64,000 nucleotides of DNA from Clostridiaceae bacterium (GTDB lineage Bacteria; Bacillota; Clostridia; Lachnospirales; Lachnospiraceae), in assembly GCA_910574345.1 (NCBI GenBank), contig CAJSZV010000008.1, positions 1 through 64,000 of the forward strand, read 5' to 3'. Both the position numbers and the translations under genes were made by a program. The notes under the pieces were generated by a model, which searched no databases, was not told where the DNA came from, and was given only the letters and a program-made list of their open reading frames with translations. The stretch's first letter is position 1. Each line of letters starts with the position of its first letter. This document shows, piece after piece, positions 1-64,000 of this stretch.

Positions 1-21
1 TATAAAATTCAAAAAATTGAC

Positions 22-46
22 AAAAAAATAAGCCACAAATGGCTTA
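22..46 (-). terminator. Rho-independent terminator on the minus strand
   Basis: Read on the minus strand, a 6-bp stem (AAGCCA/TGGCTT, loop TTTG) at 30-45 is followed by a run of seven T (plus-strand A at 22-28). It directly overlaps a TAA (44-46) ending the reading frame of the decayed minus-strand remnant, so an ordinary gene once ended here. Confidence 0.6.
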
Positions 47-254
47 AATACGGGATTCTTTGAATTTACGAAAAAAAGCAAGTGTCGAAAACCCGGCCTC
101 ATAATGGTAGGCAATGCGTCCGTGGAGGTTGTCCGTACTTCTTAAATTTGTTCTTAACAAGGATTTTCAAGATGGCTTCCAGATATTTCTCCGAGATCCC
201 CTGTCTCTCGGCTGTCTTTCGCAGCGGGATATAACCTTCCGCCTGAACATCATA
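44..254 (-). pseudogene. Decayed transcription regulator remnant (Rrf2-type HTH, possibly fused to another scrap)
   Basis: The minus-strand frame from 254 reads YDVQAEGYIPLRKTAERQ and then GISEKYLEAILKILVKN. This matches the N-terminal winged-helix of Rrf2-family regulators (IPLxxIAERQxISxxYLExI). It has no start codon and falls out of frame near 140; stop at 99-101. A different frame then reads IAYHYEAGFSTLAFFRKFK up to the TAA at 44-46, which resembles the AraC-type second HTH, but this part is weak. The segment is clearly not an intact gene. The Rrf2 match is what I see; the AraC match is a guess. Confidence 0.45.
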
Positions 255-352
255 TCATCCGATAGCTAAAAAACAACGGAAAAATCATAGCAAAAAGATG
301 GATAAAGGGTTATAATAAGTAAATAAAAGAATGGCAAAAAATGGAGCGCGCA

Positions 353-1681
353 ATGGGAAAAGAGTATTTGATTCAGGAAAAACCTCTGAAGGCATTGATT
401 GTATTTGCAATCCCTATGATTATCGGCAATCTGTTCCAGCAGTTTTATACCATGGTGGATTCTGTAGTGGTGGGGAGATTCGTGGGAGAGCAGGCCCTGG
501 CGGCAGTGGGCGCTTCCTATTCCCTTACGACGGTATTTATCTCCGTCGCCATAGGGGGAGGCGTGGGCGCTTCCGTAATTACCAGCCAGTATTTTGGGGC
601 CAGAGAATATGGAAAGATGAAATCATCTGTAAGAACAGCCCTGGCCGCTTTTGCGGTTCTCAGTATGGTCCTGGGCATGTTCGGTCTTTTGTTTTCCAGA
701 CAGATTATGATCTGGCTCAACACACCGGAGGAAGCCCTTTCTTCGGCGGCAGAGTATTTGAGGATCTATTTTTTGGGACTGCCCTTTCTCTTTATGTACA
801 ATATCTTGTCCTCCATGTTCAATGCCCTGGGAAAGTCGAAGATTCCTCTGTGCCTTCTGATTTTCTCATCCGTATTTAACATGATCCTGGATGTGATCCT
901 AGTTAAGAATGCAGGGATGGGAGTGGCCGGCGTGGCCTGGGCCACTCTTATTGCCCAGGGAATTTCAGCCGCCTGTTCTGCAATGCTCTTTTTGAGAGAG
1001 ATGAAACAATACGAGGGGCGGGGGACAGAAGGGATTTTCAATAAAACGGAGTTCTTCAACATGACCGGGATCGCCCTTCCGTCCATTCTTCAGCAGTCCA
1101 CCGTATCCATCGGAATGATGCTTGTCCAGTCTGTGGTCAACAGTTTCGGAGCCCAGATGCTGGCAGGATTCTCGGCGGGAATGCGGGTGGAGAGTATCTG
1201 TGTGGTTCCCATGGCTGCTATGGGCAATGTCATGTCCTCCTATACGGCTCAGAATATAGGGGCAGGAAGATATGACCGGGTCCGTGCGGGATACCGGACA
1301 GGTTATGCCATCGTGTTTTCCTTTGCGGCAGTCCTTTGTCTGTGGCTGGAGACTTGTTCCGGGCCTTTGATCCGGATGTTTTTGGGAGATAAGGGAAGCC
1401 TTGGGGCTTTTCAGACCGGAACGGACTACTTAAGGTTCATCGGCTGGTTTTTCGCTCTCATCGGACTCAAGATGATCACAGACGGTCTGCTTCGGGGCGC
1501 CGGGGATATGAAAATGTTTACCATAGCTAACTTAGTCAATCTGGGGATTCGTGTAGTGATCGCAGTGACCTGTGCCCCCAGATGGGGAATCGCTTTTGTA
1601 TGGATGGCAGTGCCTGTAGGGTGGCTGGCCAACTATCTGATCTCTTACAGGGAGTACAGGACCGGAAGATGGCAGCTATAG
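353..1681 (+). CDS. MATE family multidrug/Na+ efflux transporter
   Basis: About 442 residues, almost wholly hydrophobic with some 12 membrane segments, the usual size for MATE (NorM/DinF-type) exporters. The N-terminus (KPLKALIVFAIPMIIGNLFQ) and the segment MVDSVVVGRFVGEQALAAVG are typical of the clostridial MATE group; the second half repeats the fold (SILQQSTVSIGMMLVQSVVN). Such proteins expel cationic drugs or metabolites by exchange with Na+ or H+; the substrate cannot be read from sequence. I prefer ATG 353 over ATG 341 because a GGAG lies 6 nt before it. A TATAAT at 311-316 is a likely -10, but its -35 is poor. It stands alone; pgi downstream has its own promoter. Confidence 0.9.
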   Translation: MGKEYLIQEKPLKALIVFAIPMIIGNLFQQFYTMVDSVVVGRFVGEQALAAVGASYSLTTVFISVAIGGGVGASVITSQYFGAREYGKMKSSVRTALAAFAVLSMVLGMFGLLFSRQIMIWLNTPEEALSSAAEYLRIYFLGLPFLFMYNILSSMFNALGKSKIPLCLLIFSSVFNMILDVILVKNAGMGVAGVAWATLIAQGISAACSAMLFLREMKQYEGRGTEGIFNKTEFFNMTGIALPSILQQSTVSIGMMLVQSVVNSFGAQMLAGFSAGMRVESICVVPMAAMGNVMSSYTAQNIGAGRYDRVRAGYRTGYAIVFSFAAVLCLWLETCSGPLIRMFLGDKGSLGAFQTGTDYLRFIGWFFALIGLKMITDGLLRGAGDMKMFTIANLVNLGIRVVIAVTCAPRWGIAFVWMAVPVGWLANYLISYREYRTGRWQL

Positions 1682-1717
1682 ACGGGAGAATAGATAAAGG
1701 AAAATTATAGGCTGGGC

Positions 1718-1746
1718 TTGAATAAACCTAAGATTAATAGTATAAT
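1718..1746 (+). promoter_or_regulatory. Sigma-A-type promoter of pgi
   Basis: TTGAAT (1718-1723), 17-bp spacer, TATAAT (1741-1746), located 43 bp before the pgi start codon. Near-consensus in both boxes. Confidence 0.75.
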
Positions 1747-1788
1747 TATTTCCAGTAAAATACATTAATATCCAAGGAGGACATGGTT

Positions 1789-3369
1789 ATGGTCAACTGG
1801 AACAATATGGACACCCTTGCTTCATTCCAGGAGCTTTTGAAAGGAGAGCAGGTGAATCTGGCCCAGGTGATGGATGGGGAGAACGGCGCAGAACGTGTGA
1901 AAAAGTACAGTGTTCCCATGGCGGAAGGAATGGTTTACAACTATGCGGCCAAGCAGGTGGATGATAAGGTACTGGAAGGTCTTGGCAAACTGGCGAAAGA
2001 GGCCGAGCTGACAGAAAAATTCAAAGCCCTTTATAACGGCGAAGTCATCAATACAGGGGAGAAGAGGATGGTGCTCCACCACATGACCCGTGGGCAGTTA
2101 GGGGATGCGGTTGTGGCCGACGGCGTTGACAAGCGTGACTTTTATGTGGGCGTTCAGAAAAAGGCGGCGGAATTTGCAAAAAAAGTCCATGAAGGGGAGA
2201 TTACCAACGGAGCAGGGGAGAAATTCACCACAGTTGTTCAGATCGGAATCGGCGGCAGCGACTTAGGTCCCCGCGCCATCTATCTGGCTTTGGAGAACTG
2301 GGCGAGGAAGAACAATACTCTCAAGATGGAAGCCAGATTCATCAGCAATGTAGATCCCGATGATGCGGCAGCCGTGCTGAACTCCATTGACGTGGCACAC
2401 TCCCTTTTTGTTCTTGTGTCCAAGTCAGGAACCACTCTGGAGACTTTGACCAACGAGTCCTTTGTCAAGGATGCCTTAAAGAATGCAGGCCTTAATCCTT
2501 CCAAACATATGGTGACCGTTACCAGCGAGACCTCTCCGCTGGCAAAGAGCGACGATTACCTGTCTGCTTTCTTTATGGATGATTATATCGGCGGACGGTA
2601 TTCTTCCAGCTCCGCAGTAGGCGGCGCCGTGCTGTCTCTGGCCTTTGGACCAGAAGTATTTGAGGAATTTTTGGAAGGCGCAGCAGCAGAGGACAAGCTG
2701 TCCATGAATGAGGACATTACAAAGAATCCTGCCATGCTTGACGCCCTCATCGGTGTCTATGAGCGCAATGTCCTCGGATATCCATGTACGGCAGTCCTTC
2801 CCTATTCCCAGGCCTTAAGCCGCTTCCCGGCTCATCTGCAGCAGCTTGATATGGAGTCCAACGGCAAGAGCGTGAACCGCTTCGGCGAGCCGGTAAACTA
2901 TCAGACAGGCCCTGTGATCTTCGGCGAACCGGGAACTAACGGACAGCATTCCTTCTATCAGCTGCTTCATCAGGGAACGTCAGTTGTGCCTCTGCAGTTT
3001 ATCGGATTTAAGAACAGCCAGATCGGCACGGACGTGGTGATTCAGGGCAGCACAAGCCAGCAGAAGCTGTGTGCCAATGTTGCCGCCCAGATCGTTGCCT
3101 TTGCATGCGGCAAGTCCGATGAGAACCGGAATAAGAATTTTGAGGGAGGACGTCCATCCAGCATTATTGTCGGCGAACAGCTGAATCCAAGGACCTTGGG
3201 AGCGCTTTTGTCCCATTTTGAGAATAAAGTAATGTTCCAGGGATTTGTCTGGAATGTGAACAGCTTTGACCAGGAAGGTGTTCAGCTTGGGAAAGTACTG
3301 GCCAAACGTGTACTGGCCCATGAGACGGATGGAGCACTGAAAGTCTTCAGTGACATGCTGAATATCTGA
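1789..3369 (+). CDS. pgi: Glucose-6-phosphate isomerase
   Basis: Interconverts glucose-6-phosphate and fructose-6-phosphate in the cytoplasm (glycolysis/gluconeogenesis and supply of cell-wall sugar precursors). The PGI landmarks are in order, numbering from the upstream ATG at 1783: IGIGGSDLGPR (about 154-164), KSGTTLET (214-221), the sugar-phosphate loop GRYSSSSAVGG (271-281) and MESNGKS further on. About 526 residues, the length of the long PGI form. A strong AAGGAGG at 1774-1780 sits 8 nt before ATG 1789 but only 2 nt before ATG 1783, so I take 1789. Single-gene unit with its own promoter and a strong terminator. Confidence 0.97.
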   Translation: MVNWNNMDTLASFQELLKGEQVNLAQVMDGENGAERVKKYSVPMAEGMVYNYAAKQVDDKVLEGLGKLAKEAELTEKFKALYNGEVINTGEKRMVLHHMTRGQLGDAVVADGVDKRDFYVGVQKKAAEFAKKVHEGEITNGAGEKFTTVVQIGIGGSDLGPRAIYLALENWARKNNTLKMEARFISNVDPDDAAAVLNSIDVAHSLFVLVSKSGTTLETLTNESFVKDALKNAGLNPSKHMVTVTSETSPLAKSDDYLSAFFMDDYIGGRYSSSSAVGGAVLSLAFGPEVFEEFLEGAAAEDKLSMNEDITKNPAMLDALIGVYERNVLGYPCTAVLPYSQALSRFPAHLQQLDMESNGKSVNRFGEPVNYQTGPVIFGEPGTNGQHSFYQLLHQGTSVVPLQFIGFKNSQIGTDVVIQGSTSQQKLCANVAAQIVAFACGKSDENRNKNFEGGRPSSIIVGEQLNPRTLGALLSHFENKVMFQGFVWNVNSFDQEGVQLGKVLAKRVLAHETDGALKVFSDMLNI

Positions 3370-3391
3370 TAAGATGTTCTAAGAATTAAGA

Positions 3392-3431
3392 AAGCAGACA
3401 TATTCCGGTGAGAGTATGTCTGCTTATTTTC
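3392..3431 (+). terminator. Terminator of pgi, probably bidirectional
   Basis: Perfect 11-bp stem AAGCAGACATA (3392-3402) / TATGTCTGCTT (3415-3425) followed by ATTTTCTC. It lies between convergent genes, so it may also end the histidine-kinase transcript on the minus strand, although the T tract there is poor. Confidence 0.85.
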
Positions 3432-3453
3432 TCTCTTGTCCATGGAGAGACGA

Positions 3454-5565
3454 TTAAGACGATGTCAAATGACGGTCTCTCAAAAGATCCTGCAAGACGG
3501 CGAACAGCTTGTCTGTGTCTATAGGCTTGCCCAGGTGGCCGTTCATACCGGCGGAGAGAACCAGCTGGCGGTCCTCCTCGAAAGCGTTGGCGGTCATAGC
3601 TACGATAGGCAGGCCAGCCAGACATTTATCATCCATCCTTCGGATTGTTTTGGCAGCTTCAATGCCATCCATTACAGGCATCTGAATATCCATCAAAATC
3701 AGATCATAGGGATGGCCTGCACAGCAGCGCACCTTTTCCACCGCTTCGGCTCCGTCCGAGGCCACGTCAACGGTGCATCCTGCCTCTTCCAGGATGGTAA
3801 CGGCGATCTCCTGATTCAATTCGTTGTCTTCAGCCAGCAAAAGATGCCAATTCTTATGGTTATTAAGAGGAACAGGATCCGGTGCTTTCTGCTCGGCAGG
3901 CGCGTCACAGAATCGAAAGGCAAAGGTGATGGTAAATGTGCTGCCGCGGCCTCTTTGGCTGTCCACGGCAATATGGCCGTTCATCAGCGTGACTAAATTT
4001 TTCGTAATGGACATGCCAAGCCCTGTGCCCTGAATGCCGCTGACAGTGGAAGTCCGTTCTCTCTCGAAAGGCTCAAACATATGTTGAAGGAACTCAGGCT
4101 CCATGCCGATGCCCGTATCCCGGATACAGAATTCATAGACAGCGGTGTGGATGACATCTCCGGGCCGTTCCGTGACAGAGACAGAGATATGCCCGCCGTC
4201 AGGAGTGAATTTCAGCGAGTTGCTTAACACATTTAAAAGAATCTGGTTCAGACGCAGCCGGTCACAGACCACGTAGGGATGAATCAGGCCGTGGTCCTCC
4301 AGGCGGAAGTGCAAACCCTTGGTTATGAGATCGTTCTGAATCATGGACCGGAGATTTTCAAGGAGCTGGGGCAGGCTGCATGGACCTTCTTCAATGGCAA
4401 CCTTACCGCTTTCAATACGGCTCATATCCAGTACATCATTGATGAGACTGAGAAGATGGCTGGAGGAAGCGGCGATTTTATTCAGATAGTCCTTCACAAG
4501 TTCCGGCTTGTCCATATGGGTTGCGGCCAGATTGGTGAAACCGATGATGGCGTTCATGGGAGTGCGTATGTCGTGGGACATATTGTTGAGGAACATGGTT
4601 TTGGCCTGAGAGGCTTTTTGGGCACTGGCCAGGGCATCTTCCAGAAGTTTGTGCTGCTCTTTGAGTTTCTCAGTGGTTTCCTTGTGCTTTGTGATGTCCA
4701 CGAACATGCCTACATAGGTGATAGGCGTGCCGTCATCCCGCCGGGAAAGCTTGCCTGTAGCCCGGAACCAGCGATAGCCCCGGTCTTTGGTCAACAGGCG
4801 GTACTCGGCATCATAAAGGCTTCTGCCGCTGTAGTCGTCTATGGTAGCGTAGTATTGCTTGAGTACCCGGTCATGGTCCTCCGGGTGAAGGAGGTCTGAC
4901 CAGGAGGAAAGGGTATTGGGAAAATCCTGTTCGTCGTGGTATCCGATCATGGCGCGGAATTCCTGACTCCAGAAGACACGGATCATCTGACCTTTTTGGT
5001 CAAATTCCATATTCCACATGCCGGAACGCAGGATCTCATGTACCAGTTTCAGGGCTGTAGTCTCATGCTCCAGAGCTTCCAACGCTTCCAGCCTTTCCTG
5101 GGCCAGGCGCGCTATGCGGGCATCGTTTATGGCTTTCAGATGTTTTTCCGTGGCATCCTCCACAAAGACATAAAAGAGATCGCCATACATATCTGTGTGG
5201 ACAAAATGTCCATAGTCTTCAATCCATCGAACGGAACCGTCCTTTCGTATGATACGGTATTCCACGTAGTCCAGATCACGGCTGCAGGTAAAGATTTGCC
5301 GGCTGATGTTTTGTTCCGTGATCTCTAAATCATCGGGATGGATCAGTCCGGGGAAGGTATACCCCGTATACTCTTTAAATTCTTCCAGATTTTCGCAGCC
5401 ATATATCCGAATCAGGGCTTGATTGGCGTAGATCAGCTGTTCATCTCCATCAGCATGATAAATGAAAAAACCACCGGGCATTCCTGTGGTGATCTGTTCG
5501 ATAATTGGGAAAGTCTGTTCGCTGAGACTCAAAGAGAGCCGTCTAGTCTTGTCTTGTTTCTGCAT
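3454..5565 (-). CDS. Hybrid sensor histidine kinase, PAS-PAS-HisKA-HATPase-REC
   Basis: Cytoplasmic hybrid kinase with no membrane segment. Numbering from an upstream ATG at 5625: PAS 1 about 50-155, PAS 2 about 200-312 (each with PAC-type ends such as YVEYRIIRKDGS and DAEYRLLTKDRG), a helix, HisKA with SHDIRTPMN (H351), HATPase with N-box NVLSNSLKF and G boxes DTGIGM and GTGLGMSI, and a C-terminal receiver with AEDNELN, phospho-acceptor D646 (LMDIQMPVMDG) and the conserved K in GKPI. The real start is probably the ATG at 5565 (MQKQD), because GAAGG lies 9 nt upstream and the promoter at 5597-5625 overlaps the longer N-terminus. Signal and output are unknown; no partner regulator is adjacent. 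Confidence 0.9.
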   Translation of the reverse strand: MQKQDKTRRLSLSLSEQTFPIIEQITTGMPGGFFIYHADGDEQLIYANQALIRIYGCENLEEFKEYTGYTFPGLIHPDDLEITEQNISRQIFTCSRDLDYVEYRIIRKDGSVRWIEDYGHFVHTDMYGDLFYVFVEDATEKHLKAINDARIARLAQERLEALEALEHETTALKLVHEILRSGMWNMEFDQKGQMIRVFWSQEFRAMIGYHDEQDFPNTLSSWSDLLHPEDHDRVLKQYYATIDDYSGRSLYDAEYRLLTKDRGYRWFRATGKLSRRDDGTPITYVGMFVDITKHKETTEKLKEQHKLLEDALASAQKASQAKTMFLNNMSHDIRTPMNAIIGFTNLAATHMDKPELVKDYLNKIAASSSHLLSLINDVLDMSRIESGKVAIEEGPCSLPQLLENLRSMIQNDLITKGLHFRLEDHGLIHPYVVCDRLRLNQILLNVLSNSLKFTPDGGHISVSVTERPGDVIHTAVYEFCIRDTGIGMEPEFLQHMFEPFERERTSTVSGIQGTGLGMSITKNLVTLMNGHIAVDSQRGRGSTFTITFAFRFCDAPAEQKAPDPVPLNNHKNWHLLLAEDNELNQEIAVTILEEAGCTVDVASDGAEAVEKVRCCAGHPYDLILMDIQMPVMDGIEAAKTIRRMDDKCLAGLPIVAMTANAFEEDRQLVLSAGMNGHLGKPIDTDKLFAVLQDLLRDRHLTSS

Positions 5566-5596
5566 AAACTCCATCCTTCCGATTTCATGTATACCA

Positions 5597-5625
5597 ATTT
5601 TATCAAATATATGTGAAACTTTCAA
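5597..5625 (-). promoter_or_regulatory. Sigma-A-type promoter of the hybrid kinase
   Basis: On the minus strand: TTGAAA (5625-5620), 17-bp spacer, TAAAAT (5602-5597). It sits about 30 bp before the ATG at 5565 and supports that start. Confidence 0.65.
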
Positions 5626-5782
5626 TTGGAGAACTTATGAATTTCCGAATTAATGCAAAAGATTTTCCATAACTTGTCAAAAAAATATAAGAAAAAAGCA
5701 CAAGTTTTTTCATATGGATGTGATATGATGATATCAGGATCTTAAAGCCGCAAAACACAGTTTAATCGTACAGGAGGTGTTT

Positions 5783-6727
5783 ATGAAAGCAGGATGGAAT
5801 AGAAGGTTTCTTTTTATGGCGGCGCTGCTGCTTTTAGCGGGATGCAGAAAGCCCGGAGACATGTCGGTGGTCATGAAAACGACAAAAGGTGAGACATTGG
5901 AGGAGAGCAGCCAGGCCCCCGTCTCTGCGAAGACAGAGGAAGAAGTTTCAGAGGATCCTTTAGAGAATCGGACAGAGGAGGAAGAAACTATTGGGGATTT
6001 TGGGACAGGCGTCCGCTGTTATATAGGCATGAAAGGACATGTCAAAGAGGTTCAGGAGGACCGGGTTCTGATCAGCTCCGACACAGATGATTTTCCGGGC
6101 GTGTTCTGGGTTTACGGCGCCCAAAAACTGGCGGCGCCTGAAGAACTGAAAGGAGGCCTATCGGTGTTTGTTCTGATGGAAGATATGAAGGAGAAGGGAG
6201 AGGACGGGATTGACAGATATCGGGCAGAGAAGTATTGTGCCCTGCCGCCGGAGGAAAACCAGGGAAGGCATGATATTATTCTGACTGACGCACCGGCGTT
6301 CATGCTGACAGATGTGCTGTCCAGCGTCTATGATCCCTATGAAATCAAATCAGGCAATTATATGTGGGATTCCAGGGAAAACGGAGTGGGAGGCGCACAG
6401 ATCGCCTGCGGGTCAGCGCCTCTTGAGGAAGCGGCTATGAAAATCAGAGAGCCGCTGAAACTGCCGTCATACCAGGGAACAGATTCTGTGGGATATTCTT
6501 TTTCAACGACGATTCAGCCTGACAAGCTTGTGGTGCGGCAGTGGCCGGCAGAAGACATAGGCAAAGAGGAGGCGGAGACGGAATGTATATTCGTGTACTA
6601 CCATGTGGTTCCTTTTCTGGATTTAAAGCCGGGTAAAGTATATGAATTTACGGCTGAGTGGAAAAAGGAGAATCAGGAGCAGTATAAATTCTCAGGAAAC
6701 GCCAGTTATGTTTTGGTAACAGAATAG
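5783..6727 (+). CDS. Putative lipoprotein of unknown function
   Basis: About 314 residues. The N-terminus RRFLFMAALLLLAGC is a lipoprotein signal with lipobox LAGC, so the mature protein is predicted to be lipid-anchored on the outer face of the membrane. An acidic, Glu/Thr-rich linker (mature residues about 15-60) precedes a globular part beginning near GVRCYIGMKGHVKEVQEDRVLISSD in two blocks, which reads like a small beta-rich domain. I recognise no family. AGGAGG at 5771-5776 is 6 nt before ATG 5783, which decides that start over the GTG at 5777. It precedes the membrane-protein/two-component genes, which have a separate promoter-like region, so a shared role is only suggested. Confidence 0.75.
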   Translation: MKAGWNRRFLFMAALLLLAGCRKPGDMSVVMKTTKGETLEESSQAPVSAKTEEEVSEDPLENRTEEEETIGDFGTGVRCYIGMKGHVKEVQEDRVLISSDTDDFPGVFWVYGAQKLAAPEELKGGLSVFVLMEDMKEKGEDGIDRYRAEKYCALPPEENQGRHDIILTDAPAFMLTDVLSSVYDPYEIKSGNYMWDSRENGVGGAQIACGSAPLEEAAMKIREPLKLPSYQGTDSVGYSFSTTIQPDKLVVRQWPAEDIGKEEAETECIFVYYHVVPFLDLKPGKVYEFTAEWKKENQEQYKFSGNASYVLVTE

Positions 6728-6730
6728 AGA

Positions 6731-6795
6731 GTGACAAATGTCACTGCCGAAATGACGGGTGACATCTACCATGTCGGGGTTCCATTTCCTATAAT
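6731..6795 (+). promoter_or_regulatory. Promoter with operator-like inverted repeats ahead of the membrane-protein/two-component operon
   Basis: GTGAC-AAAT-GTCAC (6731-6744) and GACAT-CTACC-ATGTC (6761-6775) are two dyads sharing TGACA/TGTC half-sites. A TATAAT -10 (6790-6795) has no consensus -35: the expected place (about 6767-6772) lies inside the second dyad. This is the arrangement of an activator-dependent promoter. The NarL-type regulator encoded in the same operon is the natural candidate (inference). Confidence 0.5.
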
Positions 6796-6826
6796 AAAGA
6801 CAGTTGAGAGAGAAAGGAGAATGGAT

Positions 6827-8965
6827 ATGACATGGGTTGGAATTATTTTTATATGGCTTATAGCGCCTTTTGCGGAATTGGGGATTATTATTGCCTTATC
6901 AATCACAAACAGTAAATACAAAGCCCGCATTCAGGAGCTGGAACGGGGCAGGATGAGCCGGAACGCTTTTGTGGGAACCTATGGAAACGGGGCAGGACAG
7001 ACAGCGGTAAGGGCGGAGAGGATGAGTGCAGAGGAGCCTGGCTTGAGAGCCCCGAACAGAGAGAAGGAATGGCATAAAGCAGAGCCGGCTGTCGAGGTGC
7101 AGACGTCGAAGGAGGCCTGGAAAGCCGAAGCGATGCATAGAGCCCAAAAGGCGGAAGAAAGCGAAGAAATTCATGGGCCTCGGAAAGCGGAAGAAAGCGA
7201 AGAAATTCATGGGCCTCGGAAGGCGGAAGAAAGCGAAGGAATCCATGGGTCCCGAAAGGAGGAAAGCGAAGAAATGGATGCGCCCAGAAAGGCGGAAAAA
7301 GCCAAAGGAATGCAGCCATCTTATCTGGGGATGTTTGCTCTGATTCTGGGCGTGGTCTTTATCGTTTTGGCAGGTCTTATTTTTGCAACCACCACATGGC
7401 GTATCCTGCCAGATATCTGCAAGGTGTTTTCGGTTCTTGGGTGTGCGGTTCTGTTTTTCGGAGTCAGCTATATGACCGAAAGGCGCTTTGGCGTTCACAA
7501 GACAAGCAATGCTTGCTATATATTGGGAAGTATCTTTTTATTCCTTGCTGTTTTGGCGGCGGCATATTTTGAACTGCTGGGAGCAGAGTTTATCTTAGAG
7601 GGAAGAAACAGGTGGAAAGTTCTGTGGGTGGGAAGCGCTGTGACTGTCTTGTCATTTTGGGCAGGACTTAAGCGGTTTGATGATAAAATCTACACCCAGG
7701 CATGTCTCTGGGGAGTCAGTATCCATCTGTTTTTTATGGCAAAGGCATGTTCTTTCGGATGGGACGGATTTGCAGCGGTTATGATGGTATATTCGGCAGT
7801 TCTTGTGGGGGTGCGGGAATATCTGGAGGACTGCAGCATCCCTGATTCCAGCGGGCAACAAGCCAAGGGGGCATGCTTGCATGCACATTTGGCGACTGCG
7901 GCGAGGGTCCCATACCCCGCTGCCTGCAGCGGGGATGCTGACTGTGAGGAGAGAGGATTTAAGGAAATTCTTTCAGATGGTTTCGGATATTTCGCTCCCG
8001 TTCATTTCTGGTTTTTTGCAGCGCTCACCATGATTCGGGGCTTGTCTGCCGTCTGGATCATGACAGCGGTTTGGGCCACAGGGTACAGCGGTTCTCTTCC
8101 CTGCAGCGGTTGGTTTTTCTCATTTACGCTGTCCGGCATGGCGGCCATGGCGGCATTGACGGCCGGAACCGGTGTGATGGTTCGGCGAAGGAGGACGGAA
8201 AACTACGAGTATCTTTTTTCTCTGGCAGCGCTTCAAACCATTATGTATGGGGCAGGGTGGCTCACCGATGATTCTGTGTATCGAATGGCTCTTGTGAACC
8301 AGGCGCTTCTGCTCATACAGATTGTGCGGTATTATGAGAAGGAAAGAGGAAAAAAGCTCCCCGGCCTGTTCTGGGATATCTGTGAAGGCGTATTCGTTCT
8401 GTTCAGTATCATCATCACCACTGTGACCGGGAATGATACATGGCGGTTTGTGTATCTTTTGATGGCAGCTGCAGATTGCCTTCTGTATCGGCATGAAGAG
8501 TCTGTGAGGCGGCAGGCTCTTTCCTTATCCGCCTGTTTTGCGGCAGCGGCCTTCTGGCAGCAGCCCTTTGTCTTCTGGCCTCAGGTCATCAGGCTGGAAA
8601 TGAGTCTGCTTCCTGTGGTATGGATTCTGTGGAGTGCAGGAAGGATCTGGGATCAGACTCCATGGATTTTGGCCATGAGGAATCTTGGGTATGTCATATG
8701 TCTGTCTCTTCTGTTTTTGGATGCCGTGATCTCCGGGCTGGTTGTGGATGCGCTCTTGCTGGAGGGGATCTGTCTTGGGGCGTTTGTGTGGGCTCAGGTG
8801 AAAAAACATGTCTGGTGGGTGCGGCTTTTGGGAGGGATGAGCCTTGGGGTGGCCTTATTTATGACAAGAGGATTCTGGCTGAGTATTTCCTGGTGGGTGT
8901 ATCTGCTGGGAGCCGGCATAGGCCTGGTTGTGCTGGCCGGGATTATGGAGAAAAAGGAGAGATAG
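6827..8965 (+). CDS. Large polytopic membrane protein with charged repeat linker
   Basis: About 712 residues. It has one N-terminal membrane helix (MTWVGIIFIWLIAPFAELGI), then a long charged cytoplasmic-type linker with about five 12-residue repeats (KAEESEEIHGPR), then some 14 membrane segments starting at YLGMFALILGVVFIVLAGLI. The segment resembles the DUF2157/'SCO7613 C-terminal' group of uncharacterised clostridial membrane proteins (family recall, moderate). GGAG lies 7 nt before ATG 6827, while ATG 6821 is too close to it. It is followed 28 bp later by the sensor kinase and response regulator, so it may be an accessory membrane sensor or the target of that pair. No enzymatic motif seen. 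Confidence 0.75.
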   Translation: MTWVGIIFIWLIAPFAELGIIIALSITNSKYKARIQELERGRMSRNAFVGTYGNGAGQTAVRAERMSAEEPGLRAPNREKEWHKAEPAVEVQTSKEAWKAEAMHRAQKAEESEEIHGPRKAEESEEIHGPRKAEESEGIHGSRKEESEEMDAPRKAEKAKGMQPSYLGMFALILGVVFIVLAGLIFATTTWRILPDICKVFSVLGCAVLFFGVSYMTERRFGVHKTSNACYILGSIFLFLAVLAAAYFELLGAEFILEGRNRWKVLWVGSAVTVLSFWAGLKRFDDKIYTQACLWGVSIHLFFMAKACSFGWDGFAAVMMVYSAVLVGVREYLEDCSIPDSSGQQAKGACLHAHLATAARVPYPAACSGDADCEERGFKEILSDGFGYFAPVHFWFFAALTMIRGLSAVWIMTAVWATGYSGSLPCSGWFFSFTLSGMAAMAALTAGTGVMVRRRRTENYEYLFSLAALQTIMYGAGWLTDDSVYRMALVNQALLLIQIVRYYEKERGKKLPGLFWDICEGVFVLFSIIITTVTGNDTWRFVYLLMAAADCLLYRHEESVRRQALSLSACFAAAAFWQQPFVFWPQVIRLEMSLLPVVWILWSAGRIWDQTPWILAMRNLGYVICLSLLFLDAVISGLVVDALLLEGICLGAFVWAQVKKHVWWVRLLGGMSLGVALFMTRGFWLSISWWVYLLGAGIGLVVLAGIMEKKER
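7148..7309 (+). repeat. In-frame 36-bp tandem repeat, about 4.5 units
   Basis: Units start at 7148, 7184, 7220, 7256 (33 bp, one codon lost) and 7289 (degenerate), each encoding K-A-E-E-S-E-E-I-H-G-P-R or a close variant. Units 1 and 2 differ by a single base, so copy number probably changes by slippage or recombination while staying in frame. Confidence 0.9.
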
Positions 8966-8993
8966 GGCGCGGCGATGAAAGGAGGAAGACATC

Positions 8994-10655
8994 ATGACGG
9001 TGATTTTGCTGCATCTGGCTTATCTTGGAGCTATCGGGTTCAGTCTCTGCACTTTGGGATGGCTGGTGCTTAAGGCCCACAGAAACCAGGTTACAAAGGC
9101 GCTTGCAGTCTGCCAGATGCTGATTATCATATGGTGTCTGCCTCAGCTGTTTCTGGCTTTTGTCACAAGCGCCGGGATGAAGTACGGGCTTTACGGGATT
9201 TCGTATATAGGCATCAGTCTCATCGGTTCGGCCTGGCTTATTTTTTCTTTCTTCTACTGCGGAAAAGAGGTGAACGTTGGGGGCAGGCTGCTGCTGGCCG
9301 GAATATCCCTGTTCGATTACGGCATGTTTTTGACCAATGGATTCCACCATCTGTTTTACAGGGAGTTCGGGTTGGAGACAGTTGTCTACGGGCCTGTGTT
9401 TTATTTCCATATGGCCTTTACTTATATCTGCGTGGTCCTGGGAATGGGGGCGGTTTTAAGACATTTCAGAAAGAACCGGGTGGCAGGAGTTCATGTGCTT
9501 GTGATTGTTCTGGCAGCGGCGGTTCCGCTCCTGTTTAACATGCTCTATCTGTCCGGCGCAGTGAAAGCCGGATTTGATCTGACGCCTCCCGTGTTTGCGC
9601 TGTCCAGTTTTTTGATGTTGACGGCAGTTTTTCGATACGATTTTCTGGATATCAACGTAGCGGCATCCAGACATATCTTTGCTTCTGTCTCGGAGGGAGT
9701 CATCGTCTGCAATAAAAGGGGAAGGGTTACCTACTGCAATCAAGCCGCCTGCCGCCTGACGGATGTGAAAAACGGCGATGAATATGAGTATGTGTGGGAA
9801 AGGCTCTGGGAAAATATGCCGGCAGGGGAGCTGGAACGGGAAAAGGCCAGGGGAAAGGCCCAGGATAAGGGGCTGGTTCTTGATCTGCCCGGCGGGGATA
9901 AAGTGAGGTTAAAGCATTACATTCTTCGTGACAGAAAGGGAAATGAGACAGGCGGAGTCCTTCTTCTGACGGACGTGGGGGAATATTATGAACTGTTGAG
10001 GCAGAGCAGGGAACTGGCCGTGTCGGAGCAGCGTCTGGCCATTGAGCAGGAGAGGAACAGGATCGCTCAGGAGGTTCACGATACCACAGGCCATACTCTG
10101 ACCATGATTCAGTCCCTGATTAAGCTGATCCGCATTGAGTATCAGCAGGAAGCGGGGGATGAGGGGAGTAAAGAGCTTACGGAATATCTGAAACAGGCCC
10201 AGGAACTGGCTTCCGGAGGAATCAGGGAGCTTCGATGGTCTATTAACCACTTAAGGCAGTGCAGTGCTTATGAGCTGGTAACCCAGGGAGTGAATCAATT
10301 GGCCGGAAGCGTGAAGGAAATGAATGTGGAGGTGGAGATTCAGGGGGAGGACGGTCCGAGATACTCCCATCTGTCCGCCGTTGTGTACCGGTGCATGAGG
10401 GAGGCCATAACCAACTGCCTGAAATATGCCCATGCATCCCATATGGATGTGATTGTGAAATTTGGAGAAAGGCTGATTAATGTGTATATATTTGATAATG
10501 GGCAGGGATGCGCTGCTGTGAAAGAACATCATGGGCTTTCGGGAATTCGCCGGCGTGTGGAAGAAGCCGGCGGGCAGGTGCGCTTCCTTTCGTCGGAGGG
10601 AGAAGGATTTCAGATATTTATAGAGCTTCCCGTGACAGGGAATGAGGAAACATAA
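8994..10655 (+). CDS. Sensor histidine kinase, N-terminal 7TM, PAS, HisKA_3 (NarX/LiaS type)
   Basis: 553 residues. Residues 1-215 form seven membrane helices of the 'histidine kinase N-terminal 7TM' type, ending in the family-like FRYDFLDI. A PAS domain follows (about 225-330, EGVIVCNKRGRVTYCNQAA). The dimerisation/phosphorylation helix reads ERNRIAQEVHDTTGHTL with H362, and the HATPase has REAITNCLKYAHAS (N474), DNGQGC (501-506) and GLSGIRRRVEEAGG. This is the HPK7 class that pairs with LuxR/NarL-type regulators, as found 20 bp downstream. AAAGGAGG lies before ATG 8994. The signal is likely perceived in or at the membrane; its nature is not visible. Confidence 0.92.
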   Translation: MTVILLHLAYLGAIGFSLCTLGWLVLKAHRNQVTKALAVCQMLIIIWCLPQLFLAFVTSAGMKYGLYGISYIGISLIGSAWLIFSFFYCGKEVNVGGRLLLAGISLFDYGMFLTNGFHHLFYREFGLETVVYGPVFYFHMAFTYICVVLGMGAVLRHFRKNRVAGVHVLVIVLAAAVPLLFNMLYLSGAVKAGFDLTPPVFALSSFLMLTAVFRYDFLDINVAASRHIFASVSEGVIVCNKRGRVTYCNQAACRLTDVKNGDEYEYVWERLWENMPAGELEREKARGKAQDKGLVLDLPGGDKVRLKHYILRDRKGNETGGVLLLTDVGEYYELLRQSRELAVSEQRLAIEQERNRIAQEVHDTTGHTLTMIQSLIKLIRIEYQQEAGDEGSKELTEYLKQAQELASGGIRELRWSINHLRQCSAYELVTQGVNQLAGSVKEMNVEVEIQGEDGPRYSHLSAVVYRCMREAITNCLKYAHASHMDVIVKFGERLINVYIFDNGQGCAAVKEHHGLSGIRRRVEEAGGQVRFLSSEGEGFQIFIELPVTGNEET

Positions 10656-10675
10656 AGACAGGGAGAGGAAAAATC

Positions 10676-11320
10676 ATGATCCAGGTAGTGATTGCAGACG
10701 ATATCCAGATATTGAGACAGGGATTAAAAGCTATATTGAGCCAGGATCCAGAGATTGAAGTGACAGGTCTGGCATCCAACGGGAAGGAGGCCCTGGAATG
10801 CTGCAAAGGGAAGTGTCCCCATGTGGTTCTCATGGATATGCGGATGCCGGAGTTTGACGGCAGCTGGGGAATCTCTGCTATCAAAAAAGCATTTCCCAAG
10901 GTGAAGATTCTGGTGCTGACCACCTTTGACGATCAGGAGACCGTGGATGCGGCCATAAAAAGCGGCGCCGACGGATACATCTTAAAGGAGATGGAGGATG
11001 ATCAGGTGATCAGGTCCGTGAAAATGGTGCAGGCGGGAATGCAGGTCTTCGGAGGCAATGTGTTTGAGGGAATCCGAAGGCATGTGGCGGCGGAAGAGGA
11101 AAAAGGGCAGGAGAGGGAAGAGAAAGCTAAAGGGCTGACTCCCAGAGAGCTGGATATTATGAAATGTGTTGCCAGGGGGATGGACAATAAGGAGATTGGG
11201 GCAGAGCTCTTTTTGGCCGAGGGGACGGTGAGGAATAATATTTCCAGACTACTTGAAAAGCTGAAATTGAAAGACCGAACCCAGCTGGCAGTGTTTACGG
11301 TGAAGAACCGGCTGGATTGA
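10676..11320 (+). CDS. NarL/FixJ-family response regulator
   Basis: 214 residues. Receiver domain: IADD near the N-terminus, phospho-acceptor D54 in VVLMDMRMPEFDG, TT in LVLTTFDD and the conserved K in GYILKE. LuxR-type HTH at about 147-205 (LTPRELDIMKCVARGMDNKEIGAELF). It is the cognate partner of the kinase 20 bp upstream and probably controls its own operon through the TGACA/TGTC dyads at 6731-6775 (inference). A consensus promoter for the next gene begins inside its last codons. Confidence 0.95.
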   Translation: MIQVVIADDIQILRQGLKAILSQDPEIEVTGLASNGKEALECCKGKCPHVVLMDMRMPEFDGSWGISAIKKAFPKVKILVLTTFDDQETVDAAIKSGADGYILKEMEDDQVIRSVKMVQAGMQVFGGNVFEGIRRHVAAEEEKGQEREEKAKGLTPRELDIMKCVARGMDNKEIGAELFLAEGTVRNNISRLLEKLKLKDRTQLAVFTVKNRLD

Positions 11321-11346
11321 CAGTCCTCTTTTTGCTGTGTTAGAAT
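11317..11346 (+). promoter_or_regulatory. Sigma-A promoter overlapping the regulator stop codon
   Basis: TTGACA (11317-11322), 18-bp spacer, TAGAAT (11341-11346). The -35 contains the TGA stop of the response regulator. It would transcribe the AAA-ATPase-like gene starting at 11526. Confidence 0.65.
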
Positions 11347-11385
11347 TAAGGAAAGGATGGTTGGGAAGAGGAAGGCGGTGGCAGG

Positions 11386-11463
11386 ATGGCCAAGAGAGGA
11401 ATCTATCAAGGTCCGCAAGTATGGATTCGCTTTCGAGGGGAAGACGGTGGTCATCGGGTGAGA
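11386..11463 (+). pseudogene. Remnant of the 3' end of a second AAA-ATPase/PD-(D/E)XK gene
   Basis: From 11408 the frame reads KVRKYGFAFEGKTVVIG then TGA. It is nearly identical to the last 17 codons of the gene ending at 13208 (VRKYGLAFEGKTVVIG). The DNA over 11408-11459 matches 13155-13206 with only a few changes. Just upstream, another frame reads MAKRGI, like the intact protein's LLAKGI. This is a direct-repeat scar from a lost tandem copy. Confidence 0.75.
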
Positions 11464-11525
11464 CTTTGGGAGACGGATATATAAGAAAGCGGGAGACAGA
11501 ACAATAGGAAGGGGGATAAAACGGT

Positions 11526-13208
11526 GTGAGACGAAGGGTGGCAATTGGGAATGAAGATTTTGAAGAAATACGGAAAGCGGATTATTTTTATGTAGATAAG
11601 ACACGTTTTATCAAAGAGTGGTGGGAAAGCGGGGACAAAGTAACCCTTATTACCCGTCCCAGAAGATTTGGAAAAACGCTGGCCATGAGTATGGTGGAAA
11701 AATTTTTCTCCCTTCAATATGCGGGCAGAGCAGAACTGTTTCAGGAGCTGTACATTTGGGAAGAGGAATATTTTAGAAGACTTCAAGGAACCTATCCGGT
11801 TCTTTTTATCAGTTTTGCCAATGTGAAAGATACGAGCTACGACATGGCACGGAAAAAGATCTGTCAGGTGTTGTCAGATTTATATTCCAAACATCAGTTC
11901 CTATTAGATAAGGGAATGCTGAATGCGAAAGAAATGGACTATTTTCAGTCAGTGACTATGAACATGGAAGACGTGACAGCATCTATGGCAATTCATGAGT
12001 TATGCTGGTATCTAAACCGTTATTATAAGAAACGGGTCATTGTTCTTCTGGATGAATATGATACTCCTCTGCAGGAGGCATATGTCCGAGGTTATTGGAA
12101 GGAGATGGCGGATTTTGTCGGAAATCTGTTCAATGCCGCGTTTAAAACAAATCCATATTTGGAGCGGGCTGTCCTGACAGGAATCACAAGAATCAGTCGG
12201 GAGTCTATATTCTCTGATTTGAATAATCTTGAAGTGGTGACTACAACATCTTACAAATATGAAGATTCTTTTGGATTTACCCAAACAGAAGTTACATGCG
12301 CCCTGGAAGAGCAGGGACTTAAAGAGAGGGAGGAAGAGGTCAGGAAATGGTATGACGGATTTACTTTTGGCAACCGAAAGGATATCTACAATCCATGGTC
12401 CATCTTAAATTATCTAGACAAAAAGGTATTTGCCCCTTACTGGGCCAATACCAGCAGCAACCGTCTGGTGAGCAAACTGATACAAGAGGGGAACAAAGAT
12501 GTTAAAATTGCCATGGAGGAACTTTTGCAGGGCAGGATGCTGTGGACAGAGATTGATGAGCAGGTGGTGTTCAGTCAATTAGACACTAAGATATCTGCTG
12601 TCTGGAGTCTTCTTCTGGCTGGCGGATATCTGAAAGCAGAAGATATCCGCACCGCCGACCATGGAGGCATTGCGGAATATGGCCTGCTGTTGACCAATCT
12701 GGAAGTGCGGCTCATGTTCGAGAAGATGATTGACGAATGGTTTTCGGATTCCCTTACGGCTTATAATGATTTTATAAAGGCCATGCTTTTAGATGATCTG
12801 GAGGCCATGAATGACTTCATGAATGACGTGGCATTACAGTCCTTCAGCTATTTTGATACAGGAAAGAATCCTTCCGGTTCGGATCCGGAGCGTTTTTATC
12901 ACGGGTTTGTTCTGGGACTCGTGGTGGATCTGTCGGAGCGCTATATCATAACTTCCAACAGGGAGAGCGGTTTCGGTAGATATGATGTGGTGCTGGAACC
13001 GAAGAGTAGGGAAGATCCGGCATTTATCCTGGAATTCAAGGTCCGCAAGCCGAAGAGGGAGAAGACTCTGGAAGATACGGTGAAAGCTGCCCTGAAACAG
13101 ATTGAGGACAAGGGATATGAGAAAGGGCTTTTGGCTAAAGGGATTGAGAAGGAGAGGGTCCGCAAGTATGGACTCGCTTTCGAGGGGAAGACGGTGGTCA
13201 TCGGATAA
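11526..13208 (+). CDS. AAA-ATPase-like protein with C-terminal PD-(D/E)XK nuclease-like domain
   Basis: 560 residues from a GTG start. N-terminal AAA-ATPase-like domain (PF09820 type): IGNEDFEEIRKADYFYVDKT, a variant Walker A RPRRFGKT (44-51) and Walker B VIVLLDEYDTPLQEA (from 171). C-terminal DUF1703/PDDEXK_9-type domain with GRYDVV (D487) and ILEFKV (E503, K505), giving the D...ExK nuclease core. This family is abundant and often multi-copy in gut anaerobes; its biological role is unsettled, with links to defence or mobile elements only proposed. A remnant of a second copy lies immediately upstream, showing local duplication and loss. Strong terminator follows. The GTG start matches the usual family N-terminus; RBS is a G-rich run (AGGAAGGGGG) some 8 nt or more upstream. 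Confidence 0.85.
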   Translation: MRRRVAIGNEDFEEIRKADYFYVDKTRFIKEWWESGDKVTLITRPRRFGKTLAMSMVEKFFSLQYAGRAELFQELYIWEEEYFRRLQGTYPVLFISFANVKDTSYDMARKKICQVLSDLYSKHQFLLDKGMLNAKEMDYFQSVTMNMEDVTASMAIHELCWYLNRYYKKRVIVLLDEYDTPLQEAYVRGYWKEMADFVGNLFNAAFKTNPYLERAVLTGITRISRESIFSDLNNLEVVTTTSYKYEDSFGFTQTEVTCALEEQGLKEREEEVRKWYDGFTFGNRKDIYNPWSILNYLDKKVFAPYWANTSSNRLVSKLIQEGNKDVKIAMEELLQGRMLWTEIDEQVVFSQLDTKISAVWSLLLAGGYLKAEDIRTADHGGIAEYGLLLTNLEVRLMFEKMIDEWFSDSLTAYNDFIKAMLLDDLEAMNDFMNDVALQSFSYFDTGKNPSGSDPERFYHGFVLGLVVDLSERYIITSNRESGFGRYDVVLEPKSREDPAFILEFKVRKPKREKTLEDTVKAALKQIEDKGYEKGLLAKGIEKERVRKYGLAFEGKTVVIG

Positions 13209-13237
13209 ATTGTAAAATATCTGTATGAGGTTAATAG

Positions 13238-13293
13238 AAAAGCTCCAAAACAATAAGTGGATTAGAGACGCTTATTGTTTTGAGAGCTTTTTT
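13238..13293 (+). terminator. Terminator of the AAA-ATPase-like gene
   Basis: Stem AAAACAATAAG (13247-13257)/CTTATTGTTTT (13271-13281) extended by AAAAGCT/AGCTTTT with small bulges, followed by T6. It separates the upstream gene from the inverted-repeat element. Confidence 0.9.
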
Positions 13294-13337
13294 GCTGTCT
13301 TAATTCTTCGTGGATTTTCCAAATCTGCGAAAGAAAA

Positions 13338-13368
13338 ATTATGGATTTTACTAATATAAAACGGTCAA
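13338..13368 (-). promoter_or_regulatory. Outward-facing promoter-like sequence inside the inverted repeats
   Basis: On the minus strand: TTGACC (13368-13363), 19-bp spacer, CATAAT (13343-13338), with the expected start point at the left repeat. A second candidate is an extended -10 TGGTAGAAT at 13407-13399. Both point left, away from the glycan genes, in this orientation; inversion would aim them at the operon. Confidence 0.4.
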
Positions 13369-13706
13369 ATCTTAATTCATATGTCTAACATCGAAGTAAT
13401 TCTACCACATGTCAGTGGAAAATGCTACTTAAATTTTCATATTTTTTTGTAAATATAGGCCAATATCGCATAAAAATGGGTGATATGTCAGTTTTTTGGG
13501 GTCAGATTCGTGGTCAAAATCCAAGGAAAATCTGACACAATGGTTTTTATACGGTAGCACTTGCAGAGTGAAAGGCTGCATGGCCGATTATTGTGAAAAG
13601 TCTCAGCGAGCTTCTGAATTATTTGGATGTACTTTCTCTGTTTTATGGTCAGATTTATGGTCAGGCCAGCTGAAAAAGTCTTGATTTATAGGGGAAATAG
13701 AGAGAA

Positions 13707-13733
13707 TTTCGCAGATTTGGAAAATCTGCGAAA
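13707..13733. repeat. 27-bp perfect palindrome at the right inverted repeat
   Basis: Arms TTTCGCAGATTT and AAATCTGCGAAA flank a GGA centre. The left repeat has the same right-hand arm but a degenerate left arm (TTCGTGGATTT). No T tract follows on either strand, so it is not a terminator; it looks like a protein-binding or recombination core site. Confidence 0.8.
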
Positions 13734-13809
13734 CTATAGGCCGGTATAGACAAAGGAAAACAGGAATAGGGAGTCAAAAGGATTTTGGTGAGAAATGGAG
13801 GGATCCATA

Positions 13810-14691
13810 ATGATATCAAATCGCAATCATCAAAATATGACAGAAGGATTTATCAGTACTCAGGTAGTTGGCAGAGGGTTGGATGAACGGACAGCAAAAG
13901 CATACAGGTTGGATCTGGAGAGATTTTATCTATGGTTGGAATCAGAGGAAAAAGCTGATGTAAATGGACAGGTATCCAATGATGTGTGGCAGAGAGAGGG
14001 AAAATATAACGTTTCCGTATCGGATGAAATGGAAGCGTATTTGGATTATCTTTTCAAGGAAAAAGGACTTCGCTATTCCACAATTTGTCGGAAACAGCGG
14101 GTTTTCGGAAGCTACCTTGCTTACCTGGAGTCTCAGGGAATTTTGAATCGGTATGAGTCGTTGAAACCTGTGGATCAGCCGAAGGAAAAGCCGGAAGACA
14201 GGCTTTTGACAAAAAAAGAAGTGGATCTGCTTTTTAAGGCGATGGACAGGGAGTATGAGGAATTAGACAGTGAATTTCGCAGACGTGTCTGCCTTCGGGA
14301 TCAGGTGATGATGAAGCTATTGTTTTATCATGGAATAGAGGTCAGCGAGTTGATACGGCTGGAAGTGGCGGATTATAACAGAAAAGAAGCAGTGTTAACC
14401 ATCCGGGGGAAGCGAGGAAAGGTTCGTCAGGTGAAGCTGTTTTCCCAGAAATTGAAGAGGCAGATGGAAGAATGGCAGAATGAGCATAGGTGGTTTGAAC
14501 GGGAAGGCGCGGAAATATATGAAGGCAGAATGTTTATATCGAAGATGGGGAGACCTCTTTCCATGAAGATGATAATTAATATTTTTGATAAGTATCGGGA
14601 ACTTGCAGGGATTGAGAAAGTTTGTAAGCCGAAGGATTTGAAAAATAGCTTAGGCAGATATGCAAGAGATATGGTAATAGAGTTGGGGTGA
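13810..14691 (+). CDS. Tyrosine-recombinase-like protein lacking catalytic residues
   Basis: About 293 residues. N-terminal SAM-like core-binding domain (about 1-115) and a C-terminal half aligning with XerC/D: RDQVMMKLLFYHGIEVSELIRLE, then GKRGKVRQVKL, then CKPKDLKNSLGRYARD in separate blocks. In active enzymes the first block carries Arg (GLRVSEL), here Glu (GIEVSEL). HxxR is replaced by KDLK, and the protein stops before the final His/Trp and the Tyr nucleophile; no downstream frame supplies them. Only the beta-hairpin Lys is kept. It therefore probably binds DNA without cutting it. GGAGGG 7 nt upstream decides ATG 13810. First gene of the glycan locus and next to the palindrome, so a regulatory role is plausible. 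Confidence 0.8.
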   Translation: MISNRNHQNMTEGFISTQVVGRGLDERTAKAYRLDLERFYLWLESEEKADVNGQVSNDVWQREGKYNVSVSDEMEAYLDYLFKEKGLRYSTICRKQRVFGSYLAYLESQGILNRYESLKPVDQPKEKPEDRLLTKKEVDLLFKAMDREYEELDSEFRRRVCLRDQVMMKLLFYHGIEVSELIRLEVADYNRKEAVLTIRGKRGKVRQVKLFSQKLKRQMEEWQNEHRWFEREGAEIYEGRMFISKMGRPLSMKMIINIFDKYRELAGIEKVCKPKDLKNSLGRYARDMVIELG

Positions 14692-14741
14692 GAGTAGATT
14701 ATAATTGTATCTTAGAAAAAATAGAGAAAGGGAAGAAAGGT

Positions 14742-15326
14742 ATGAACAGCAACTGGTTCAAAGTGGTGATGAAGGCCACAAACGTAAAATATGGTAAGAG
14801 CCTTTTGCTTAAAGGGATTCCTGTGATTTTCAACAAAAGAGGGGCAGAGATATCTATAGGTAATAATGTAACGATTAAGTCATCATTCCTTTCCAACCTT
14901 GTGGGGCTATATTCACGTTCTATTATAGTAACTCGTGTTCGTGGGGCAAAGATAAAGATAGGAAATGATGTGGGTATTTCCGGTGCAACAATATACGCAA
15001 GGAAAGAAGTCACCATAGGTGATAATACGGCAATCGGTGGAAATGTAAAAATTCTAGACAATGATTTTCATCCTGTTAATACAGAAGATAGAATAAAACT
15101 TCTTGCAGATCCAAAAGGAGGAGATTCTGATCTTGTACTTGCTCGTCCAATTTCGATTGGTAAAAATTGCTTTATAGGGTGTAATGCCATAATTCTTAAA
15201 GGTACTGTGATCGGTGATAACTGTGTGATCGGCGCCGGAGCAGTTGTGGCCGGTAAGTTCGGTGACAATTGTATTATTGCCGGGAATCCGGCCAAAGTGA
15301 TCAAAAAAATGGGAGAGATGAAGTGA
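14742..15326 (+). CDS. Acyltransferase of the left-handed beta-helix (hexapeptide) family
   Basis: About 194 residues of imperfect hexapeptide repeats (ISIGNNVTIKSS, KIKIGNDVGISG, VTIGDNTAIGG, ISIGKNCFIGC, VIGDNCVIGAGAVV), ending with the IIAGNPAKVIKK closure typical of LacA/NodL/WcaF-type O-acetyltransferases. It is predicted to acetylate a sugar hydroxyl of the glycan, from acetyl-CoA, in the cytoplasm. The conserved active-site His is likely that in NDFHPVN. A longer frame opens at 14688 inside the previous gene's end; ATG 14742 (MNSNW) with AAAGG-type upstream sequence is more natural. The next gene overlaps its stop by 4 nt. Confidence 0.85.
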   Translation: MNSNWFKVVMKATNVKYGKSLLLKGIPVIFNKRGAEISIGNNVTIKSSFLSNLVGLYSRSIIVTRVRGAKIKIGNDVGISGATIYARKEVTIGDNTAIGGNVKILDNDFHPVNTEDRIKLLADPKGGDSDLVLARPISIGKNCFIGCNAIILKGTVIGDNCVIGAGAVVAGKFGDNCIIAGNPAKVIKKMGEMK

Positions 15327-16582
15327 AGAAAAGGATTTTGATTTATGCCCATTATTACGCTCCTGACGTTGCGTCTACAGGACAAATTATTCAAGATATG
15401 GCGGAAGAAATGACAAGTGAGTTTGATGTTACGGTAATATGCACGGTTCCTTCATACGAAGGTGTCATAAAGGAAGGATATAGGGAGAAAAAAATTTTTA
15501 AGGAAAAAATTGACGGAATAGAAATACTGAGAGTTCCGGTACCGGAGTTTAGGAAAAGCAGTAAAAAAAGCCGTATAAAGAATCTATTAGCTTATTATCT
15601 TGGGGCTCGAAGAGCCACTGGAATAGCTGGAACTCAAGATTATGTATTGGCTATTTCTCAACCTCCAATCATGGGCGGTATGCTCGGAGTCTATGGTAAA
15701 AAAAAGCTCGGTACAAAGATGATATATTGCATTCAGGATTTTAATCCAGAGCAGATAGAAGCGGTTGCATACTTTGGTAATAAAGTTGTCTTAAGTGCGA
15801 TGCGGTGGCTGGATAAGAGGAGCTGCAGGAAAAGCGATCTTGTGGTTACCGTTGGACGAGATATGGCAGAAACACTGAAGAATAGATTTATGGGAGAGCG
15901 TGTTCCAAGGCATACAATCATTAATAACTGGATAAATGATAAAGAGATTTATCCGCTTCCCCCTAAGGATCCAGGTGTGTCTGCATTCAAACAACAATAT
16001 GGACTGGAAAATAAGTTTATTATTATGTATAGCGGAAACATAGGATTGTATTACGATTTGGAAGGAATTATTAAGGTTATTGAAAAATTTAAAGGAGCTA
16101 AAACTACTGATGGACGGGATGTTGTGTTTGCATTTGTCGGAGCCGGATGTATGTTGGATAAACTGATTCAGTATAAGACAGCAAATGATTGCAATAATGT
16201 GGTATTTATTCCTTATCAGGATAAGGATAATCTGATCTATTCTTTGAATGCTGCAAATGTCCATTGGTGTGTAAATGCTAAAGGCATTAAGGGCGTTAGC
16301 TGTCCAAGTAAGTTTTATGGTATTGCAGGTGTAGGAAAACCAATTCTCGGCGTTTTAGAGAAAGGATCTGAAATTGAAATGCTGATCAATGAGATCGGCT
16401 GCGGGAAGGTATCGGAACCTGGAGATTACAAAGCTATAGAAAATAACATATTCTGGTTTCTTTCTCATGCTGATAACAATGAACTTACCGAGATGGGGAA
16501 ACTTGGATATAAGTACTTAATTAGGAATCTTACCAAGGATGCAAGTGTTGGAAAATATATAACGGAAATCAAATGTTTATAG
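15323..16582 (+). CDS. Family 4 glycosyltransferase (WbuB-like)
   Basis: About 419 residues. N-terminal Rossmann half with YAHYYAPDVASTGQIIQDMA, the signature of WbuB-type GT4 enzymes (sugar transfer in O-antigen/capsule repeats). C-terminal GT-B half has MYSGNIGLYYDLEGI and KFYGIAGVGKPILGV with the donor-binding region. It transfers a nucleotide-sugar to a lipid-linked acceptor at the inner membrane face; the sugar is not predictable. I take GTG 15323 (VKKRILIYAHYY), which overlaps the previous stop (GTGA) and has GGGAGAG before it, instead of an ATG at 15269 inside the previous gene. Translational coupling is likely. Confidence 0.88.
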   Translation: MKKRILIYAHYYAPDVASTGQIIQDMAEEMTSEFDVTVICTVPSYEGVIKEGYREKKIFKEKIDGIEILRVPVPEFRKSSKKSRIKNLLAYYLGARRATGIAGTQDYVLAISQPPIMGGMLGVYGKKKLGTKMIYCIQDFNPEQIEAVAYFGNKVVLSAMRWLDKRSCRKSDLVVTVGRDMAETLKNRFMGERVPRHTIINNWINDKEIYPLPPKDPGVSAFKQQYGLENKFIIMYSGNIGLYYDLEGIIKVIEKFKGAKTTDGRDVVFAFVGAGCMLDKLIQYKTANDCNNVVFIPYQDKDNLIYSLNAANVHWCVNAKGIKGVSCPSKFYGIAGVGKPILGVLEKGSEIEMLINEIGCGKVSEPGDYKAIENNIFWFLSHADNNELTEMGKLGYKYLIRNLTKDASVGKYITEIKCL

Positions 16583-16600
16583 GGATTGTGAGCAGGAATA

Positions 16601-17212
16601 ATGAATGTTAGCTATGTTGTAGCGAAGGGATTCAGAAAAATATTTGGCAGACCAGCGATAAGTAAGTCTATTCTGGGACAGCATACAAAGGTTGATGTGT
16701 TTTCAGCGTTGGTTGAATCTGTATTAGGTGATTATTCATATATTGGTGCCAACAGTACCATATTACATACCCGAATTGGAAAATTCTGTTCTATATCAAA
16801 TTATTGTGCAATAGGAGGCGGAGGTCATCCGTTAAATTGGGTTTCCACTTCTCCTGTCTTTAATAATTCAAAGAGTATTTTGAATTTTAGAATCACAGAT
16901 ATGCCATACAATCCATTTGCCGAGACGATAATTGGAAATGATGTATGGGTTGGATCACACTGTCTGATACGGGCAGGAGTAAAGATAAGTGATGGCGCAG
17001 TTATAGGAATGGGATCCGTATTGACCCATGATGTGGGGCCTTATGAGGTTTGGGCAGGCAATCCGGCAAAACTGATTAAAAAAAGATTTACAGATGAGGA
17101 AATAGAGAAACTTGTAAAGACAGAATGGTGGCAATGGAGTGAAGAAAAAATACAGAAATATTCCGATAAATTCAATAATATTTCTGCATTTCTGGAGGAA
17201 GTAGATGGATAA
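16601..17212 (+). CDS. CatB-type (xenobiotic acyltransferase family) O-acetyltransferase
   Basis: 203 residues with hexapeptide repeats (ALVESVLGDYSYIGANSTI, ARIGKFCSIS-like segments) and the XAT hallmark GGGGHPLNWVSTSPVF, whose His is the catalytic base, then IIGNDVWVGSHCLI and VWAGNPAKLIKKRF. The family includes chloramphenicol acetyltransferase CatB and many polysaccharide acetylases; the context argues for glycan O- or N-acetylation. Overlaps the next gene by 8 bp, so co-translation is likely. Confidence 0.87.
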   Translation: MNVSYVVAKGFRKIFGRPAISKSILGQHTKVDVFSALVESVLGDYSYIGANSTILHTRIGKFCSISNYCAIGGGGHPLNWVSTSPVFNNSKSILNFRITDMPYNPFAETIIGNDVWVGSHCLIRAGVKISDGAVIGMGSVLTHDVGPYEVWAGNPAKLIKKRFTDEEIEKLVKTEWWQWSEEKIQKYSDKFNNISAFLEEVDG

Positions 17213-18005
17213 GCTGGAGATTTTGTTTAATCTCAATAATAGAATGTTTGATTATTCCAATAAGGCACTAAGAGTAGTACGAATTCCGAAAGAAATAGAA
17301 AGCTTGGAGGTTAGAAAAAATAATATTAAATTAAAAAAATATAAAAAATCAGATACATGTTATGTGATAGGCCTGGGACCATCTCTTAAGTATGTGAATC
17401 TGGACATGTTGGATGGAGATATAGTAACTGTTAACCGTTACTATAAATTTGATTCGGAGAAAAGGCGGAAACCCACATATTATTGTGTTTTAGATAAGGC
17501 ATTTTTTGGCAGGAATGCGGCTAAAGAGTTAAAGACGGCTGTCTATCAGTACCCTGGCAGCTGTTTCGTTTTAAATGGCCTATATAAACCGTGGTGTGAT
17601 AAAGAGTTATCCCATAAGCACTTATTCTATTCATATATGTGGAATGGCGCCTTTACACATAAGAAAAAAGTAGATTTTACAAAAGTGTTACCTATTGCAA
17701 ACAATGTAGTAAATGTTGCAATTATGCTTGCCATATATTGTGAATATAAGGAGATATATCTGTTGGGATGCGATTTTAATTCATTTGCATCTCCTGTGTC
17801 CAACCATTGTTATAAAGATGAAAGGTCAGAGCGTTTGTGGAAATTGGATTTTGAATTATATTGTTACTCTTTAATTGCAAATTCTCATTCAGAATTAAAA
17901 CGGTATGCAGATGACAAAGGAATAGCGATAAAAAATATCACCAAAGGCAGTCTGATAGACGCTTATGATTTTGATGAAGAAATAATAGAAAAGCTATACT
18001 TATAA
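17205..18005 (+). CDS. Putative glycosyltransferase, DUF115/Cst-II-like Rossmann fold
   Basis: 266 residues. CYVIGLGPSLKYVNLDML followed by VTVNRYYKF resembles the nucleotide-binding start of GT42 (Cst-type) sialyltransferases and DUF115/MptE-like proteins (xGNGPSL...). The later VVNVAIMLAIYCEYKEIYLLGCDFN matches the conserved second half (VAIALGYKEIYLxGxDF). The next two genes make a CMP-nonulosonate, so this is the best candidate in the window for its transferase (inference from fold plus neighbours). GGAGGAAGTAG precedes the ATG, overlapping the previous gene. The Cst catalytic His pair cannot be assigned with confidence. Confidence 0.6.
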   Translation: MDKLEILFNLNNRMFDYSNKALRVVRIPKEIESLEVRKNNIKLKKYKKSDTCYVIGLGPSLKYVNLDMLDGDIVTVNRYYKFDSEKRRKPTYYCVLDKAFFGRNAAKELKTAVYQYPGSCFVLNGLYKPWCDKELSHKHLFYSYMWNGAFTHKKKVDFTKVLPIANNVVNVAIMLAIYCEYKEIYLLGCDFNSFASPVSNHCYKDERSERLWKLDFELYCYSLIANSHSELKRYADDKGIAIKNITKGSLIDAYDFDEEIIEKLYL

Positions 18006-18025
18006 TTTTTAGGAGGATACAAATA

Positions 18026-18901
18026 ATGGAAGTTTACAATAGACCATTTGTGATTGCTGAAGCAGGATGCAACCACATGGGAAGGATGGAGATTGCAAAA
18101 GATCTTATTGAAACAGCAGCTCATTTCTGCAAAGCTGACGCTATCAAATTTCAGAAACGTTGTCCGAGGGAACTTCTCACACTGGAGCAATATAATGCTC
18201 CGCATCCTAATCCGGAAAATTCTTATGGCGATACTTATGGAAGCCATCGGGAATTCCTTGAGTTTGATGTAGATCAGCATGCACAGCTGAAAAAATGGTG
18301 CGAAGAAGCGGGGATTATTTATTCCACATCTGTTTGGGATCTGACAAGTGCTAAGGAGATTGCTTCTCTACACCCGCAGTTTATTAAAATTCCTTCTGCA
18401 TGCAATACTCATTTTGAAATGCTTCAATGGCTGTGTGACAACTATGAGGGTGAGATTCAGCTGTCATTTGGTATGACTACAAAGGAGGAAGAAGAACAGA
18501 TTGTGCATTTATTTGAAAAGAACGGACGGGCAAAGGACTTGATTCTTTATAACTGCACTTCCGGTTATCCTGTTCCGTTCAAGGATATCAGCCTTCTTGA
18601 GATCAGCCGCATGAAAGCGCAATATGAGGGACGTGTCAAGGCTATTGGCTTTTCTGGACATCATCTTGGAATTGCTGTAGATGTATCTGCCTATACACTG
18701 GGGGCTGAGTATATTGAACGTCACTATACTCTTGATCGAACTTGGAAAGGAACTGATCATGCAGCATCTCTTGAACCGGATGGCATGAGAAAATTAGTAC
18801 GTAATCTGCAGGCTGTTTATCAGGGCCTTACCTATAAGTCAGAAGAAATTCTTCCGATCGAACAGGTGCAGAGAGACAAATTGAAGTACAGAAAGCATTA
18901 G
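18026..18901 (+). CDS. neuB: NeuB-family nonulosonate (9-phosphate) synthase without SAF domain
   Basis: 291 residues. PFVIAEAGCNHMGRMEIAKDLI, DAIKFQKR, and GFSGHHLGIAVDVSAYTLGA followed by IERHYTLDRTWKGTDHAASL are the NeuB catalytic TIM-barrel motifs. The enzyme condenses PEP with a hexosamine/hexose (or its 6-phosphate) to give a nine-carbon keto acid. It stops at the end of the barrel: the usual C-terminal antifreeze-like SAF domain (about 60 residues that reach into the partner active site) is absent, and no frame of it follows. SAF-less forms exist in this family, so it need not be broken. AGGAGG 9 nt upstream of ATG 18026. 10 bp before the NeuA-KdsC fusion. Confidence 0.88.
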   Translation: MEVYNRPFVIAEAGCNHMGRMEIAKDLIETAAHFCKADAIKFQKRCPRELLTLEQYNAPHPNPENSYGDTYGSHREFLEFDVDQHAQLKKWCEEAGIIYSTSVWDLTSAKEIASLHPQFIKIPSACNTHFEMLQWLCDNYEGEIQLSFGMTTKEEEEQIVHLFEKNGRAKDLILYNCTSGYPVPFKDISLLEISRMKAQYEGRVKAIGFSGHHLGIAVDVSAYTLGAEYIERHYTLDRTWKGTDHAASLEPDGMRKLVRNLQAVYQGLTYKSEEILPIEQVQRDKLKYRKH

Positions 18902-18911
18902 GAGCAAAGCG

Positions 18912-20078
18912 ATGAATATAGCGTACATACCGGTCAGAGGTGGAAGCAAATCTATTCCCTTAAAAAACATTAGACCTATTAATGGTAAGCCGCTTGTATA
19001 TTGGACGGTTAAGGCCGCATGTGGCTGCAAATATATAGATAAAGTGTATATAGCGACTGACAGCGATAAAATTAAAGAAACTGTTGAATCTTTTAAGATG
19101 GGGATGCAGGCCGCGTTGTTTGCGAAGGCAGAAGTAATTGGGCGTTCGGGAGAATCAGCATCCGATACCGCTTCTACAGAGTTTGCAATGCTTGAGTTTG
19201 CCGGCAATTATGAGTTTGATAATATAGTCCTTGTTCAAGCCACATCTCCATTATTACAGACCACAGATCTTGACAGAGGCTTTGAGGTTTATAACGAGGA
19301 GGAAACCGACTCTGTTCTGTCAGTAGTTCGCCAGAAGCGTTTCCATTGGGGAAATGATGAGGCAGGTTTTTATCATCCTACAAACTATGATGTGTTTCAT
19401 AGACCTCGCCGTCAGGAGTTCGACGGATATTTTGTGGAAAATGGTGCATTTTATATTACTTCAAAAGAGGCCCTTATTAAGTATCAAAATCGTGTGTCTG
19501 GAAATATCAAAATTGTAGAGATGGACGAAGATACTTTTTTTGAAATTGATGAGCCAAGTGATTGGGTGATAATAGAGACTTTAATGAAAAGAAAAGGAAT
19601 ATCAGCGCCCATAGATGTTCCTGAAATCAGATTGTTTCTTACAGATTGTGATGGCTGCCTGACTGATGGAGGAATGTATTACTCTGAACATGGTGATGAA
19701 CTGAAAAAGTTCAACACTCGTGATGGCATGGGATTTAAGCTGCTTCGAGAGAAGGGAATTCTTACAGGAATAATTACCAGTGAGGATGTTGATTTAAACC
19801 GCAGACGTGCAGAAAAATTACGGCTTGATATTTTTGAATCTGGATGTACGGATAAGTTAAGCAGAATAACAGAAATTTGCAGCCGGAGGGGTATTAACTT
19901 AGAAAATGTTTGTTATGTAGGAGATGATATTAATGATGTGGATACACTTCGAGCAGTCGGGTATGGCTGTGCACCACAGGATGCTACGCCACAAGCCAAG
20001 GAGGCAGCTATATATGTAACAAATTCAAAAGGCGGAGAGGGTGTTATAAGAGAAATAGCAGAGAAATTACTGATTTAG
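18912..20078 (+). CDS. neuA: Bifunctional CMP-nonulosonate synthetase and KdsC-like phosphatase
   Basis: 388 residues. Residues 1-230: acylneuraminate cytidylyltransferase (IPVRGGSKSIPLKNIRPINGK in the CTP-binding loop, with conserved R, K and N). Residues 235-388: HAD-superfamily KdsC type (LTDCDGCLTDGG with the DxD nucleophile, TSEDVDLNRRRAEKL, YVGDDINDVDTL). The pair would remove a 9-phosphate and activate the acid with CTP, as animal CMAS and the Bacteroides KDN pathway do in separate or fused forms. No UDP-GlcNAc epimerase (NeuC) is in the locus, so the product could be KDN or use precursors from elsewhere (inference). Confidence 0.88.
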   Translation: MNIAYIPVRGGSKSIPLKNIRPINGKPLVYWTVKAACGCKYIDKVYIATDSDKIKETVESFKMGMQAALFAKAEVIGRSGESASDTASTEFAMLEFAGNYEFDNIVLVQATSPLLQTTDLDRGFEVYNEEETDSVLSVVRQKRFHWGNDEAGFYHPTNYDVFHRPRRQEFDGYFVENGAFYITSKEALIKYQNRVSGNIKIVEMDEDTFFEIDEPSDWVIIETLMKRKGISAPIDVPEIRLFLTDCDGCLTDGGMYYSEHGDELKKFNTRDGMGFKLLREKGILTGIITSEDVDLNRRRAEKLRLDIFESGCTDKLSRITEICSRRGINLENVCYVGDDINDVDTLRAVGYGCAPQDATPQAKEAAIYVTNSKGGEGVIREIAEKLLI

Positions 20079-20094
20079 ATGAGGAAACAGATTA

Positions 20095-21267
20095 ATGCAT
20101 TGTGTATGGAAGAATAGCAAAGCTTTATTTCAATATGCGTTATTATTTTTTATGATAGCTTATTGGCCTGCATGGCTTATAGGTCAGGGTGTAAGCCGGA
20201 TTCTTATACTTGCTATGTTATTTTTGTGGTTTGCATATAAGAAAAAAATATATGTATCCAGAGAAATGATCCTGATTCTTTTGGGATTACTTTTTTCGTA
20301 TTTTCTCTCAATGATCTTTGGGGGTATAAATATTCTCATAGATATTGGTAAGATATTATCAATTACCATCTGTTTTTTGTTTTGTGGATTGATGAGACGA
20401 GAAACATTTATAGAGCGTTATAAAAATTTGCTCTTCTTTATTACATGCTATTCATTGATTACGTTTGCTTTATTTTACCTTGCACCCTCAATATTTGACC
20501 ATCTTCCGATGATAGAAGGGACTGCACCAGTTGCAAATGCTTTTTTTTCACTTATACCGGTAACAATGAAGGAATATTTTCGTAATTTCGGGTGCTGGCA
20601 AGAACCTGGTATGTACTGTGTTTATCTTAGTGTTGCATTTGTTTTTGAACTGTTTTGTACCGATGAAGTAAAATTAAAAAGAATTTTAATAATCATATTA
20701 GCCTACATAACGACATTCTCTACATCGGGATATGTTGTTGGAGCAGTCCTCCTTATTACATTTGGAGCACGTCTGGTATTGGATAAAAAAGAAATGACCA
20801 AGAGATCGAGAAGAATTTATATGATATGGTTATTGATTGCAGTGGTCGGAATTCTCTATTCGTATTTCTTTGGGTTTCTATCGCAAAAAAATTATGTATT
20901 TTTAAAAATGCAAAGTGCAGGCCGCAATATTAAGTCAACGTCCTGGAGGCTGAGAGCAATTCGTATAGCTATTAATTTAATTAAGCAATATTTTCCCTTT
21001 GGGTCTGGTAGTGAAATTACAGCAGAGTATTTGATAGAAGGAACGATTCTAACAGCAACCCCATTAAATTGGTTTGCTTTTTATGGATTCCTTTTCGGAT
21101 TAATTATGAATCTTGGGATTATCTTTTTTTCCAAGAAGGTAGGAAAGCATTTAATTGTTTCACTAGGTATTTGGATAGCCTTAATTGGAGTTACTATGGC
21201 TCAAGAAATGTCTTGTACATATTTAATGCTGATTTTGGTATTTTATTCATTAAATATGAAGAAGTAA
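20095..21267 (+). CDS. wzy: Wzy-type polysaccharide polymerase / O-antigen ligase-like membrane protein
   Basis: 390 residues with about 11 membrane segments and one larger outer loop (about 140-175). That loop contains RNFGCWQEPGMYCVYLSV, matching the Rx-G-x-x-x-EPG pattern of O-antigen polymerases and ligases. It would join lipid-linked repeat units on the outer face of the membrane. Strongly AT-rich, like its neighbours. No rival polymerase is obvious nearby, although the large membrane proteins at 34.2 and 36.2 kb could be considered. Confidence 0.8.
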   Translation: MHCVWKNSKALFQYALLFFMIAYWPAWLIGQGVSRILILAMLFLWFAYKKKIYVSREMILILLGLLFSYFLSMIFGGINILIDIGKILSITICFLFCGLMRRETFIERYKNLLFFITCYSLITFALFYLAPSIFDHLPMIEGTAPVANAFFSLIPVTMKEYFRNFGCWQEPGMYCVYLSVAFVFELFCTDEVKLKRILIIILAYITTFSTSGYVVGAVLLITFGARLVLDKKEMTKRSRRIYMIWLLIAVVGILYSYFFGFLSQKNYVFLKMQSAGRNIKSTSWRLRAIRIAINLIKQYFPFGSGSEITAEYLIEGTILTATPLNWFAFYGFLFGLIMNLGIIFFSKKVGKHLIVSLGIWIALIGVTMAQEMSCTYLMLILVFYSLNMKK

Positions 21268-21328
21268 ATTTAATAATAATACTTGTAAAAGAAGTAGGGA
21301 AAATCATATATGAGTATGGGAGGATAAA

Positions 21329-22564
21329 TTGAACATATTAATAGTTGCGCCATATATTCTTCTTCCTGAATACCCGGAATTCAGTAAAAATACAACAGGA
21401 TTGGGTATTATGGTTGAAACCATATCCAGAGCGGTTGCATCTGATTCTGAAATGAGTGTGCAGATATATACAAATGCCATAAGCTCCCGGAAAAATATTA
21501 ACGGATATGAAATTCGTTCCCATACAGTGAAAGATTTGATTTTACACGTTAAGATAAGATATATAGATGATTTTTTTCATAATCTTATTAAACCATCAGG
21601 AACAAAAAGCAGACTTAAAAGTGCATATTATGCGCTAAATACTTCATATCTGGAATATACCATTAAGCAATGGGCGGATATTGTGCATTTTCATGATTTG
21701 GGATATCTATCGGTACATGGGATGGATATATGTGAAAAGCTAGGGAAAAAGTATGTTCTGACATTGCACACACTTACAAAAGATTCACCTTTTGGAACAG
21801 ATGAAACACGCAAATGGGAATCTATATACGTTCCCAGAAGTATCAGTAACGGGTGTGCGGTTTCCGTAATAAGTACTGAAATGAAGGAAAAGCTTTTGGA
21901 TTGGTATGATGTGGACAAGCCCGATTTGATCAAGGTAATACTGAATACATCAGATCTAAGGACAGATAGTGTAAACAGTGAAAATATAAGAGTGAAATAT
22001 AGTATTCCCACGGATTCAAAATTGATTATTTGTGCCGGTCTTTTATCAAAACGAAAAAATCAGATTCAGTTGGTGAGAGCATTTAAGAAATTGAGCACAG
22101 AGGCACAAAAGCATATTTACATTCTTCTTATAGGAGCTGACTCGGATGATAGGGTATATTTAGAAAACCTGAATAACCTGTTAGCGGATGATTTTATAGG
22201 AAAGCATATCCAAAAAACAGGATATGTATCCCATAACCATATTTCCAGTTATTACGCCGCGGCAGACGCAAATGCCGTTGTGAGCGCCAAGGAACCTTTT
22301 GGCCTGCCTTATGTTGAGGCCATGCATATGGGGATTCCTACATTGACATTCACTGATATAGAATCAACAAAGGATGTCTGTTTCCCAGAGACAAGTATCT
22401 GCGTATCAGAAAGAAATGATCAATCTTTAGCAGAGGGTATTTGCGCTGTTATAAGAAAAAAATGGGATAAAGATGATATAAAAAGGAAAGCTAAGGACTT
22501 TTCTACAGACGCCATGGGACGGAAATATGTTGATTGTTATAAGGAACTTGGGAGCAATATCTGA
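21329..22564 (+). CDS. Family 4 glycosyltransferase
   Basis: 411 residues from TTG 21329 (GGGAGG five nt upstream). N-terminal half MNILIVAPYILLPEYPEF with HFHDLGYLSVHGMD; C-terminal GT4 half with ICAGLLSKRKNQIQLVRAF (donor-phosphate binding), IQKTGYVSHNHISSYYAAAD and the EPFGLPYVEAMHMG (Ex7E) catalytic pair. Cytoplasmic GT-B retaining transferase adding one sugar of the repeat unit; sugar identity unknown. 61 bp from the polymerase gene upstream and 27 bp from the next gene. Confidence 0.88.
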   Translation: MNILIVAPYILLPEYPEFSKNTTGLGIMVETISRAVASDSEMSVQIYTNAISSRKNINGYEIRSHTVKDLILHVKIRYIDDFFHNLIKPSGTKSRLKSAYYALNTSYLEYTIKQWADIVHFHDLGYLSVHGMDICEKLGKKYVLTLHTLTKDSPFGTDETRKWESIYVPRSISNGCAVSVISTEMKEKLLDWYDVDKPDLIKVILNTSDLRTDSVNSENIRVKYSIPTDSKLIICAGLLSKRKNQIQLVRAFKKLSTEAQKHIYILLIGADSDDRVYLENLNNLLADDFIGKHIQKTGYVSHNHISSYYAAADANAVVSAKEPFGLPYVEAMHMGIPTLTFTDIESTKDVCFPETSICVSERNDQSLAEGICAVIRKKWDKDDIKRKAKDFSTDAMGRKYVDCYKELGSNI

Positions 22565-22591
22565 GTTTATAGAGGAGCAGTAGTAGGGATT

Positions 22592-23602
22592 ATGAAGGTT
22601 TTCCATATTGAGTCAGGACTTGGTAATCAAATGCTTGATTATGCGGATATGATAGCATCCGCATCGTGTAATAATGATGAGTACTATATTGAGACAATCC
22701 TATATGAGTTGGGTGAAGCTCAGGATGAAATTGCAATGTGGAATGGATATGAGCTGGAACGTGTATTTGGTCTGCATCCTAATAACGTGAAAACCTTATT
22801 TAATAAAGAAGAGTGGGCAGAAATTATACAGGATGTTCTGAAATCTGAGTTTTGGAATGATGGATGGACCTATTCTGACGCAATTACTACGGCTTTTAGA
22901 AAGCATGGATTAAATTTAATTGACAGAAATCCCAGGATCCACAATGGCCTTAAGGTTTTGCCTATGGAAATGAAATATTCAAAATATATAGTAAGGCAGC
23001 TATATTATAGGATATTAAAAAGCAAGGAAAATAATGCAGCAATACCAGACCGTATATATTTTAGAAGCATAACAGATGATTTCAATGGACATTTCCTGAA
23101 ACTAATGTATAAGGGAAATCAGATTGACAAAATTGAAAGACAGATTCGAGCAGCTTTTCAGTTTCCTGTATATGATGAAAAAAATGCCAAGTTCGCTAAA
23201 AAACTTAAAAAAGTAAATTCCGTTGCTATCCATGCCAGACGAGGCGACTTTTTAGGACATAATGCATATTGTTATAAGTTTGGTTATTTTAGAAGGGCTT
23301 TGTCATTTATTAGGAAAAAAGTTTCCGCCCCAGTATTTGTCTTTTTCTGCGATCCGGGAAGTGTGGAGTGGTGTAAAGAAAATCCATATATTTTCGGACT
23401 GAATTTTGAAAAGGATAAGGTGGAGTTTGTTGATTGGAATTTGGGAACAGATAGTTATCGGGATATGCAGCTTATGACTGACTGCAAGCATAATATTATT
23501 ACAAACAGTTCCTTTGGATGGTGGGGTGCCTACCTGAATGATAATCCGGATAAAATTACAATATCTCCGGATGCGAGGATAAATACAACGCACTGGGTTT
23601 GA
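22592..23602 (+). CDS. Family 11 glycosyltransferase (alpha-1,2-fucosyltransferase-like)
   Basis: 336 residues. It carries the GT11 motifs in order: MKVFHIESGLGNQMLDYA (N-terminal G-GNQ), AIHARRGDFLG (the HxRRGD GDP-fucose-binding motif) and MQLMTDCKHNIITNSSFGWWGAYL. The family transfers fucose or related deoxyhexoses from GDP donors. The middle (about 60-170) is longer and more divergent than in short bacterial GT11 proteins, so the donor may differ. No GDP-fucose synthesis genes are in the window. Confidence 0.85.
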   Translation: MKVFHIESGLGNQMLDYADMIASASCNNDEYYIETILYELGEAQDEIAMWNGYELERVFGLHPNNVKTLFNKEEWAEIIQDVLKSEFWNDGWTYSDAITTAFRKHGLNLIDRNPRIHNGLKVLPMEMKYSKYIVRQLYYRILKSKENNAAIPDRIYFRSITDDFNGHFLKLMYKGNQIDKIERQIRAAFQFPVYDEKNAKFAKKLKKVNSVAIHARRGDFLGHNAYCYKFGYFRRALSFIRKKVSAPVFVFFCDPGSVEWCKENPYIFGLNFEKDKVEFVDWNLGTDSYRDMQLMTDCKHNIITNSSFGWWGAYLNDNPDKITISPDARINTTHWV

Positions 23603-23634
23603 AAGTGCAGCATGCATGAACGGAGAAAATGAAG

Positions 23635-24576
23635 ATGAAAGCAAAAAGCTATTATGTAGGATTGAGAAAGAGGAAGAAAGATCATTATTGGAATGATCAG
23701 GAGTATCAGTTTGTTGAATACAAACCTAAAAATAAACGATATTGGATAGCTGACCCCTTTCTTTTTGATTATGGAAAGAATACTTTTCTTTTCTATGAAG
23801 TCTATGACCGTATTAAGAGAAAAGGCCTTATTGGATATAGTATTATAGATTCAGAGGGAATCATAACTGAGCCTCAAATCGTATTAGAAGAAAAGCATCA
23901 TCTCTCTTTCCCCTATGTATTTGAGTATAAGGGAGGTATTTATATGATGCCGGAATCAGCTGATGATCTTTCGATTTCAGTGTATAGGGCAATACATTTT
24001 CCGGACAAGTGGGAGAGAATCAAGATTCTGGATGACATATATTCCTGTGATTCTATTTGGATATTTAGAGACCACAGTATTTATAAACTCCTTACATCTG
24101 AAATGTTCCGTCCCGCACCTGAAGGCATCATTCATTCCTGCTATGTAAAGAATAAGAGTTTTGCTGTTTATGATGGTGTCATTCATATAGACAAAGATAA
24201 ATTCGAATATATAGGGGAAGGAGACTATGGAATCAGGAATGCAGGAGCTTGTTTTTATGACGGAGAGATGCAGATAAGACCTGGACAGAATTGTACAGAT
24301 GGGATATATGGCAAGGGTTTGATTTTCTTTTCCGTTGTTTCAGTTGAACCATATAGTGAGAAAGAAATCAGAAGTCTTTCTACATCAGAACTCGATAAAC
24401 ATCTTAAAAGGACTGGAAATGAAGAACTGATAGGTGTTCACACCTATAATGTATCATCATATTATGAGACCATTGATTTTTCCTTTATGGATCAAGTGCC
24501 AATATGGTGTAATATTGCAAATCTTATTTATCGGGGATGTAGAAAAATGAAACAGATGATTTCTGTCAGAAAATGA
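23635..24576 (+). CDS. Beta-propeller protein, GINT1-N/GH43-like, of unknown role in glycan synthesis
   Basis: About 313 residues. RYWIADPFLFDYGKNTFLFYE, then GLIGYSIIDSEGII, then HLSFPYVFEYKGGIYMMPES are the sheets of the 'glucosamine inositolphosphorylceramide transferase N-terminal-like' propeller, a GH43-shaped domain seen in many polysaccharide loci, often fused to transferases. Here it stands alone. No signal peptide, so cytoplasmic. Activity is not established; a glycosyltransferase accessory or a transferase of unusual fold are both possible. GGAG is 9 nt before ATG 23635, preferable to ATG 23629. Confidence 0.65.
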   Translation: MKAKSYYVGLRKRKKDHYWNDQEYQFVEYKPKNKRYWIADPFLFDYGKNTFLFYEVYDRIKRKGLIGYSIIDSEGIITEPQIVLEEKHHLSFPYVFEYKGGIYMMPESADDLSISVYRAIHFPDKWERIKILDDIYSCDSIWIFRDHSIYKLLTSEMFRPAPEGIIHSCYVKNKSFAVYDGVIHIDKDKFEYIGEGDYGIRNAGACFYDGEMQIRPGQNCTDGIYGKGLIFFSVVSVEPYSEKEIRSLSTSELDKHLKRTGNEELIGVHTYNVSSYYETIDFSFMDQVPIWCNIANLIYRGCRKMKQMISVRK

Positions 24577-24600
24577 GGAAACAGGAAAAGAGATATTGAA

Positions 24601-25755
24601 ATGCCTAAGAATATATCATTAAGAACGAAACTTTCTATATGCAAGAGAAAAGTGTGTGGAATATTTGGATTTGATATTGTAAAAAATGTAAATCACGAAA
24701 ATTATGATAAAAGATGCCTGCTGGTATATATTACAATTCCTTTTAAGGATAAGCTGACCTCTGACAGACATCAGAATTTCTGGCAAGCAAAGGAACTGGC
24801 CCGATTAATCGGAAAGCAGGGATATCAGGTTGATGTGATTGATTATCAGAATCCTTATACCAGGCCGCGGGGATTATATGATCTGGTCATTGGATTAATA
24901 CCTAGAAATATAGATGTTTATTCTTCCCATCTTTGCCCGGATGCAAAAAAAATAGCTTATTTGACAAGTTCCAATTTAGCGGTTTCAGGGGAGCGGGAGA
25001 TTGGCAGAATAAAGGAATTGCATAAAAGGCGCGGAGTCAGCTTAAAGCCCAGAAGACAAGGTGGCACAATCTCAAAATCGATTGAGTCTTTTGACGGGGC
25101 TTTATTCTTTGGAAATGATTACAATTTCAGAACCTATGCTGAGTTTAATATGCCGCCGGTTTATTACATTGTAAACAACGGATATGACTTTGATTTTGAA
25201 ATTAATTTTAATAAGGATCCGAGAAAATTTTTGTATTTCGGCAGTGCAGGTCAGGTTCATAAAGGATTGGATTTACTGTTGGAAATTTTTTCACAGGCAG
25301 ATTTCCCATGTGAACTGTATGTATGTGGTGCACTTAGGAATGAAGAGGATTTCGAACATGAATATACAGATGAACTGTATTCTACAGATAATATCCATAC
25401 ATTGGGGTTTGTTGATGTGCACAGTAAAACCTTCGAAAAATTAGCAAATGAATGCGCTTATTCTATTCTTCCCTCATGTGCAGAAGGGCAGGCGGGGTCT
25501 GTCGTCACTGCAATGTCGGCTGGTATCATTTCCATTGTCAGCAAAGAGTGCGGATATGATTTAAAGGATGCCATATTACTGCCTGATTGCAAAAAAGAAA
25601 CGATCGAAGCATTCATTAGAAAATACTCGAATATGGACAAAGATTGGGTTAGGGAACAATGTTTCAATGCCTTTCAAAATGCAAAAAAGAATCATAGCAA
25701 AAAATGTTTCACAAAAAGTGTCGAAAATGGATTAGTGAAAATATTAAAAGCTTAA
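24601..25755 (+). CDS. GT4-like glycosyltransferase
   Basis: 384 residues. The C-terminal half has the GT-B donor site: FLYFGSAGQVHKGLDLLLEIF, IHTLGFVDVHSKTFEKLANE and SCAEGQAGSVVTAMSAG, where the Ex7E pair is altered to an E-G-Q-A form seen in some GT4 branches. The N-terminal half begins with a basic stretch and LLVYITIPFKDKLTSDRHQNFW, unlike the common GT4 start, suggesting an unusual acceptor. Lies 24 bp after the propeller gene and 28 bp before the flippase. Confidence 0.75.
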   Translation: MPKNISLRTKLSICKRKVCGIFGFDIVKNVNHENYDKRCLLVYITIPFKDKLTSDRHQNFWQAKELARLIGKQGYQVDVIDYQNPYTRPRGLYDLVIGLIPRNIDVYSSHLCPDAKKIAYLTSSNLAVSGEREIGRIKELHKRRGVSLKPRRQGGTISKSIESFDGALFFGNDYNFRTYAEFNMPPVYYIVNNGYDFDFEINFNKDPRKFLYFGSAGQVHKGLDLLLEIFSQADFPCELYVCGALRNEEDFEHEYTDELYSTDNIHTLGFVDVHSKTFEKLANECAYSILPSCAEGQAGSVVTAMSAGIISIVSKECGYDLKDAILLPDCKKETIEAFIRKYSNMDKDWVREQCFNAFQNAKKNHSKKCFTKSVENGLVKILKA

Positions 25756-25783
25756 TATTATTTTCCATGCAGAAGGGATTTCC

Positions 25784-27109
25784 ATGCAGAAAGAAGATAT
25801 TGATATAAAATTCAAGAAAAATATAGTGTTTAGCATGATCGTGAAAGGTGCATCTGTTCTCCTTGGTCTTATCACTGTAAATATATACTTAAGATATCTG
25901 GGAAACTCAAATTATGGATTATGGATTACTATTTCATCAATTGCTTCATGGGCAGCCATGGGAGATCTGGGCATAGGAAACGGCTTAAGAAATGAGCTTG
26001 CTAAAGCATATGCAGATAAAGATATAAACAAACAGCAAGAACTTATATCCACAGCGATTATAGCGTTAGTTAAAGTTTCAACTGCTATATTTGTCATTTT
26101 GTCGGTGGTTTCAGAAATAATGGTTGCCTTTGGTGCACTTGAGGAAGAGGTAAGAATTCCACTATATATTACCAATGTCTTTATGTGTTTTAACTTTGTA
26201 TTAGGAATTTTTGCTTCTGTATCTCATGCATATCAGCTTAGCTATTATTCTTCTCTTTCGCAGCTGCTATATACGAGTCTGAATGTATTAGTTGTTTGGA
26301 TTCTGATTCTTACAGATATGCAATCAGATCTTATAATATTTGCAATAATAAATGGCCTGAATAACACAATAGCACATATATTTCTGATCATATTCGTTCT
26401 TCATAAAGTCAGGATATCTGTTAACTTAAGAAAAATTAATAAGTCATATATTAGGTCAGTCATGAGTATTGGAGGGCAATTTTTTTTATTACAATTATGT
26501 GGATTAGTTCTTTATTCCACTGATAATGTAATCATTAATGGATTATTTGGAAGCGAAGATGTTACAGTTTATTCTATAATTACCAAAGTGTTTAATACTG
26601 GGGAAACTTTGTTTTCGATTCTGTTAGTGAGCCTTTGGTCAGCTGTTACATATCAATATAATCTAAAAAATTATATGTGGATTGTTAGCAAAATAAAAAG
26701 CCTTATAAAAATTTGGAGATTATTTGCAATAGGAGTTATCGCCGTAGCCATATGGTTTAATCTGCTCATTAAGCTTTGGCTAGGAGATCAGGCGATAATT
26801 TACTCATGGGATATGATAGTTTTATTTGCTGTGTATAGTTTGGCAGGAACATTCGGAGCAATATTCATTAATGTTGCAAATGGAATAGGAATCATTAAGC
26901 TTCAATTAGTAATGGCAGTTGTTGAAGCTGTATTTAATATCCCATTATCTATCTTTTTGGCTCAAAATTGCGGAATGGGAATTATTGGTGTTAAAATCGC
27001 AACATTGATATGCTGCACAGGAGCAAATGTCATAATGCCGATTTATGTATGGGATTTCTTAAGAAAAAAAATGAATTGCCAGGACGGAGAGAAGAACAGA
27101 AAGGGGTAA
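25784..27109 (+). CDS. wzx: Wzx-type lipid-linked oligosaccharide flippase
   Basis: 441 residues with about 12-14 membrane helices. The N-terminus (FKKNIVFSMIVKGASVLLGL followed by RYLGNSNYGLWITISS and GDLGIGNGLRNELAKAYA) is the MOP-superfamily Wzx/RfbX signature. It moves the undecaprenyl-diphosphate-linked repeat to the outer face for the polymerase at 20095. Presence of Wzx plus Wzy indicates Wzy-dependent synthesis. AGAAGGG lies upstream of the ATG. It is a separate protein from the MATE exporter at 353. Confidence 0.88.
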   Translation: MQKEDIDIKFKKNIVFSMIVKGASVLLGLITVNIYLRYLGNSNYGLWITISSIASWAAMGDLGIGNGLRNELAKAYADKDINKQQELISTAIIALVKVSTAIFVILSVVSEIMVAFGALEEEVRIPLYITNVFMCFNFVLGIFASVSHAYQLSYYSSLSQLLYTSLNVLVVWILILTDMQSDLIIFAIINGLNNTIAHIFLIIFVLHKVRISVNLRKINKSYIRSVMSIGGQFFLLQLCGLVLYSTDNVIINGLFGSEDVTVYSIITKVFNTGETLFSILLVSLWSAVTYQYNLKNYMWIVSKIKSLIKIWRLFAIGVIAVAIWFNLLIKLWLGDQAIIYSWDMIVLFAVYSLAGTFGAIFINVANGIGIIKLQLVMAVVEAVFNIPLSIFLAQNCGMGIIGVKIATLICCTGANVIMPIYVWDFLRKKMNCQDGEKNRKG

Positions 27110-27115
27110 TAGGTT

Positions 27116-28018
27116 ATGAATGACACGATAAAATACAGCGTGATACATGGGGGGGGGGTAACACAACCTGACGTTCTTTATAATAGGTTTGATTTAAAGT
27201 ATGGAGATGATACTCAGGTGTTATGTTCATCAGCAGACATGCAATGGATGATTCCCCTTCATATAGATCATAGAACGGCATACCTTGGGTTATATCTTGT
27301 TGAGATTCCACAGTTTGTATTTGATGGTCTTATAAGGTTTGTTCTGAAGAGATACAAAAGAGTAGATAAGATCCGCTGTTTTTATAGTTTAAATAACTAT
27401 GAGGGACAGTTTTTACCATTTAACCATTATCGTGTAATATTGCCGAAGACAGAGGAAGAACTCTTTAGGAGAATGAATAAAAAAGGAAGATACAATCTGA
27501 CTAGAGAGAGACGGATGCTTGGCGAACTGGGGGAGGTTTTGTATCTTCATTATAGCGGTCCAGATATTCCGCCAGAGGCCATAAAACGATTTTTCGAGTT
27601 AAAGGAAAAAACCCACGGTTATAATCCGCATATGCGTAAGAACACATATGTGAAGGATGCTTGTATCAGTGATGTATATCTTGTGATGCTGGATAGGATG
27701 ATTATAGGAATTGCCCTTACATGCGAGCAGTGTGAGTGCGTCTATCTGGAGAATATCACTTACGATATGGACTATTCAAAGTATTCTGTTGGCTTTTCAT
27801 GCTATGAGTATTGTCTCAGCAAATTAATAGAAAAGCACAAGAAAGAGATTTTCCTTGGCGGCGGAGACCACGAATATAAGAAAAGATTTCATAGTATAGA
27901 AGAGACAGCATATTCAGGATCGGTTTATCGGAATCGATGGATAAAACTTAAATATGATAATTTGGTGCATTTTAAGGATGCTGTAAAGACAGCACTAAGT
28001 AAAATGGGATTGCGGTAG
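27116..28018 (+). CDS. GNAT/FemAB-like acyl- or aminoacyl-transferase containing an in-frame G10 tract
   Basis: 300 residues. The middle and C-terminal part (RMNKKGRYNLTRERRMLGEL, AIKRFFELKEKTHGYNP, MIIGIALTCEQCECVYLENI) matches the Acetyltransf_6 (CelD/BcsL-like GNAT) family, which acylates sugars or peptidoglycan precursors. Codons 11-14 are formed by ten consecutive G (27149-27158, H-G-G-G-V), in frame here, so the gene is ON. A change of one or two G would stop the protein after about 20 residues. Follows the flippase by 6 bp. Confidence 0.75.
   Translation: MNDTIKYSVIHGGGVTQPDVLYNRFDLKYGDDTQVLCSSADMQWMIPLHIDHRTAYLGLYLVEIPQFVFDGLIRFVLKRYKRVDKIRCFYSLNNYEGQFLPFNHYRVILPKTEEELFRRMNKKGRYNLTRERRMLGELGEVLYLHYSGPDIPPEAIKRFFELKEKTHGYNPHMRKNTYVKDACISDVYLVMLDRMIIGIALTCEQCECVYLENITYDMDYSKYSVGFSCYEYCLSKLIEKHKKEIFLGGGDHEYKKRFHSIEETAYSGSVYRNRWIKLKYDNLVHFKDAVKTALSKMGLR
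27149..27158 (+). repeat. Poly-G tract, 10 G, in frame
   Basis: Ten G in an AT-rich neighbourhood, near the 5' end of the GNAT gene. Tracts of this length are hypermutable by slipped-strand mispairing in known contingency loci. Confidence 0.95.
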
Positions 28019-28061
28019 GGGAATATAATAGTTTGACAAATAGTCATAGGGAGTGGATAGA

Positions 28062-28982
28062 ATGAAATTAGAAATGAATTTTGACAAAACCTTTTTTGAC
28101 GAAGAAATACGCTGTGAGTATATGGTTAGTCAAAAGCAGAAAAAAATTTGGGCGTGCGAACTTGATTTGGCAAATAAGCTGCTCTATGTATGTAACAAGT
28201 ATGATATAAGAATTATCGGGTATGCAGGCACAATGCTTGGTGCAATAAGACATAAGGGGTTTATACCATGGGATGATGATATGGATTTTTGCATGCTGCG
28301 AAACGATTTCTATAAACTTCTTGAAATTGCAGATAAAGAGTTTCAGAATCCCTATTTTTTTCAGACGGCCTTAAGTGATAGAAGATATTTTTGTGGTTAT
28401 GGGAGGTTAAGGAACAGTACTACAACAGCAATAATCGAAGGGCAGGATGAAAACTATAACAATGGCATCTATATTGATATATGGGTTATTGATGGATTAA
28501 TAGATGATGATAAACTTTTTAGGAATCAAATAAAGGATAGAGACTTTGCAAACCGCTTAGCAAAATTGTTTCTGCCATTAAGAAGCGGCAATTCTGTCTT
28601 ACGTAAAACGGTTAAAACAAGCTTGCGGATGATTCTGTCGTTGGTGACTAATTATGAGGATTCGGTAAAGAGATACTGGAATGTTCTGGAACGGTATAAC
28701 AAGACAGCAGACAAATTTACTCTTATGACACATCCTCTTGATGTGATTAAGAAGTACTGGATTGCCAGGGAGAATTTAGAAAAACTAATACTTGTACCTT
28801 TCGAAAATATTATGATTCCGGTTCCACAGAATTATGACCAGATACTTAGCACAATATATGGCGATTACATGAAATTTCCTCCCGTGTCGGAGCGGGGAAA
28901 ATGGCATGAAGGGCAGATCGTATTTGAACCTGATATTCCATATACTGAATATTACAGGAAAAAGAAATCTAATGAAAATTGA
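28062..28982 (+). CDS. LicD-family phosphotransferase
   Basis: About 306 residues. It has the LicD core: GYAGTMLGAIRHKGFIPWDD followed by DMDF, with the acidic DDD(M)D metal site, then FFQTALSDRRYFCGYGRLRN and GIYIDIWVIDG. LicD proteins transfer a phospho-alcohol (classically phosphocholine, from CDP-choline) onto a sugar. Here the donor is probably made by the four genes that follow. GGGAG 8 nt before ATG 28062 decides the start. Confidence 0.87.
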   Translation: MKLEMNFDKTFFDEEIRCEYMVSQKQKKIWACELDLANKLLYVCNKYDIRIIGYAGTMLGAIRHKGFIPWDDDMDFCMLRNDFYKLLEIADKEFQNPYFFQTALSDRRYFCGYGRLRNSTTTAIIEGQDENYNNGIYIDIWVIDGLIDDDKLFRNQIKDRDFANRLAKLFLPLRSGNSVLRKTVKTSLRMILSLVTNYEDSVKRYWNVLERYNKTADKFTLMTHPLDVIKKYWIARENLEKLILVPFENIMIPVPQNYDQILSTIYGDYMKFPPVSERGKWHEGQIVFEPDIPYTEYYRKKKSNEN

Positions 28983-28990
28983 GGATGGAA

Positions 28991-29791
28991 ATGAGAAATC
29001 AACAACATTTTGCTTTTAATATATGGGATTTTGAATCAGCAAAGGCTGTAATGGATGGTGCCGCTTTTCTGAAACAAGATGTCATTTTGCAGACCTCCGC
29101 CGGTATTTTCAGAAAGCTGCCGGCGAGGATATTTTCTGATTTTGTAAAAAAGTATTCAGAGTTTAGAGGAATTCAGGCATGGCTTAACCTTGATCACTGC
29201 CGGGAAAAGGAAATGCTTTTTTCAGCAGTGGATAACGGATGGGATATGATTATGGCTGACGGTTCATCTATGCCTTTGGATCAAAATATAGCTTTTGCGA
29301 ATGAAGTGACTGTTTATGCTCATTCCCATGGTGTACTGGTGGAGGCTGAAGTCGGTCAGGTGAGAGGGATTGAGGATGAGGTGATGGTACAGCAGGAGGG
29401 GATAGCATCAAGAGATGCTATAGAGAAGTTCCTTATATCTACAAATGTTGATTTCATTGCTGTGGCTTTTGGAAATGCACATGGAGATTATAAGGTTGCG
29501 CCTAATCTTCGCTATGATCTTGTGGAGTATACCACATCCATTATAGACAAGCCCTTTGTTGTCCATGGAGGAAGCGGATTATCGGATCAAGTATTGACGA
29601 GGCTGCTTGAAATGAAAGGCGTAAAAAAGCTGAATATCTCGACAGACCTTAAGAGAGCATACAAAAAGGGAATGGAAAAGTCGGTTCATAACTGGACCCA
29701 GCCCGTAAAGGTGTCAGAGATCATCCACGATGAGATCATGACTGTGGCGATATCGAAGATGAAGCTAATAACTTTCGGAGGAAGCGAGTAA
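28991..29791 (+). CDS. Class II (zinc) ketose-bisphosphate aldolase-like protein
   Basis: About 266 residues of a FbaA/GatY/KbaY-type barrel. Visible motifs: WLNLDHC (catalytic Asp and first Zn His), EAEVGQVRGIEDE, AFGNAHGDYK (second Zn His), FVVHGGSGLSD (third Zn His and phosphate loop) and LNISTDLKRAYKKGM. The full metal set is kept, so it should be active in cleaving or forming a ketose phosphate with dihydroxyacetone phosphate. Shorter than glycolytic FBA, closer to tagatose/other-ketose enzymes. Its place between LicD and an FGGY kinase suggests a dedicated biosynthetic role. GAGG 6 nt before ATG 28991. Confidence 0.85.
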   Translation: MRNQQHFAFNIWDFESAKAVMDGAAFLKQDVILQTSAGIFRKLPARIFSDFVKKYSEFRGIQAWLNLDHCREKEMLFSAVDNGWDMIMADGSSMPLDQNIAFANEVTVYAHSHGVLVEAEVGQVRGIEDEVMVQQEGIASRDAIEKFLISTNVDFIAVAFGNAHGDYKVAPNLRYDLVEYTTSIIDKPFVVHGGSGLSDQVLTRLLEMKGVKKLNISTDLKRAYKKGMEKSVHNWTQPVKVSEIIHDEIMTVAISKMKLITFGGSE

Positions 29792-31317
29792 TGAATGTAT
29801 TAGTGCTGAACATGGGAATGAAAAGTATACGGAGTATCATCTTCGATGAAAATGGAAAGAAATTGTCCAGCGCCTCCAGAACACTGACATCGGCAATCAA
29901 TGAAACAAGGGTTGAACAGTATCTGGATGAATGGTGGGAGAAGGCAATGGAGGTTATGAAAGTTTCTATTCAAGATGGGAAACTTAGGGACATTGATTAC
30001 ATAACCGCAACAACTTCGGCTTCTTGTCTTGCGTGTATAGATAGTGATGGAAATCCTCTTGGTAATGCGATCATGGTTTCTGACAAGAGAGCTATGGCTG
30101 AAGCTGACGAAATAAAGCATAGTGTATCCTATGAGGATTTAGAGAAAGACACAGGACTGGAAATGTCAGCCAGTTTGATGCTGCCAAAGATCCTCTGGGT
30201 TAAGAACCATGAACAGGATTTGTTTGAGAAAACAAGATATTTTTTAACACCCAATGATTATTTGATTTATCACTTATGCGGAAATGTGGTTACAGATGAA
30301 CTCAATGCATTAAAGTATCACTACTCTCTTAATAGAAATTCCTATCCGGTCGGGCTTCTTGACGAATTGGGAATTTCAAAAGATAAGCTTCCAGCTGTAA
30401 TGAAAACGGGTGATGTGGCAGGAACAATATTACCGGAGATTGCGAAAAAGATAGGATGCCAGAAGGAGGCAAAGATTGTGATAACCTCTTATGATGCCAT
30501 CTGTTCTTTTGTTGGCAGCGGGGTATCAAGTGAAGGAGAGGCAAGTGATGTTTCCGGTACTGTGACTGTCTTTCGAATGCTTAGCAGGAAGGATAAATTG
30601 TTGCCAAGTACCAGGGTATATACCACACCATTCAGACAAGGTGGTTTTAACATTATCGGCGGCTCCAACAATCTTGGAGGCGGACTAATCGAGTGGGTAA
30701 AGCAATGTTACTATGCGAAAGAAGAATATCCATACGAAGTTATGGAAAAGGAGGCAGCAGAATCGGATATCGGTGCAAGAGGCATCATTTTCTTACCATA
30801 TCTTCTCGGTGAGCGCGCTCCGATTTGGAATGACAATGCCAGAGGAACATTTTTCGGCCTTGAGAGAATGCATACAAGAAAGGATATGACTAGGGCAGTA
30901 TTTGAAGCGGCTGCATTTATAGACCGTACTATGATGGAGGCTATCGGAGAAACGTCTGCTCATGTGACCACAGTGAGACTGTCCGGCGGACTTGCCAGAG
31001 TCAATCTGATCTCTCAGATCAAAGCAGATGTGACCGGAAAAGAGGTGATTGTACTGTCTGAATTTGAGACAACTGCATCGGGGGCGGCTATGATGGTATT
31101 GAATGGGCAGGAGGGAACTACATTTACGGAGTTAGCAAAGAAATTCTCAAAAAGCCGTATGACAATCCATCCAGACATGGAAAACCGTGAGAAATATAAT
31201 GTGGTTTATAAGCTCTTTAAAGAAACATATCAACAGTTAGTACCGATGTTTGACAGAAGAATTGAACTGTTAGACACAATCCGAAATCCGAAAGAAACAC
31301 AGATAGAAAATTTATAA
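29791..31317 (+). CDS. FGGY-family carbohydrate kinase
   Basis: 508 residues of the xylulokinase/glycerokinase superfamily, overlapping the aldolase stop (TAATG). N-terminal actin-like domain with MGMKSIRSIIFDENG, YLDEWWEKAME, SDKRAMAEADEI; C-terminal domain with GGSNNLGGGLIEW and LGERAPIWNDNARG and the FGGY signature-like TTVRLSGGLARVNLISQIKA split over two blocks. Phosphorylates a sugar, polyol or ketose with ATP. The first glycine-rich strand is 'LVLNMGMKSIRSIIFD' rather than the usual LGIDxGTTS, so the substrate pocket is unlike textbook members. Confidence 0.85.
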   Translation: MNVLVLNMGMKSIRSIIFDENGKKLSSASRTLTSAINETRVEQYLDEWWEKAMEVMKVSIQDGKLRDIDYITATTSASCLACIDSDGNPLGNAIMVSDKRAMAEADEIKHSVSYEDLEKDTGLEMSASLMLPKILWVKNHEQDLFEKTRYFLTPNDYLIYHLCGNVVTDELNALKYHYSLNRNSYPVGLLDELGISKDKLPAVMKTGDVAGTILPEIAKKIGCQKEAKIVITSYDAICSFVGSGVSSEGEASDVSGTVTVFRMLSRKDKLLPSTRVYTTPFRQGGFNIIGGSNNLGGGLIEWVKQCYYAKEEYPYEVMEKEAAESDIGARGIIFLPYLLGERAPIWNDNARGTFFGLERMHTRKDMTRAVFEAAAFIDRTMMEAIGETSAHVTTVRLSGGLARVNLISQIKADVTGKEVIVLSEFETTASGAAMMVLNGQEGTTFTELAKKFSKSRMTIHPDMENREKYNVVYKLFKETYQQLVPMFDRRIELLDTIRNPKETQIENL

Positions 31318-31330
31318 CAGGGAGATAGCA

Positions 31331-32446
31331 ATGAAGGCCTATACGTTAACGATGACTACGAGAACATATTTTGGCAACAGATGTGTGGAAGAGGCAGTTA
31401 AGAAAGAGAAACAAACTTTAGGAGATAAGCCCCTCCTTATTACTACAGGCGGAGTCCTAAAACAGCTTGGATTTCTTGATGAAATGATCTGCTGGTTGGA
31501 TGCAGAAGTTATCTGTTATGACAAAGTAACTGCTGATCCTGATGTTATGGAAATAAGAGAAGCTGTAAAAATTGGAAAAGAATGTGGTGTTTCTTCTGTA
31601 ATCGGTTTTGGCGGCGGCAGTGCTATGGATGCTGCGAAAGCTGCAGCAGTCGGCATCGCTTCTGATATTGATATAGAAGATTATTTGCTTAAGAACATAA
31701 TCCCTCCAGAAGAAACACTGCCTATTATTGCGATTCCGACAACATCGGGAACTGGAGCAGAGCTAAGTAAAGGCGCTATTATTTCCAGTCGCGAAAAAAA
31801 AATCAAATCAGGTATTCGGGGAGAAAGAGTAACTCCCATTGTTGCGATTGTAGATCCGACATATACATTTTCACTTCCTATGAATATAACAATGGAAACA
31901 GGATTTGATGTGTTTACTCATGCGGCAGAGAGCTACTGTTCAGTAAATGCCAATCCATTTTCCGAGATGCTTTCTGAAAAGGCCATAAGAATAGTAGGTG
32001 AGGCTTTGCCCAGATTAAGTAAGGACTTAAAGGATACCCAAGCACGTGAAATGATGAGTTTTGCCAGCCACATCATGGGCTTCAATGTGAAAAACATAGG
32101 AAATTGTCTGCCTCACCGTCTTCAGTATCCAATCGGTATATCAACAGAAACAAGTCATGGGGCTGGGCTGGCTGCTTTGTATCCTGCATGGATGAAATAT
32201 GAGCAAAATGTAAACGAGGAACGCATAAACAGAATCTTGGATTGGCTTGGATGCAAAAAAGAAGATCATGCCGGTGAAAGGATAAAAAAATGGTTGGATA
32301 ATCTGAATCTTTCCAGAACCATGGCAGACCTTGGGAACACCCTGACTGCAGATGTCCTTGCAGGAAAAGTTACGGGAAATCTGAAAAATGACAAGCTGGC
32401 TGATGAAGAAGGGATCATTGTCAAATTGTATCAGGAGTCCATGTGA
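31331..32446 (+). CDS. Iron-containing (group III) alcohol dehydrogenase
   Basis: 371 residues. N-terminal NAD(P) half with FGGGSAMDAAKAAAVG and IPTTSGTGAELSKGAII. The C-terminal metal half keeps all ligands: ETGFDVFTHAAESY (Asp and His), NCLPHRLQYPIG (His) and TSHGAGLAALYPAW (His). It interconverts an aldehyde/ketone and an alcohol. It lies 13 bp after the kinase and 18 bp before a cytidylyltransferase, so it likely reduces an intermediate to an alcohol that is then phosphorylated/activated (inference). GGGAG 8 nt upstream. Confidence 0.87.
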   Translation: MKAYTLTMTTRTYFGNRCVEEAVKKEKQTLGDKPLLITTGGVLKQLGFLDEMICWLDAEVICYDKVTADPDVMEIREAVKIGKECGVSSVIGFGGGSAMDAAKAAAVGIASDIDIEDYLLKNIIPPEETLPIIAIPTTSGTGAELSKGAIISSREKKIKSGIRGERVTPIVAIVDPTYTFSLPMNITMETGFDVFTHAAESYCSVNANPFSEMLSEKAIRIVGEALPRLSKDLKDTQAREMMSFASHIMGFNVKNIGNCLPHRLQYPIGISTETSHGAGLAALYPAWMKYEQNVNEERINRILDWLGCKKEDHAGERIKKWLDNLNLSRTMADLGNTLTADVLAGKVTGNLKNDKLADEEGIIVKLYQESM

Positions 32447-32464
32447 TGGGAAGGGGGAAAAATC

Positions 32465-33187
32465 GTGCAAGCAATTATAATGGCGGCTGGAAAAGGAAGC
32501 AGATTGGGAAGTTTGACTGAAAATATTCCAAAGAGCCTGCTTGAAATCAAAGGAAAGAAATTATTGGATATCAATATCGCAATGCTTCACAAGTATGGTA
32601 TCTGGGACATTACAATAGTTACAGGATACCAGGATGAAAAGTTTATCCAAGTAACGGAAGATATTCCTGGAATAACCCTTGTTTACAATCCGTTCTATGA
32701 ATTTACCAATGTTATCGGATCTTATTACATGGGAATGAAGCAGCTGCATGAGGATTTTATTTATCTGCATGCTGACACCATATGCGAAATTGGTATTTTT
32801 GATGAATTATTAAGGTCTGATGGGGATATTGTGCTGCCCATTGATACAAAACCTTGTGACGACGAGGCAATGAAAGTACGGATTGAAAAGGGAAAAATTG
32901 TAGATATCACGAAGCAGATGCCTGTCGAAGATGCTGCCGGCGAGTTTATTGGTATTGCCAAGATTAAGAAAAGTGTGATCGATGATCTGAATGCAAGCAC
33001 CATAGGTGTTCTTAGGGATAAAATCTTCTCATCCTACTTTGAAGGCGCCCTCCAAAGGGTGTTTGACATGAAAAAGTATGATGTGCGGATGATTGAAACT
33101 AAAGGCAGATTCTGGGGTGAAGTGGATTTCCTGGAGGACTATGAAAGAGCCAAGAAAAATATCAGTGCAGAATTATTAGAATTATAA
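32465..33187 (+). CDS. LicC/PntC-like nucleotidyltransferase
   Basis: 240 residues. MQAIIMAAGKGSRLGSLTENIPKSL is the NTP-binding P-loop (G-x-G-x-R plus PKS), with YNPFYEFTNVIGSYY and HADTICE, then DDEAMKVRIEKGKIVDITK and EFIGIAKI. These are features of LicC-type cytidylyltransferases, which make CDP-choline or CDP-like phospho-alcohols for LicD. GTG start with a G-rich RBS. Together with LicD and the three enzymes between them it forms a self-contained donor-synthesis set; the activated group is unknown. Confidence 0.85.
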   Translation: MQAIIMAAGKGSRLGSLTENIPKSLLEIKGKKLLDINIAMLHKYGIWDITIVTGYQDEKFIQVTEDIPGITLVYNPFYEFTNVIGSYYMGMKQLHEDFIYLHADTICEIGIFDELLRSDGDIVLPIDTKPCDDEAMKVRIEKGKIVDITKQMPVEDAAGEFIGIAKIKKSVIDDLNASTIGVLRDKIFSSYFEGALQRVFDMKKYDVRMIETKGRFWGEVDFLEDYERAKKNISAELLEL

Positions 33188-33201
33188 AGGAAGAAGGCAA
33201 G

Positions 33202-34246
33202 ATGTTAGAGCAGGTCATTATCATACCATCATATCAACCATCGGAATCACTGATTTTATTTGCAAAGAATTTGACGGATAGTTTCAATAAAATCATAGTC
33301 GTAGATGACGGAAGTGGGTGGGAGTATAAAGATATTTTTCAGAAGATTGAAAATATTGCGGGAATAACAGTACTGCGGCATGCAATGAATCAGGGGAAGG
33401 GGAGAGCAATTAAAACAGCTTTTAATTATTGCCTGAACTGTAGTAACTTTTGTGATCGGGGGGGGGGTAATAACCGTAGACGGAGATGGTCAACATGTGA
33501 TAGAGGATATAAAAAATGTTGCTGTTGTCCTCTCCGATTCAGATGAAAATTCAATTGTCCTTGGAGTCAGGAAATTTGATAAGAAGCATGTTCCTTTTAG
33601 GAGCAGATTTGGAAATAATGTTTCAAAGGTCATTTACAGATATGCATGCGGAATTAATGTAACAGATACACAAACAGGACTGAGAGGGTTTCATTACAGT
33701 CAGATTCCGCTTATGCTTTCTGTTGAAGGAGAAAGGTATGAGTATGAGACGAATATGCTTATCTCATTCAAAGATCATGCATTTAAAATCATAGAAATAC
33801 CCATACAAACCATTTATGAGGAGGGGAATAAGTCGTCGCATTTTAATCCTATCACAGACTCTATAAAGATATATCGTGTGGTATTAAAGTATAGCGCTGC
33901 CTCTGTGTTGTCATTGCTGATTGATTATGGAATGTTTGTTATTCTTGTGTCATGGGGCATTTCTATAATAAAAGCGACATATATTGCAAGAGCATGTTCA
34001 TCAATAGCAAACTTTCTTATTAACAGAAGCGTTGTATTCAGGAATAAGGGAGATATCCGTTTTCAGTTTATTAAATACATACTGTTGGCAGCTGCATCGG
34101 CCACAGTTTCCGGAGTTGTTGTGAATTTGCTTTATTCTTATGTTGGTATCTATCCGGCAGCATGCAAAATAGTGGTAGATACTATGCTGTTCTTCTTGAA
34201 CTATTACATACAAAGAACATTTGTATTTACTAAGGAGGAAGAATAG
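33202..34246 (+). pseudogene. GT2-GtrA fusion glycosyltransferase, frame-shifted (phase OFF) at a G10 tract
   Basis: Residues 1-85 run from TTG/ATG 33202 as a DPM1-type GT2 (VIIIPSYQPSESL, IIVVDDGSGWE, NQGKGRAIKTAFNY). Ten G at 33458-33467 then throw the frame, giving a stop at 33546. The correct continuation is in the other frame to 34246: GVITVDGDGQHVIEDI (DxD-like motif), SRFGNNVSKVIYR and DTQTGLRGF, then a four-helix GtrA domain (LSLLIDYGMFVILV to FLNYYIQRTFVFT). With nine G the two halves join perfectly as CDRGGVITVDGDGQH. GT2 plus GtrA would charge and flip an undecaprenyl-phosphate sugar for the membrane protein encoded next. Confidence 0.85.
33458..33467 (+). repeat. Poly-G tract, 10 G, one too many
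   Basis: Located just before the DGDGQH motif of the GT2-GtrA gene. Frame analysis: 9 or 12 G restore the full protein; 10 gives a truncated product. Confidence 0.95.
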
Positions 34247-34247
34247 G

Positions 34248-36107
34248 GTGATATCGTTATTACTATTTGCAATTGCTATTGGATCAGTTTGTGTATTTGG
34301 GGCATTGGTATGTCAAAAGAAGTTTGGGTATATGTTTCCTATCGGAACGGCATTGGTAATTATTGTATTGCTGATCTTTGGATTTTTCAATCGGCTTCAT
34401 TTGGGAGTCTATGCTGTACTGATATATTCGATAACCCTTATGATAGTATCTATCTTGGTATTGATAAAGAATAAAAATATTGCCCGGCTTCGTCTGCTCT
34501 TCAATCCGGTCTGTTTCATCATGTGCACGGCAGGGGCCGGACTTGCATATCTTCACAATGCCAGGCTGTGCAGCGGCTTTGATGAATTTACCCATTGGGC
34601 AACGGTTGTAAAATCCATGACCATAATCCATGATTTTAGTGCTAACAGAGCGTCAGGATTATTGTATCAGAACTATCCTCCATCCATGTCTTTGTTCCAG
34701 TATTTCTTGGAAGTATTGGCAATTGATTTCCAGGGAATTGAGTTTAGCGAATGGAGATTGTTTTTTGCATATCAGATTTTACAATGGTCTTTTTTTTGCC
34801 CAATACTTGAACTTGCCATGGAGAAAAAAACAGGAAAAAAGGCCATAATTCCGGTACTGTGTTTGTCATTCATTGTGGTTCCGGCTTTTTTCTATGAGAA
34901 CTATCTGACCAGCATTTATATTGATCAGTTCATTGCGATACTTTATGCATGCTGTGCAGGTGACATTCTTTTGAATCCCAATAGAGATGTGACATTTTGG
35001 ATGAGAGTATCATTTGGAATGGTGGTAATCGGTCTTGCAAAAGCAACAGGCATCCTTTTTGCAGCCTCTATAGCAATTTTGAGTATAGTGGATACTCTTA
35101 GCTGTTTTAGAACGTTTGATGCTGATAAAAAGATCAGAGCGATTTGGGGATATTTACGAAAGCCGATTATTGCTATGATTCCAATCGGTGTATTTAAATT
35201 CCTATGGAACCGGGAATTAGTGATTGAACACTCAAATGTGTCGCTAAATTCTGTAGATGTTAGCAAGTTCCTTTTGGATGCCTTTCAGAGAGGAGAAAAT
35301 TATTCTAAAGAAGTTCTGAAAAAGTATGGAGACAAAATCTTTTCAAATGAGTTTGTTTTTGGAACTACAGGAATCAATTTGAGTTATTTCTCACTATTTA
35401 TAATTGCAGCGATTTTGCTTGCACTTTTTTTAAAGAAACTTAGGAACCCAAGAGGTGACTGGTGGGTTTTAATTGGGACATCTTTTGTATATATATTAGG
35501 GCTTGCGGCTACTTATGCAACAAGTTGGGATACAGAAGGATATGGAGCAACTCTCCCCTCTTTTGACAGATACTATTTTATCTCTCTTTGCGGGATATAT
35601 TTAATCGCTTTGATTTTATTTTTGTTTGTATCACAATGGGAGAGATATGCAATAGTTTTGGCGGTATCCTTAATTTGTATAACAGATCAAAATGAGTTAA
35701 TGGATTTCTTTTCACGTCAGTCTGTTATCGTATCGAGAGATTTCAGAAGAGCTGTAGATGACCTTGTTGTAAGAATTGATGAGATAATACCAGCAGGCAG
35801 AGTTCTTTTTGCCTGTGATCGGCTGCAGGATGGGTGGATGATTAACTTTGATTCCATGTATTTTAATGGGAAACGAGTGGCAAGTTATAATACATCTACT
35901 AATTTTGAAGAGTATATGGTGGATGGGACATTTTCTGAATCCTTTTACGATAATTATGATTATGTGGTCTTTTCGGGACTTTCTGATGGATTCAAGAGTA
36001 AGTACAAGACCTATGTGGAAGATGAGGATTTGAGAAGCTACTCATTATATGAGGTAGATAAAACATCCGGAAATATCAGCTTCATCATGGATTTCTCAAA
36101 AAAGTAA
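34248..36107 (+). CDS. Large polytopic membrane protein, GT-C-like (paralogue A)
   Basis: About 619 residues with 12 or more membrane segments and a soluble C-terminal domain of about 110 residues (DDLVVRIDEIIPAGRVLFACD to the end). The first large loop reads CSGFDEFTHWATVVKSM then QNYPPSMSLFQYF; the acidic DE pair in this position is typical of GT-C membrane glycosyltransferases using polyprenyl-phosphate sugars. It directly follows the GT2-GtrA gene (AGGAGG 9 nt before GTG 34248, overlapping region), so I infer it is the GtrC-like transferase of that module. A paralogue follows at 36178. Family assignment is by pattern only. Confidence 0.65.
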   Translation: MISLLLFAIAIGSVCVFGALVCQKKFGYMFPIGTALVIIVLLIFGFFNRLHLGVYAVLIYSITLMIVSILVLIKNKNIARLRLLFNPVCFIMCTAGAGLAYLHNARLCSGFDEFTHWATVVKSMTIIHDFSANRASGLLYQNYPPSMSLFQYFLEVLAIDFQGIEFSEWRLFFAYQILQWSFFCPILELAMEKKTGKKAIIPVLCLSFIVVPAFFYENYLTSIYIDQFIAILYACCAGDILLNPNRDVTFWMRVSFGMVVIGLAKATGILFAASIAILSIVDTLSCFRTFDADKKIRAIWGYLRKPIIAMIPIGVFKFLWNRELVIEHSNVSLNSVDVSKFLLDAFQRGENYSKEVLKKYGDKIFSNEFVFGTTGINLSYFSLFIIAAILLALFLKKLRNPRGDWWVLIGTSFVYILGLAATYATSWDTEGYGATLPSFDRYYFISLCGIYLIALILFLFVSQWERYAIVLAVSLICITDQNELMDFFSRQSVIVSRDFRRAVDDLVVRIDEIIPAGRVLFACDRLQDGWMINFDSMYFNGKRVASYNTSTNFEEYMVDGTFSESFYDNYDYVVFSGLSDGFKSKYKTYVEDEDLRSYSLYEVDKTSGNISFIMDFSKK

Positions 36108-36177
36108 AAATATACAATATAAAAAGCCGTAAATAATTTGTATTGCAATGATAATGGAAAGAATGAGGGCGTAAAAA

Positions 36178-38112
36178 GTGCTAATCAATATCATATATTT
36201 CATTTCAATATGTTCGGTAAGCATACTGCTTGCTGCAATAAAACACATAAAATTTGAGACAACGCTACCATTATCATCTGCATGTATTATCGGGATTATG
36301 TATTTGTTTGCCTTGCTTGGAAAACTTCATGCAGGATATTATTTTGTATTATGTTTTGCGGTGTTCGCATTTGCCCTTGGCTGTATACTTTTTATGCGAG
36401 ATAAGTCGATAGTCAAAAACCTTATCTTATCACCAGGAACGATTCTCTTTTTTGCTTCTTTCACAGTTATGAATATATGCTGCAATGGAATGAAAGTATT
36501 TTCAGGAGATGAACTTGTACATTGGGGTGCCATAGTAAAGTCCATGATTTTTACCCATGACCTCGGTACAAGAAATGCAACTACATTGACCGCCAGTAAT
36601 TATCCGCCAGGAGTGTCTGTTCTTCAGTATTACTGTGAGGAAATTTTTCAGATGTTTCGTGGTCAGTATGCTTTTAGTGACTGGCGTCTTTTTCTGGTAC
36701 ATAACACTTTGATTGCCTGTTTTATCATACCTGTGTCTTGCAAAATAGGAAAAAAATTTTTAAAATCTTCGTTCATCTATATGTTGTTTTCTTGTTTGGG
36801 AATATTACTTTACAGGAATTTCTTCTATTCACTGCAGATTGATGGCCTGATTGGAGTTGCAAGTGCGTGCGGCATATGCATGATTTTTTTATCGGATAGC
36901 AATGACATAGAGGCTGATATATATAGTTTCTCAGTGGCTTTTATTCTCGTTCTGACGAAAGTATCAGGGATTCTATTTTCAATCGTTATACTTTTGGGGA
37001 TGCAACGAAATAGATTTTACAAACAACGTCAGGAAGGGCGTCTTGTTTCTCCAAATAAGAAAACTATTTTTATGCAAGGGATTGAAATTGTTACAATTAT
37101 TGGTATATGGCTTTCATGGAAAATTGAAACATCACTGTCAAACAAGATGCCTGCCAACGAAAAGCCTGTAGATTTGCGGTACTTATTGAGAATTATGTTT
37201 GGAAAAGACAATACATATAGAACAGAAACTTGGAATAATTTTCTAATATCCGTTTTTCATAAGGGCATTGAATTTTCGAATATAAATACTAAATTAAGCT
37301 ATTTTTTTATACTTGTCTGCTGTATAACCATTATTATTGTAATTTCCAAGAGACTAAGGAGGACCGAAAATTCTAAGGCACAATCAGGAACTTTATGCCT
37401 GTGTCTGTCGCTTATACAAATGCTTATATTTTATATGGGGATGCTCTTTACTTATCTTTTTCAATTTGGCGAAGACCAATCGGTTTCACTTAGCAGCTTT
37501 GAAAGATATTTCAATACGGCTTTGATGCCGATTTTGTTTTTAACAGTTACATCCATACTGTACCTGATAAAATCATCAGGGAAGGAAGCAATCTCTGACT
37601 GGTCGGTGTTGGTCATAGGATTCCTAATATCTGTGGCTCCTTTTAACGGGATTATTACATTCCTTTCAAGAGACGATGCTAAATATACGATAGAATATGT
37701 TGAAGGTTTTCAAGACTTAATAGATCTGGAGAAATCAGTTCATGTAGATGGAGAAATCAACAATATTTATTATATTTATCAAGATGTGTATATAAGCGGC
37801 GCAGGGCAAACTGCCCTTGAATTATACTATTATGCACTCCCTGATGAGAGCACATATGCAAAAGAACCATTTTATTTATCGAAGAGTGTAAACGATTGGT
37901 ATGTGGGGGATTTTGATGTTGATGAATGGATGAGAAGGCTCAAAGAATCATATGACTATGTGGTGATTGCTAAGACTGATGAATACTTTTTGAATAATTT
38001 TGCTTCTGCGTTTGAGGATCCTAAAAAGATATATGACAAAACAATATATCAGGTTAATAAAGAAGACGGGAGGCTAAGCTTTCTAAAATCCTGCAGTGAT
38101 ATGATGAAATAG
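36178..38112 (+). CDS. Large polytopic membrane protein, GT-C-like (paralogue B)
   Basis: 644 residues, same architecture as the preceding gene: FSGDELVHWGAIVKSM and ASNYPPGVSVLQYY match its SGFDEFTHWATVVKSM and QNYPPSMSLFQYF, and both end with a soluble domain closing in a VxKxxGxxSF-type tail (YQVNKEDGRLSFLKSC versus YEVDKTSGNISFIMDF). This is a clear tandem duplication with strong divergence. The module partner is the GT2-GtrA gene downstream (38156), giving mirrored order A-pair, B-pair. Starts at GTG 36178 with GAGGG about 8 nt upstream. Confidence 0.65.
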   Translation: MLINIIYFISICSVSILLAAIKHIKFETTLPLSSACIIGIMYLFALLGKLHAGYYFVLCFAVFAFALGCILFMRDKSIVKNLILSPGTILFFASFTVMNICCNGMKVFSGDELVHWGAIVKSMIFTHDLGTRNATTLTASNYPPGVSVLQYYCEEIFQMFRGQYAFSDWRLFLVHNTLIACFIIPVSCKIGKKFLKSSFIYMLFSCLGILLYRNFFYSLQIDGLIGVASACGICMIFLSDSNDIEADIYSFSVAFILVLTKVSGILFSIVILLGMQRNRFYKQRQEGRLVSPNKKTIFMQGIEIVTIIGIWLSWKIETSLSNKMPANEKPVDLRYLLRIMFGKDNTYRTETWNNFLISVFHKGIEFSNINTKLSYFFILVCCITIIIVISKRLRRTENSKAQSGTLCLCLSLIQMLIFYMGMLFTYLFQFGEDQSVSLSSFERYFNTALMPILFLTVTSILYLIKSSGKEAISDWSVLVIGFLISVAPFNGIITFLSRDDAKYTIEYVEGFQDLIDLEKSVHVDGEINNIYYIYQDVYISGAGQTALELYYYALPDESTYAKEPFYLSKSVNDWYVGDFDVDEWMRRLKESYDYVVIAKTDEYFLNNFASAFEDPKKIYDKTIYQVNKEDGRLSFLKSCSDMMK

Positions 38113-38155
38113 GAATATATATTTTGAGGGAGTCATAACAGGGAAGGAGATAATC

Positions 38156-39206
38156 GTGATTGAAGACATTACTATAATGATTCCGGCATATAATCCGGAT
38201 AATAAATTCATAGAGTTTGTATCGGATTTGACAGAGAACGGATACAAAATCATTATAATCGATGATGGGAGTCGTGATGATACTAAAAGGTATTTTGATA
38301 TGGCAAGAGATCAATATGGCTGCAGGGTTGTCTCCCACAGCATTAATTTAGGGCAGGGGAGAGCCTATAAAACGGGTTTTAACTACTATCTATCCGAGTC
38401 AAAATGGGGGGGGGCAGTTTTCAGATTCCATAGGAGTGATACAATGTGATTGTGACGGACAGCATTGTGTAGAGGATATTAACCGCTGCACAAAGCTGCT
38501 TCGCTCCAATCCTGACAAATTCATCTTAGGCGTAAGGGATTTTTCTGATAAGGATATTCCTTTGCGAAGCAGATTTGGAAATAACAGCACTTCAATTGTC
38601 TTTAAGCTTTTTTGCGGTCTGAATCTGAAAGATACACAAACCGGATTAAAGGGAATTCCGAAGTCATTTATACCATGCCTGATGGAAACGCCAGGGGAGA
38701 GATTTGAATATGCAAGCAGTGTCTTGTTGGAAACCAAAAGGAAAGGAGTTGAAATTCTTCAGTTCCCAATAAGAACAATTTATATCAATGAAAATGAAAC
38801 GTCGCATTTTAGTCCCATGAGGGATTCTATAAGGATATATTCTCTGATATTAAAATATCTTGCATCATCTTTATCAGCATTTTTAGTTGATATTATTGCA
38901 TTCAGCTTTTTTTTATCAGCAGCGAAAGGACTTTTCATACATAATTATATAATTATATCGGCATATTTATCGAAAATTATATCTTGCACATATACATATG
39001 TTGTTAATAAAAATCTGGGTTTTAAACGAAAGAATGGTAATATATGGGCAATTGCTAAATATACAGCTTTATATATAGGACAAGCAACTGCTTCAGGCTT
39101 TTTAACATATACATTAGTAAGTGTTATGAATCTGAATGAAGTGATCAGTAAAATAATCGCAGATATATTTTTATTTTTTGTCAGCTTTCGGATACAAGAC
39201 AGGTAG
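38156..39206 (+). pseudogene. Second GT2-GtrA fusion glycosyltransferase, frame-shifted (phase OFF) at a G9 tract
   Basis: First part: TIMIPAYNPDNKFIEF, IIIIDDGSRDD, NLGQGRAYKTGFNYY. Nine G at 38406-38414 shift the frame, giving a stop at 38449. The other frame continues QFSDSIGVIQCDCDGQHCVED, RSRFGNNSTSIVFK and DTQTGLKGI, then GtrA helices up to 39206. With eight (or eleven) G the product is one GT2-GtrA protein like the gene at 33202. The tract sits at the equivalent position, just ahead of the D-C-D-G-Q-H motif. Both paralogues are therefore off by the same +1. Confidence 0.85.
38406..38414 (+). repeat. Poly-G tract, 9 G, one too many
   Basis: TGG GGG GGG CAG (8 G) would read W-G-G-Q-F and keep the gene open; nine G are present. 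Confidence 0.95.
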
Positions 39207-39248
39207 GTTTTTAGACAAAGCAGAAAGAACGTGTGAATATGGAGGATA

Positions 39249-39896
39249 ATGGTGGAAGAAACTTTATATATCGTGATGCCGGCATATAATGAAGAAGAAA
39301 CGATTGAAAATGTGATAAAAGGATGGTATCCGTTATTAAATGGGAAGGCAGAAACATCACGGCTTGTGGTAGCAGACAGCGGGAGCACGGATAAAACACA
39401 TATGATTCTGGCAAAGTTACAGGAAAATTATTCTAAATTAGAAATCCTATCGGACACCGGAAAACAGCATGGGCCTAAGCTGATGAGATTATATGATTAT
39501 GCAATAAAAAAAGAAGCAGATTATATATTTCAAACAGATTCAGACGGGCAGACATCACCAGAAGAATTTGATGCTTTTTGGGAGGAACGGCTTAAGTATG
39601 ATGGAATATTTGGAAAACGAAGTATCCGGGGGGATGGAAAAGCAAGATCATTTATAGAGAAAGTTGCTTGTATTTTAGTAAAAATATACTTTAACGTATC
39701 TATTCCGGATACTAACGCTCCATTTCGATTGATGAAAACGGATACGATAAAAAAATATCTTTATAATTTGCCAGATGATTATAATTTGCCTAATATCATG
39801 TTAACTGCATATTTTTCGTATTATGGAGAAACTGTTCTATTTAAGGAAATATCTTTCAAACAGAGGCAGGGGGGTATAATTCGATTAATATTTTAA
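39249..39896 (+). CDS. Family 2 glycosyltransferase, C-terminus out of frame at a G6 run
   Basis: 215 residues as read: YIVMPAYNEEETIENVI, LVVADSGSTDKTH, FQTDSDGQTSPEEFD (DxD-like), GKRSIRGDGKARS, PDTNAPFRLMKTD. It ends abruptly after FKQRQGG. The missing family tail (N-S-I-N, ILKIIGIGWRALGDFRVFRK) is present in another frame up to a TGA at 39965-39967. With 7 instead of 6 G at 39869-39874 the protein would read QRQGGYNSINILKII and reach 39967 (about 239 residues). The catalytic domain is nearly complete, so partial activity is possible. GGAGG before ATG 39249. Follows the second GT2-GtrA gene by 42 bp. Confidence 0.8.
   Translation: MVEETLYIVMPAYNEEETIENVIKGWYPLLNGKAETSRLVVADSGSTDKTHMILAKLQENYSKLEILSDTGKQHGPKLMRLYDYAIKKEADYIFQTDSDGQTSPEEFDAFWEERLKYDGIFGKRSIRGDGKARSFIEKVACILVKIYFNVSIPDTNAPFRLMKTDTIKKYLYNLPDDYNLPNIMLTAYFSYYGETVLFKEISFKQRQGGIIRLIF
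39869..39874 (+). repeat. G6 run at a frame break
   Basis: Short run where the GT2 reading frame is lost by -1. Six-G runs also occur in core genes here, so this is weaker as a switch than the G9/G10 tracts. Confidence 0.6.
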
Positions 39897-40004
39897 AGAT
39901 TATTGGAATAGGATGGAGGGCTTTAGGAGATTTTAGAGTATTTAGAAAAAGTATGAAAAACTGCTGACTATAGGAAAAGAATACCTTTTGGAGAGAAAAT
40001 AATA

Positions 40005-41445
40005 ATGAAAATATGTTTGCAGAAGAAGGAATGGGGATTAAAGATAGGAATAGGTTGTATTCTGTTTATGATAACATTTGTGTTTTTAATGCAAAGTCCC
40101 CTTAATATACTATTGCCAAATGGAAATTCAGCTACGGATTCCAGTGTATTTAAAACAATAGCATTATGTATGGAAAAGGGATTAATGCCATATAGAGATG
40201 TTTTCGACCATAAAGGACCGCTTATTTATATCTATAATTGGTTAGGCATGAAAATAGCATATTGGAGAGGCATTTGGGCAATAGAGTTTATTTCACTTTT
40301 TGTGTGCTTTGTATATATATATAAAGCAGCAGGGATTGTATGCACAAGATTCTTTTCAGTGGTTGTGGTATTGATATGTTCGGCTTCGCTCTATTCATAT
40401 TTTGAATGGGGAAATTTGACAGAAGAATATGCGCTGCCATTTATTGTAGGTTCCTTATACTATTTTATGGACTATTTTTTAAATGATTATATTTCAAAAC
40501 CAAGATTGATAATGTGCGGTAGCTTTTTTGGGGCTGTATGCATGCTGCGAATAAATATGATTTCAATATGGCTCGTTTTTTGTATTGCAGTATTAATTCA
40601 ATGTGTACATAAAAAGATAATTAAAAATGTTTATGAATTTCTTTGGTACTTTTTAATTGGATTTTTTGCAATAATTATTCCGCCTCTTTTTTGGATAATA
40701 ATTCATGGAGCATTCAAAGATTTTTTGGAACAATATTTTGTCTTTAATGTTCAATATATTGATGTGTCTTTGCTTGCTCAATATAATACCTTTAGCGTGT
40801 TTATAAATGATTTTTATATTATTTTAGCAATTTTGGTTTCTGTTTATATGTGTAAGGACCGCACATTGTTTCATATGGCATATGTGGCTTATATTTTCTT
40901 AACGTTAGTATCCGTGTGTATATCCGGAAACGAATATAAACATTATGGAATGATTTTGGTTCCTGTACTTATCTATCCAATATCAATGCTTTTATCTAAA
41001 AAAGTGATAAAAGAAAAGCATTGGATACTTGCATTTATGTTATGCATGGTTATTACTTATACGATCCCGTCGTGGATATCCGGATTGAATAAAATGGCAG
41101 AATATTGTTTTCAAGAAGAGAAAACAAAGACAAGATCCGACACGACAGATAGTTCAGTATGTAGTAACTAATTCAGATGAAAATGATAAAATTATAGTTT
41201 GGGGTAATTGGAATATCGTTTATGTGTTAAGTAAAAGGCTTCCGGCATCTAAATATTCGTATCAATTTCCAATAGGGAAGGTAGATAGACAGATATTAAT
41301 AGAGTTTTTTGAAGAATTAGAAATTACGCTTCCTAAATTCGTGATTATAGCAGAAGAAATAGGCGATATGGAGAAGTTTTTAAATAATAATAACTATTTT
41401 TGTGCAAATGAAATTGACGGAAGAAAGATTTATAAAAGAGAATAA
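40005..41445 (+). pseudogene. GT39-like membrane glycosyltransferase, frame-shifted near its C-terminus
   Basis: Main part 40005-41171 (388 residues): about 10 membrane helices, with NSATDSSVFKTIALCMEKGL and YRDVFDHKGPLIYIYNWLG, the acidic first-loop and DHKGP motifs of GT39/ArnT-like enzymes. Near 41120-41135 the frame breaks; a second frame continues QIVQYVVTNSDENDKIIVWG, then LSKRLPASKYSYQFPIG and on to 41445, the normal soluble tail of this family. No long homopolymer marks the break (only AAAA), so this looks like ordinary decay or an assembly error, not a switch. Confidence 0.7.
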
Positions 41446-41474
41446 TTGAATAAAAGAGAGTTGGGAGATTGGTA

Positions 41475-42575
41475 ATGAAAAGCAACAAAAAAAATTATGT
41501 CAAAATTTATCTTGGAATTACGCTGTCTGCTTTCATAATATTTATATTCCTATCACTAATAACCAAAGGTGACTGCTTTTTATGGCTTGTTATGGAGGAA
41601 AATTATAATTGGCAATTTTCTGATTATTTTCGACAGATCATATATGCATCAGACATAAAACGTATTTATTTAAATACAGGAGATGCGCCATTTCCACCGT
41701 TTACTTATTGCTTTTTTAACCTTCTCTATCGGATAAATCCAATTGATTTTGATGAAATCAGTTTAGACTGTTGGAGACAGGCGCAGGGAAATAATAATCT
41801 TTTGATTTTTTTTCTTCTTTTTATGCTTGTGGGAATAAGTCTTTATTGGATTATTGACTATTGTTTAGAGGGAAAATGTTCAAATATATTCAAGGGATTG
41901 TTATATCTTTCTGTTATAGCAGCGCCTTTCATGTGGGATGGAGCTTTTGAGCGAGGAAATATGGTGATTGTTGCCATGGTGTGCATTTTACTTGCAATTG
42001 TCTGGAGAGACTCTGACAATAAAGTAAAAAAAGAACTGGCAATGATTTTAATAGCAATAGCATCCGGTTTGAAAATCTATCCTGCAATATTTGGCCTTAT
42101 GTATATTAAGGAAAAAAGATGGAAAGAATCGATTCGATTAATAATATATGGCCTTATAATATTTTTTGTACCGTTTACCTTGTCAGGGGGAATGTCAGGT
42201 TTCAAGGCTTATCTAAATATTCTCTTAACGTTTGGAAAAATGCGCAGTATAAGATGGACAAATGTTAAGAATTATTTATTTGCATTGTTGTATACATTTG
42301 GAATAAACATAGAAGTTATATCTTCAGCAGGCTTACAGTTTGTAGAGATTGTATATTTATTTCTAATGCTGGCTTCATTTATGGCTACAAAGGATAAATG
42401 GAAAAATATATTTTATCTGACAGTGATACCCGCTACATTTGTACCTAATAGCCATCGTTACGTAGCAGTATATATGGTTATACCTTTAATCATGTATTTT
42501 GTATATGATGAGCAGAATAGTGAAAAAAATGCCAAATATTTAATGGTTTTCTCAATTATATTTTCTACTCCATGA
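41475..42575 (+). CDS. GT87-like (DUF2029) membrane glycosyltransferase with in-frame TGA
   Basis: About 366 residues as read, hydrophobic, with the GT87 landmarks MWDGAFERGNMVIVAMVC and SGLKIYPAIFGLMYIKEKRW and a first loop with DAPFPPFTY. The frame stops at TGA 42573-42575, but the same frame continues directly with LGYLLGLNADFCIFTPIYIC and onward to TAG 42702-42704, a further 42 codons that complete the last membrane helix. A terminator overlaps that second stop, so the ancestral gene ended there. TGA in place of TGG (Trp) is the simplest reading. GGGAG 7-8 nt before ATG 41475. Confidence 0.75.
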   Translation: MKSNKKNYVKIYLGITLSAFIIFIFLSLITKGDCFLWLVMEENYNWQFSDYFRQIIYASDIKRIYLNTGDAPFPPFTYCFFNLLYRINPIDFDEISLDCWRQAQGNNNLLIFFLLFMLVGISLYWIIDYCLEGKCSNIFKGLLYLSVIAAPFMWDGAFERGNMVIVAMVCILLAIVWRDSDNKVKKELAMILIAIASGLKIYPAIFGLMYIKEKRWKESIRLIIYGLIIFFVPFTLSGGMSGFKAYLNILLTFGKMRSIRWTNVKNYLFALLYTFGINIEVISSAGLQFVEIVYLFLMLASFMATKDKWKNIFYLTVIPATFVPNSHRYVAVYMVIPLIMYFVYDEQNSEKNAKYLMVFSIIFSTP

Positions 42576-42691
42576 TTGGGATATTTATTGGGATTAAATG
42601 CAGATTTTTGCATATTTACGCCCATTTATATTTGTATAATTATGTCACTGGCTGAGGATTTTGTTCTTTGTATAATAGGGAGTTTGGCTGC

Positions 42692-42716
42692 AAGAAAGAA
42701 ATAGGGCTTTCTTTTC
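42692..42716 (+). terminator. Weak terminator at the end of the glycan operon
   Basis: AAGAAAG (42692-42698)/CTTTCTT (42707-42713) with TTC following; overlaps the second stop of the GT87-like gene. Confidence 0.45.
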
Positions 42717-42819
42717 TCTGGAAAATCTGTTCATCTAATTCCTTAGATAGTTATTGTTCATGGACAACGTCTTGTCCGACTCTTCCGGACAAAAAGCATC
42801 ATGCGCTCGCCTGATGTGT

Positions 42820-42879
42820 GAAAACGGATAAAATCAGTCTTACAAGCAAGCTTGACACCTGTTTTATCCGTTTTCTTCT
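42820..42879 (+). terminator. Strong terminator closing the glycan locus
   Basis: GAAAACGGATAAAA (42820-42833) pairs with TTTTATCCGTTTTC (42862-42875), a 14-bp perfect stem with a 28-nt loop. Just upstream, GGACAA (42762-42767), TTGTCCG (42772-42778) and CGGACAA (42786-42792) can form alternative small hairpins. Confidence 0.7.
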
Positions 42880-42934
42880 CCCCGCGAATAGTAACCCCTA
42901 AATATAGTTGCGTTATCTTTTCTGCCCATTAACC

Positions 42935-42963
42935 TTGCCATTTATTATACGGCATGTTAGAAT
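42935..42963 (+). promoter_or_regulatory. Promoter-like sequence in the remnant region
   Basis: TTGCCA (42935-42940), 17-bp spacer, TAGAAT (42958-42963). It now leads only into gene fragments. Confidence 0.4.
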
Positions 42964-43317
42964 AATACGTGTAATAGACCGATCTGACGGGAGCAGGGGG
43001 ACTTATACAGAGTATCTCAATGACCTTAAGGGTACGTATGGTGTGGGAAGCCAGGTCCAGCGGTTGATTTTACTTATGAGGGGAAAGAGCATGAGGCTCA
43101 TGTGACAAGTGAGGACTGCAATGGCAATACTCTCACAGAGGAGGAATTTCTGAGATTTCTGGAGACTTATTATGAACATATGGAACTTACGAAAAGAATC
43201 GCAAGATTTCAATGGATGGATATGAGTCAGCTTGAAGGAAAAGGCTGTGGCGAGATAGAAGGGCTGCTGATGCAGTGCTATGAGCAGTTTGTAATTATTC
43301 AGCCTTTGGATTTATAG
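42964..43317 (+). pseudogene. Fragments of a mobile-element-type protein
   Basis: One frame reads SDGSRGTYTEYLNDLKGTYGVG (from about 42976, in two parts); after a shift near 43045 another reads AVDFTYEGKEHEAHVTSEDC and on through GNTLTEEEFLRFLETYYEHM to TAG 43315-43317. Both look like pieces of the very large helicase/methylase proteins of conjugative elements in this phylum (recall, weak). No intact start or full domain. Treat as decayed coding sequence of unknown origin. Confidence 0.35.
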
Positions 43318-43371
43318 TGCTGCAGCAGTTTCACTGTAATTTTGAATTGGGGTGACTTTTCGGATAATTTG

Positions 43372-43380
43372 TGCTATAAT
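43372..43380 (+). promoter_or_regulatory. Extended -10 promoter upstream of miaB
   Basis: TGC-TATAAT (43372-43380) is a TGn-extended -10; the -35 region (GTGACT area) is weak. It would give a leader of about 280 nt before miaB, interrupted by the hairpin at 43565-43625. Confidence 0.5.
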
Positions 43381-43435
43381 GCTTAAGATTGTTTAGGAAT
43401 TCCATGGCGGAAAAAGGTCGGTAGAGGTGCATAAT

Positions 43436-43558
43436 GATTTCCGATTTGCCCTTCTGATTTTTGATGACGCGGGAGAAATTTTGCGGTATAATGTGTTTCA
43501 TGCGGAATTGATAATAAGACATTCAGAGAACAAGAAGTTGTATTTGTATGATCTTTAA
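43436..43558 (+). pseudogene. Gene fragment, phage/conjugative barnase-like C-terminus
   Basis: Open frame of 40 codons reading DFRFALLIFDDAGEILRYNV, then FHAELIIRHSENKKLYLYDL and TAA (43556-43558). The RFALLIFD...HAELLIRH...LYLYDL pattern resembles C-terminal PBECR/MuF barnase-like segments of mobile-element proteins (weak recall). No start or upstream half in frame. Likely another scrap of the element that once bordered the glycan locus. Confidence 0.35.
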
Positions 43559-43564
43559 ATATAG

Positions 43565-43627
43565 AAAAAGAAACGAGTACCCCGCTTGAGCCATAAAGCT
43601 GTACGGTAAAAACTCGCTTCTTTTTAT
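43565..43627 (+). terminator. Terminator-like hairpin just before miaB
   Basis: AAAAAGAAACGAGT (43565-43578) with ACTCGCTTCTTTTT (43612-43625), one mismatch, ending in T5. It either ends the remnant transcription unit or acts as an attenuator for miaB. Confidence 0.6.
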
Positions 43628-43663
43628 ATATTCTAATGATAGAAAGGAAAAAAGTCAATAGAA

Positions 43664-45121
43664 ATGCATAACAACATTGATTTGGATAAGATAGATATAA
43701 ATTCAGCTCCCCCCACAGAAGAGCCGGCCCGCCAATACTACTTCATGGCAAAATGCCGGCAGTGGGTTCAGGCGTTTGAACAAAAAAACGGACGCCGCCC
43801 TGTGGCCTGTATTCAGACCTTCGGCTGTCAGATGAACGCAAAAGATTCCGAGAAGCTTATGGGAATCCTGGAGCGGATCGGATTTCATGAGACCGGGGAC
43901 GAGCATGCAGATTTTGTTCTCTACAACACCTGTACCGTTCGGGAGAATGCCAATCAGAGGGTTTACGGACGCCTGGGATATTTAAATACACTGAAAAAGA
44001 AAAACCCTGACATGATCATCGCCCTGTGCGGCTGTATGATGCAGGAACCTCATGTTGTGGAAAAGATTAAGAAGAGCTACGGTTTTGTCGATATCATCTT
44101 TGGCACCCACAACATCTTCAAACTTGCGGAATTAATCCATGGGCGTCTGCAGCACAAAAAAATGGTGGTTGATATCTGGGAGCAGACGGATCAGGTCGTG
44201 GAGGAACTTCCGACAGAGCGTAAGTTCCCTTTTAAGTCAGGGGTCAATATTATGTTCGGCTGCAATAATTTCTGCAGTTACTGCATCGTTCCTTATGTGA
44301 GGGGACGGGAGAGGAGCAGGAATCCGGAGGATATTATAGCGGAGATCGAAAAACTGGTGTCAGAAGGCGTGGTGGAGATCATGCTTCTGGGGCAGAATGT
44401 GAATTCTTATGGAAAGAACCTAAAAGAGCCACTTTCCTTCGCCGGGCTTCTTAAGAGAATCGACGGGATCAAGGGACTTGAGAGGATTCGGTTTATGACC
44501 TCTCATCCCAAAGACCTGTCCGATGAACTGATTGAGGTCATGAAGAACGCAGAACATGTATGCCATCATCTCCATCTGCCCGTGCAGTCGGGAAGTACCC
44601 GTATCCTAAAAGCCATGAACCGCAGATACACAAAGGAACAGTATTTGGAACTGGTGGGAAAGATCAGGGCGGCAGTGCCGGATATCTCTCTGACTACGGA
44701 TATTATCGTGGGATTTCCGGGGGAGACAAAAGAAGATTTTGAGGATACCCTGGACGTGGTAAGGCAGGTAAGGTTTGACAGTGCGTTTACCTTTATTTAC
44801 TCCAAGAGAACGGGGACCCCGGCGGCTTCCATGGAGAATCAGGTGCCGGAGGATGTGGTGAAAGCCCGGTTTGACCGGCTTCTTTTTGAGGTGCAGAAGA
44901 TTTCCTCTCAGGTGTGCGCAAGGGATCTGCATACCACAAAGGACGTGTTGGTGGAGGGATTGGACGATCACCTGGAGGGATTTGTCACAGGGCGCCTTGA
45001 CAACAACACGGTCGTTCATTTTCCGGGGGAGGAATCTTTAGTGGGAACCCTTGTGCCGGTCCGGCTGGAGGAATCAAAAGGATTTTATTATATGGGCCGT
45101 ATGGAGCCCGAAAACCAATGA
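43664..45121 (+). CDS. miaB: tRNA-2-methylthio-N6-dimethylallyladenosine synthase
   Basis: 485 residues. Radical-SAM methylthiotransferase acting on i6A37 of tRNAs. N-terminal UPF0004 domain with cluster cysteines C55 (TFGCQMN), C90 (YNTCTVREN) and C124 (CGCMMQ); radical-SAM CxxxCxxC at C200, C204, C207 (FGCNNFCSYCIVPYVRGRE); C-terminal TRAM domain (about 415-480). It modifies the product of MiaA, whose gene lies at 50355, with mutS and mutL between them, a common clostridial order. Slightly longer N-terminus than E. coli MiaB. The RBS (AAAGGA) is about 14 nt from the ATG, wider than usual. Confidence 0.97.
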   Translation: MHNNIDLDKIDINSAPPTEEPARQYYFMAKCRQWVQAFEQKNGRRPVACIQTFGCQMNAKDSEKLMGILERIGFHETGDEHADFVLYNTCTVRENANQRVYGRLGYLNTLKKKNPDMIIALCGCMMQEPHVVEKIKKSYGFVDIIFGTHNIFKLAELIHGRLQHKKMVVDIWEQTDQVVEELPTERKFPFKSGVNIMFGCNNFCSYCIVPYVRGRERSRNPEDIIAEIEKLVSEGVVEIMLLGQNVNSYGKNLKEPLSFAGLLKRIDGIKGLERIRFMTSHPKDLSDELIEVMKNAEHVCHHLHLPVQSGSTRILKAMNRRYTKEQYLELVGKIRAAVPDISLTTDIIVGFPGETKEDFEDTLDVVRQVRFDSAFTFIYSKRTGTPAASMENQVPEDVVKARFDRLLFEVQKISSQVCARDLHTTKDVLVEGLDDHLEGFVTGRLDNNTVVHFPGEESLVGTLVPVRLEESKGFYYMGRMEPENQ

Positions 45122-45139
45122 AAAATGTTGTGCCATATG

Positions 45140-45166
45140 ACTCCCGGAAATCTTTCGGGAGTTTTC
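45140..45166 (+). terminator. Small terminator between miaB and mutS
   Basis: ACTCCCG (45140-45146) and CGGGAGT (45156-45162) with extra A/T pairing inside, followed by TTTC. The mutS-mutL-miaA run may continue partly through it. Confidence 0.6.
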
Positions 45167-45212
45167 TGGGTACAAGGGAACAGGTATTTTAAACAGAAGA
45201 GAGGATAAAAAA

Positions 45213-47864
45213 TTGGCCGGATTATCACCTATGATGGTTCATTATATGGAAACAAAGAAGCAATACCCGGATTGTCTGCTTTTCTACAGGCTGGGAGATT
45301 TCTATGAGATGTTTTTTGAGGATGCCGTCACCACCTCAAGGGAACTGGAGCTTACCCTGACGGGAAAGGAGTGCGGTCTCAAAGAGCGGGCGCCTATGTG
45401 CGGGATTCCCTACCATGCTGTGGACGCTTACCTGTACAAGCTGGTGCAGAAAGGGTATAAGGTGGCCATTGCTGAACAGATGGAGGATCCGAAGCAGGCC
45501 AAGGGTCTGGTGAAGCGGGAGGTAATCCGCGTGGTGACTCCCGGAACCATCACAAGCAGTCAGGCCCTGGATGAGACAAAGAATAATTATCTTATGGGAA
45601 TCGTGTATATCGGCGATACCTTCGGCATCTCGGTCTGTGACATTACCACAGGGGATTATCTGGTGACAGAGGTGGACGGGGAGAGGAACCTCCTTGATGA
45701 GATCCACAAATTCGCCCCCTCGGAGATTATCTGCAACGAGGCCTTTTATATGTGCGGCGTGGATCTGGACGATCTGCGGGGGCGGTATCACGTGGCCGTC
45801 TCATCCCTGGACAACCATTACTTTTCCGATGATTTATGCCGGAAAGTGCTGAGAGAGCATTTTCATGTAAAAAGTCTTGAGGGGCTGGGACTGGGGGATT
45901 ACGATGCGGGAGTCATCGCTTCGGGAGCGGTCATGGAGTATCTGTACGAGACGCAGAAAAATACCCTGGACCACATTACCACCATCACCCCCTACACCAC
46001 GGGGGAGTATATGATTATCGACACATCCACCAGGCGGAATCTGGAGCTTGTGGAAACGCTCCGGGAAAAGCAGCGGCGGGGCTCTCTTCTCTGGGTTCTT
46101 GACAAGACAAAGACAGCCATGGGAGCCAGGCTTATGAGAACTCTCATTGAGCAGCCCCTTGTCCAGAGAGCAGAGATTCTGAACCGTCAGAGTGCCATCG
46201 AAGAGCTGAATATGAGTTATATTGCCAGGGAGGAGATCAGAGAATATTTAAATTCGGTCTATGATCTGGAACGTCTTATGGGAAGGATCAGCTACAAATC
46301 AGCCAATCCCAGAGATCTCATATCCTTCAGGAATTCCCTTGAGATGCTTCCCTTCATTAAATCTCTTCTGAGGGAAATGAAGGGGGAGGTTCTTAAACAT
46401 ATTTGTGATGATTTGGATCCTTTAGAAGACCTTTACCGGCTGATTGACTGCTCCATCACAGACGATCCGCCTCTCGCCATGAAAGAGGGAGGCATCATAA
46501 AAGAAGGGTATCATGAGGAGGCTGACCGCCTTCGCCACGCCAAGACCGAGGGGAAGACCTGGCTGGCTGATCTGGAAGTCAAAGAGCGGGACAAGACGGG
46601 AATCAAGAACTTAAAGATCAAGTATAACAAAGTGTTCGGCTACTATTTTGAGGTGACCAATTCCTTTAAAAATATGGTGCCGGAGTATTTTATCCGGAAG
46701 CAGACTTTGGCCAATGCGGAGCGCTACACCACAGACAAGTTAAAGGAGCTGGAGGATGTGATTCTTGGAGCGGAGGACAAGCTGTTCTCCCTGGAATATG
46801 ATTTGTTCTGTGAAGTCAGGGACAAGATCGGCGCTGAGGTTGGCCGGATTCAGAAGACGGCCAAGGCTCTGGCCGGAATTGATGTGTTCTGTTCCCTTTC
46901 TCTGGTGGCTACGAGAAATAATTACATAAAGCCGAAGATCAACGAAAAGGGAACCATTCATATTAATAATGGCCGCCATCCGGTGGTGGAGCTGATGCTG
47001 AAGGACGATCTTTTTGTGTCCAACGACACGGTGCTGGACAATTCAAAGAACCGGATTTCCATTATCACCGGCCCCAATATGGCCGGTAAATCCACTTACA
47101 TGCGGCAGACAGCCCTCATCGTTTTGATGGCGCAGATCGGTTGTTTTGTCCCGGCGGACGAGGCGGACATCGGCATCTGCGACCGGATATTTACAAGAGT
47201 GGGGGCGTCTGACGATCTGGCCTCCGGTCAGAGTACCTTTATGGTGGAGATGACGGAGGTGGCCAATATTCTCCGCAATGCTACCAGAAGCAGTCTGATT
47301 ATCTTAGATGAGATCGGACGGGGCACCAGTACATTTGACGGTCTGTCCATTGCATGGGCTGTGGTGGAGCATATCAGCAATACCAGGATACTGGGAGCCA
47401 AGACCTTATTTGCCACCCATTATCATGAATTGACAGAGCTGGAAGGCACCATGAGCGGCGTCAACAATTACTGCATCGCGGTGAAGGAGCAGGGGGATAA
47501 TATCGTATTTCTCAGAAAGATTGTCAAGGGCGGAGCGGACAAGAGCTACGGCATCCAGGTGGCTAAGCTGGCGGGAGTTCCGGATCCGGTCATTGTGAGA
47601 GCCAAGGAGTTGGTGGAGGAGTTAAGCAGTGCCGATATCACTGCCAAAGCAAGGGAGATCGCCCGGCAGAATGCCACAGCAGCTCAGCATAAAGCAGTGA
47701 CCAGGCCCGACGAAGTAGACTTAAATCAGATGACTTTGTTTGATACGGTGAAGAATGAGGATATCATTAAAGAGATCGAATCCATAGAGATCAACGAGAT
47801 AACGCCCATGGAAGCCCTTAATATCTTAAGCCGGATGCAGGGAAAACTCAAAAACAGATGGTAA
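45213..47864 (+). CDS. mutS: DNA mismatch repair protein MutS
   Basis: 883 residues. Recognises mismatches and small loops after replication. N-terminal mismatch-binding domain with FYRLGDFYEMFFEDA (Phe-x-Glu reading element FYEMF), core/clamp domains, then ABC-type ATPase: Walker A GPNMAGKSTYMRQ, signature SDDLASGQSTFMVEM, Walker B LIILDEIGRGTSTFDG and the ATHYHEL switch. TTG 45213 (LAGLSPMM) is chosen because it matches the conserved MutS N-terminus (xxLSPMMxxY) and has GAGAGG upstream. Full length; MutL follows 21 bp later. MutS/MutL activity matters for the slippage rate of the poly-G tracts in the neighbouring locus. Confidence 0.97.
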   Translation: MAGLSPMMVHYMETKKQYPDCLLFYRLGDFYEMFFEDAVTTSRELELTLTGKECGLKERAPMCGIPYHAVDAYLYKLVQKGYKVAIAEQMEDPKQAKGLVKREVIRVVTPGTITSSQALDETKNNYLMGIVYIGDTFGISVCDITTGDYLVTEVDGERNLLDEIHKFAPSEIICNEAFYMCGVDLDDLRGRYHVAVSSLDNHYFSDDLCRKVLREHFHVKSLEGLGLGDYDAGVIASGAVMEYLYETQKNTLDHITTITPYTTGEYMIIDTSTRRNLELVETLREKQRRGSLLWVLDKTKTAMGARLMRTLIEQPLVQRAEILNRQSAIEELNMSYIAREEIREYLNSVYDLERLMGRISYKSANPRDLISFRNSLEMLPFIKSLLREMKGEVLKHICDDLDPLEDLYRLIDCSITDDPPLAMKEGGIIKEGYHEEADRLRHAKTEGKTWLADLEVKERDKTGIKNLKIKYNKVFGYYFEVTNSFKNMVPEYFIRKQTLANAERYTTDKLKELEDVILGAEDKLFSLEYDLFCEVRDKIGAEVGRIQKTAKALAGIDVFCSLSLVATRNNYIKPKINEKGTIHINNGRHPVVELMLKDDLFVSNDTVLDNSKNRISIITGPNMAGKSTYMRQTALIVLMAQIGCFVPADEADIGICDRIFTRVGASDDLASGQSTFMVEMTEVANILRNATRSSLIILDEIGRGTSTFDGLSIAWAVVEHISNTRILGAKTLFATHYHELTELEGTMSGVNNYCIAVKEQGDNIVFLRKIVKGGADKSYGIQVAKLAGVPDPVIVRAKELVEELSSADITAKAREIARQNATAAQHKAVTRPDEVDLNQMTLFDTVKNEDIIKEIESIEINEITPMEALNILSRMQGKLKNRW

Positions 47865-47885
47865 GAGCGCAAAAAGGAGGGAAAA

Positions 47886-50015
47886 ATGCCCCACATAGCA
47901 ATACTGGATCAGAGCACCATCAATAAGATTGCTGCCGGAGAGGTCATCGAGCGTCCTGCTTCGGTGGTAAAGGAACTTCTGGAAAATGCCATTGACGCCC
48001 AGGCCACAGCGGTGACAGTGGAGATCCGGGATGGCGGCATCTCCTTTATCCGGGTGACGGACAACGGCTGCGGCATTCCGAAAGACGAGGTGGGACTGGC
48101 CTTTCTCAGGCATTCCACAAGCAAGATCAAATCCGTGGAGGACCTGTTCACAGTGGCTTCCCTGGGATTTCGGGGAGAGGCCCTCTCAAGCATTGCCGCG
48201 GTATCCCAGGTGGAACTGATCACCAAGACGCCGGAGCAGCTTTCCGGTGCCAGGTATCAGATTGACGGCGGGAAGGAACGGAGCATGGAGGAGATCGGAG
48301 CGCCGGAGGGGACTACTTTTCTGGTGAGGAATCTTTTTTACAACACGCCGGCCCGTCAGAAATTTTTAAAGACTGCCCAGACGGAAGGCGCTCATGTGGC
48401 GGCCCTTGTGGAAAAAATCGCCATGTCCCGTCCTGATATTTCCATTCGTTTTATCCAGAACAACCAGAACAAGCTTCATACGTCAGGAAATCATAATCTG
48501 AAGGATATTATATACACCGTCTTTGGTCGGGAAATCGCCGCCAATCTTCTCCCTGTGACCTGCGAAGATGAGATTCTGCAGGCCAGGGGATTTGCGGGCA
48601 AACCGGTGATTGCCAGAAGCAACCGAAACTTTGAAAATTATTATATCAATGGCCGGTATGTAAAGAGCAGTCTGGTGGCAAAGGCCATTGAGGAGGCTTA
48701 TAAACCCTATATGATGCAGCACAAATATCCCTTTGTGCTCCTTCACCTGACCATTGAGCCGGAGTATCTGGATGTGAATGTCCACCCAACCAAGATGGAA
48801 CTAAGGTTCAGGGACGGGGAGAGAATCTATGAGCTGATTTTAAGCTCCATCCGCCATGCTCTGGAGGAAAAGGAGCTGATACCTCAGATCAGCTTAAATT
48901 CCGGAAAAGGGCAAAACAAGGAGAGGGAGAAGGAAGAGAGACTTCCCCGCCCGGAGCCCTTTGAGGTGAAGAGACAAAAAAGCTATGAGATCAATCCCAT
49001 CTATGGAACTATAGCGGAGAGGCAGCCAGAGTGGGACGGAGGGAACGCAGAAGGTGCAAAATGCCCGGAGACCAGGAGCAAGGTGAATCCGGAGAGCGGG
49101 CCGGAGACCGGGAGAAGGGCGGATTCGGAGAGCAGGCCGGAGACCGGGAAAAGGGCGAAACCGGAGGGCAGGCCGGAGATCGGGAGAAAAGCGAATCCTG
49201 CAAGCAGACAGGAACCAGTCTCTTTCTGCGGTCAAACTTGGCAGGCCTTAGATACTGTCAGCCGCCCTTTGGCCTCTGGCGCCGACAAAGCCGCCTCAGC
49301 TTCTGGCGCCGACAAAGCCGCCCCGGCCTCTGCCGCCGATAAACCTACCCCCGTTTTCTCCGGAGGCAGCAGAAAGGATGCAGACTCTCCCAGGCAGCTT
49401 GACCTGTTTGAAGAGAAACTCCTGTCTCCGGAGAGCCGATATAAGCATAAGCTCATAGGCCAGCTGTTTGACACCTACTGGCTGGTTGAATTCCGTGACC
49501 AGCTGTATATTATTGACCAGCATGCCGCCCATGAGAAGATTCTGTATGAGAAGACCATGAATACCCTTAAGAATAGGGAGTATACCTCGCAGATGGTAAA
49601 TCCGCCGATTATCCTTACATTGGGAAGCGAAGAGCAGGTGATTCTTAATAAATATATGAATTATTTCACGGAAATCGGTTTTGAGATTGAACATTTCGGC
49701 GGAAAGGAGTATGCTGTCAGAGGGGTTCCGGACAATCTGTTTTCCATTGCCAAGAAGGAACTTCTGATAGAGATGCTGGACAGTCTGTCGGAGGATATGT
49801 TCCGGGGCAATCCGGATATGATCTATGAGAAAGTAGCAAGCATGTCCTGTAAGGCGGCGGTAAAAGGCAACAACCGCCTTTCGCCCATGGAGGCGGACCG
49901 GCTTATTGATCAGCTTCTCAAACTGGAGAACCCCTATGCTTGTCCTCATGGAAGACCAACCATTGTCTCCATGAGCAAACATGAACTGGAAAAAAAATTC
50001 AAACGTATTCTTTAG
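47886..50015 (+). CDS. mutL: DNA mismatch repair protein MutL (endonuclease type) with repeat-rich linker
   Basis: 709 residues. GHKL ATPase at the N-terminus (ENAIDAQA, DNGCGIPKDE, GFRGEALSSI), transducer domain to about 330, a linker of about 170 residues, and the C-terminal nicking domain with DQHAAHEKILYE (DQHAxxExxxxE), SCKAAVKGNNRL and CPHGRP. So it is a metal-dependent endonuclease MutL, as usual in bacteria without MutH. The linker holds three 12-residue repeats (from residue 401; NPESGPETGRRA and variants) and three 9-residue repeats (SGADKAASA type, from residue 464). Strong GGAGG before ATG 47886. Confidence 0.97.
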   Translation: MPHIAILDQSTINKIAAGEVIERPASVVKELLENAIDAQATAVTVEIRDGGISFIRVTDNGCGIPKDEVGLAFLRHSTSKIKSVEDLFTVASLGFRGEALSSIAAVSQVELITKTPEQLSGARYQIDGGKERSMEEIGAPEGTTFLVRNLFYNTPARQKFLKTAQTEGAHVAALVEKIAMSRPDISIRFIQNNQNKLHTSGNHNLKDIIYTVFGREIAANLLPVTCEDEILQARGFAGKPVIARSNRNFENYYINGRYVKSSLVAKAIEEAYKPYMMQHKYPFVLLHLTIEPEYLDVNVHPTKMELRFRDGERIYELILSSIRHALEEKELIPQISLNSGKGQNKEREKEERLPRPEPFEVKRQKSYEINPIYGTIAERQPEWDGGNAEGAKCPETRSKVNPESGPETGRRADSESRPETGKRAKPEGRPEIGRKANPASRQEPVSFCGQTWQALDTVSRPLASGADKAASASGADKAAPASAADKPTPVFSGGSRKDADSPRQLDLFEEKLLSPESRYKHKLIGQLFDTYWLVEFRDQLYIIDQHAAHEKILYEKTMNTLKNREYTSQMVNPPIILTLGSEEQVILNKYMNYFTEIGFEIEHFGGKEYAVRGVPDNLFSIAKKELLIEMLDSLSEDMFRGNPDMIYEKVASMSCKAAVKGNNRLSPMEADRLIDQLLKLENPYACPHGRPTIVSMSKHELEKKFKRIL
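49086..49355 (+). repeat. Two in-frame minisatellites within the mutL linker
   Basis: 36-bp units at 49086, 49122 and 49158 plus a partial unit (P-E-x-x-P-E-T-G-R-R-A type), then 27-bp units at 49275, 49302 and 49329 (S-G-A-D-K-A-A-S-A type). Both keep the frame, so copy change alters linker length only. Confidence 0.9.
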
Positions 50016-50026
50016 GAGGACAAAAC

Positions 50027-50353
50027 ATGGAGAACCTGGATTTTGTCAGGATGCAGCAGATGCAGAAAGAACTTCATGAGAAATATGAAGCCAAATGGGG
50101 GCCCCTGTCGCCGAAGATCGGCCGTGATATTCTGCTGTGGATGATGGGGGAAGCCGGTGAGGTGGCGGATATCATTAAGAAGAAGGGGGATAAGGCCATT
50201 ATGGAAGAGCCGGATATGCGCCATGATTTTATTGAGGAAATGACGGATGTGCTTATGTATTTTAATGACTTGATGCTCTGCTATTCAATTACACCGGAGG
50301 ATATAAGCAGAATCTACACGGAGAAACATAACAGAAATATGAAGAGGTGGTAA
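50027..50353 (+). CDS. MazG-like nucleotide pyrophosphohydrolase
   Basis: 108 residues, all-alpha NTP-pyrophosphatase of the MazG/dUTPase-like group. GEAGEVADIIKK and FIEEMTDVLMYFND give the paired ExxE and ExxD magnesium-binding motifs. It would hydrolyse (d)NTPs to monophosphates and pyrophosphate, cleaning the nucleotide pool. Sits between mutL (11 bp) and miaA (1 bp), so co-transcribed with repair genes, which suits a mutation-avoidance role (inference). AGGAGG before the ATG. Confidence 0.87.
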   Translation: MENLDFVRMQQMQKELHEKYEAKWGPLSPKIGRDILLWMMGEAGEVADIIKKKGDKAIMEEPDMRHDFIEEMTDVLMYFNDLMLCYSITPEDISRIYTEKHNRNMKRW

Positions 50354-50354
50354 A

Positions 50355-51287
50355 ATGGCAAGACCCCTTATTGTTCTTACGGGTCCTACCGCCGTGGGCA
50401 AGACCGGCCTTTCAATCGAGCTTGCCGGGGCTTTGGGCGGAGAGATTATCAGTGCCGATTCCATGCAGGTATACCGTCACATGAACATCGGTTCCGCAAA
50501 AGTGACGAGGGAGGAGATGAAAGGGATTCCCCATCATCTCATTGATGTGCTGGAGCCGACTGAGGATTTCAATGTAGTTATTTTTCAAAAGATGGCAAAA
50601 GAGGCATTGACCCGGATCTATGAGAGGGGCCGCATTCCCGTGATAGCAGGCGGAACCGGTTTTTATATTCAGTCTCTTGTCTATGATATTGATTTTACGG
50701 AAAATGATTCCGACTTAAGTCTGCGGCGGGAACTGGAGATGGCTGCGTCCGGGAAGGGGCCTGAGTACATTCATCAGATGTTAAGGGAGATTGATCCGGT
50801 TTCGGCAGAACAGATTCATGCCAACAATATAAAAAGGGTTATTCGGGCCATTGAATTTTACAAAAAAACAGGGAGAAGAATTTCCGAACATAACCAGACG
50901 GAGCGCAGGAAGCAGACGCCTTATGATCTTTTCTACTATGTACTGAATATAGACCGAAAGGTTTTGTATGAGCGCATTGACAGGCGGGTAGATGAGATGA
51001 TAAAACAGGGGCTGGTGGAGGAAGTAAAGCATCTTGCCGGGCTTGGCTGTACCAGGGACATGGTGTCCATGCAGGGGCTGGGTTATAAAGAGATTCTGGA
51101 CTATTTGGAAGGACGGTGCAGCCTTGATGAAGCCGTGTACACCATTAAGCGGGATACGAGACATTTTGCAAAACGCCAGATTACCTGGTTTAAACGGGAG
51201 AGAGATGTGAGATGGCTGAATTGGGAAGAGTTTGAAGGCAGCCCGAAAAGGATATTGGAGTATATTCTTGCAGAGATTAGGGAGTGA
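50355..51287 (+). CDS. miaA: tRNA dimethylallyltransferase
   Basis: 310 residues. Adds the dimethylallyl group to A37 of tRNAs reading U-starting codons; MiaB (43664) then methylthiolates it. P-loop GPTAVGKTGLSIELA at about 8-22, catalytic/substrate motif SADSMQVYRHMNIGSAK, IAGGTGFYIQSL, NNIKRVIRAIE, MVSMQGLGYKEI and TRHFAKRQITWFKR in their usual order. Starts one base after the MazG stop. Confidence 0.97.
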   Translation: MARPLIVLTGPTAVGKTGLSIELAGALGGEIISADSMQVYRHMNIGSAKVTREEMKGIPHHLIDVLEPTEDFNVVIFQKMAKEALTRIYERGRIPVIAGGTGFYIQSLVYDIDFTENDSDLSLRRELEMAASGKGPEYIHQMLREIDPVSAEQIHANNIKRVIRAIEFYKKTGRRISEHNQTERRKQTPYDLFYYVLNIDRKVLYERIDRRVDEMIKQGLVEEVKHLAGLGCTRDMVSMQGLGYKEILDYLEGRCSLDEAVYTIKRDTRHFAKRQITWFKRERDVRWLNWEEFEGSPKRILEYILAEIRE

Positions 51288-51292
51288 AAGAC

Positions 51293-52567
51293 ATGATGGG
51301 ATTAGAGACAATCTATGAATCCTTCGGAATAAGCGAGAAAGTGCTGGGGTTTGGAAAAAGGGTGGAGGATTCTTTAAAAGGACGGTTTAAGGATATTGAC
51401 GAGAGAGCCGAGTATAACCAGCTGAAAGTAATTAAGGCCATGCAGGATAACAGGGTCAGCGATATTCATTTTGCCGCCACCACAGGATACGGGTATAACG
51501 ATCTGGGAAGAGATACTTTGGAGGCGGTGTTTGCAAGTGTGTTCCGTGCCGAGAGCGCCCTGGTGCGTCCTCAGCTTATCAGCGGCACCCACGCCCTTCA
51601 TATTGCGCTGTCCGGCAATCTGCGTCCGGGAGACGAACTTCTTTCTCCCAACGGCAAACCATATGATACATTGGAAGAGGTAATCGGAATCCGGGAGTCG
51701 GCAGGTTCCCTTAAGGAATACGGCGTCACTTACCGCCAGGTAGACCTGCTGCCTGACGGGACCTTTGATTTTGAAAATATTAAAAAGGCCATTAATGAGA
51801 AGACAAAACTCATGACAATCCAGCGCTCCAAAGGCTATGCCACAAGACCCTCTTTTTCCGTGGACCAGATTGGAGAACTGATCGCATTTGCAAAACAGAT
51901 CAAACCGGATCTCATCTGTATGGTGGACAACTGCTACGGAGAATTTGTGGAGACAAAAGAGCCCACGGAGGTGGGCGCCGATATGGCTGTGGGCTCTCTG
52001 ATCAAAAATCCGGGAGGAGGCCTGGCTCCCATCGGAGGCTACATAGTGGGGCGGAAAGACTGCATTGACCGTGCCTCCTACCGTTTGAGCGCTCCTGGCC
52101 TGGGAAAAGAAGTAGGGGCAAGCTTAGGGCTTAATCAGTCCTTTTTCCAGGGGCTGTTTTTGGCTCCCACGGTGGTGGCCGGAGCCCTAAAAGGCGCCGT
52201 TTTCGCTGCCAATGTGTATGAGAAGCTGGGCTTTTCCGTTGTCCCAAACGGCACGGAAGAGCGCCATGACATTATTCAGTCCATCACCTTTGGGAATCCA
52301 GAAGGCGTCATCGCTTTCTGTCAGGGGATCCAGGCTGCAGCCCCTGTGGACAGCTTCGTAACCCCGGAGCCCTGGGACATGCCCGGATACGACTCTCCGG
52401 TAATTATGGCGGCGGGAGCATTCGTCCAGGGCTCATCCATAGAGCTGAGCGCAGATGCGCCCATAAAGCCGCCCTATGCCGTATATTTTCAGGGAGGGCT
52501 TACCTGGTATCACGCCAAGTTGGGGATCTTAATATCCCTTCAGAAACTTTGCGACGCGGGAATATAA
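51293..52567 (+). CDS. Methionine-gamma-lyase-family PLP protein (YnbB / 'aluminium resistance' group)
   Basis: About 424 residues of a Cys/Met-metabolism-type PLP fold. Cofactor-binding features: SGTHALHIALSGNL, RSKGYATRPSF, MVDNCYGEFVE (Asp on the pyridine N) and GSLIKNPGGG with the Schiff-base Lys. The ATTGYGYNDLGRDTLEAVFA start is diagnostic of the YnbB group, which nearly always follows miaA in Firmicutes; reaction not well established. RBS GGGAG 8 nt before ATG 51293; an earlier GTG at 51284 overlaps miaA and is less likely. Confidence 0.9.
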   Translation: MMGLETIYESFGISEKVLGFGKRVEDSLKGRFKDIDERAEYNQLKVIKAMQDNRVSDIHFAATTGYGYNDLGRDTLEAVFASVFRAESALVRPQLISGTHALHIALSGNLRPGDELLSPNGKPYDTLEEVIGIRESAGSLKEYGVTYRQVDLLPDGTFDFENIKKAINEKTKLMTIQRSKGYATRPSFSVDQIGELIAFAKQIKPDLICMVDNCYGEFVETKEPTEVGADMAVGSLIKNPGGGLAPIGGYIVGRKDCIDRASYRLSAPGLGKEVGASLGLNQSFFQGLFLAPTVVAGALKGAVFAANVYEKLGFSVVPNGTEERHDIIQSITFGNPEGVIAFCQGIQAAAPVDSFVTPEPWDMPGYDSPVIMAAGAFVQGSSIELSADAPIKPPYAVYFQGGLTWYHAKLGILISLQKLCDAGI

Positions 52568-52606
52568 CGGACCAGGGCCGATTCCATTAAGATTTTATAA
52601 AGTAAC

Positions 52607-52635
52607 TATACACAGATTCCAACTTATGGTAAAAT
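52607..52635 (+). promoter_or_regulatory. Promoter upstream of radC
   Basis: TATACA (52607-52612), 17-bp spacer, TAAAAT (52630-52635) preceded by TGG (extended -10). Confidence 0.5.
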
Positions 52636-52728
52636 GTGTCCAGGCTGGGTGGAATACATAAGACAACACCAAAGTACCATGCTCCGATTTTTGCGTAACA
52701 GGGAGAGTCGCGCGGCAAGGAGAGCAAT

Positions 52729-53424
52729 TTGCAGCATACAAAGATAAAGGACATTCCGGCGAATGACCGCCCGTACGAAAAGTGTCTTCGCATGGGCCCG
52801 GAAGGACTTAGCGACGCGGAACTGCTGGCGGTGATTATCCGCACAGGCAGCAGAACTTCCAGTTCCTTAAGGCTGGCCGAACAGGTGCTGGAACTGAATT
52901 ACCCGGAAGACGGTATCTTGGGCTTGTGCCGTCTCAGACTTCCGGAACTGAAAAAGATTGAAGGCATTGGAGATGTGAAGGGAATCCAGCTTTTGTGCAT
53001 CGGAGAGCTGTCCAAGAGGATCAGCCGCCGGTCGGCGATTGCCAGGAATCTTACCTTTCACAGCCCCCAGTCCGTAGTGGAATACTATATGGAAGAAATG
53101 AGGCATCTGACCCAGGAACATCTGTATGTGATGCTTCTCAATACGAAACAAATGCTGATTCGGGATCTGCTCATATCAAAGGGGACGGTAAACGCTTCCC
53201 TGGCATCACCGAGGGAGATCTTTATAGAGGCTCTTCGCTATCAGGCTGTAGGAATTATTCTGGTACATAACCATCCAAGTGGTGATTCCACTCCCAGCAG
53301 GGAGGACAGCCAGATGACAAGAAGGGTGGCTGAATCCGGGAATCTCATCGGAATTCAGCTTTTGGATCATATTGTCATCGGAGACAATAATTTCTGCAGT
53401 TTTAAAAAAGAAGGAATGTTATAG
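52729..53424 (+). CDS. radC: RadC-family JAB-domain protein
   Basis: 231 residues from TTG 52729 (AAGGAGAG just upstream). N-terminal helix-hairpin-helix part (LPELKKIEGIGDVKGIQLL) and C-terminal JAMM-like domain with LVHNHPSGDSTPSRED (HxH...D metal site) and LLDHIVIGDNN. Despite its name the cellular role is unsettled. It stands at the head of the mreC-mreD-pbp2 run with no gap before mreC (stop and ATG adjacent). Confidence 0.93.
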   Translation: MQHTKIKDIPANDRPYEKCLRMGPEGLSDAELLAVIIRTGSRTSSSLRLAEQVLELNYPEDGILGLCRLRLPELKKIEGIGDVKGIQLLCIGELSKRISRRSAIARNLTFHSPQSVVEYYMEEMRHLTQEHLYVMLLNTKQMLIRDLLISKGTVNASLASPREIFIEALRYQAVGIILVHNHPSGDSTPSREDSQMTRRVAESGNLIGIQLLDHIVIGDNNFCSFKKEGML

Positions 53425-54261
53425 ATGGAATCCAAGCAAAACAGATATATTTTAGTGGGACTTACGATTTTCTGCGTTCTTCTCATCGGCCTTACGTCCA
53501 TCAATGACGAGTGGCTGGCGCCTCTCAGGACCGGTGTGGGCTATGTGTTGATCCCCATTCAGTCAGGCGTGAATAAGGTGGGATTCTCCATCTATGAGGA
53601 GCTCACGGATTATGGGAAGCTAAAGGGCGCCCTGGAGGAGAACCGCCGGCTCCAGGAGGAGATCGACCGTCTTATAGAGGAGAACAACCGGCTGACTTCG
53701 GAACAGTTTGAGCTGCAGCGGCTGAGACAGCTTTATGAACTGGACGAGCAGTACATGCAGTATGAGAAGACGGCTGCCAGAGTCATCGCCAACGATTCCG
53801 GAGACTGGTTTCAGGTGTTTCGGGTCAATAAGGGATCGGCGGACGGCATCCAGGTGGGCAATAATGTACTGGTAGGAGGGGGCCTGGCGGGCATCGTCAC
53901 AGACGTGGGAGCCCATTATGCTACGGTCCGGTCCATTATAGACGATTCCAGCCGGGTCAGCGCCATGGCGCTCCAGTCCGGGGACACCTGCATCGTAGGC
54001 GGAGACCTGACTCTCTATAAGGACGGGCGCCTGCGTATCACCAATATCAAAAAGGACGGGGACATTAAGGAGGGGGACAGGATTGTCACTTCCAACATCA
54101 GTTCCAGATTCCTTCCGGGAATTCTGGTGGGATATGCAGTGGATATTTCTATTGACAGCAATCAGCTGACCAGTTCCGGTTATCTGGTTCCGGCAGCTCA
54201 GTTTTCCAATCTTCAGGAAGTGTTAATTATCACGGATGTGAAGGAGACGGGAGAAGAATAG
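53425..54261 (+). CDS. mreC: Rod-shape-determining protein MreC
   Basis: 278 residues: one N-terminal membrane helix (ILVGLTIFCVLLIGLTSI), a coiled coil at about 65-110 (LEENRRLQEEIDRLIEENNR), then the two beta-barrel extracellular domain (ARVIANDSGDWFQVFRVNKG, GLAGIVTDVGAHYATVRSII, GDRIVTSNISSRFLPGILVG). Links the cytoskeleton to PBP2/RodA in side-wall synthesis. No mreB is in the window. Confidence 0.95.
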   Translation: MESKQNRYILVGLTIFCVLLIGLTSINDEWLAPLRTGVGYVLIPIQSGVNKVGFSIYEELTDYGKLKGALEENRRLQEEIDRLIEENNRLTSEQFELQRLRQLYELDEQYMQYEKTAARVIANDSGDWFQVFRVNKGSADGIQVGNNVLVGGGLAGIVTDVGAHYATVRSIIDDSSRVSAMALQSGDTCIVGGDLTLYKDGRLRITNIKKDGDIKEGDRIVTSNISSRFLPGILVGYAVDISIDSNQLTSSGYLVPAAQFSNLQEVLIITDVKETGEE

Positions 54262-54263
54262 AT

Positions 54264-54782
54264 ATGAAGCGGATTGTCATCAATCTTGTTCTGATCATTG
54301 TGGCGTTTACCATACAGAATTGTGTGTTTCCTCTGATACCTTTTTTGTCTGCCTCCCCTAACCTTCTTCTCATTCTGACCTTTTCCTTTGGATTCATGAA
54401 AGGGCAGAAGGCGGGAATGCTCTATGGGGTTCTGGCAGGCGTTTTGCTGGACTTGTTTTACAGCGGTCCCTTTGGATTTTACACCCTGTTCTATGTCTAT
54501 GTGGGGTATGTGAACGGGATCTGTACCAAGTACTATTACGAAGAATATATTACTCTTCCCCTGGTGTTAAGCATCTTCAATGAGCTGGCCTACAATCTTT
54601 ACATCTATGTATTCCGCTTTTTGATCAGGGGACGATTGAACGTGTTTTATTATTTTAAGGAACTGGTAATTCCGGAGACCATCTTTACGGTTGTTACCAC
54701 ACTGTTTATCTACCGTCTGCTGCTCTATATTGACAGACGCATAACCGAGTTTGAAAACGGGAGAGATACTACCATTGTTTAG
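54264..54782 (+). CDS. mreD: Rod-shape-determining protein MreD
   Basis: 172 residues, five membrane helices, with PNLLLILTFSFGFMKGQKAG and LYGVLAGVLLDLFYSGPFGF, the conserved MreD G-x-x-x-D-x-x-x-x-x-P-G segment. Part of the elongation complex with MreC. 2 bp after mreC; its end overlaps the TTG start of the PBP2 gene. Confidence 0.93.
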   Translation: MKRIVINLVLIIVAFTIQNCVFPLIPFLSASPNLLLILTFSFGFMKGQKAGMLYGVLAGVLLDLFYSGPFGFYTLFYVYVGYVNGICTKYYYEEYITLPLVLSIFNELAYNLYIYVFRFLIRGRLNVFYYFKELVIPETIFTVVTTLFIYRLLLYIDRRITEFENGRDTTIV

Positions 54783-57660
54783 AGATTTATTAGAAATTAC
54801 CCAGATAGCCATAAAAAGAGTGATCACCTCCAGACTGTTTGCTCTGGCGGTTATATTCTGCCTGATGTTTGCCGTTCTTATAGGCCGTCTCTTTGACCTG
54901 CAGATCGTCAGAGGGGAAGAGTTTATGACCCAGTACGAGTCGAAGATCTTAAGGACCGTGTACACTACGGGAACAAGAGGCAATATTTACGATCATAACG
55001 GTGTTTTGCTGGCCCGTAACGAACTGGCGTATTCCGTGACTATCCAGGATATCGGAGCTTATAATTCCCATCAGACCAGAAATTTAATGCTGTGGCATTT
55101 GATTCAGATTCTGGACCGCCATGGGGAGAGCATTGAGGGGAAATTGGAGATCGCTCTTGACCAGGACGGGGAATTCTTCTATACCACATCATCGGAGGCC
55201 GCAAGGCTTCGTTTTCTCAGAGATTTCTACGGCCTCCGCTCGGTGGAGCAGCTGGATGACGAGGCAGGCAAATACCCCTCCGCCATAACGGCCAGGGAAC
55301 TTTTTGAAAAGGTGAAAGCCCGGTTTGAGCTGGACCAGTTTAAAGACGGGGTGGGGAATCCCCGGATTCTGACAGATGATGAGGCTCTTAAGATCGGCAA
55401 TATCCGTTATGCCATGTCCCTGGTATCCTACACCAGCTATAAGACTACTACGGTTTCTTCTGATGTGTCGGAGGAAACCGTGGCGGATATTCTGGAGCAC
55501 ACACCGGAACTTCAGGGAGTGAATATTGCGGAATCCACGATCAGAGTCTATGAAGACGCCCTTTACTTTGCGCCGGTCATCGGATATACGGGAAAGGTGC
55601 AGAGCGAGGAACAGCTTGAGGAGCTGCGCCGGATTGACGAGAACTATGAGCTCAATGACACGGTGGGAAGAATCGGCATTGAGTCCACCATGGAACATGA
55701 ACTCCAGGGGAAAAAGGGCGTTACCAACATGTATGTGGACAGTGTGGGACATGTGCTGAAAGTCCTTGACGACGCCACGGAACCGGAGGCAGGCCATGAC
55801 ATCTATCTGACTCTGGACCGGGACCTGCAGATCGGAATCTATCATCTTCTGGAACAGCATCTGGCAGGAATCCTGACTACGAATCATCTGGTTAACCGTG
55901 ATGTGACGGAGGCGGAGAACCGGGACTCCAGTAAGAAGAAGATTCCCATAAAGGATGCTTACTATCAGCTGATCAACAACAATGTGCTGTCTTTAAGCGC
56001 TATGGAGAAAGAGGATGCGGGAAGCATCGAAAAAGAGATATACAGCAAATTCGCCGCTTCCAGACAGCAGATTTTGTCGAACATGAGAGAGCAGCTTATG
56101 AGTCCGGGGGCCCCCTCCATGGGGGAACTGCCGGAAGATATGAAGGCTTATATGCAGTATGTGTACAGCTATCTGGCGTCCTCCACCGTGGAGATCGTCC
56201 AGAGGGATAAGATCGACGGGACCAGTCCTCAGGCTGTAGCCTGGCAGGAGGAGACCATCAGCCTCAGAGATTATCTGTATTACGGCATATCCGAGAGCTG
56301 GGTGGATACCACAAAGCTGGAGATGGAGAACCGCTATTCCAATGCGGACGACAGCTTCAGGGCCCTGGTGGATCACGTGATCCGGCAGCTGGAGAGCGAT
56401 ACCGCTTTTACAAAACGGATATACAGGTATCTGATCAATCAGGATATCGTTACCGGCAGGGAACTCTGTCTGGCCCTGTATTCTCAGGGAATCCTTGAGT
56501 ACGACGAGGAGGAGATCAGCCTTCTCACATCAGGGGGAACAGACTATGCCTTTACCTTTATGATGAAAAAGATATCCAACCTTGAGATCACGCCTGCTCA
56601 GCTGGCCCTTGACCCGTGTACCGCAGGATGCACGGTGACCGATGTGAGAACCGGAGAGGTGCGGGCCCTGGTAACTTACCCCAGCTATAACAATAATCTG
56701 ATGTCGGGAACCGTGGACGCCGCCTATTTCAGCCAGCTGAATAATGATTTGTCCCTCCCTCTTTACAACAATGCCACACAGGTTGTGAAGGCGCCGGGTT
56801 CCACCTTTAAGCCCATTGCCGCCATCGCCGGACTGGAAGAGCAGGTGATCGATACTGTGGACAAGATAAAATGTACGGGAATCTACGAGGAGGTCTTCCC
56901 TGTCATTCGGTGCTGGATCAATCCGGGATACCACGGAGACCTGGATGTGTCGGGGGCCATTGAGAATTCGTGCAACTACTTTTTCTCGGAAGTCGCCCAT
57001 CGCCTTTCCACCAATGAAGAGGGCGTGTACTCTACAGACAGAGGTTTGGAGCAGATCCGCAAATATGCATCCATGTTCGGCCTGGACAGGCCTTCGGGAA
57101 TTGAGATTGCCGAGAGTTCTCCTCAGCTTACGACAGAGGATCCAGAGCGTTCCGCCATGGGACAGGGAAACAACGCTTACACCAATGTACAGCTGTCCCG
57201 CTATGTGACGGCCCTTGCCAACCGGGGAACCGTGTTTGAACTGAGTCTTATTGACAAGATCACGGAATCGGACGGAACCATAGTAGAAGACAACGTGCCG
57301 GAAGTTTCCAATCATGTAAACATTGCCGACAGCACCTGGGATGCGGTGCAGAGCGGTATGCGGCGGGTGGTTACCAACAGTTCCGCCAGAAATATTTTCC
57401 GGGATCTGGAAGTGGAGATTGCGGGAAAGACCGGTACGGCCCAGGAGAATACCAGGGCAAATCACGCGTTCTTTATTTCTTACGGCCCTTATGCCAGCCC
57501 GGAGATCAGCGTGACGGTGAATATTCCTTACGGTTATGCCTCATCCAACGCGGCGGCAGTTGCAAAATCGGTGTACAGGCTTTATTATGGATATACGGAT
57601 CTGGAAGAGATCATCAATACAGGTGCTCTTGCGGCAACCAACGTGGTGATTGGAGATTAG
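54775..57660 (+). CDS. mrdA: Penicillin-binding protein 2 (elongation transpeptidase)
   Basis: About 961 residues, membrane-anchored class B PBP. N-terminal helix (LFALAVIFCLMFAVLIGRLF), TRGNIYDHNGVLLARNELAYSV as the PBP2 start of the dimer domain, and transpeptidase motifs PGSTFKPIAA (SxxK near residue 680), NSCNYFFSEV (SxN) and AGKTGTAQEN (KTG). It is 250-300 residues longer than E. coli PBP2, mainly because of a helical, charged insertion at about 385-620, as seen in other Lachnospiraceae. TTG 54775 overlaps the mreD stop, with GGGAGAG upstream. Works with RodA (59518). Confidence 0.93.
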   Translation: MFRDLLEITQIAIKRVITSRLFALAVIFCLMFAVLIGRLFDLQIVRGEEFMTQYESKILRTVYTTGTRGNIYDHNGVLLARNELAYSVTIQDIGAYNSHQTRNLMLWHLIQILDRHGESIEGKLEIALDQDGEFFYTTSSEAARLRFLRDFYGLRSVEQLDDEAGKYPSAITARELFEKVKARFELDQFKDGVGNPRILTDDEALKIGNIRYAMSLVSYTSYKTTTVSSDVSEETVADILEHTPELQGVNIAESTIRVYEDALYFAPVIGYTGKVQSEEQLEELRRIDENYELNDTVGRIGIESTMEHELQGKKGVTNMYVDSVGHVLKVLDDATEPEAGHDIYLTLDRDLQIGIYHLLEQHLAGILTTNHLVNRDVTEAENRDSSKKKIPIKDAYYQLINNNVLSLSAMEKEDAGSIEKEIYSKFAASRQQILSNMREQLMSPGAPSMGELPEDMKAYMQYVYSYLASSTVEIVQRDKIDGTSPQAVAWQEETISLRDYLYYGISESWVDTTKLEMENRYSNADDSFRALVDHVIRQLESDTAFTKRIYRYLINQDIVTGRELCLALYSQGILEYDEEEISLLTSGGTDYAFTFMMKKISNLEITPAQLALDPCTAGCTVTDVRTGEVRALVTYPSYNNNLMSGTVDAAYFSQLNNDLSLPLYNNATQVVKAPGSTFKPIAAIAGLEEQVIDTVDKIKCTGIYEEVFPVIRCWINPGYHGDLDVSGAIENSCNYFFSEVAHRLSTNEEGVYSTDRGLEQIRKYASMFGLDRPSGIEIAESSPQLTTEDPERSAMGQGNNAYTNVQLSRYVTALANRGTVFELSLIDKITESDGTIVEDNVPEVSNHVNIADSTWDAVQSGMRRVVTNSSARNIFRDLEVEIAGKTGTAQENTRANHAFFISYGPYASPEISVTVNIPYGYASSNAAAVAKSVYRLYYGYTDLEEIINTGALAATNVVIGD

Positions 57661-57701
57661 AGAATGCAGTAAAATCCAGTAAAAAAGGTGGTATATGAAG
57701 T

Positions 57702-58367
57702 ATGAAAAGTACGGTGGTAATCAAAAGCAATAAGTCGGGGATGACCGTGATCCTGGCTCCGGAGGTTCCCTTTGAACAGCTGCTTCGGGATATTGCCGTT
57801 AAATTCGAGGACAGCACCAGGTTTTGGGGGGCCGTTCAGATGACATTGACCCTGGCAGGACGCCCCCTGACTCCGGAACAGGAATTTCAGATTGCCAATG
57901 TGATCATGGATCATTCCCAGATTGAGATTGTCTGTCTGGTGGATCTGGACAGCAACCGGACGAAGAGGTGCGAGAAGGCCCTGAATGAAAAGCTGATGGA
58001 ATTGTCGGCAGCTACGGGACAGTTTTACAGAGGGTGCTTAAAAAAAGGAGAATCCCTGGAGTCTGAAGCCAGCATCGTCATCATCGGGGATGTGGAGCAG
58101 GGAGCCAGAGTTACTGCCAGGGGCAATGTGGTCGTTCTCGGTGAACTTAAGGGAACCGTGGTGGCAGGTGCCGCCGGCAATGAACTGGCGGTGATAGTGG
58201 CTCTCACCATGGCGCCCTATCAGCTGAAGATCGCTAATCTTTCTACAAAAATCAACGAAAAAGGACGCCGTATGGGGCGGGGCCCCATGACCGCAGCCAT
58301 TGAACAGGGGGAGATTTGTGTCACTCCCATAAAAAAAAGTTTTTTAAATGTGATAAAATCCATTTAA
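57702..58367 (+). CDS. minC: Septum-site-determining protein MinC
   Basis: 221 residues. N-terminal domain (about 1-100) and the C-terminal beta-helix with ASIVIIGDVEQGARVTARGN and VVLGELKGTVVAGAAGN, which binds MinD and blocks FtsZ. A gap of 42 bp after mrdA. The G-x-G glycine pattern of the MinD-binding face is kept. Confidence 0.93.
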   Translation: MKSTVVIKSNKSGMTVILAPEVPFEQLLRDIAVKFEDSTRFWGAVQMTLTLAGRPLTPEQEFQIANVIMDHSQIEIVCLVDLDSNRTKRCEKALNEKLMELSAATGQFYRGCLKKGESLESEASIVIIGDVEQGARVTARGNVVVLGELKGTVVAGAAGNELAVIVALTMAPYQLKIANLSTKINEKGRRMGRGPMTAAIEQGEICVTPIKKSFLNVIKSI

Positions 58368-58370
58368 TAC

Positions 58371-58399
58371 TGGAAATATTATAAAATATAGAGTAGAAT
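58371..58399 (+). promoter_or_regulatory. Possible promoter of minD
   Basis: TGGAAA (58371-58376), 17-bp spacer, TAGAAT (58394-58399) in the 68-bp minC-minD gap. Confidence 0.4.
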
Positions 58400-58435
58400 A
58401 ATGATGTTAGGCATTTATTGCAGGAGGAATGAAAT

Positions 58436-59227
58436 ATGAGTGAAGTCATTGTTATTACCTCCGGAAAAGGCGGGGTGGGTAAAACCACAACTTCTGCCAA
58501 CATTGGAACCGGCCTGGCCATGTTAGGAATGCGGGTGGCGTTAATCGATACGGATATCGGCCTTCGCAACCTGGATGTGGTTATGGGACTGGAGAACCGG
58601 ATTGTCTATAATCTGGTGGACGTGGTGGAAGGAAACTGCAGAATGAAGCAGGCCCTGATAAGAGACAAAAGATACCCGAACTTATACTTGCTTCCCTCGG
58701 CTCAGACCAGGGACAAGTCCGCAGTAAATCCCGAACAGATGATAAAATTAACAGAAGACTTAAAAGATGATTTTGACTACATACTGCTGGATTGTCCGGC
58801 TGGAATCGAACAGGGATTCCGCAACGCCATTGCAGGGGCGGACCGGGCACTGGTAGTGACCACGCCGGAGGTGTCGGCCATCCGTGATGCGGACCGGATC
58901 ATCGGTCTTTTGGAAGCCAAAGACATGGGTCAGATTCAGCTGATCGTCAACCGGGTCAGGACGGATATGGTCCGCCGCGGAGACATGATGTCCGTGGATG
59001 ATGTGATGGATATTCTGGCGGTTCCGCTGCTTGGCGCCATACCCGATGATGAATCCATTGTAGTTTCCACCAATCAGGGGGAGCCTTTGGCAGGCACGGA
59101 TACTCCCTCAGGACAAGCTTACCTTGATATATGCAAGCGTCTTCTGGGAGAAGAGATTCCCCTCTCCCTTCCGGGGACAGGAAGAGGTCTGCTCTCCAGG
59201 ATTACAGGATTGTTAAAGCGGGCTTAG
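58436..59227 (+). CDS. minD: Septum-site-determining ATPase MinD
   Basis: 263 residues. Deviant Walker A SGKGGVGKTTTSANIG (with the signature Lys), DTDIGLRNLDVVMGLENR, LLDCPAGIEQGF, and a C-terminal amphipathic membrane-targeting helix (GLLSRITGLLKRA). Recruits MinC to the membrane and is displaced by MinE. GGAGG before the ATG. Confidence 0.97.
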   Translation: MSEVIVITSGKGGVGKTTTSANIGTGLAMLGMRVALIDTDIGLRNLDVVMGLENRIVYNLVDVVEGNCRMKQALIRDKRYPNLYLLPSAQTRDKSAVNPEQMIKLTEDLKDDFDYILLDCPAGIEQGFRNAIAGADRALVVTTPEVSAIRDADRIIGLLEAKDMGQIQLIVNRVRTDMVRRGDMMSVDDVMDILAVPLLGAIPDDESIVVSTNQGEPLAGTDTPSGQAYLDICKRLLGEEIPLSLPGTGRGLLSRITGLLKRA

Positions 59228-59237
59228 GAGGGAAAGA

Positions 59238-59516
59238 ATGAACCCTGTAAGGCGTGTTTTTGGAAGACGTTCCGGAGAAATCGCCAGAAAGCGGTTAAAG
59301 CTTCTTCTGGTAGCGGACAAGACCAACTGTTCTCCGGAATTTTTGGAGATGATAAAAGACGATATCCTGCAGGTCGTCTCAAAATACGTGGACATTGACG
59401 CCGGCGAGATTGAGGTGGGACTTACAAAGGCCTTCTTCTGCGGATCGCTGGAGAGCGTACCGGCCCTTTATACAAATATACCGATACGATGCCTGTCTTA
59501 TAAGGGGATTATCTGA
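59238..59516 (+). CDS. minE: Cell-division topological specificity factor MinE
   Basis: 92 residues. RSGEIARKRLKLLLVADKTN is the MinD-activating helix; the dimer domain follows (ILQVVSKYVDIDAGEIEVGL). It makes MinC/MinD oscillate so that division stays at mid-cell. The C-terminus has two Cys and a short hydrophobic tail. 10 bp after minD. Confidence 0.93.
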   Translation: MNPVRRVFGRRSGEIARKRLKLLLVADKTNCSPEFLEMIKDDILQVVSKYVDIDAGEIEVGLTKAFFCGSLESVPALYTNIPIRCLSYKGII

Positions 59517-59517
59517 T

Positions 59518-60639
59518 ATGTTGTTTGACTATAATTTCAAAAGATACAATATCCGTGTAGTGATCTATATGCTGATATTAAGTGCCATAGGCGTCTTGGC
59601 TATCTGGAGCGCCACCAACCAGAATCAGTCTGTGGTCAACAAGCAGATTCTGGGAATCGGCGTGGGGATGGCCCTGGCAGTGGCGCTGTCACTGATTGAT
59701 TACCACAGGCTTTTATCTTTTAGCACCATTATCTATCTGGCCTGTGTGATTATGCTTCTGGCCGTTCTTCTTATGGGAAAGGCAAGAGGGATTGCAAGAC
59801 GGTGGATCGTACTTCCCGTTATTGGGCAGCTGCAGCCGGCGGAATTCGTAAAGATCGGTCTGATCGTATTCTTTTCCTGGTATTTTGGAAAATACCAGGA
59901 AAAGAAGAATCAGGTTTCCACCCTGTTGATCGGCGCTTTTCTCTTTGCCGTGCCGGCGGTTCTCATCCTGGAACAGCCGAATCTGTCCACCACATTGGTT
60001 ACTGCGGTGATTATCGCTTCCGTAGTGTTTGCCTCAGGCGTCAGCTACAAATGGATCTTGGGAGTACTGGCGGTTCTCATTCCGGCAGGCGGTTTGATGA
60101 TCTATATGCTGAGCCTTGGAATGCTTCCCTTTATTCAGCAGTATCAGGCGAACCGCATTCTGGCATGGATTGATCCGGAGCAGTATGCGGAAGCCTATTA
60201 TCAGCAGGAGAATTCCATTATGGCCATCGGTTCCGGCCAGCTCTGGGGGAAAGGCTTAAGCAATACGGAGATTGCCTCCGTGAAGAACGGTAACTTCCTG
60301 ATTGAAGAGCGGACGGACTTTATTTTCGCCATTGTGGGAGAAGAGATGGGGTTCGTGGGAGCTGTGGCGGTCATCGCCCTGATCCTGCTTATTGTACTCG
60401 AATGTCTGCTCATGGCAAACAGGGCCAGAGACCTGCAGGGAAGACTCATCTGCGCCGGTATGGCGACCCTGTTTGCATTTCAAAGTTTTGCCAACATCGC
60501 AGTGGCCACGGCGATCTTTCCCAACACGGGGCTGCCGCTGCCTCTGGTCAGCTACGGCGTAAGTTCTCTGCTGAGTATCTATATCGGCATGGGAGTTGTA
60601 TTAAATGTAGGGCTTCAGCGAAAGTCTAAGAACGAATGA
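59518..60639 (+). CDS. rodA: Rod-shape SEDS glycosyltransferase RodA
   Basis: 373 residues, 10 membrane helices. SEDS motifs: AIWSATNQNQSVVNKQIL, GIARRWIVLPVIGQLQPAEF, EQPNLSTTLVTAVI, ERTDFIFAIVGEEMGFVGA (catalytic Asp loop) and FPNTGLPLPLVSYGVSSLL. Polymerises glycan strands with PBP2. ATG 59518 (MLFDYNFKRYNIR) with AAGGGG 11 nt upstream; longer frames upstream are inside minE. Confidence 0.95.
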   Translation: MLFDYNFKRYNIRVVIYMLILSAIGVLAIWSATNQNQSVVNKQILGIGVGMALAVALSLIDYHRLLSFSTIIYLACVIMLLAVLLMGKARGIARRWIVLPVIGQLQPAEFVKIGLIVFFSWYFGKYQEKKNQVSTLLIGAFLFAVPAVLILEQPNLSTTLVTAVIIASVVFASGVSYKWILGVLAVLIPAGGLMIYMLSLGMLPFIQQYQANRILAWIDPEQYAEAYYQQENSIMAIGSGQLWGKGLSNTEIASVKNGNFLIEERTDFIFAIVGEEMGFVGAVAVIALILLIVLECLLMANRARDLQGRLICAGMATLFAFQSFANIAVATAIFPNTGLPLPLVSYGVSSLLSIYIGMGVVLNVGLQRKSKNE

Positions 60640-60651
60640 AGGAGGAACGAC

Positions 60652-61047
60652 ATGAATATTGGTTTAATTGCCCATGACTCAAAGAAAAAATTGATGCAGA
60701 ATTTTTGTATTGCATACAGGGGGATCCTCAGCAAGCATTCGCTATACGCCACTGGCACCACAGGAAGGCTGATCGAAGAGGTGACCAACTTAAACGTCCA
60801 CAAGTATCTGGCAGGCCATCTGGGAGGCGGACAGCAGCTGTGCACCGATATTGAACAGAACCAGCTGGATCTTGTCATTTTTATGAGGGAGCCTGATGTG
60901 CCAAAGCGGCTGGATCCGGACAGCAGTCCCATTGTCCGTGTCTGTGATATGCACAACATTCCTCTTGCCACCAATGTGGCTACGGCGGAGCTGCTCATCA
61001 AGGCACTGGAGCGGGGGGATCTGGAATGGCGCGAGATGTACAAGTAA
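60652..61047 (+). CDS. mgsA: Methylglyoxal-synthase-like protein with changed active-site residues
   Basis: 131 residues. The fold and phosphate loop are those of MgsA (IAHDSKKKLM, YATGTTGRLIEE, IPLATNVATAELLI). However, the motif holding the catalytic Asp, normally GPLGGDQQ, reads GHLGGGQQ (Asp to Gly), and the later W/RDPxxxxPHxPD motif reads REPDVPKRLDPD (Asp to Glu, His lost). A true methylglyoxal synthase needs these. It may bind a phosphate ligand without making methylglyoxal, for example as a regulator. Same position downstream of rodA in related genomes is familiar to me but not checked. Confidence 0.8.
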   Translation: MNIGLIAHDSKKKLMQNFCIAYRGILSKHSLYATGTTGRLIEEVTNLNVHKYLAGHLGGGQQLCTDIEQNQLDLVIFMREPDVPKRLDPDSSPIVRVCDMHNIPLATNVATAELLIKALERGDLEWREMYK

Positions 61048-62030
61048 AGAGAAAAGCAAGATACCTTTTGCCGGCTCTTCTGGGGGCATGGATGGTAAGC
61101 CTGTCCGGCTGCAGCGCTCTCTCCAAAGGGGAACTGGAGCAGCCGTATGTCTTTGAAGAGCATCCCTTTGTTCTGGGGGAGGACATGGAGAATCCGTCGT
61201 CATTGGTTCCGCTGTTTGCACAGGATCTCTGTGTGGTTGCCGATGAAAGCGTTTTTGACGGCAGTGATGTGAATTCGGAGGCAGGCGCCTTGTTTTCTTT
61301 GGGGGACAAGAGTGTGCTGTACAGCAAGAACGCCTTTGAACGTCTTTATCCCGCCAGTACTACAAAGATTATGACAGCCCTTATCGCTGTCAAATACGGC
61401 AATTTAGATGATGTGGTCACAGTGACGGATGAGGCGGTGATCACGGAAGCAGGCGCTACCCTGTGCGGAATCAATCCGGGCGATACGCTGACTCTCAGAC
61501 AGCTCTTATATGGACTCATGCTTCCTTCCGGCAATGATGCGGGGGCGGCGATTGCGGTTCACATGTCTCAGAGCATAGAAGGCTTTGCACAGGTGATGAA
61601 TGAGGAGGCGGCCCGTCTCGGCGCCACAGGAACCCATTTCGTCAACCCTCATGGACTGCACAATGAAAATCATTATACCACCGCTTACGATTTATATCTG
61701 ATTTTCCAGGAGGCCCTGAAATATCCGGAATTCAGAGAAGTAACGAAAACTGCGGTTTATGCTGCTGATTATAAGGACAAAGACGGGAATCCGGTGAACA
61801 AGACCTGGGAGGGCGGCAACTGGTACCTGACAGGAAGGAGAGAAGCTCCCGAAGGAGTGAGTGTATTCTCCGGCAAGACCGGTACGACCCAGGCTGCAGG
61901 CTGCTGTCTGATCATGGCGTCAAGAAAGGACGGCACGGATGAAGAATATATCTCTGTGATCATGAAGGCGGGAAGCCGGAACAATTTATATGATAACATG
62001 ACAAATATAATTTCCAAAATTGTCAATTAA
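61026..62030 (+). CDS. D-alanyl-D-alanine carboxypeptidase, lipoprotein
   Basis: 334 residues. Peptidase S11 (DacF/PBP5-type) with PASTTKIMTAL (SxxK), LPSGNDAGAAIA (SxN) and FSGKTGTTQAAG (KTG). The signal YLLPALLGAWMVSLSGC ends in a lipobox, so it should be lipid-anchored outside. It trims stem-peptide D-Ala in the wall built by PBP2/RodA. ATG 61026 overlaps mgsA by 22 bp. The C-terminal domain of PBP5 is absent. Confidence 0.93.
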   Translation: MARDVQVKRKARYLLPALLGAWMVSLSGCSALSKGELEQPYVFEEHPFVLGEDMENPSSLVPLFAQDLCVVADESVFDGSDVNSEAGALFSLGDKSVLYSKNAFERLYPASTTKIMTALIAVKYGNLDDVVTVTDEAVITEAGATLCGINPGDTLTLRQLLYGLMLPSGNDAGAAIAVHMSQSIEGFAQVMNEEAARLGATGTHFVNPHGLHNENHYTTAYDLYLIFQEALKYPEFREVTKTAVYAADYKDKDGNPVNKTWEGGNWYLTGRREAPEGVSVFSGKTGTTQAAGCCLIMASRKDGTDEEYISVIMKAGSRNNLYDNMTNIISKIVN

Positions 62031-62034
62031 GTCA

Positions 62035-62063
62035 TTGCCTTTTCTATTTATTTATACTATAAT
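62035..62063 (+). promoter_or_regulatory. Sigma-A-type promoter of the P-loop gene
   Basis: TTGCCT (62035-62040), 17-bp spacer, TATAAT (62058-62063), 59 bp before the start codon. Confidence 0.75.
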
Positions 62064-62121
62064 TAGTAGTAAATTAATCGTCTTTTTATACAAAACAAAT
62101 AAACTCAAGGAGGACACGGAT

Positions 62122-62541
62122 ATGGTTCAGATTATAGCAGGGAATAAGGGTAAGGGTAAGACCAAGCATTTGCTGGAGAAAGCCAATTCAGCCATTAAAG
62201 ATGCCAGCGGTTCCATTGTCTATTTGGATAAAAGTTCAAAGCATATGTATGAACTGAACAATAAGATTCGGTTAATTAACGTTAAGGGGTTTGATATTAC
62301 TGACTGTTCCGGTTTTATCGGTTTTGTCTGCGGTATTATTTCACAGGATCACGACTTGGAGACCATGTTCCTGGACAGCTTTTTGAAACTTTCCTGCCTG
62401 GAGGGTGAGGATATCTCCGGGGCGATCGCGGAGTTAGAGACAATCAGCAACAAGTTCCATGTGGATTTCGTTTTGAGTGTATCCCTGGATGCTGATGATT
62501 TACCTGAGAATGCAAAAAAAGATGTTATCATCTCTTTATAA
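62122..62541 (+). CDS. Small P-loop protein ('PilT-like') of unknown function
   Basis: 139 residues. VQIIAGNKGKGKTKHLLEKA is a Walker A near the N-terminus; IVYLDKSSKHMYEL and VDFVLSVSLDADDLP fit strand positions of a compact P-loop fold. Homologues in Lachnospiraceae are often labelled twitching-motility PilT, but there is no pilus context here. Good promoter, AAGGAGG before ATG 62122 (longer reading upstream lies in the promoter) and its own terminator, so it is a monocistronic, well-expressed gene. Confidence 0.8.
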   Translation: MVQIIAGNKGKGKTKHLLEKANSAIKDASGSIVYLDKSSKHMYELNNKIRLINVKGFDITDCSGFIGFVCGIISQDHDLETMFLDSFLKLSCLEGEDISGAIAELETISNKFHVDFVLSVSLDADDLPENAKKDVIISL

Positions 62542-62565
62542 ATAAAAGGAAGCAGTACATAAGAT

Positions 62566-62589
62566 GGGGCCTGGGTAAAGGCCCCTTTT
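62566..62589 (+). terminator. Terminator of the P-loop gene
   Basis: GGGGCC (62566-62571)/GGCCCC (62580-62585), loop TGGGTAAA, then TTTT. Confidence 0.8.
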
Positions 62590-62625
62590 AGCGTAAAAAA
62601 TGAGAGGCAGGGAAGGAGGTTTTTC

Positions 62626-64000
62626 GTGGCGGGGAAAAATAAAAAGATTATCCGATACCGTAAGCCTTTGAACCTGAATATCGGAATGCTGATTTTTGCG
62701 GCCATCTTTGTCTATATGGTCTTCAGCGTGTATACCTACATAACAAAAGAAAAAGTTCAGTTCTATGAAGTGGCTGACGGCTCTATCGTGGAGGACAAAA
62801 GCTACAGCGGTATCATCCTGAGAAATGAGACCACTCAGTATGCGGACAGTGCAGGAATCATCAATTACTATGTCAGGGAGGGGAAACGGGCTTCCGTGAA
62901 TACCTGCATCTACTCCATTGACGAGAGCGGCGCCATGACCTCTTTTCTGGAGAAGCAGAGCGAGGCAGGCGGGGCGCTGACTGACCGGGATCTTCTGGAT
63001 GTGAGAAAGCTTTTGGATACCTATACGCTGTCTTATACGGATGAGACCTTTGACGCTGTCTATGACACCAGGTACACATTGGAAGCCATGGTTATGGAGT
63101 ATGTGAATTTTAACACTCTGGAGAATCAGGGGGAGATGGTGGATCAGCTGGGAATCAATTTTAAGCAGGTGACCACACCTTTAAGCGGTGTGGTGTCCTA
63201 TTCTATTGATACTTATGAGACTTTGGATAGTTCCCGCATTACGGAGGAGATGTTTGACCGCAGCCAGTACACGAAGGCCATCACGAAAGCGGGGCAGCGG
63301 GTGGAGGCGGGAACGCCTATCTATAAGGTGATCACGGATGATAACTGGTCCGTGGTGTTTCCCCTGTCAGAGGAGGACGCTGTGGATTTCGGCTCCAAGG
63401 GGACCCTAAAGGTCTCTTTTCCCGGCCATGATCTTAAGACAAACGGCATATTTTCCCTGATTACGGGAGGGGACGGAAAAGCTTACGGAAAACTGGATTT
63501 TGACAAGTATATGGTTCAGTTTGTGTCGGACCGGTATGTGGATTTTAAGATCGAGACAAACACCACGGAAGGACTTAAGATTCCCATCAGTTCCGTCACC
63601 ACCAAAAACTTTTATCTGGTGCCTGTGGATTTTATTACAAAAGGCGGCGATGGCCTGGAAGACGGATTTAATAAGGAGATCTATACGGAAAGCGGGACAT
63701 CGGTGGTATTTGTCCCGACTACCATCTATTATTCCAACGACGAATACTACTATATTGAATGTGATAAGGACCAGACGATCCAGGCCGGGGATTATCTGGT
63801 AAAGCAGGACTCGGCGGAACGGTTCCAGGTGGGCATCACAGCCTCTCTTCAGGGAGTTTACAATATCAATAAGGGCTATACCGTGTTCAAACAGATCGAG
63901 GTGCTGGCCCAGAGCGACGAGTTTTATACCATAAAGAAGAATATGAGTTACGGCCTCAGCGTCTACGACCATATCGTGCTCAATGCTTCGCTCATTGAGG
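62626..64000 (+). CDS. HlyD-like membrane-fusion/adaptor protein, 3' end beyond the window
   Basis: Open frame from GTG 62626 (GAAGGAGG upstream) to the window edge, 458 codons visible with no stop. Short basic start (VAGKNKKIIRYRKPLN), one membrane helix (IGMLIFAAIFVYMVFSVYTY), then an extracellular part: EDKSYSGIILRNETTQYADS and AGIINYYVREGKRASVN as a lipoyl-like half, a helical middle, and VTTPLSGVVSYSID with AGQRVEAGTPIYKVITDDNW as the returning half. This is the HlyD/MacA adaptor layout seen in Gram-positives next to the sepF/yggS region. Partner transporter not visible. Confidence 0.75.
   Translation, partial: MAGKNKKIIRYRKPLNLNIGMLIFAAIFVYMVFSVYTYITKEKVQFYEVADGSIVEDKSYSGIILRNETTQYADSAGIINYYVREGKRASVNTCIYSIDESGAMTSFLEKQSEAGGALTDRDLLDVRKLLDTYTLSYTDETFDAVYDTRYTLEAMVMEYVNFNTLENQGEMVDQLGINFKQVTTPLSGVVSYSIDTYETLDSSRITEEMFDRSQYTKAITKAGQRVEAGTPIYKVITDDNWSVVFPLSEEDAVDFGSKGTLKVSFPGHDLKTNGIFSLITGGDGKAYGKLDFDKYMVQFVSDRYVDFKIETNTTEGLKIPISSVTTKNFYLVPVDFITKGGDGLEDGFNKEIYTESGTSVVFVPTTIYYSNDEYYYIECDKDQTIQAGDYLVKQDSAERFQVGITASLQGVYNINKGYTVFKQIEVLAQSDEFYTIKKNMSYGLSVYDHIVLNASLIE

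Follow-up and report, generated by a model that had tools for sequence, protein, structure and literature searches.

Candidate poly-G contingency tracts in recombinase-headed surface-glycan loci of a Lachnospiraceae genome

The window, by which we mean the whole 64,000-nucleotide stretch of DNA analysed here, contains a surface-glycan locus with three long G tracts and, at its head, a tyrosine recombinase gene next to a putative pair of inverted sites (Table 1). Just downstream is a MutS gene encoding the complete set of five MutS domains. Rfam returned zero matches at gathering scores within the window.

Table 1. Genes, G tracts and inverted sites of the locus, in window coordinates
Feature	Position	Strand	Evidence or remark
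Distal inverted site of putative pair	13307..13332	-	Perfect 20-base core in common with 13707-13732
Proximal near-palindromic site adjoining recombinase gene	13707..13732	+	374 bases from partner
Tyrosine recombinase (Phage_integrase), head of locus	13795..14691	+	PF00589, E 3.7e-13; one of ten genome paralogues
NeuB-family synthase	18026..18901	+	PF03102, E 3.1e-67
Cytidylyltransferase fused to HAD-type phosphatase	18912..20078	+	PF02348, PF08282
Wzy-like polymerase	20095..21267	+	PF04932, 30.8 bits, slightly below curated cut-off of 31.7
Wzx-like flippase	25784..27109	+	PF01943, E 2.4e-10
Acetyltransf_6 (GNAT-type) gene, frame open across tract	27116..28018	+	PF13480, E 5.6e-11; frames
G10 tract, codons 12-15 of acetyltransferase gene	27149..27158	+	
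LicD-family gene	28053..28982	+	PF04991, E 1.6e-39
GT2-GtrA gene 1, first half	33202..33546	+	PF00535, E 7.3e-8, GT2 profile positions 2-77 of 168
GT2-GtrA gene 1, second half (DGDGQH and GtrA membrane domain)	33452..34246	+	PF04138, E 1.2e-15
G10 tract at GT2-GtrA gene 1 frame break	33458..33467	+	
Large membrane-type protein	34221..36107	+	Without Pfam match; by eye like tract-bearing gene G000 C1:99218
GT2-GtrA gene 2, first half	38156..38449	+	PF00535, E 1.3e-11, GT2 profile positions 1-76 of 168
G9 tract at GT2-GtrA gene 2 frame break	38406..38414	+	
GT2-GtrA gene 2, second half (CDCDGQH and GtrA domain)	38436..39206	+	PF04138, E 5.4e-9
GT2 gene 4, frame break near 3' end	39249..39896	+	PF00535, E 4.7e-11
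G6 run at GT2 gene 4 frame break	39869..39874	+	Alone too short for a contingency tract

A script run over the whole window confirmed the runs of 10, 10 and 9 G, and the G6 at a fourth frame break, of the original prediction. That prediction had also excluded any further run of eight or more; the script agreed and found no G7 or G8 run, the longest G run beyond the three tracts being 6 (39628-39633, 39869-39874, 57826-57831 and 61013-61018). C runs of at least 6 were represented by a single C6. The G9 pattern gave five matches, counting overlapping positions, whereas 100 dinucleotide-preserving shuffles averaged 0.87 and never exceeded 4. Long G tracts inside or just before coding sequence were above chance, all tract lengths being taken from one assembly.

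The tracts sit where the reading frame is decided. In GT2-GtrA gene 1 the GT2 half hits a stop shortly past the 33458 tract and the DGDGQH/GtrA half is open in a different frame; gene 2 shows the same arrangement at the 38406 tract. The frame shift falls exactly at the tract in both genes, as predicted, and both halves of each are open except there. The ORF of GT2 gene 4 stops just past its G6 run, with the expected tail in a different frame. Its sole homologue among the fetched loci (L010, same genome, 42% identity over 203 aa) is continuous and has no G run at the site.

Among the best 80 of 220 homologues of GT2-GtrA gene 1 in named records, the closest (L043) carries a G9 there too, at the same codon and in frame, and the other 79 have no G run longer than 5 at the site. 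In G012, of the same genus, the orthologue of gene 2 is complete and lacks a G run. Homologues without a G run at these sites had been named beforehand as evidence against the tracts; 79 of those 80 sequences and G012 are of this kind, but the one closest to gene 1 is not, which makes the tract seem a derived trait of a narrow group. At an MBOAT site two congeners carry a G9, the gene being open in G001 (L274) and broken in G010 (L036). Differing states at one site in relatives were found at two sites only, this one and GT2-GtrA (L043 versus the window). Homologues of gene 1 at E ≤ 1e-20 occurred in 3 of 299 family genomes, this genome included, and the corresponding loci of the two others contained no G run of 7 or longer. 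Within the genus, GT2-GtrA genes were present in 5 of 26 genomes.

Across the genome we counted 47 runs of exactly G7, 15 of exactly G8 and 20 tracts of G≥9 (overlaps merged). The longer tracts were clustered: a neighbour within 7 kb was found for 11/20 G≥9 tracts (0.92 expected) and 16/35 G≥8 tracts (2.8 expected), compared with 5/47 G7 runs (5.1 expected), where the expectation assumes random placement along one 5.6 Mb line and ignores contigs. Twenty of the 35 G≥8 tracts were assigned to genes or loci of glycan type, acting on surface structures, and 15 lie elsewhere. The assignment rests on a Pfam match for 12 of the 20 (one under its cut-off) and on neighbours or resemblance, judged by eye, for the other eight (C1:85016, 99218, 133885 and 134528; C10:52092, 56207 and 57283; C3:49654); the neighbours of tract loci outside the window were likewise mostly judged by eye rather than by Pfam. 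Ten of these 20 tracts lie in open frames and eight in broken ones, with two unclear (C1:85016 and C3:49654). At C3:182185 the downstream ORF has its own acyltransferase domain, so the break there may represent two genes. In 13 stretches of this genome the frame was broken between flanking ORFs at 7/24 G≥8 runs, 1/18 A≥8 runs and 0/14 T≥8 runs; frame breaks are thus largely specific to G runs. One of the seven G-run breaks, L011, may be a gene junction, and the lone A≥8 break (window position 49990) falls, judging by coordinates, where two genes meet.

The recombinase at the head of the locus has nine paralogues in the genome, and tracts lie downstream of eight of the ten; the original prediction had envisaged one surface-glycan locus, which proved too narrow. 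Applying a distance of 35 kb, picked after the data were seen, 20/35 G≥8 tracts lie downstream of a recombinase gene on the same strand (1.1 expected), compared with 1/47 G7 runs. By the same 35 kb rule, one of six G≥9 tracts of the congener G001 falls in a recombinase-headed locus. In the window the recombinase gene adjoins inverted sites with identical centres, and the same holds for five of the ten own leaders, which have perfect inverted cores of 20-21 bases. The centres match within a locus and differ between loci, enclosing a leader of 302-374 bases. Inverted-site scores in these five leaders were 20-21, with values of at most 14 in shuffles (40 each) and at most 10 in control regions (n = 20). 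The other five paralogues lack this site pair, C19 having a different pair with a score of 17. Of the congener leaders, one of eight testable ones had the site pair, and a ninth was cut by a contig end. A promoter search within the leader gave one weak promoter-like match, under the shuffle mean of 2.0. Recombinase homologues at E ≤ 1e-50 were found in 3 of 26 genus genomes and in at least 1 of 298 family genomes, namely this genome itself, by a scan that scored at most seven candidates per genome, recovered 7 of the 10 own paralogues and so under-counts. All the same, we abandoned the proposal that the recombinase system extends across the family.

G9 runs as such are widespread, occurring in 204 of 298 family genomes and 17 of 26 genus genomes; match counts in the genome, genus and family surveys include overlapping positions. 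Some genomes contain very long G runs, apparently artefacts. The family sample comprised 80 regions, containing 83 G≥9 tracts, drawn from the subset of sites listed by the survey; tracts near contig starts and the last-listed sites were excluded. The longest stop-to-stop piece was on the G strand in 55 tracts and on the opposite strand in 28; 70 pieces of at least 240 nt were kept and 13 dropped. Acyl_transf_3 was the most frequent Pfam family (6/70), and the other families shown (25 of 49) had one or two members each, regulators and housekeeping genes among them. As a control, 20 of the 47 G7 sites yielded 19 pieces, which fell into single-member families, one of them a polysaccharide flippase. 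Family-wide glycan enrichment of G9 runs was rejected because the Pfam families are scattered. The runs are therefore common in the family with an unclear link to glycans there, and the strong claim is limited to this genome.

Taken together, the data are in our judgement best read as slipped-strand phase variation, very probably and perhaps with an added recombinase layer. The G8-G11 runs in glycan genes would act as contingency tracts whose length is altered by slipped-strand mispairing during replication, so that each cell lineage would have some glycan-modifying genes readable and others truncated. In the state captured by the window the acetyltransferase would be readable, and the two GT2-GtrA glycosyltransferases would be truncated before the DxD-type motif and membrane domain, resembling an off phase; the same pattern is seen downstream of eight of the ten recombinases. 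The contingency-tract proposal itself gains support from clustering, open and broken genes side by side, G-specific breaks, the L043 G9 and the MBOAT site. Leader inversion may set whole loci, leaving the G tracts to vary individual polymer decorations. We give roughly an even chance to a full two-layer surface-glycan phasome: some ten polysaccharide loci with one dedicated tyrosine recombinase apiece, private inverted sites switching the locus in at least half of them, and intralocus poly-G switching of single glycosyl- or acyltransferases, with combinatorial surface variation within a clone. Functional mismatch repair usually reduces mononucleotide slippage. The MutS gene nearby, the 79 of 80 homologues (best 80 of 220) without a run and the short G6 of gene 4 count against tracts.

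Intact genes could seem broken if G homopolymers were wrongly sequenced or assembled. G tracts are difficult to sequence, and a single assembly was used; in Bifidobacterium breve the G-tract lengths of the annotation did not agree with deep counts (PMC9187656). Errors might yield broken frames, yet they leave unexplained the existence and clustering of long G runs and the matching in-frame G9 of L043, which comes from a separate record, and A/T runs lack comparable breaks; we regard this explanation as very improbable. The idea that a G run induces transcriptional slippage or programmed ribosomal frameshifting, giving some full-length protein in every cell from unchanged DNA, draws on the effect of slippery runs on RNA polymerase and ribosomes, described for poly-AT in PMC3711429 and extended to poly-G by us. 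Recoding would favour a single fixed tract phase, whereas frames are mixed here and the two congeners differ at the MBOAT site, one having an open and the other a broken gene; we regard recoding as similarly improbable. Least probable, in our view, is pseudogene decay of the broken genes, with the G runs as incidental mutation hot spots: the intact gene 2 orthologue without a G run and the break of gene 4 at only a G6 would fit decay, but both halves of each GT2-GtrA gene have remained open outside the tract, and the presence of half of the glycan-assigned tracts in open genes indicates that the runs are not decay markers.

For the second layer alone, the inverted sites may instead serve for attachment or excision of mobile glycan cassettes, with a leader that is not invertible. 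This is possible though doubtful. The five leaders compared are all in the same orientation, the existence of ten paralogues points to a module that has spread, and the C1 leader is duplicated as a direct repeat 679 bases apart; against this, the sites are inverted, have in common a centre specific to the locus, which inversion would need, and are spaced by just 302-374 bases.

If slipped-strand switching does operate here, clonal cells of a gut member of the Clostridia would come to differ in their surface glycans, which would matter for phage sensitivity, host recognition and strain tracking. Among the titles and abstract openings listed in a search covering few subscription papers and preprints, none concerned poly-G phase variation in glycan loci of Lachnospiraceae or Clostridia. 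New here is the recombinase at the locus start, in ten paralogues, eight with tracts downstream and five with inverted cores.

Poly-G phase variation is best known in epsilon-proteobacterial and neisserial pathogens, and Bacteroides uses recombinase-driven invertible polysaccharide promoters. As in Bacteroides, multiple polysaccharide loci are headed by inverted sites; unlike there, the tyrosine recombinase and the site centre are particular to each locus, G tracts are also present, and inversion is a conjecture from the site pairs. A 2025 review describes multi-locus phase-variable genomes as seemingly restricted to pathogens, with possible database bias (PMC11868660), and this genome makes that question testable. 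In Campylobacter jejuni, length heterogeneity of the poly-G contingency gene cgtB truncates the protein (PMC6437147), and Cj1295 is reported as a further example (PMC3068675). The intragenic G tracts in surface-glycan genes are alike; length heterogeneity has been demonstrated in C. jejuni, whereas our case is a single assembly of Lachnospiraceae type, with a MutS gene and most tracts in recombinase-headed loci. The G tracts of B. breve sortase-pilus genes, for which slippage was measured (PMC9187656), likewise separate two reading frames and occur in a commensal of the gut, but they concern pilin genes in one or two clusters per genome, in contrast to the many glycan enzymes of the one genome described here.

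As originally predicted, the window holds runs of 10, 10 and 9 G and no other run of 8 or more; runs of 7 G are also lacking, and its G9 match count was reached in none of 100 shuffles. In the whole genome (5.6 Mb, 106 contigs, 97.02% complete, 3.27% contamination; closest homologues among named records mostly Lachnospiraceae, the family to which it is therefore presumed to belong), 47 runs of exactly 7, 15 of exactly 8 and, after merging overlaps, 20 of at least 9 G were counted. The G7 runs, used as control, were evenly split between strands (23 versus 24) and did not cluster, 5 of 47 having a neighbour within 7 kb against 5.1 expected. For runs of at least 9 G the figure was 11 of 20 against 0.92 expected, with a maximum of 8 in 20,000 simulations.

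Features in the window and in other sequences
Feature	Position	Remark
Inverted sites	13307-13332, 13707-13732	flank leader
Polysaccharide locus	13795 to about 42575	
Tyrosine recombinase	13795-14691	head of locus
G10, Acetyltransf_6 gene	27149-27158	
LicD to nucleotidyltransferase genes	28053-33187	consecutive
G10, GT2-GtrA gene 1	33458-33467	halves 33202-33546, 33452-34246
G9, GT2-GtrA gene 2	38406-38414	halves 38156-38449, 38436-39206
MutS, presumed MutL	45213-50015	adjoin locus
Duplicated leader, this genome	C1:104819-105523 (L256)	before recombinase C1:105690
Very long G runs, family genomes	G189 C49:17917-17970, G189 C65:159655-159689, G115 C17:48954-48976	
G8-G11 before TATAAT-like boxes, other genomes	L139:1493, L141:1487, L142:1492	minus-strand coordinates
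G8-G11 before TATAAT-like boxes, other genomes	L088:9, L099:8341	

By Pfam and ORF reading, the window locus encodes a hexapeptide transferase, several glycosyltransferases, two GT2-GtrA proteins, one GT2 and one GT87 protein, NeuB, Wzy-like and Wzx-like proteins, a cytidylyltransferase-HAD fusion, Acetyltransf_6, and large proteins without Pfam match. Its LicD, class-II aldolase, FGGY kinase, Fe-ADH and nucleotidyltransferase genes perhaps lead together to an unusual decoration, such as a phospho-polyol or a similar group. Directly 3' of the locus lie a radical-SAM/TRAM (MiaB-type) gene and MutS (Pfam-confirmed), followed by a gene presumed from its position to be MutL; mismatch repair affects mononucleotide slippage, so the state of this pair matters.

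Genome-wide, 20 of the 35 runs of at least 8 G were assigned to glycan-type genes or loci (our own assignment, with Pfam for part). Such tracts are not limited to the one surface-glycan locus named in the original prediction. The ORF reads through the tract at 10 of these sites and loses frame at 8; two are unclear. Five sites lie in Acyl_transf_3 genes, two in GT2-GtrA, two in hexapeptide transferases (one match below its cut-off), one each in a short-chain dehydrogenase, an NTP-transferase/SIS protein and Acetyltransf_6, and eight have no Pfam match. The remaining 15 include the starts of CbiD and prolyl-tRNA synthetase, a site early in an ORF of 1632 codons that matches no Pfam family, one in an MT-A70 gene, antisense sites and sites beyond clear ORFs. 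In the window, the cut GT2 halves should be inactive, since they end before the DxD-type motif and GtrA domain; the polymer in this clone would be decorated by the open acetyltransferase.

The window recombinase has nine paralogues in this genome (52-60% identity), and 8 of the 10 are followed on the same strand, within 35 kb, by a tract of at least 8 G. Of the tracts, 20 of 35, including that of CbiD, lie so placed (1.1 expected; G7 runs, 1 of 47), the cut-off having been picked after data inspection; with cut-offs between 15 and 40 kb the count ranges from 8 to 21 of 35. In the congener G001, with eight such recombinases, one of six G≥9 tracts (MBOAT gene) lies in a recombinase-headed locus, so the coupling is best supported in this genome alone. 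Of the others, one lies in a broken DUF1796 gene, two at ORFs of very large size (1779 and 990 codons), one at a further ORF and one outside any ORF listed.

A near-palindrome, TTTCGCAGATTT-centre-AATCTGCGAAA, adjoins the recombinase, with an inverted partner 302-374 bases further out. In five of the ten leaders (C8, C16, C1:105690, C11, C10) the best inverted pair reached a score of 20 or 21; it scored 17 with another sequence in C19 and 9-10 in the other four, against at most 14 in shuffles and 10 in 20 control regions. At C1:79186 the near-palindrome is present, and a search for its inverted partner found none. Site centres are identical within a locus and different between loci, a pattern that would follow if every recombinase acted by inverting the leader beside it; the five leaders are homologous and all in one orientation. 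Before recombinase C1:105690, the leader with both sites is duplicated as a direct repeat, 679 bases apart. Among nine congener loci, eight testable (one at a contig end) and scored without shuffles, the same pair occurred once (G001:C65, score 19); two leaders had different, shorter pairs scoring 15 and five scored 10.

Sequence errors could also leave broken frames at G runs. In 13 stretches of this genome, 7 of 24 G≥8 runs had an ORF on either side and a frame break between them (at one of the seven, two genes may simply meet), compared with 1 of 18 A≥8 runs (a gene junction by coordinates) and none of 14 T≥8 runs. Errors would neither make G runs nor cluster them. Some genomes of the family contain very long G runs, probably assembly artefacts, which inflate pattern counts.

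Tract length across relatives, a check proposed with the original prediction, gave a divided answer. Among the best 80 of 220 homologues of 33452-34246 in named genomes, a set that may lack records of the window's genome or of one very close to it, 79 had at most 5 G around the site, but the closest (L043, 51% identity) carries a G9 at the corresponding codon, ahead of its DADGQH motif, and its gene is open. A same-genus orthologue of gene 2 (G012; halves 63% and 56% identity) and a third GT2-GtrA paralogue in this genome are intact without a G run. The tract thus looks gained within a narrow group. The G001 MBOAT gene (PF03062) has an open G9 inside its WHGA-W-WG stretch; in G010, a gene identified by eye has G9 in the same stretch and is broken, by sequence one site in two states. 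Congeners G018 (L026, L040) and G015 (L039) carry similar ORFs with G9-G10 near the 3' end, stopping at varying distances past the tract.

DNA slippage at G tracts most likely varies single decorations, and the locus as a whole may be set by an invertible leader. According to the original prediction, no multi-gene poly-G system is known to have been described for a Clostridia-type glycan locus. None of the papers listed in our literature search, judged by titles and abstract openings, deals with poly-G tracts in glycan loci of Lachnospiraceae or Clostridia. Elsewhere, some G8-G11 runs of other genomes directly precede TATAAT-like boxes, in two cases immediately following a TTGACT box, an arrangement like that of promoter-spacer phase variation. 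Invertible promoters occur in Bacteroides. They are also described in C. difficile (PMC11868660). Intragenic poly-G tracts switch glycan genes in Campylobacter (PMC6437147), and in the gut commensal B. breve G-tract slippage affects pili (PMC9187656).
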